From contig JAUVLC010000052.1 of NCBI GenBank assembly GCA_030595925.1, positions 1 to 17,337 on the forward strand: 17,337 bases of DNA, read 5' to 3'. The translations under genes were made by a program, and so were the position numbers. Each line of letters opens with the position of its first letter. Position 1 is the stretch's first letter. This stretch comes from Clostridia bacterium (GTDB lineage: Bacteria > CBDUZB01 > JAGLHV01). The notes beneath the pieces were generated by a model, which searched no databases, was not told where the DNA came from, and saw only the letters and a program-made list of their open reading frames with translations. This document shows, piece after piece, positions 1 through 17,337 of the stretch.

Positions 1-34
1 TTTCTTGAAAATTTGTTACAAACTTGAGCAAGTT

Positions 35-413
35 TCAAATCAATAGTAGAAAATTTGAAAATGTTAAAAAAAAGAGTATATCTGCAACATTATCGATTAC
101 TAAATCATTGATTAGTTCCACAATAAATACGAATGAACCAAATATTCTATGTAATAATTTCAATGCTAATTCGGAATTGGTCTTTAGAAGAGCTTTAAAA
201 CCAGGTTACTAAAAAGAGCGAGGTAATATTATTGGAATAATTATAAACTGCATCATTAGATTGATTATTTTCGTAGGAGTAATTTATTTTTATTTCTATA
301 TCTCCGAAAACGAAATTTTTATATTTATCTATAAGCTGTCCAAATGCTTCCTTCTCTCCCATAAGGGTTTTTTTGATTAAAATTAAATCTTCGGCAATAT
401 GTGAATTATTCAT
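35..413 (-). pseudogene. Decayed sigma-factor/Crp-like chimeric remnant
   Basis: The first ~37 residues (413 down to about 303) read like region 2 of an ECF sigma factor: an acidic start, then DLILIKKTLMGEKEAFGQLI and DKYKNFVFG. Instead of continuing as a sigma factor, the frame runs on for ~35 residues that resemble the cyclic-nucleotide-binding barrel of a Crp/Fnr regulator (FGDIEI, NNQSNDAV, SLFLVT) and stops. One frame over, from 205 down to 35, the text continues as PGFKALLKTNSELALKLL and ELINDLVIDNVAD, typical of the end of the Crp barrel and its dimerisation helix. No helix-turn-helix is seen before the window edge. I read this as two regulator fragments joined by deletion and then frameshifted. 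Similarity was judged by eye; the sigma part is the surer of the two. Confidence 0.45.
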
Positions 414-509
414 TTTTTTTATATCTCTATCTACCTTTTTTTAGCATTACTCCCGGGCAAAGCACAGGTTATGTAAGATAATACCAATTTAAATGTGTGT
501 CTTTCAGTT

Positions 510-1283
510 TTATTTTTTTCTTTCAAAATGGTCAATATCGATAACTATAGCCGCGGCTAAAATAAGAGGCTTTAAAGAATCTTCTTTGACCTTGCTTATA
601 TCCACTAAAAAATTATCCGCATCAGAAATCATTTCAGTAACCATCCCCGACCATTTTTTAAGAATTACTGCTATTTCCTGATTTAAATTATTATATATCT
701 TAAAAGTCCAGGGATGTAGAAGCGGACCAATAATAGTCGCCACTTTTTGATCATAATTGTTATATATTTCGTATCTTCTTTTTAAAATAGCAAATTTTTC
801 TTGTATTTTCCCTATAGTTCCTTTATTCGGAGTGGTTACTTCTACCTTCGAAAAAAGCCACTTGAATTTACGTACAACAGAAAGAAAAGGAATTCTCTGT
901 TCTAAAAAACTAATTACATAAGGACGATGTGTATTAGTAAAATGCCGTACTATTTTTTCCCCCGCATTTCCCTTCTTTTCAAAAATTTCTCCCACTTCAT
1001 TTGTTCCCACTCCGGTCATAAGATAGCGATTAGCTGTTTCCCATCCGGATATTATTTCCAAAGCTTCCTTTTGTTGTTGAATAATAATCTGAGTACTGGC
1101 GAGAATATTTTCACCTATCGCAGGAGAATTTTCTTCTTTAGCAACCCCCGGAGAAGTTTTTAAGGATTTATCAGGAATAAAATCGTAATAACAAGCCCAA
1201 CAGTATTTAGCTTTTACATCATTTTCTTTGCCACATTTCGGACATACGCGTTTATCCCCTTGATTTTTAGATGAATCACTCAT
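510..1283 (-). CDS. Zinc-ribbon plus phospholipid scramblase/LURP-like protein
   Basis: A 257-aa protein with two parts. Residues 14-31 form a zinc ribbon of two CxxC knuckles (C14, C17, C28, C31). After a polar linker, residues ~60-255 resemble the scramblase/Tubby-like beta-barrel fold (Pfam scramblase PF03803): repeated strand motifs such as GTIGKIQEKFAILKRRYEI, a HPWTFKI block, and the characteristic end DADNFLVDI followed by the hydrophobic helix LKPLILAAAIVIDIDHFE. Eukaryotic scramblases bind calcium and move lipids. Bacterial relatives have no settled function, so lipid scrambling is not claimed. No signal peptide; the C-terminal helix could touch the membrane. A GGAGG ribosome site lies about 11 bases before the ATG. 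It is preceded by a mobile-element-rich gap. The family call is fairly confident; the role is unknown. Confidence 0.75.
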   Translation of the reverse strand: MSDSSKNQGDKRVCPKCGKENDVKAKYCWACYYDFIPDKSLKTSPGVAKEENSPAIGENILASTQIIIQQQKEALEIISGWETANRYLMTGVGTNEVGEIFEKKGNAGEKIVRHFTNTHRPYVISFLEQRIPFLSVVRKFKWLFSKVEVTTPNKGTIGKIQEKFAILKRRYEIYNNYDQKVATIIGPLLHPWTFKIYNNLNQEIAVILKKWSGMVTEMISDADNFLVDISKVKEDSLKPLILAAAIVIDIDHFERKK

Positions 1284-1318
1284 TTTTTAATTTTCCTCCT
1301 TTTTTAATGTTACTATTT

Positions 1319-1336
1319 TAGTTCTGCAAAATACTT
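1319..1336. repeat. Solo end of the outer repeat family
   Basis: The text TAGTTCTGCAAAATAC closely matches the terminal inverted repeat of the elements at 3093-3406 and 10439-10694 (consensus about TAGAGTTCTGCAAAATGAC). No partner end is visible before the ankyrin gene, so this looks like a truncated relic. It lies just upstream of the scramblase-like gene and abuts another element. Confidence 0.4.
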
Positions 1337-1341
1337 CATTA

Positions 1342-1490
1342 GCCCAATAAAGAGATTGTTGAAAAATACGAATTTGGTAGTCGCAAACTTTAGTTTGCGT
1401 GAAAAAGTGGTAATATTTGGTAATAATCAGCAAAAAAATTCGCCGGCTGAAGCCGTCGGCTACCGTTTTTCAACAATCTCTTTATTGGGC
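1342..1490. mobile_element. 149-bp MITE-like element with perfect 25-bp inverted ends
   Basis: The ends at 1342-1366 and 1466-1490 are perfect inverted repeats of 25 bases (beginning GCCCAATAAAGAG). Inside are a smaller palindrome at 1382-1399 (CGCAAAC-TTTA-GTTTGCG) and a GC-rich hairpin at about 1442-1460, bracketed by GGTAG and CTACC. There is no open reading frame of useful length. No target-site duplication was found at the exact ends. The compact palindromic layout fits a non-autonomous mobile element or a large hairpin that could end transcription between the two flanking minus-strand genes. Confidence 0.75.
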
Positions 1491-1587
1491 AACTACAACA
1501 TAAAACTTTGACGATAAATATGTTTACTGCCTATTTCCGATTGACATCGATTATTTGAACTTTATTTTTTCATTATGACTGATTTTT

Positions 1588-3033
1588 TTACTTAAATAAT
1601 TTTTTTATAAAAGGAATCATTCCCTGTTTTAATTTTGAAAATTTCTTCTTTTTTCCCTTAGCTATAAGTACTTTTTCAACTTCATAACATTCTTCTTTTT
1701 TTGCCCAATCCGCCGCACTCATTCCCTCTTCATCAACCACCTTAATATCAGCACCATATTCTAATAATAGTAAAACATTATCTAACATTCCATTCGCTGC
1801 CGCTATTATCAAAGGAGTTTGACGACAAATATTTCTTGATTCTATATCCGCTCCTGCTTCAATCAGCATTTTCAGCACTTCCGGAACTTTCTCTGTAACG
1901 GATAAAGCCAATGAAGTATACCCGTCTTTTGTTTTTTCTTCTAAATCCGCCCCAGCCTCAATAAGTGCCTGAACCGACTGGCAATGATTTTGCCAGGAAG
2001 CAAGATGTAGTGCAGTTTGCCCAAAAACATCAACGTGATTTAATTTTGCCCCTGCCTTCGCTAATAATTTTATAATGTCTACATGTCCCTGGTCAGCAGC
2101 CAAGAGCAGTGCCGTTCGCCCATTTGTGTTTTGTATATCCATATCAGGTTTTTTTTCAAGAAGTTTTTGGACCATTAATAAATGCCCACCAAAAGCTGCG
2201 ACAATAAGTGCGGTAGGAACTCCCTGAAAACCATAATTTATCTGATTAATATCAACCCCTTCTTCAAATAGTTCATCTATATCCGCAATATCCCCTGAAT
2301 CAGCGGTTTTCCTAAGACGAACACCAATATCAAATTTATGTCTGGCTTGTTCATTAATGCTTTTTCTGTACCATTCCGCCGTTTCGATTTTATTTATCAA
2401 ATCAAATAGTTCATACTGAATCTCGCTACCTACCCCTACTTTCATTGTTTTGAGAGCAGGAAGTCTCTTTATCACATAATGGATTAACTCCATATTTTGG
2501 GAGACCTCAATATTGTCTACTAAATGTTTATATCCTTGTAAAACTCTTCCGGGGAAAGCTTCTCCCAGTTTAATAAAAAGTTTTGCAAACTCAGAATTCA
2601 AACTAACTTCCTGAATTTGCTTCAGGAACAAACATACGTTATTAGCACAGCTAAAAGCTGAGTCTAAATTATTTGCCTTTAACCGTAAATCAATACACTC
2701 TTGACCATGACGAATAATATCTTTAGGCCGTCCTAAATGCATAGCCAACTCAGCACCAACGGATTGCATCCAGGAGGCATTATTCTCCGTAAGCATGTAA
2801 ATATAAGGTTTGGTTGAATTAAGAAGGTCATAAGCTTCTTCATATTTCTTTATTTTATATAAACCTTTAAACTCATAAAATAGAGCCCAACCAATTTGTG
2901 AGGGATCAGGGTTTACCTCTTTTAATACTTCCTCTTTTAATGCATGTGCCTGTTCAAATGATTCCTTATAACATTCGTTCTTATCGTTCTGTGATAATTC
3001 CGTCATATTAATATTGAATTGCTCTTTATCCAC
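1588..3033 (-). CDS. Ankyrin-repeat protein with helical N-terminal domain
   Basis: A 481-aa protein with no signal peptide or membrane segment. Residues 1 to ~230 are helical and TPR-like (KYEEAYDLLNSTKP, GRPKDIIRHGQECIDLRLKAN). Residues ~235-465 hold about six or seven ankyrin repeats, recognisable by the repeated pattern G-TAL-xAA-xGH-xxVxxLLxxGAD, for example NGRTALLLAADQGHVDIIKL and FGQTALHLASWQNHCQSVQA. The tail is basic (KGKKKKFSKLKQ). Such proteins bind other proteins; no partner or enzymatic role can be named. The start is GTG: an AGGAG site sits 7 bases upstream and no better start follows at the right distance. The 3' end is followed by the MITE-like element at 1342-1490. Confidence 0.85.
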   Translation of the reverse strand: MDKEQFNINMTELSQNDKNECYKESFEQAHALKEEVLKEVNPDPSQIGWALFYEFKGLYKIKKYEEAYDLLNSTKPYIYMLTENNASWMQSVGAELAMHLGRPKDIIRHGQECIDLRLKANNLDSAFSCANNVCLFLKQIQEVSLNSEFAKLFIKLGEAFPGRVLQGYKHLVDNIEVSQNMELIHYVIKRLPALKTMKVGVGSEIQYELFDLINKIETAEWYRKSINEQARHKFDIGVRLRKTADSGDIADIDELFEEGVDINQINYGFQGVPTALIVAAFGGHLLMVQKLLEKKPDMDIQNTNGRTALLLAADQGHVDIIKLLAKAGAKLNHVDVFGQTALHLASWQNHCQSVQALIEAGADLEEKTKDGYTSLALSVTEKVPEVLKMLIEAGADIESRNICRQTPLIIAAANGMLDNVLLLLEYGADIKVVDEEGMSAADWAKKEECYEVEKVLIAKGKKKKFSKLKQGMIPFIKKLFK

Positions 3034-3092
3034 GTCTATTTCTCCTGAAAGTAAAAAAATATATTTATTTTATAATTCTATTAAAAAAGTTT

Positions 3093-3406
3093 TAGACTTC
3101 TGCAAAATGACCTTTTTACCTTTATTGCCTGTCCGCCAGTCCTTAAGGCGGGTCATTCCTGCGAACAGACTGTGTCATAATCCCCTTTTTGGTAGTCGCA
3201 GGGCTTTCTTGTCCGCCTGTGGAGGAAGCCTGCGGAAAATCTCCGACGATAACGCAACCTAAAAGTTGCGGCTACCACATAAAAATCGGAGTTATGACAC
3301 AGTCTGGAAAGCAGGAATCTATTGATGTTTTAAGCACATTATAGATTCCGCATCATCCGCCTGAGGCGGAGCGGAATGACAGAATGTGTCATTTTGCAGA
3401 ACTCTT
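3093..3406. mobile_element. Outer MITE-like element interrupted by a second element
   Basis: Imperfect terminal inverted repeats are present: 3094-3111 and 3388-3405 match at 17 of 18 positions (AGACTTCTGCAAAATGAC against AGAGTTCTGCAAAATGAC). The element is flanked by the 10-base direct repeat AAAAAAGTTT at 3083-3092 and 3407-3416, which looks like a target-site duplication. It contains a complete copy of the inner family at 3166-3306 and small GC-rich palindromes at 3133-3151 and 3356-3370. It has no coding capacity; the short frame across it is an artefact of the repeat. It fills the gap between the ankyrin gene and the glycosidase-like gene. Confidence 0.8.
3166..3306. mobile_element. Inner MITE-like element, 141 bp, 3-bp target duplication
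   Basis: The ends are inverted repeats starting CAGACTGTGTCATAA. GAA occurs immediately outside both ends (3163-3165 and 3307-3309). Deleting the element plus one GAA gives CATTCCTGCGAAAGCAGG, exactly the uninterrupted reading found at about 10640-10660 on the other strand. The interior (3191-3276) is bounded by GGTAGTCGCA and TGCGGCTACC. Positions 3184-3239 are identical over 56 bases, inverted, to 4766-4821. Confidence 0.85.
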
Positions 3407-3440
3407 AAAAAAGTTTATCTAAGGAAAACTTACACAAAAT

Positions 3441-4565
3441 TTATTTCTGATTATCATACGTTTTATTTTCATTGTTTACGTCTTTTTCAAGAATACTAAG
3501 CATCTCTTCCGGTAATAAATGCCTTGAATTAAATATAATCACTCCCTTTGCTTTACTGCCGGTAACAGTATCCAGCATCTTACTAAACTCTTGCTCTGCA
3601 ATATCCCGGGTTTGAATAATCGGTAAAACATCCTTGCCGGTTAATTGAGCAACATAATCAGTAATATCAGCAATCCATTTTTTGGACCGGCTACACATTT
3701 TATGATACACCATCGGTGAAAAAATATCAACATATTCTGCCAAAGCTGAATAATCCTGGCCGATAATCTTTTTTATCGCATTATTATGGTCACCGGTTTT
3801 CCAGGGAACAGTAAACATCGCTAAAATCACTTCCGGCTTATTTTGCTTAATTATTTTTCGTACATCCTTTACCAACGAAGTTATCCGTCGACATTTCCAT
3901 TCTGTCCAATCTTTTTCGTGCTCTTTAAGTAGCCATTCCGCCTTGTTTTTTGTTGTTTTCAGATTTTGGGGAATAGAGATTTTAGTCTCCTTCTGAAAAA
4001 TCATTAAACACTCGTCACAAAAGCAAGTCTGTTCCAATACTGGCTCCGGCACTTCCCAATGACAGGGATAACGAATAAAATCCAGCCAGATTCCGTCAAC
4101 TTCATAATCTGTTATTAACTGTTTAATCTTAGCCACTTTTTCTTTTCTTAGGTCTTCCTGGTTGGGACATAATCCTGCATACCATTTAATTTTAGAAATT
4201 TTTTCACCTTTGGCATTTATTGGCCTTGATTCAGGGTATTTTTCCCAATAATTCTTCCCTACAAAAATACTAATCTCAACAAAAAAATACATATTATTTT
4301 TATGTAAAGCTTTAATCATTTCTTTATTACGATAATCACCAAAAAGAGCATTTACCCCCCGGCCCTTTAATTCCTGCACAATTTGGTTTATATCTTTTCC
4401 TTCAAAATATTTATCTTTCCAATTAAATCCATAGATGGCATTGATTTTTTGGTTTGAGTCTCGTTCCGCCGCCGGGGAAAAATCTACCCCGGACAAAATA
4501 CAAATTAGAAGCATGGTAAAGATTATTATCAACTGATGTTTCAAGTTCTTCTCTTTTTTCTCCAT
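3441..4565 (-). CDS. Secreted TIM-barrel glycoside hydrolase-like protein
   Basis: A 374-aa exported protein. Residues ~8-34 form a signal peptide (HQLIIIFTMLLICILSG, cleavage probably after SPAA). The mature part resembles putative glycoside hydrolase TIM barrels (GHL/DUF4015-like). It has an early strand GVNALFGDYRN, a WYAGLCPNQEDLR block, then VDGIWLDFIRYP whose Asp (residue 162) lies where these barrels keep a catalytic or substrate-binding acid. A Cys cluster CFCDEC follows, then IFSPMVYHKM near the barrel end. Substrate is unknown; cell-envelope or extracellular polysaccharide is likely. Start choice: a GTG at 4574 opens the frame, but AAGGTG there is a good ribosome site six bases before the ATG at 4565, so I use that ATG. 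The gene stands alone between inverted repeat copies. Confidence 0.7.
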   Translation of the reverse strand: MEKKEKNLKHQLIIIFTMLLICILSGVDFSPAAERDSNQKINAIYGFNWKDKYFEGKDINQIVQELKGRGVNALFGDYRNKEMIKALHKNNMYFFVEISIFVGKNYWEKYPESRPINAKGEKISKIKWYAGLCPNQEDLRKEKVAKIKQLITDYEVDGIWLDFIRYPCHWEVPEPVLEQTCFCDECLMIFQKETKISIPQNLKTTKNKAEWLLKEHEKDWTEWKCRRITSLVKDVRKIIKQNKPEVILAMFTVPWKTGDHNNAIKKIIGQDYSALAEYVDIFSPMVYHKMCSRSKKWIADITDYVAQLTGKDVLPIIQTRDIAEQEFSKMLDTVTGSKAKGVIIFNSRHLLPEEMLSILEKDVNNENKTYDNQK

Positions 4566-4644
4566 ATAATTCACCTTAACAAATAATTTTTAAGGCATCC
4601 TGGTTTAAAATCAACTACCCCATAACACAAACTGCGAGGAATTA

Positions 4645-4839
4645 AACAATGTCACTCCTGCGAAAAAAGGAGTCTATTGCTGTAGATTCCCGCTTTTCCA
4701 GCGTGTGTTACAACTCCATTTTTTGTTTGGTAGCCACAACCTTTAGGTTGCGTTATCGACGGAACTTTTCCGCAGGCTTCCTCCACAGGCGGACAAGAAA
4801 GCCCTGCGACTACCAAAAAGGCAATTATGACACAGAGGA
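4645..4839. mobile_element. Degenerate, inverted copy of the compound element
   Basis: This is a damaged copy of the 3093-3406 compound in opposite orientation. The outer part (about 4649-4698) retains GTCACTCCTGCGAA and TAGATTCCCGCTTTTC. It then passes into a 141-base inner element (4699-4839) at the same junction as the 3.1-kb copy. Both inner ends are mutated (CAGCGTGTGTTAC on the left, ATGACACAGAGG on the right) and the distal outer half is missing. The core 4766-4821 is identical over 56 bases to the reverse complement of 3184-3239. Open frames on both strands here are repeat artefacts. Confidence 0.75.
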
Positions 4840-4929
4840 TCAAACCGTCGTTATAATCAGATAAATTACAAAAAACCATAACCCCGTAAAAAGTAAACTT
4901 TTAACCCAGCTAAAAGGAATCGAGACACC

Positions 4930-5166
4930 TCAAGGCTCAGTCATAATAATAAATATCAATAAAATTATTATTCCCGATAATCTTTGAAGTTTTGCTTCTC
5001 CTTTTCCAAAAATTTTTCTATTAAATACACCACTTATAATAAACATCACTGCACCTACAAAATAAAAAAGTGCATACCTACTAGACGGTATTTTCACATA
5101 AAAATTTAAAACTATTAAAAAAATTGCACAAGCAACCACTATTAAACTGAATGTTATATTCCCCAT
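4930..5166 (-). CDS. Small integral membrane protein, unknown function
   Basis: A 78-aa protein with three hydrophobic segments: ~5-24 (FSLIVVACAIFLIVLNFYV), ~30-47 (ALFYFVGAVMFIISGVF), and ~62-75 (LSGIIILLIFIIM), separated by short basic loops (NRKIFGKGEAKLQR). I recognise no family. A GGGAG ribosome site sits nine bases before the ATG, and composition is AT-rich like the neighbours. It is divergent from the exporter operon, sharing an intergenic space of about 200 bases. A role next to that exporter cannot be shown. Confidence 0.6.
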   Translation of the reverse strand: MGNITFSLIVVACAIFLIVLNFYVKIPSSRYALFYFVGAVMFIISGVFNRKIFGKGEAKLQRLSGIIILLIFIIMTEP

Positions 5167-5295
5167 TGTTACTTACTCCCTTTTTTGTTTTTCAAAACAA
5201 AAAATAATATAGTTTTAATTTTAACAAAATTCCTTTTTGAAAGCAATTAAATTTAACATTATTTCCATACGAGCATAAAATATATCCCACCCCCC

Positions 5296-5324
5296 TTGAC
5301 AGAGCAACAGAACTATGTTAAAAA
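5296..5324 (+). promoter_or_regulatory. Sigma70-type promoter of the exporter operon
   Basis: TTGACA (5296-5301), 17 bases, then TAAAAA (5319-5324). The perfect -35 and standard spacing support it; the -10 matches the consensus at four of six positions. The predicted leader is about 30 bases before the ATG at 5363. The -35 follows a run of C residues. Confidence 0.6.
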
Positions 5325-5362
5325 AGATACAGTAGCAACTAATTACAATAAGGAGTCAACCA

Positions 5363-6136
5363 ATGGCCAGTAAAATTATTTTTTCATTAATTTTATTATC
5401 TTTAGTTAATTTTTCAACAATCAAAACATACGCAGAAACTATTACCTCCCAGGAAATTGTAAACAAAATGAATGAGGTAATCAATCCCCAAACAGCACAG
5501 GCAAAGGCAAAGATAACTATTATTACTTCATCCGGAAAGGAAAGGACTTTTATTTATGATTCTTTCACTAAAAACCGGGGAGAAAAAAACCTCATCCGCT
5601 ATTTAGAGCCCAAACGGGTAAAAGGACAGGCGATGTTAATGCTCAATAATGCCGATGATATCTGGGCTTATTTTCCCCGCACTAAAAGAGTGCGAAAATT
5701 AGCCACTCATGCCAAAAGACAAAAATGGGAGGGTAGTGACTTTTCCTACGAAGATATGGGCTCAGGAGATGCTTTTATTGATGAATATGAAAACAAATTA
5801 TTGGGTGAAGAAAAAAAAGAAAATTATGATTGCTACAAAATAGAACTGAAAAGAAAAAAAGACAGTGACACCGGATATTCCCGTTTAATTATGTGGATAA
5901 TAAAAGATAATTTTTGTCCGGTAGTAATGAATTATTACGATAAAAAAGACACCAAATTTCTTAAAAAGGTTTTAATCCAGTATGAAATAAAAGATATCGA
6001 CGGCATTCCCACCGGGATGAAAATGACAATGTATAACAAAACCGATAATACCCAAACAACTATGGAGTTGCTGGAAATAAAATATAATTTAGAGCTGGAT
6101 GATTCTATTTTTTCTGAAAGGAATTTAAGAAGATGA
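5363..6136 (+). CDS. Outer membrane lipoprotein-sorting (LolA-like) protein
   Basis: A 257-aa periplasmic protein with signal peptide (residues 1-24, cleavage after TYA). The mature part matches the LolA-like family (outer membrane lipoprotein-sorting protein, PF17131 type). It has an early ITSQEIVNKMNEV helix, a KNRGEKNLIRYLEPKRVKGQ strand region, then DIWAYFPRTKRVRKLATHAK, EGSDFSYEDMGSGD, and a late IPTGMKMTMYNK. Members fold as an open half-barrel that holds a lipid or acyl chain and are often encoded beside MMPL/RND exporters, as here. The substrate is unknown; a hydrophobic molecule moved to the outer membrane is the natural inference. AAGGAG stands seven bases before the ATG. The stop overlaps the next start by four bases (ATGA), implying coupled translation. 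Confidence 0.85.
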   Translation: MASKIIFSLILLSLVNFSTIKTYAETITSQEIVNKMNEVINPQTAQAKAKITIITSSGKERTFIYDSFTKNRGEKNLIRYLEPKRVKGQAMLMLNNADDIWAYFPRTKRVRKLATHAKRQKWEGSDFSYEDMGSGDAFIDEYENKLLGEEKKENYDCYKIELKRKKDSDTGYSRLIMWIIKDNFCPVVMNYYDKKDTKFLKKVLIQYEIKDIDGIPTGMKMTMYNKTDNTQTTMELLEIKYNLELDDSIFSERNLRR

Positions 6137-7326
6137 AATACAGGTATGTTTTTTACCGTTGTATAAAAACATTTATTATCTTTCTGTCTTTAATATTACT
6201 ACCCCTGCATTTATATGCTTCTAAACTGGATATTTACGGCTATTTCCAACCCCAACTTACCGACACTTCTTCTAATGATGATTTTTACCAACTTTCTTCC
6301 AATAAATTACGCATAGATTTTAAATGTGAATACTCAAAATCTGTAACCTTCGGGGCTAATTATAATTTCATCCAGTATTCAGGAAAAACTCAGTGGAATA
6401 TGCTGAAATATATTCCGGAGATAATAAGTAATACTGTTCTTGCCAACCAAATCGACTCGTACGACATTTTATACGAAGATGATATAATTCTGGATAATGC
6501 CTATATCAAACTTTCTTTTAAATCTGCGGATATCACCCTGGGAAAACAACAAATATCCCCGGGAACCGGCTATGCCTGGAACCCTACAGATGTTTTTAAT
6601 TATAAAGATCTACTGGACCCTACCTACGAACAACCGGGACATAATGCTTATCGTATTGACTTCCCACTTAAGAATAAGTACAGCATAGTATTAATCTATA
6701 CCCCGGAAAGCACATTGGAAAATTCCGGAAAGCTAATGCGAATTAAAGGAAAATTAGGGCATTTTGATTACTCCCTTATCGGCATAGAAAAAGAATTATT
6801 GCTTACTGATTATTTTACTTTTGATGATACAATCCGGAAAAGAAAAATTCTGGGAGGGGATTTTGTAGGCGAATTTCTGGGGTTGGGTGTATGGGAAGAA
6901 TATGCCTACAATTTTATTAAAGACACGGATGATTTTTATGAATCGGTTACCGGAATTGATTACACTTTTATCGGAGGAACATATGTTATGTGCGAGTACT
7001 ACCGCAATACCGGTGGTAAAGATGACTATAAAAAATACGATTTAAATGACTGGCTGCAATTCATTACCGCCCAAACAAAAACTATATCCCGAAATCAAAT
7101 ATACGCATCCCTTACCCATCCAATGACTGATTTAATTACTGCAGGAACGTCTGTAATTACCAGTCTTAACGATGGAAGTCTTTCGTTAATTCCGTCTTTT
7201 ACTTATAGCTTATTTGAAAATGTTGATTTATCAATATTTTTAAATTTTAATCTGGGTAAAAAAGGAACCAACTATGACCGGACATTGGGAAATGGCGGGG
7301 TAGCAAGATTACAGGTCTTTTTCTAA
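6133..7326 (+). CDS. Outer-membrane beta-barrel protein of the exporter operon
   Basis: A 397-aa protein with signal peptide (residues 1-29, cleavage after LYA). The rest alternates polar and aromatic residues as in beta-barrels (KLDIYGYFQPQL, NAYIKLSFKSADITLGKQQI) and ends in the Phe-terminated strand ARLQVFF, the usual signal for insertion by the BAM machinery. The block GKQQISPGTGYAWNPTDVFN followed by DPTYEQPGHNAYR is typical of the DUF1302-like/porin-like barrels that sit next to LolA-like and MMPL genes. It overlaps the upstream gene by four bases and lies 15 bases before the exporter gene. It probably gives the outer-membrane route or receptor for the exporter's substrate; that role is inferred from context. 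Confidence 0.75.
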   Translation: MKYRYVFYRCIKTFIIFLSLILLPLHLYASKLDIYGYFQPQLTDTSSNDDFYQLSSNKLRIDFKCEYSKSVTFGANYNFIQYSGKTQWNMLKYIPEIISNTVLANQIDSYDILYEDDIILDNAYIKLSFKSADITLGKQQISPGTGYAWNPTDVFNYKDLLDPTYEQPGHNAYRIDFPLKNKYSIVLIYTPESTLENSGKLMRIKGKLGHFDYSLIGIEKELLLTDYFTFDDTIRKRKILGGDFVGEFLGLGVWEEYAYNFIKDTDDFYESVTGIDYTFIGGTYVMCEYYRNTGGKDDYKKYDLNDWLQFITAQTKTISRNQIYASLTHPMTDLITAGTSVITSLNDGSLSLIPSFTYSLFENVDLSIFLNFNLGKKGTNYDRTLGNGGVARLQVFF

Positions 7327-7341
7327 CCTACAGGAGAATTT

Positions 7342-10083
7342 ATGCGAGACAAAATACTTAAATCATTAGCCGGACTGCATTCAGCCCATCCCTGGAAAAT
7401 GCTATCCTTTATTCTGGTTTCCACGGTCCTGTTAGGAATAATGGCTATCCAAATAAGGCATACTATGCGCTGGTCAGATCTTTTGCCGGCAAAAGACAGG
7501 AGAACCATCCAATTTAACAAGGTACTTGATGAATTTGTATCAGCTACCAGTATTGTAGTAGTAGTACAGGGTGAAGAAGAAAAAATAAAAGCTTTTGCTG
7601 AAGCTGTAGTTCCTCAAATAATACAAAAAATAGACCCTAAAGACGGAAAACTTTTTTTTAAACGGATTGATTATAAACAGGAAACAGATTTTATTAAAGA
7701 ACACGGATTAATGTTGATTAAAGCAGACGATTTAAAAAACATGAAAGATATTTTCAAAAACCCTAACCTCCTGCCTCTACTCACTAATATCAATACCAGT
7801 CTGGAAAAGGAATATATTCAACGGGAAGAATCTATCTCCACCCGTGAAAAGGAAGATAGCGCCTTTATGTTTTTAGACGGCATAGAAAATTTTATAAAAG
7901 TAATACAAAAACATCTTTCCGGCGATTCTGTTTCCCGAAAAGATGCTCATCAATCTGCAGATAAACTGCTTACCGGGGAAGAATATATGCTTTCTTATGA
8001 TAAGCAGGCCTTAATCTTAAATGTAATCCCCAATTTTACCATGGTGAATATGCATAAAGTCGTTACCGGGACCAACACTGTTCAGGAAATAATCGATAAT
8101 TTAATGAAAAAATTTGACGGCGTTCAGGCAGGACTCACCGGTATGGTTCCTCTTCAGCGGGACGAAATGGTCTATAGTGAACAAAGCTTAGGGATTTCTA
8201 CCGTTATTGCCTTTATTGCGATTTACATATTATTGGTACTTGCTTTTAGAATGTGGATAGCTCCTCTTTTTGCTTTATTAAACCTTTTTTTTGGGGTTAT
8301 CTGGGTAATTGGCATTACTGCTATCCTTATAGGGACATTAAATATGATGACTTCGATGATGGGGGTAATTTTAATCGGATTGGGTATTGATTTTTCTATT
8401 CATATTATCTCCAGCTTTACTGAAAACAGGTCTTTAGGCCTCTCTATTGAAGATTCACTGCAGGAAACATTTCTCAACAGCGGTAAAGGTATTATCACCG
8501 GTGCTCTCACTACTGCTGTCGCTTTTTTCACGTTGATAATTTGCCGTTCCCGGGGAATGAAAGAATTAGGAATTGTATCAGGCAGTGGATTGCTGGCTAT
8601 TATGGTAGTTACTTTTTTATGTTTACCGGCCTTGCTGGTCTTAAGGGAAAAGAGATTAGAGAAAAAAATTAAAACAGGAAAATTAAAAAAGATAACCGGC
8701 ACTAAAGATATTTCCTTAAAAATACTGGGTAAAATAAGCAGCCTTTTAAGTAAAAAATATCGCTTAACTATTATTGTTTCACTAATAGTTACCGGGTTTC
8801 TGGTGTTTTCTGCCCTAAAAATAACCTTTGACCAAAATTATATGAATATGGAACCCAGAGGTTTGGATTCTGTCGAATTACAGAATGTTATACTGGAAAA
8901 ATTTGACCTTAGTATCGATTACGCAATGATCTTAGCCGATAGTGTTGCCGAATCAAGGGAACTGGCCAAAAAAATAAAAGAGCTTCCCTCGGTTGCTTCC
9001 ATAGAAAATATATCTCTTTATTTTCCCTCGGAAGAAGAGCAGAAAAAAAGAATACCCCATATTCTGGAAATAAAAAAATCATTACTGGCTTCAACATTAA
9101 ACCAGTCTTTTAACCGGACAAAGATAGATAAACTATTAAAAGAGTTGGAACGCTTAGAAATGAATGTAATGGAAATGCAAGATATGGCTTATTTAGACGG
9201 CCAGGATAAAATAGATAGTAAATGCAGTAAAATCACCGGAGACCCGGACCATCCCGAATCAATTAACATCATCCGTAAATTAATCGATTTTATTCATCAA
9301 CACAAAACTGCCAATATTTCTAAACTGGGGATATTCCAAACCTATTTTTCACCTTATTTCAAAAAAACTGCTTTGCTTATGTGTTCAGAGGAAATTATCC
9401 AACAAAAAGATTTACCCGATTCCATTTTAGACAGATATTCCAATAAAGAGCGTACCCAATTTTTAGTAACTGCTTTTCCCTCAATGAACATCTGGCAGGA
9501 TTTAGAATTTCTGGATCGATTTTCCGATGACTTAGAAAAAACCAGTGAAAAAGCCACTGGAATGCCGGTTATCTTTAGAGCTATTATTGATATTGTTGGC
9601 CGGGACGGAAGAAACGCTTTAATACTTACCGTCTTTATGGTTTTTATTCTTTTATGGCTTGATTTTAGAAGCCCTGTTGACGCTTTAATCGCTATGGTTC
9701 CCCTGATTGCCGGCTTATTCTGGATGTTAGGAATAATGAAAGTCATCGGTATGCAGATTACGATGCTGAATGTTATGGGACTACCGATGATTGTGGGTAT
9801 CGGTATTGATGACGGAGTTCATATCATGCACCGCTGGAAAATAGAAGGGAAAAATGCCATTTACAAAATTTTTGCCAGCACCGGAAAAGCAATTTTCATT
9901 ACCAGCCTTACTACAATGTTAGCTTTCGGTTCTTTAATGTTTTCCATCTGGCGGGGATTTGCCAGCTTAGGTGCAGCGATGTTCATCGGAGTAGGCGCCT
10001 GCTTTTTAACCACGATTATAATTTTATCTGCTATTATGGGACTGGTTAACAAAAAATCCGCAAGAAAAAAACAAATTAAATGA
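7342..10083 (+). CDS. RND superfamily (MMPL) exporter
   Basis: A 913-aa inner-membrane transporter in two homologous halves. TM1 (~18-38) is followed by a long periplasmic domain to ~280, then a bundle of five helices; the pattern repeats with TM7 (~475-495), a loop to ~750 and a second bundle. The signature in helix 4 is present twice: GLGIDFSIHI (residues 346-355, D350) and GIGIDDGVHI (819-828, D823 and D824), acidic residues thought to carry protons. Length and layout match COG1033 predicted exporters, including those moving hopanoids or other lipids. GGAG stands five bases before the ATG. With the LolA-like protein and the barrel it forms a likely lipid or lipoprotein trafficking system. 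The exact substrate cannot be read from sequence. Confidence 0.9.
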   Translation: MRDKILKSLAGLHSAHPWKMLSFILVSTVLLGIMAIQIRHTMRWSDLLPAKDRRTIQFNKVLDEFVSATSIVVVVQGEEEKIKAFAEAVVPQIIQKIDPKDGKLFFKRIDYKQETDFIKEHGLMLIKADDLKNMKDIFKNPNLLPLLTNINTSLEKEYIQREESISTREKEDSAFMFLDGIENFIKVIQKHLSGDSVSRKDAHQSADKLLTGEEYMLSYDKQALILNVIPNFTMVNMHKVVTGTNTVQEIIDNLMKKFDGVQAGLTGMVPLQRDEMVYSEQSLGISTVIAFIAIYILLVLAFRMWIAPLFALLNLFFGVIWVIGITAILIGTLNMMTSMMGVILIGLGIDFSIHIISSFTENRSLGLSIEDSLQETFLNSGKGIITGALTTAVAFFTLIICRSRGMKELGIVSGSGLLAIMVVTFLCLPALLVLREKRLEKKIKTGKLKKITGTKDISLKILGKISSLLSKKYRLTIIVSLIVTGFLVFSALKITFDQNYMNMEPRGLDSVELQNVILEKFDLSIDYAMILADSVAESRELAKKIKELPSVASIENISLYFPSEEEQKKRIPHILEIKKSLLASTLNQSFNRTKIDKLLKELERLEMNVMEMQDMAYLDGQDKIDSKCSKITGDPDHPESINIIRKLIDFIHQHKTANISKLGIFQTYFSPYFKKTALLMCSEEIIQQKDLPDSILDRYSNKERTQFLVTAFPSMNIWQDLEFLDRFSDDLEKTSEKATGMPVIFRAIIDIVGRDGRNALILTVFMVFILLWLDFRSPVDALIAMVPLIAGLFWMLGIMKVIGMQITMLNVMGLPMIVGIGIDDGVHIMHRWKIEGKNAIYKIFASTGKAIFITSLTTMLAFGSLMFSIWRGFASLGAAMFIGVGACFLTTIIILSAIMGLVNKKSARKKQIK

Positions 10084-10428
10084 TATTAGCAGCCATTGTT
10101 AAACCGCACATACAATATATCCTCATCCGTTTTGAATCTTGATTTTTAGTCTATCTTACGTCCCATTACATAACATTCAGAATAATTTATTCTACCTTAT
10201 CCCGGCACAACTACTTCTTACATCATTTTTTTGAAATAGTCAATCTTTTATACTTTGATTAAATAAAAAAAGAAAAAACATTCCAATAATGCCTCCATTG
10301 AAAACAATTTCATTTCAAAAATTTAGTTTTTTTTAAAAAAATGAAATATTTTAGACTGCCCGATTGTATATAGAGAGTAATCAAATAAATAAACACAAAA
10401 TAGGGTAGCAAGACAATTAAATTAACTC
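10084..10428. other. AT-rich non-coding spacer
   Basis: There is no credible gene between the exporter stop and the repeat at 10439. The only structure seen is an AT-rich palindrome at 10307-10347 (ATTTCATTT and AAATGAAAT arms around a T-rich loop), which could weakly end the exporter transcript. The right-hand edge supplies the left target duplication of the next element. Confidence 0.5.
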
Positions 10429-10438
10429 ACACAATTTC

Positions 10439-10694
10439 TAGAATTATGCAAAATAACACATTCTGTCATTCCGCACTTGGAGACTGTGTCACAATTGATG
10501 TAGTTGCCCAATTTATTGGGCTGCTGAATGATTTTGTCGATGAGCCTCATAAATGAGGCAACTACAATTGTCGCAAAAACAGCAATTGTGACACAGTCTG
10601 TTGATGCGGAATCTATAATGTTTTTAAATATTAACAGATTCCTGCTTTCGCAGGAATGACAAAGAAAGATAGAAAGCCATTTTGCAAAACTCTA
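10439..10694. mobile_element. Second outer MITE-like element, interrupted by inner element
   Basis: The ends TAGAATTATGCAAAATAAC (left) and the inverse of CCATTTTGCAAAACTCTA (right) belong to the family at 3093-3406. Flanking direct repeats of ten bases, ACACAATTTC (10429-10438) and ATACAATTTC (10695-10704), differ at one base. Shared interior includes CATTCTGTCATTCCGC and GATGCGGAATCTATAATG. An inner element is inserted at 10480-10600, at a different point from the 3.1-kb copy. It ends about 20 bases before the ribosome site of the next gene, so it may carry or separate that gene's promoter. Confidence 0.8.
10480..10600. mobile_element. Inner MITE-like element, 121 bp, 3-bp target duplication
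   Basis: The ends pair as GAGACTGTGTCACAATTG and the inverse of CAATTGTGACACAGTCTG, with a mismatch only at the first base. TTG occurs just outside both ends (10477-10479 and 10601-10603). The interior differs from the 3.1-kb copy: it is bounded by TGTAGTTGCC and GGCAACTACA and contains the hairpin GCCCAATTTATTGGGC and the hairpin GCCTCATAAATGAGGC. Ends of one family enclosing a different interior suggest a variable cargo. Confidence 0.8.
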
Positions 10695-10712
10695 ATACAA
10701 TTTCAAAAAAGG

Positions 10713-10720
10713 AGGAGGTG
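10713..10720 (+). promoter_or_regulatory. Consensus ribosome binding site
   Basis: AGGAGGTG, seven bases before the ATG at 10728, is a near-perfect match to the 16S rRNA 3' end and supports real, strong translation of the short gene that follows. Confidence 0.8.
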
Positions 10721-10727
10721 ATATAAT

Positions 10728-10928
10728 ATGAAAAAACTATGTATGCTTTTAGTTATTGTTTTTGCAGTAGTTCTTGTTTCCGGACAAGTGTCGGTTTTTG
10801 CCGGTGATCAAAATACCGAACAGCATGAAAACCGTGAAGATTCACAGGTAAGACCTGGAGATGAGGACGCCGGAGGCGAGGAGACAGAAAAACGTGAACA
10901 AGCAAAAGACCCGGACGATAAACCATAA
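10728..10928 (+). CDS. Small secreted acidic protein, probably disordered
   Basis: A 66-aa precursor: signal peptide residues 1-25 (KKLCMLLVIVFAVVLVSG, cleavage after VFA), leaving a 41-residue mature peptide of which 15 residues are Asp or Glu and almost none hydrophobic (GDEDAGGEETEKREQAKDPD). No family recognised. The very strong ribosome site and the terminator just downstream mark it as a real single-gene unit rather than a chance frame. An acidic, soluble, extracytoplasmic peptide could bind cations or cationic surfaces; that is speculation. The promoter must lie in or before the repeat at 10439-10694. Confidence 0.7.
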   Translation: MKKLCMLLVIVFAVVLVSGQVSVFAGDQNTEQHENREDSQVRPGDEDAGGEETEKREQAKDPDDKP

Positions 10929-10958
10929 TAATTACTATTTCTTTGATGTAAAATGCCA

Positions 10959-11024
10959 ATTATAAAAAAAAGGGGGGGGTGTTGTCAGGACAAAATAATT
11001 TTGACACCACCCCTTTTTTATAAT
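10959..11024. terminator. Bidirectional intrinsic terminator
   Basis: A long imperfect hairpin: left arm ATTATAAAAAAAAGGGG and onward to TGTTGTCA, right arm TTGACACCACCCC then a run of T and ATAAT. The G-run/C-run stem with a flanking T-tract on either strand can end both the small secreted-protein transcript and the convergent minus-strand cluster. Confidence 0.85.
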
Positions 11025-11305
11025 CTTTGTAGTCTTTGAAAAATGTTGCTTGTTTCCTAAAAAATCAGCATTTTAACCCTTTCCAATGAATAAAACATTA
11101 ATATTACTGTAAGTTTTCCACAATTGTTAATAATATTTAACAACAATTTAAACATTTGTATCTATACATTAATGTAATATAACTGTAATACAAACGAAAT
11201 ATTTTTTCAGTCATACTGAACATACATTATCTCGAAAACATACTCTTCTCTCATCAAAATCAAAATAAAATAAGGCCTTTTCGTTGATTTTGGAAAAGAT
11301 AACTT

Positions 11306-11878
11306 TTATTCTTCTATAATAATTTCATCCAAAGCCCGCTTGGGCACATGGTGTACCCCCTCAGTATCGCGCCAGTATTTTATATCTCCGGAACCCTGCA
11401 CTTTCGCAATTACCACCGTTTCTTTGGGTTTACCCAAAGCCAGAACCAGCAATATCTCGTACCGGGGTAATATCCGGAGAGTATCTCTTAATCTCTTTCG
11501 ATCTATCGCCCCAACTATACAGCCTCCCCAACCTTTTTCCACCGCACCCAGCAAAATACTTTGAGCTGCTATACCCGGATCACTACCAAAAGAATCTCTG
11601 ATTTGGGTGTCCCCCAAAATGATGATATATGCCGAAGGCCTTTCTCCCTCCTCCGGACCAGACCAATCTTTAAGATAACCTGCCCAGGCAAGACGGGGAA
11701 AAATCAAAGCATTCTTTTGTACCTCGCAGGAAAGAATATATTTCAGCGGCTGTAAATTACTGCCAGAGGCAGAAAGCCTGGCCAAATCTACAAAATCTCT
11801 CAATTCTTGAGTTTCTATACTAACCTCCTGATAAAATCGGCGGTAACTCCTATTTTTTAAAACTAAATCCCTAATCAT
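11306..11878 (-). CDS. Nitroreductase family protein
   Basis: A 190-aa FMN-dependent oxidoreductase of the nitroreductase fold. Visible landmarks are NRSYRRF near residue 9 (FMN phosphate contact region), LSASGSNLQPLKY (~35-47; family form PSAGNLQPW), GIAAQSILLGAVEKGWGGCI (~102-121; the central helix and flavin contact), and LVLALGKPKE (~144-153). Such enzymes take electrons from NAD(P)H to reduce nitro compounds, quinones or other small electrophiles; the native substrate cannot be told. AGGAG six bases before the ATG supports the start. It is the last gene of the minus-strand cluster, 21 bases after the 80-aa gene, and no dedicated promoter was noted. Confidence 0.85.
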   Translation of the reverse strand: MIRDLVLKNRSYRRFYQEVSIETQELRDFVDLARLSASGSNLQPLKYILSCEVQKNALIFPRLAWAGYLKDWSGPEEGERPSAYIIILGDTQIRDSFGSDPGIAAQSILLGAVEKGWGGCIVGAIDRKRLRDTLRILPRYEILLVLALGKPKETVVIAKVQGSGDIKYWRDTEGVHHVPKRALDEIIIEE

Positions 11879-11899
11879 ACAAATCTCCTGTCTTAAAAT

Positions 11900-12142
11900 T
11901 TAAATTTTCTCTTTTATTGTCTCTATCATCCATTTATCTGCTTTAACAATATATGAAATTTTACAGTCTTTACCATTATCCAATCTGATATTAAAAATTT
12001 CCTTTTCCGGTGTCCGCATTCTACTAATAATTTTTTCAATTTTGTATCTATGCTTATCAATAATTACTACGTTGGGAACACCGGGATATTTGTAATCAGC
12101 ACTACATTCAACTAAGATTTCTTTTTGAATAATTTCTTCCAT
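11900..12142 (-). CDS. Conserved-looking hypothetical protein, 80 aa
   Basis: I recognise no family. The protein is soluble and looks beta-rich, with alternating strands (PNVVIIDKHRYKIEKIISRM, EIFNIRLDNGKDCKISYIV) ending in KADKWMIETIKEKI. Its first 31 bases overlap the end of the upstream Cys-rich gene in another frame, a layout that implies co-translation and some selection to keep them together. The ribosome site is weak (AGGCGAG). It could be a small partner of the neighbouring zinc protein; that is only inferred from overlap. Confidence 0.6.
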   Translation of the reverse strand: MEEIIQKEILVECSADYKYPGVPNVVIIDKHRYKIEKIISRMRTPEKEIFNIRLDNGKDCKISYIVKADKWMIETIKEKI

Positions 12143-12405
12143 TGTTCTCTCGCCTGGTCTGTTTTATCTTTATTTTTTTCAGGTAGGGATTTATCAGCAA
12201 ATTGAAATTGCTCACAAAAATTTGCTTTGTCTTTGTTTTTTACCGGATCAAGATTATTAACCTGACATTGATTTGATTTGTGTTGGTCATAAAATCTGCA
12301 GTTCAAACAGACATGTAAATCCTCGGCACATTTAAGGCAGGTATCTCTTCTTCCGGGTTGATTAAACCCTTCCCAGATTGTACGGCAGTTATGACAGTAT
12401 TTCAT
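12112..12405 (-). CDS. Cysteine-rich zinc-binding protein
   Basis: A 97-aa soluble protein with eight cysteines in two groups. C4/C7 pairs with C23/C26 as one zinc ribbon. C33, C36, C47 and C64 form a second site in the pattern CLNCRFYD-x-C-x-NFCEQF, which I recall from small conserved proteins of deltaproteobacteria and candidate phyla but cannot name. The tail is charged and lysine-rich (ending KKLFKKKS). It sits between a methyltransferase gene and the overlapping 80-aa gene. Nucleic acid or protein binding is possible; no enzymatic motif is seen. Confidence 0.7.
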   Translation of the reverse strand: MKYCHNCRTIWEGFNQPGRRDTCLKCAEDLHVCLNCRFYDQHKSNQCQVNNLDPVKNKDKANFCEQFQFADKSLPEKNKDKTDQAREQWKKLFKKKS

Positions 12406-12465
12406 TGTTTTAAAAAGGAAATATCCTCCGATAGATATAATACAAAACTGCGATAATAAATAAGT

Positions 12466-13086
12466 TTACTTTTTTTCCCCTGATATTATTATAAAACCGC
12501 CTTTCCCAAAACCTTTTTTTGGTTCTTGAATTGACTTTATTTTACCTGGAAGATCAAATAGTGTTTGATAATAATAAAAATTAAAAAACCCGGCATTTTC
12601 TAATAAACCTGTTATCTCTTTGACATTGAAAAATTTCGCCTTTTTATAGAAAACCCCTCTTTTTTTCTGATAGTTTTTCCCCAAAAAACTATTTTTATCA
12701 ATTATCCCTACAATGACCTTGCCCTTTTCCTTTAAAACTCTTCCACTTTCTTTTAAAACTTTTTGTGGATTCTGAACAAAGCAGAGTGTAATAATAATCG
12801 CTACATAATCAAAAGTAGAATTTTTGAATAGCAACTGTTCACCGGAACCCACTTTTGCATTTACACCTCTCTTTTTGGCAAGCCTAATCATATTTTCCGA
12901 TGAATCAATTCCTGTTTTTATATTCAAAGGAACAGCAAATCTTCCCGTACCCACACCAATTTCCAATCCTTCTCCTTTTTTAGGCAAAACTCTTTTAACC
13001 GCTTCAAGTTCCGATAAATAAACAAATTCGTTTTTATTATACCAGTCGTCATATTTTTCCCAGTATTGGTTAAACACTGTTTTCAT
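12466..13086 (-). CDS. Class I SAM-dependent methyltransferase
   Basis: A 206-aa Rossmann-fold methyltransferase. Motif I is LEIGVGTGRF (residues 41-50); the acidic ribose contact is D61 in TGIDSSENMIRLAKKRG. The later GSGEQLLFKNSTFDYVAIII (80-99) is the motif II/III region and VLKEKGKVIVGIID the strand after it, as in the UbiE/Methyltransf_11 group. An N-terminal helix (FNQYWEKYDDWYNKNEFVY) probably caps the substrate site. Substrate unknown; small-molecule rather than nucleic-acid methylation is the usual role of this group. A CGGAGA ribosome site lies nine bases before the ATG. Confidence 0.88.
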   Translation of the reverse strand: MKTVFNQYWEKYDDWYNKNEFVYLSELEAVKRVLPKKGEGLEIGVGTGRFAVPLNIKTGIDSSENMIRLAKKRGVNAKVGSGEQLLFKNSTFDYVAIIITLCFVQNPQKVLKESGRVLKEKGKVIVGIIDKNSFLGKNYQKKRGVFYKKAKFFNVKEITGLLENAGFFNFYYYQTLFDLPGKIKSIQEPKKGFGKGGFIIISGEKK

Positions 13087-13157
13087 AAAAATAAATCTCC
13101 GCTAAGAAATTAAATTTAGTCTATTTAAAATCCACTATTTTAAACATTGATTCTTTA

Positions 13158-13355
13158 TCAACAGGTGGGACATGTTCCTGACGGACAGCTTGACCCGGAT
13201 GAACCCGAATTTCCTACACTAAACGAACTTAGTGTCTTCTCAATTTTCCTGCTTCCACATTTTTTGCATTTGAGTTCCGCTTTTTCAGAAGTAACCCCTA
13301 TTAATAAATCAAATTTTTCACCACAATCTTTACAAATATAAGTATAAATAGGCAT
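13158..13355 (-). CDS. FmdB-family zinc-ribbon protein
   Basis: A 65-aa protein of the FmdB/CxxC_CxxC_SSSS family (PF09723). It opens with the family hallmark MPIYTYICKDCGEKFD, with C8 and C11, then LKCKKCGSRKIEKTLSSF with C30 and C33, and a Ser/Gly-rich tail ending CPSGTCPTC. It binds zinc, and the family is named after a regulator in methylotrophs, but the general role is unknown. It lies 61 bases downstream of the Mrp ATPase gene. Confidence 0.9.
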   Translation of the reverse strand: MPIYTYICKDCGEKFDLLIGVTSEKAELKCKKCGSRKIEKTLSSFSVGNSGSSGSSCPSGTCPTC

Positions 13356-13416
13356 ACTCTTTTCTCCTTATTTTCTTAAGTATTTATAGACCCCTGCAAA
13401 TTACACGTAGGTTACC

Positions 13417-14250
13417 TTATAACCCCTTGTCTTTTATATAAGCGTTAATTTTATCCGTTATTTCATCCATTATTTTTGCTGTTTGTGTTTCTTTTTTGAA
13501 ATAGATAAACGGTTGTCCGGAATCTCCCAGTTTTACTATTTCAGGTTCAAAAGGAATTCTTCCTAAAAACGGTACTTCTAAATTATGAGCTGCATTCTCA
13601 CCCCCGCCCATTCCAAATAAATCTATTTCTTTCTTACAGTGAGGACATATCAAACCACTCATATTTTCAATTATTCCAATGACAGGAACATTTACTTTTT
13701 TTGCAAAAAAAACGCTTTTTCTGGAATCCAAGATAGCAACTTCCTGTGGTGTCGTAACAACAATTGCCCCTTTTGCATCCGGAATAAGCTGACACACACT
13801 TAACGGTTCATCTCCCGTTCCGGGAGGAGAATCAACAACCAAATAATCAAGCTCTCCCCAATTAACATCTGTTAAAAATTGTTTTATAGTTATCATCTTC
13901 AGAGGTCCCCGCCAGATTATCGGCTGATCTTTGTCCTCTAATAACAAAGCAAGACTTATCACTTTTAAATTAGGCAACACCTGGAAAGGCTCAATTCCTA
14001 ATTCAGAACTTACAAGTCTTTTCCCTTCAATTCCCAACATCTTAGCAATATTCGGACCATGAATATCAACATCCAAAATACCCACCTTGTTTCCTTTTAC
14101 TGCCAGACCATAAGCTAAATTAACCGCTACTGTAGTTTTGCCAACACCGCCTTTTCCGCTGATAACAATGAGCTTATGTTTTATTTTAAGCATTCTCTCT
14201 TTAAGACGTTTGTCCTGTTCAATTTTTTCTTTTTCATCTACTTTTTGCAT
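13417..14250 (-). CDS. Mrp/NBP35-type iron-sulfur cluster carrier ATPase
   Basis: A 277-aa P-loop ATPase of the Mrp/ApbC/NBP35 family. The deviant Walker A is [10 protein letters not shown] (residues 31-40) with the signature Lys33. Walker A' is [17 protein letters not shown] (57-73). Switch II is [13 protein letters not shown] (138-150). The CPHC pair (C202, C205) would bind a bridging 4Fe-4S cluster between two subunits for transfer to apoproteins. It lacks the N-terminal DUF59 domain of longer Mrp proteins. A GAGG ribosome site stands eight bases before the ATG. The nearby ferredoxin and zinc-ribbon proteins suggest an iron-sulfur or metal-handling cluster. Whether it assembles clusters for a specific client is unknown. 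Confidence 0.92.
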
Positions 14251-14335
14251 TAACTAAACCTCTTACCCTATATTTATTCTTTTTTTTAACTATTTTACCC
14301 CTTCTATTAAATCCCCTTCATCAAAAAACTTTTTC

Positions 14336-14719
14336 TTACATCGCCTCCAACATCACACAAAGATTATAGATAACACTAATTTTATTCTTTTTGCAAAATT
14401 CTATGGCGTTTTCACTTTCCGCTCCCGGTTGAAACCATACACGATAGATATCTTTCTCCTTGCATTCTCTCACAATTTTTTCAGTTACTTTCGGCGGTGT
14501 AACTAAATTAACAACATCTACCAAAAAAGGAATATGGATTATACTCTTATAACATTTTAGGCCATCCACTTCATTCATACTGGGATTCACTGGATAAACT
14601 TTATAATTTTTTTCTTTTAAGTTTTTTAAAATTTTGAAAGCATATTTAGTTTCATTTCTGAATGAACCTATAACGGCAAAATTTTTCTTTCTTAAAAAAT
14701 CTTTAACTAAATTTTCCAT
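14336..14719 (-). CDS. CoA-binding protein (YccU-like)
   Basis: A 127-aa Rossmann-like protein of the CoA_binding_2 family (PF13380). Landmarks: NFAVIGSFRNETKYAFKILK (residues 13-32) forms the nucleotide loop and helix; YKVYPVNPSMNEVDGLKCYKS (39-59) and VDVVNLVTPPKVTEKIV are the second and third strand blocks; VWFQPGAESENAIEF (93-107) and the end LCVMLEA are family hallmarks. It is about the usual length of stand-alone members. Proposed roles concern acyl-CoA or CoA sensing and are not settled. It sits between the ferredoxin gene and the Mrp ATPase gene, with a weak ribosome site (GCGGGA). Confidence 0.88.
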   Translation of the reverse strand: MENLVKDFLRKKNFAVIGSFRNETKYAFKILKNLKEKNYKVYPVNPSMNEVDGLKCYKSIIHIPFLVDVVNLVTPPKVTEKIVRECKEKDIYRVWFQPGAESENAIEFCKKNKISVIYNLCVMLEAM

Positions 14720-14778
14720 TTTTTAATTTCCCGCATAACTTCTAAAATTTTTTTCCTCTTTTAGCTTTACACAGGATT

Positions 14779-14952
14779 TTACTCCTCAGGAGAAATCGCT
14801 TCTTGTGGGCACTCACTTATGCAAGCACTACATTCTACACAGTCCTCACTTATAACTGCTTTGTCGTTCTCAATCTTTATTGCCTCTACACCACAACTGT
14901 CTACACAAATACCACACCCCGTACATTTTTCCTCATCTACTTTTACAGCCAT
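14779..14952 (-). CDS. Small 2[4Fe-4S] ferredoxin
   Basis: A 57-aa gene, MAVKVDEEKC to the end SPEE, translated directly from the minus strand. It holds two cluster-binding patterns: CTGCGICVDSC (C10, C13, C16, C20) and CVECSACISEC (C38, C41, C44, C48). The second is followed by Pro as usual; the first has Gly in that place (CGVEAI), a modest departure. It would carry electrons in the cytoplasm between redox enzymes. AAAGGAGG sits six bases before the ATG, and a promoter lies about 130 bases upstream. It is the first gene of the minus-strand cluster and a plausible electron partner for the nitroreductase, though that link is only by context. Confidence 0.92.
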   Translation of the reverse strand: MAVKVDEEKCTGCGICVDSCGVEAIKIENDKAVISEDCVECSACISECPQEAISPEE

Positions 14953-15075
14953 TTTTTCCTCCTTTATACTTCTTTTAAATTTTTTTAACGATATACCATT
15001 TTGAATTTACATCCAACCCTTATATAAATTAAATTGTCCCTCTCTCACATTCTTCTCCCTATAATGTTATTTTGT

Positions 15076-15104
15076 ATTATAGCAAATTCAATCTATTTAT
15101 TCAA
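15076..15104 (-). promoter_or_regulatory. Promoter of the ferredoxin-to-nitroreductase cluster
   Basis: On the minus strand, TTGAAT (15104-15099), 17 bases, then TATAAT (15081-15076), preceded by TTTGC. The -10 is perfect and spacing is ideal. The predicted leader before the ferredoxin ATG is about 115 bases. No other strong promoter was noted between the clustered genes downstream. Confidence 0.7.
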
Positions 15105-15230
15105 GAACATTCCTCTTCATTAACCAAATATAAACTCTTTTCCCATTCCGGAAGAAATAATAAATTATGCACACAAGTTGATAAAATCAACAAATTAATT
15201 TTCTATACCTCCCCCCTTACTGTTTTTACA

Positions 15231-15259
15231 TTGACATTCGAAAATAATTAAGATATTAT
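15231..15259 (+). promoter_or_regulatory. Promoter of the EVE-like nuclease gene
   Basis: TTGACA (15231-15236), exactly 17 bases, then TATTAT (15254-15259). The match to the sigma70 consensus is 11 of 12. The start of transcription should fall near 15266, about 45 bases before the ATG at 15313. Confidence 0.75.
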
Positions 15260-15312
15260 GAATTTTTAAATAAACTTACATTAAGTAAAAATTATTGGAA
15301 AGAAACTTATCT

Positions 15313-16227
15313 ATGTTAAATCTTAAAAATTATCTTATTAACGGTGACACGGAAGATTGGCATAAGGTATTTGAATACAATCCACCCCACTGGGGTTTTA
15401 CCCCTGAAGGAAAATCTGCCTGGGATGCATTACAATCAGGGGATATTATTTATTTCTATGCTTCAAAAGAAGCAAAAGGCATTATCGGGAAAGGACTCGT
15501 ATTAAGTAAATTTCACGGTACTGATCCTTTTTGGCCACGGGAAATTAAAATCGGTAGTTCTAAATGGCCATGGAGATTTTACTTTAAACCCATCAATTTA
15601 CTTCCTCCGGATCTCTGGAAAGAAGGTAAAGGACCTCTTCCTTCCGCTGAATTTGATATGATGGAAATCAGTTTAAAAGGAAAACATATTGTCTCTTTAA
15701 ATACCGACCACCTGGTAAAGATAGAGGAAAAAATATTCAGCTGGCCAGTAGTTAATGTAGGAATTAATAAATCACTTACCAAAAATCCGGCTATGATAAA
15801 AGAATTCCCTTCCGTAGAGTGTTCAACTAATTCTCATATCAAATTGATAGAAATTCTTGAAGCAATGGGGAAACTGCAAAACTTTTATCCACAAACAGAA
15901 TTCTCTATTCCTGATGAAAAAAGAAAAGTTGATGTCATCTGGAGAAGAGAAATTCAAGGAACCCCTACCTATGCCTTTGAAATAGAACTTTCCGGAGAAT
16001 TAGGTGAAATTGAAAGGGAACTGCAGAAACTTGATAAATGTTATCGATTATGGAATACTTTACCCCGGATAATTACACCCGCCTCCCAGATACCCCGGGT
16101 AACAGAGATTGCTGCTTCTTTAGAACTCAAGGATTTAGTTATTTCCATTACCCCGGAATTGATTAAAAAAATCTATGCGCAGAAAAAAAGTTTCAAAGAT
16201 TTGGAAAAGGAAGTAGGCCTTTTATAA
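15313..16227 (+). CDS. EVE/PUA-like domain fused to PD-(D/E)XK-like nuclease domain
   Basis: A 304-aa cytoplasmic protein in two parts. Residues ~1-145 look like an EVE/PUA-like fold: KNYLINGDTEDW at the start, a WDALQSGDIIYFYAS strand (the 'GD..lfY' hallmark) and KGIIGKGLVLSKF, then WPWRFYFKPI. EVE domains bind modified bases in DNA or RNA. Residues ~175-285 resemble a PD-(D/E)XK restriction-type nuclease: helix Glu180, strand D207 in KRKVDVIW, then E223 and E225 in YAFEIELSG. The usual Lys is not in place (ExE rather than ExK). Together this suggests cleavage of modified, perhaps phage, DNA, like Type IV restriction enzymes. Start: a TTG at 15295 is in frame, but the ATG at 15313 begins right at the domain with GGAAAG upstream. 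It stands alone behind its own promoter. Confidence 0.75.
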   Translation: MLNLKNYLINGDTEDWHKVFEYNPPHWGFTPEGKSAWDALQSGDIIYFYASKEAKGIIGKGLVLSKFHGTDPFWPREIKIGSSKWPWRFYFKPINLLPPDLWKEGKGPLPSAEFDMMEISLKGKHIVSLNTDHLVKIEEKIFSWPVVNVGINKSLTKNPAMIKEFPSVECSTNSHIKLIEILEAMGKLQNFYPQTEFSIPDEKRKVDVIWRREIQGTPTYAFEIELSGELGEIERELQKLDKCYRLWNTLPRIITPASQIPRVTEIAASLELKDLVISITPELIKKIYAQKKSFKDLEKEVGLL

Positions 16228-16250
16228 AAATAAAATTTATTCGCAGGTTC

Positions 16251-16279
16251 TTGACAATTCATTTTCTTCCTGCTATATT
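16251..16279 (+). promoter_or_regulatory. Promoter of the CsgG-domain gene
   Basis: TTGACA (16251-16256), 17 bases, TATATT (16274-16279): perfect -35, standard spacing and a five-of-six -10. It lies only 24 bases after the preceding stop, so the two genes are separate units. The predicted leader is about 30 bases. Confidence 0.7.
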
Positions 16280-16316
16280 TAAATTGTTTGAAATAATTTT
16301 CCTTAGGAGGAATTTC

Positions 16317-17337
16317 GTGAATAAACACTTTTTTCTATTAGTCGTATTTACTGCTTTTCTTTTTGTAGTTAATGCATCCGCTAGAATAAATCCTTACACC
16401 CAAATGGCGCAAGAACTTTCCGAGGCATCAAACTTATTAAAAAAATCTAAGGTAGCCATCATTCCTTTCAATTATATGGACAAGAGAAAATCTACCGGCG
16501 GGATGATTGTAGCTGAACGACTAACCACCCGCATTGTTAAAATAGGAAAACTTCAGGTTGTAGAAAGACAGCTTCTGGAAAAAGTCCTTCAGGAACTTCA
16601 TTTCGAAATGACCGATATAGTAGATGCTAAAGCTACAAAACAAGTAGGAAAAGTATTGGGGGTAGACGCAATTATTTCCGGGTCTCTCATGGATATTAAA
16701 AGTGGCTGGGTTGAAATAAATGCCAGAGTAATAAAAACAGAAACGGCGGAAATCATCACTTCATCTTTTGTGCAAGTAAAAAAAATATGGTCTGATAGTT
16801 CAGTAACACAATCTGAAGCGGTATCTTCACCTCACCAAACAACAGTCACACAAACCACGCAGACCACACAAACCACACAGCCCCGTTATCAAAAACCGGC
16901 AGTTAGACAGCCTCAGTATCAGCAACCAAAAAAAACTCATCGAAAAATGGCCGACTGGGATGTAGAACCTTTCGCTGATATTCTTTTTGGTTCATATAAC
17001 GGAACGGTTGATGTGTCCTTTCAAAATTACTCTTATCCTATAGACGAGGTCGATTTAGACCTGGATATAGACGGGGATGGTTATTTAAATCATAACACCT
17101 CTTACAGAAAAATAAGTTTTAGCGGAATGCAAATGGAAAATTCATCTATGCCCCTGGGGGTTCGGATAGGATTTTTTAGCAAACCGGCAAACAATAATTT
17201 AAGTTTAGGCTTTGATTTTGAAATGTCTTACATTTCACAGTATTTAAAAAGACAAAACACATCAATTACTCTAAATAGTTCTACCACTTATGGTTTTGGT
17301 TTTTGGGTTAATGATTACTTAAAAATAAATACTTTTA
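16317..17337 (+). CDS. CsgG/FlgO-domain protein with C-terminal beta-barrel (partial)
   Basis: Open from a GTG at 16317 to the window edge without a stop: 340 residues of a longer protein. AGGAGG sits six bases before the GTG. Signal peptide ~1-22 (FFLLVVFTAFLFVVNASA), with no lipobox cysteine. Residues ~45-155 match the CsgG/FlgO-like domain: KVAIIPFNYMDK, a GGMIVAERLTTRIV helix, LQVVERQLLEKVLQEL, and VGKVLGVDAIISGSLMDI. A Thr/Gln/Pro-rich linker (~165-205) follows. From ~213 the pattern turns to barrel-like strands (VEPFADILFGSYNGTVDV, MPLGVRIGFFSKP, LGFDFEMSYIS). An acidic loop DIDGDGYLN at residues 250-258 resembles a calcium-binding EF-hand or dockerin loop. Likely an outer-membrane protein with a periplasmic CsgG-like domain; export or anchoring roles are inferred. 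Confidence 0.8.
   Translation, partial: MNKHFFLLVVFTAFLFVVNASARINPYTQMAQELSEASNLLKKSKVAIIPFNYMDKRKSTGGMIVAERLTTRIVKIGKLQVVERQLLEKVLQELHFEMTDIVDAKATKQVGKVLGVDAIISGSLMDIKSGWVEINARVIKTETAEIITSSFVQVKKIWSDSSVTQSEAVSSPHQTTVTQTTQTTQTTQPRYQKPAVRQPQYQQPKKTHRKMADWDVEPFADILFGSYNGTVDVSFQNYSYPIDEVDLDLDIDGDGYLNHNTSYRKISFSGMQMENSSMPLGVRIGFFSKPANNNLSLGFDFEMSYISQYLKRQNTSITLNSSTTYGFGFWVNDYLKINTF
16851..16880 (+). repeat. Nine-base tandem repeat in the protein linker
   Basis: About three and a third copies of CAAACCACA (variants CAAACCACG, CAGACCACA) encode repeated Gln-Thr-Thr in the linker of the CsgG-domain protein. Copy number could slip and change linker length by three residues per unit without a frameshift. 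Confidence 0.7.

Follow-up and report, generated by a model that had tools for sequence, protein, structure and literature searches.

Nested elements in the window

The DNA analysed here (the window) comprises positions 1 to 17,337, read on the forward strand, of contig JAUVLC010000052.1 from the Clostridia bacterium assembly GCA_030595925.1, and carries two copies of a short non-coding repeat, each interrupted by a second, smaller repeat. Outer copy 1 (3093-3406, plus strand; ends TAGACTTCTGCAAAATG / CATTTTGCAGAACTCT) is a MITE of 314 bp with its inner element and of ~170 bp without it. It lies between two copies of AAAAAAGTTT, which form its left and right target-site duplications (3083-3092 and 3407-3416, no strand assigned). 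These 10-bp direct repeats can also be read as 12 bp in common (TTAAAAAAGTTT), because the right (3') end of the element is ambiguous by 1-2 bases.

Within outer copy 1, a target hairpin has been split in two. Its left arm and loop (GTCATTCCTGCGAA; 3152-3165, plus strand), ending in GAA at 3163-3165, precede inner element 1, a 141-bp IS1182-type MITE that reads CAGACTGTGTCATAA...TTATGACACAGTCTG (3166-3306, plus strand), and its right arm (GAAAGCAGGAATC; 3307-3319, plus strand) opens with the second copy of GAA at 3307-3309. When the two flanks are joined with one GAA removed they give the hairpin GTCATTCCTGCGAAAGCAGGAATC, with the insertion point in the loop, and the same hairpin is intact on the minus strand of outer copy 2, where the empty, uninterrupted target reads CATTCCTGCGAAAGCAGGAATC (10637-10658). 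The core of inner element 1 (3192-3275, plus strand) was identified by computation and inspection as an inverted pair of GTAG-tagged hairpins, in a REPIN-like arrangement. In addition, comparison with outer copy 2 reveals a second hairpin in outer copy 1 (3344-3381, plus strand), the loop of which has been changed by a 16-bp palindrome.

Outer copy 2 spans 256 bp in the opposite orientation (10439-10694, minus strand), between a left target-site duplication, ACACAATTTC (10429-10438), and a right one, ATACAATTTC (10695-10704), that are identical at nine of ten positions (again with no strand assigned). The loop of its other hairpin holds inner element 2, a 121-bp IS1182-type MITE (10480-10600, plus strand) flanked by duplicated TTG at 10477-10479 and 10601-10603. 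A stretch of ~940 bp (10102-11041) that includes outer copy 2 is missing from one sister species (compared with L234:7408-7420); a small exported-peptide ORF within this stretch (10729-10929) is kept by the other sister species, at a contig end.

A third, decayed inner element (4683-4835, minus strand) lies in a stretch (~4617-4847) that is missing from both sister species. A related element, also of the hairpin-loop kind, has the ends GAGATTGTTGAAAA / TTTTCAACAATCTC and lies within a GTAG repeat (1352-1480, plus strand); its flanks, AATAAA / TTTATT, are palindromic and not duplicated, and it is probably an inversion product. Elsewhere in the window, the minus strand at 510-1283 encodes a predicted member of the scramblase family (Pfam PF03803), which is better known from eukaryotes; the protein has a zinc-ribbon-like motif at its N-terminus.

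A preliminary description of this locus had recognised the outer element by its 10-bp direct repeats, had given the inner element as 141 bp long between GAA repeats, and had placed the inner insertion after the outer one; all of this is borne out here. It had also pointed to the uninterrupted sequence in the second outer copy, which is correct for the hairpin at 10637-10658; the other hairpin of that copy is not empty, and its inner element at 10480-10600 was missed. The hairpin-loop site specificity and the IS1182 membership of the inner elements were likewise overlooked.

Two mobile families

The locus orthologous to that of outer copy 1 is present in a sister species (G002 contig 333; L234), with the same flanking genes and no outer element. 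This empty site reads ...TTTTATTAAAAAAGTTTATCTAAG... and holds one TTAAAAAAGTTT copy with nothing between (L234:1074-1085), which proves, by comparison of the two sequences, that outer element 1 is an insertion. Given this empty site in a congener, the outer element was either gained in the lineage of the present species or lost precisely from the other. The outer end has 67 matches in the genome with up to two mismatches, against 8 for the reversed control, and a direct repeat of 8-12 bp flanks 18 of the 26 paired outer copies found in the host's own genome and its genus; the sister species also has outer copies of 97-163 bp that lack an inner element. The outer element is thus short, non-coding and multi-copy, with terminal inverted repeats and a duplication of near-constant length, as MITEs are.

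An autonomous partner or transposase of the outer family was not found between outer ends (TAGASTTYTGCAAAATR) in the host's own contigs. The congener contigs contained no long pair of outer ends, all such pairs in the genus being short, and in viral contigs the matches to the outer end were single and unpaired, again with no autonomous partner. The host's DDE_Tnp_1 genes were considered as the source of the outer family's transposase and rejected, since they belong to IS1380 and IS4 and have unrelated ends. The outer family is left without a name and would use a transposase of its own.

The ends of the inner elements read (C/G)AGACTGTGTC(A/G)(T/C)AA, and the inner end has 96 genome matches with up to one mismatch, compared with 1 for the reversed control. 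The draft host assembly (G000) consists of 193 contigs, and host-genome statistics were taken from 842 kb of stretches around matches; these contain 43 inner elements with both ends, most of them of 107-180 bp, once members of the GAGCC family had been taken out (47 before). An exact 3-bp repeat flanks 25 of the 43 and a 4- or 5-bp repeat none. Together with the 8-12 bp repeats of the outer copies, this confirms the initial proposal that two distinct families, each with its own duplication length, are mobile.

Beyond two congeners, the closest relatives in the comparison set share only the domain with the host. The hairpin-plus-end junction, searched across species genomes of bacteria and archaea, was located at 30 loci. 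These belong to Nitrospirota (Candidatus Magnetominusculus among them), Deltaproteobacteria (Syntrophaceae, Smithella) and Omnitrophota. Most Magnetominusculus contigs end 80-95 bases into the junction element, as expected of a multi-copy element that breaks assembly. One full-length IS with the exact hairpin-end junction was recovered, in the Nitrospirota MAG Nitrospirae MYbin6 (L135). This element of 1,805 bp (CAGACTGTGTCATAAT...ATTATGACACAGTCTG) is inserted between GTCATTCCCGCGAA and GAAAGCGGGAATC; the first 16 bases of its ends are identical to those of the inner elements, it occupies the same target hairpin and it is flanked by the GAA duplication. Its 484-aa transposase (P0001), which has DUF772 and DDE domains, reaches 390 bits with NF033551, the NCBIfam equivalog model of IS1182 (cut-off 270). 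Furthermore, other IS1182 genes in the junction-bearing genomes have AGACTGTGTC(A/G)(T/C)AA upstream, and three annotated plasmid IS1182 elements, which have (C/G)AGAC(C/T)GTG ends in common, begin with GAGACTGTG, CAGACCGTG and CAGACCGTG, compared with CAGACTGTG in the inner element. Because the full-length IS with the same ends encodes an IS1182 transposase, we conclude that the inner elements are non-autonomous IS1182 derivatives (MITEs). Among the papers searched, none reported IS1182 MITEs.

No IS1182 transposase was detected in the host assembly by a family search that found matches in 6 of 14 control genomes, a result that is not final because the assembly is fragmented. The searched viral contigs held neither relatives of the IS1182 transposase nor the hairpin junction. 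The assignment to IS1182 covers the descent of the inner ends, and a host transposase is a condition for present activity only. The preliminary description had called both families moving or recently moved; their mobility is upheld, whereas current movement is not, as no transposase of either family was detected in the assembly. The full-length transposase carrying the same inner ends, which it had proposed to look for, exists in MYbin6, so that of the two families it had left nameless the inner one can now be named.

Insertion into hairpin loops

The flanks of the inner elements share a feature at fixed distance. An ATTCC arm with at most one mismatch stands at -11 or -12 relative to the element in 71 of 86 flanks, compared with 4.35% of random positions, and the exact arm is present in 44 of 86 (0.4% at random positions). 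The targets used most often, CCTGC-GAAA-GCAGG and CCGCA-CTTGA-TGCGG, both form hairpins whose loop contains the duplicated triplet, and five complete copies from other genomes (L118, L123, L126, L133 and L135) have GAA on both sides at the same hairpin position. Stem scores of the reconstructed sites range from 1 to 8, and 7 of 25 reach or exceed the 99th percentile of the null; that they stand only moderately above the null is due in part to mutation of many arms after insertion, and the test for an arm at fixed distance carries more weight. Inner elements are also present in hairpins that do not belong to an outer element, and intact target hairpins without an insert gave 36 matches.

The duplication was kept in 20 of the 25 copies that have both flanks of one hairpin type (intact pairs), and in none of the nine chimeric pairs, in which the flanks are two different half-hairpins. 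Chimeric pairs without a duplication are what recombination between copies predicts, by deletion between direct and inversion between inverted copies. The 18 of 43 copies without a duplication were considered as an argument against transposition, which we rejected because nine of them hold half-hairpins of two different sites. Canonical arms are missing on at least one side in 5 of the 25 duplicated sites, indicating that the hairpin specificity is strong and not absolute.

At the level of sequence, these comparisons establish the ends, the duplications, the empty sites, the position in the loop and the IS1182 transposase of the full-length relative. We conclude, with a probability of roughly 0.9, that the inner element descends, as a MITE, from a hairpin-loop-specific subgroup of IS1182, that it was inserted by a cut in the loop with a 3-bp duplication, and that the nesting arises from target choice. 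A transposase, presumably supplied in trans now or formerly, would bind the inner ends and recognise short hairpins of the form ATTCCNGC-loop-GCNGGAAT, perhaps as an extruded cruciform or a single-stranded hairpin. A 3-base staggered cut in the loop would then yield the 3-bp duplication (GAA/TTC or TTG/CAA) at each insertion. Other mobile repeats carry many copies of such target hairpins; one of these repeats is the outer MITE, which presumably inserts by a transposase of its own, with a duplication of ~10 bp. The presence of inner elements within outer ones thus follows from the choice of target and not from chance.

The strongest competing explanation is that the target is read by primary sequence alone, as an ATTCC arm at a fixed distance, with the hairpin incidental to a palindromic target repeat. 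The constancy of ATTCC fits this, as does the fact that most sites belong to one repeat family. Against it, hairpins with unlike loops (GAAA, CTTGA) and unlike inner stems are both cut centrally, the stems CCTGC, CCCGC, CCGGC and CCAGC each serve as targets, in different phyla, and a sibling family targets another class of hairpin, again in the loop; known members of IS1182 moreover read hairpins without a sequence consensus (PMC4923244, PMC5678879). We regard this alternative as unlikely, though it retains some weight. The two unlike loops and the four different stems favour recognition of structure rather than of sequence.

Far less probable is IR-replacing, blunt-end transposition as in IS1272, with the flanking repeats as remnants of the hairpin and not a duplication. 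IS1272 and TnSha1 have the same family of transposase, and they too insert in hairpins, where blunt cuts take out stem sequence and no duplication results (PMC5678879, PMC4923244); the copies without a 3-bp repeat would also fit. However, the intact pairs keep the whole hairpin plus three bases (left GCGAA, right GAAAGC, compared with the empty GCGAAAGC), and the copies without a duplication are mostly chimeric or mutated. The 20 intact duplicated sites contradict this alternative, although it could hold for a minority of copies. The outer repeat might instead be a composite palindrome, with the inner part as an old module of its own and GAA...GAA as an accident of symmetry. This agrees with the presence of inner elements in both outer copies of the window, but deserves almost no credence, being refuted by the empty, intact hairpins and at odds with the different hairpins occupied in the two outer copies, with the 97-163 bp outer copies of the sister species, and with inner elements in hairpins beyond outer elements and in other phyla.

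Loop insertion by an IS1182-type element, as favoured here, resembles the IS1182 insertion sequences, IS1272 and TnSha1 in particular, in the transposase family of the full-length relative and in insertion into hairpins, and the ends begin with (C/G)AGAC(T/C)GTG as in the three annotated family members. Unlike IS1272, which takes out part or all of the stem-loop without duplication or sequence preference, the inner element is a transposase-less MITE that strongly prefers one class of hairpin, keeps that hairpin and duplicates a 3-bp triplet of its loop. IS1182 would thereby gain a second mode of insertion, a loop cut with duplication, besides stem removal.

Among REP-associated elements, IS1397 makes a 3-bp duplication in the REP loop. 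Insertion into REP palindromes has been described for IS1397, ISKpn1, IS621 and others of the IS3, IS110, IS4, IS256 and IS5 families, with IS1182 not named (PMC1525189). The site-specific insertion of IS1397 and ISKpn1 (IS3 family) and of IS621 (IS110 family) into REP/PU palindromes is similar to that of the inner element (PMC1525189), but their transposases belong to other families and their targets are enterobacterial REPs, not hairpins within transposon-like repeats.

An element that seeks hairpin loops, together with other mobile repeats that supply them, would explain why small mobile repeats nest at the same base. It also suggests a safe-site strategy, in which landing in existing non-coding repeats spares genes. 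The natural before-and-after pairs, from at least three phyla, offer substrates for testing whether a DDE transposase reads DNA structure.

REPIN-like cores and deeper nesting

In the cores of the inner elements, GTAG-tagged palindromes stand as inverted pairs, which is how REPINs are built (PMC3733652). Of 13 Y1_Tnp (Y1-transposase) matches in the host genome, one has the same repeats within 1.5 kb: this Y1-type (RAYT-like) gene (L190; G000:C71, ~7974-8303) is accompanied over that distance by several GTAGTTGCC palindromes like those of the inner-element cores. With an inverted GTAG pair and a RAYT-type transposase in the same genome, the core appears to be a REPIN. GTAG REPs and REPINs are moved by RAYT transposases (PMC3733652), and the inverted GTAG-tagged pairs and the host's Y1_Tnp genes accord with this; here, unlike in REPINs, the REP pair is the cargo of an IS1182-type MITE, and its loops are targeted by a further element.

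In the stretches that were scanned, the loops of GTAG palindromes hold 19 copies of the element with ends GAGATTGTTGAAAA, 17 of them with a direct 4-bp TTTA/TAAA repeat, and another element in such loops has the ends GAGCCTGTGCCA. One nest in L112 (~5600-5920), as judged by inspection, apparently combines an outer element, an inner element, a REPIN, a GAGATTG element and a second GTAG pair, the left outer half having been lost. More tentatively, and with somewhat less than even odds, several unrelated or distantly related MITE families of this lineage (with 3-bp duplications in the AGACTGTGTC type, and 4-bp TTTA/TAAA duplications in the GAGATTGTTGAAAA and GAGCCTGTGCC types) may form a guild of hairpin readers, each finding safe sites in the palindrome loops of the others and together building nests four to five deep. 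Their 3- or 4-base staggered cut in the loop would be an IS1182-like mode distinct from the IR-replacing mode of IS1272.

The IS of Nitrospirae MYbin6 itself lies inside a larger inverted repeat, in which at least 60 bp of one flank (3507-3566) recurs inverted ~100 bp past the other end (~5473-5532). Finally, the 16-bp palindrome in the second hairpin of outer copy 1 (ATCCGCCTGAGGCGGA; 3354-3369) replaces loop bases, and similar short palindromes (TTGTCCGCCTGTGGAGGAA) fill the loops of GTAG repeats elsewhere; these short palindromes in hairpin loops are possible cases of stem-loop replacement.
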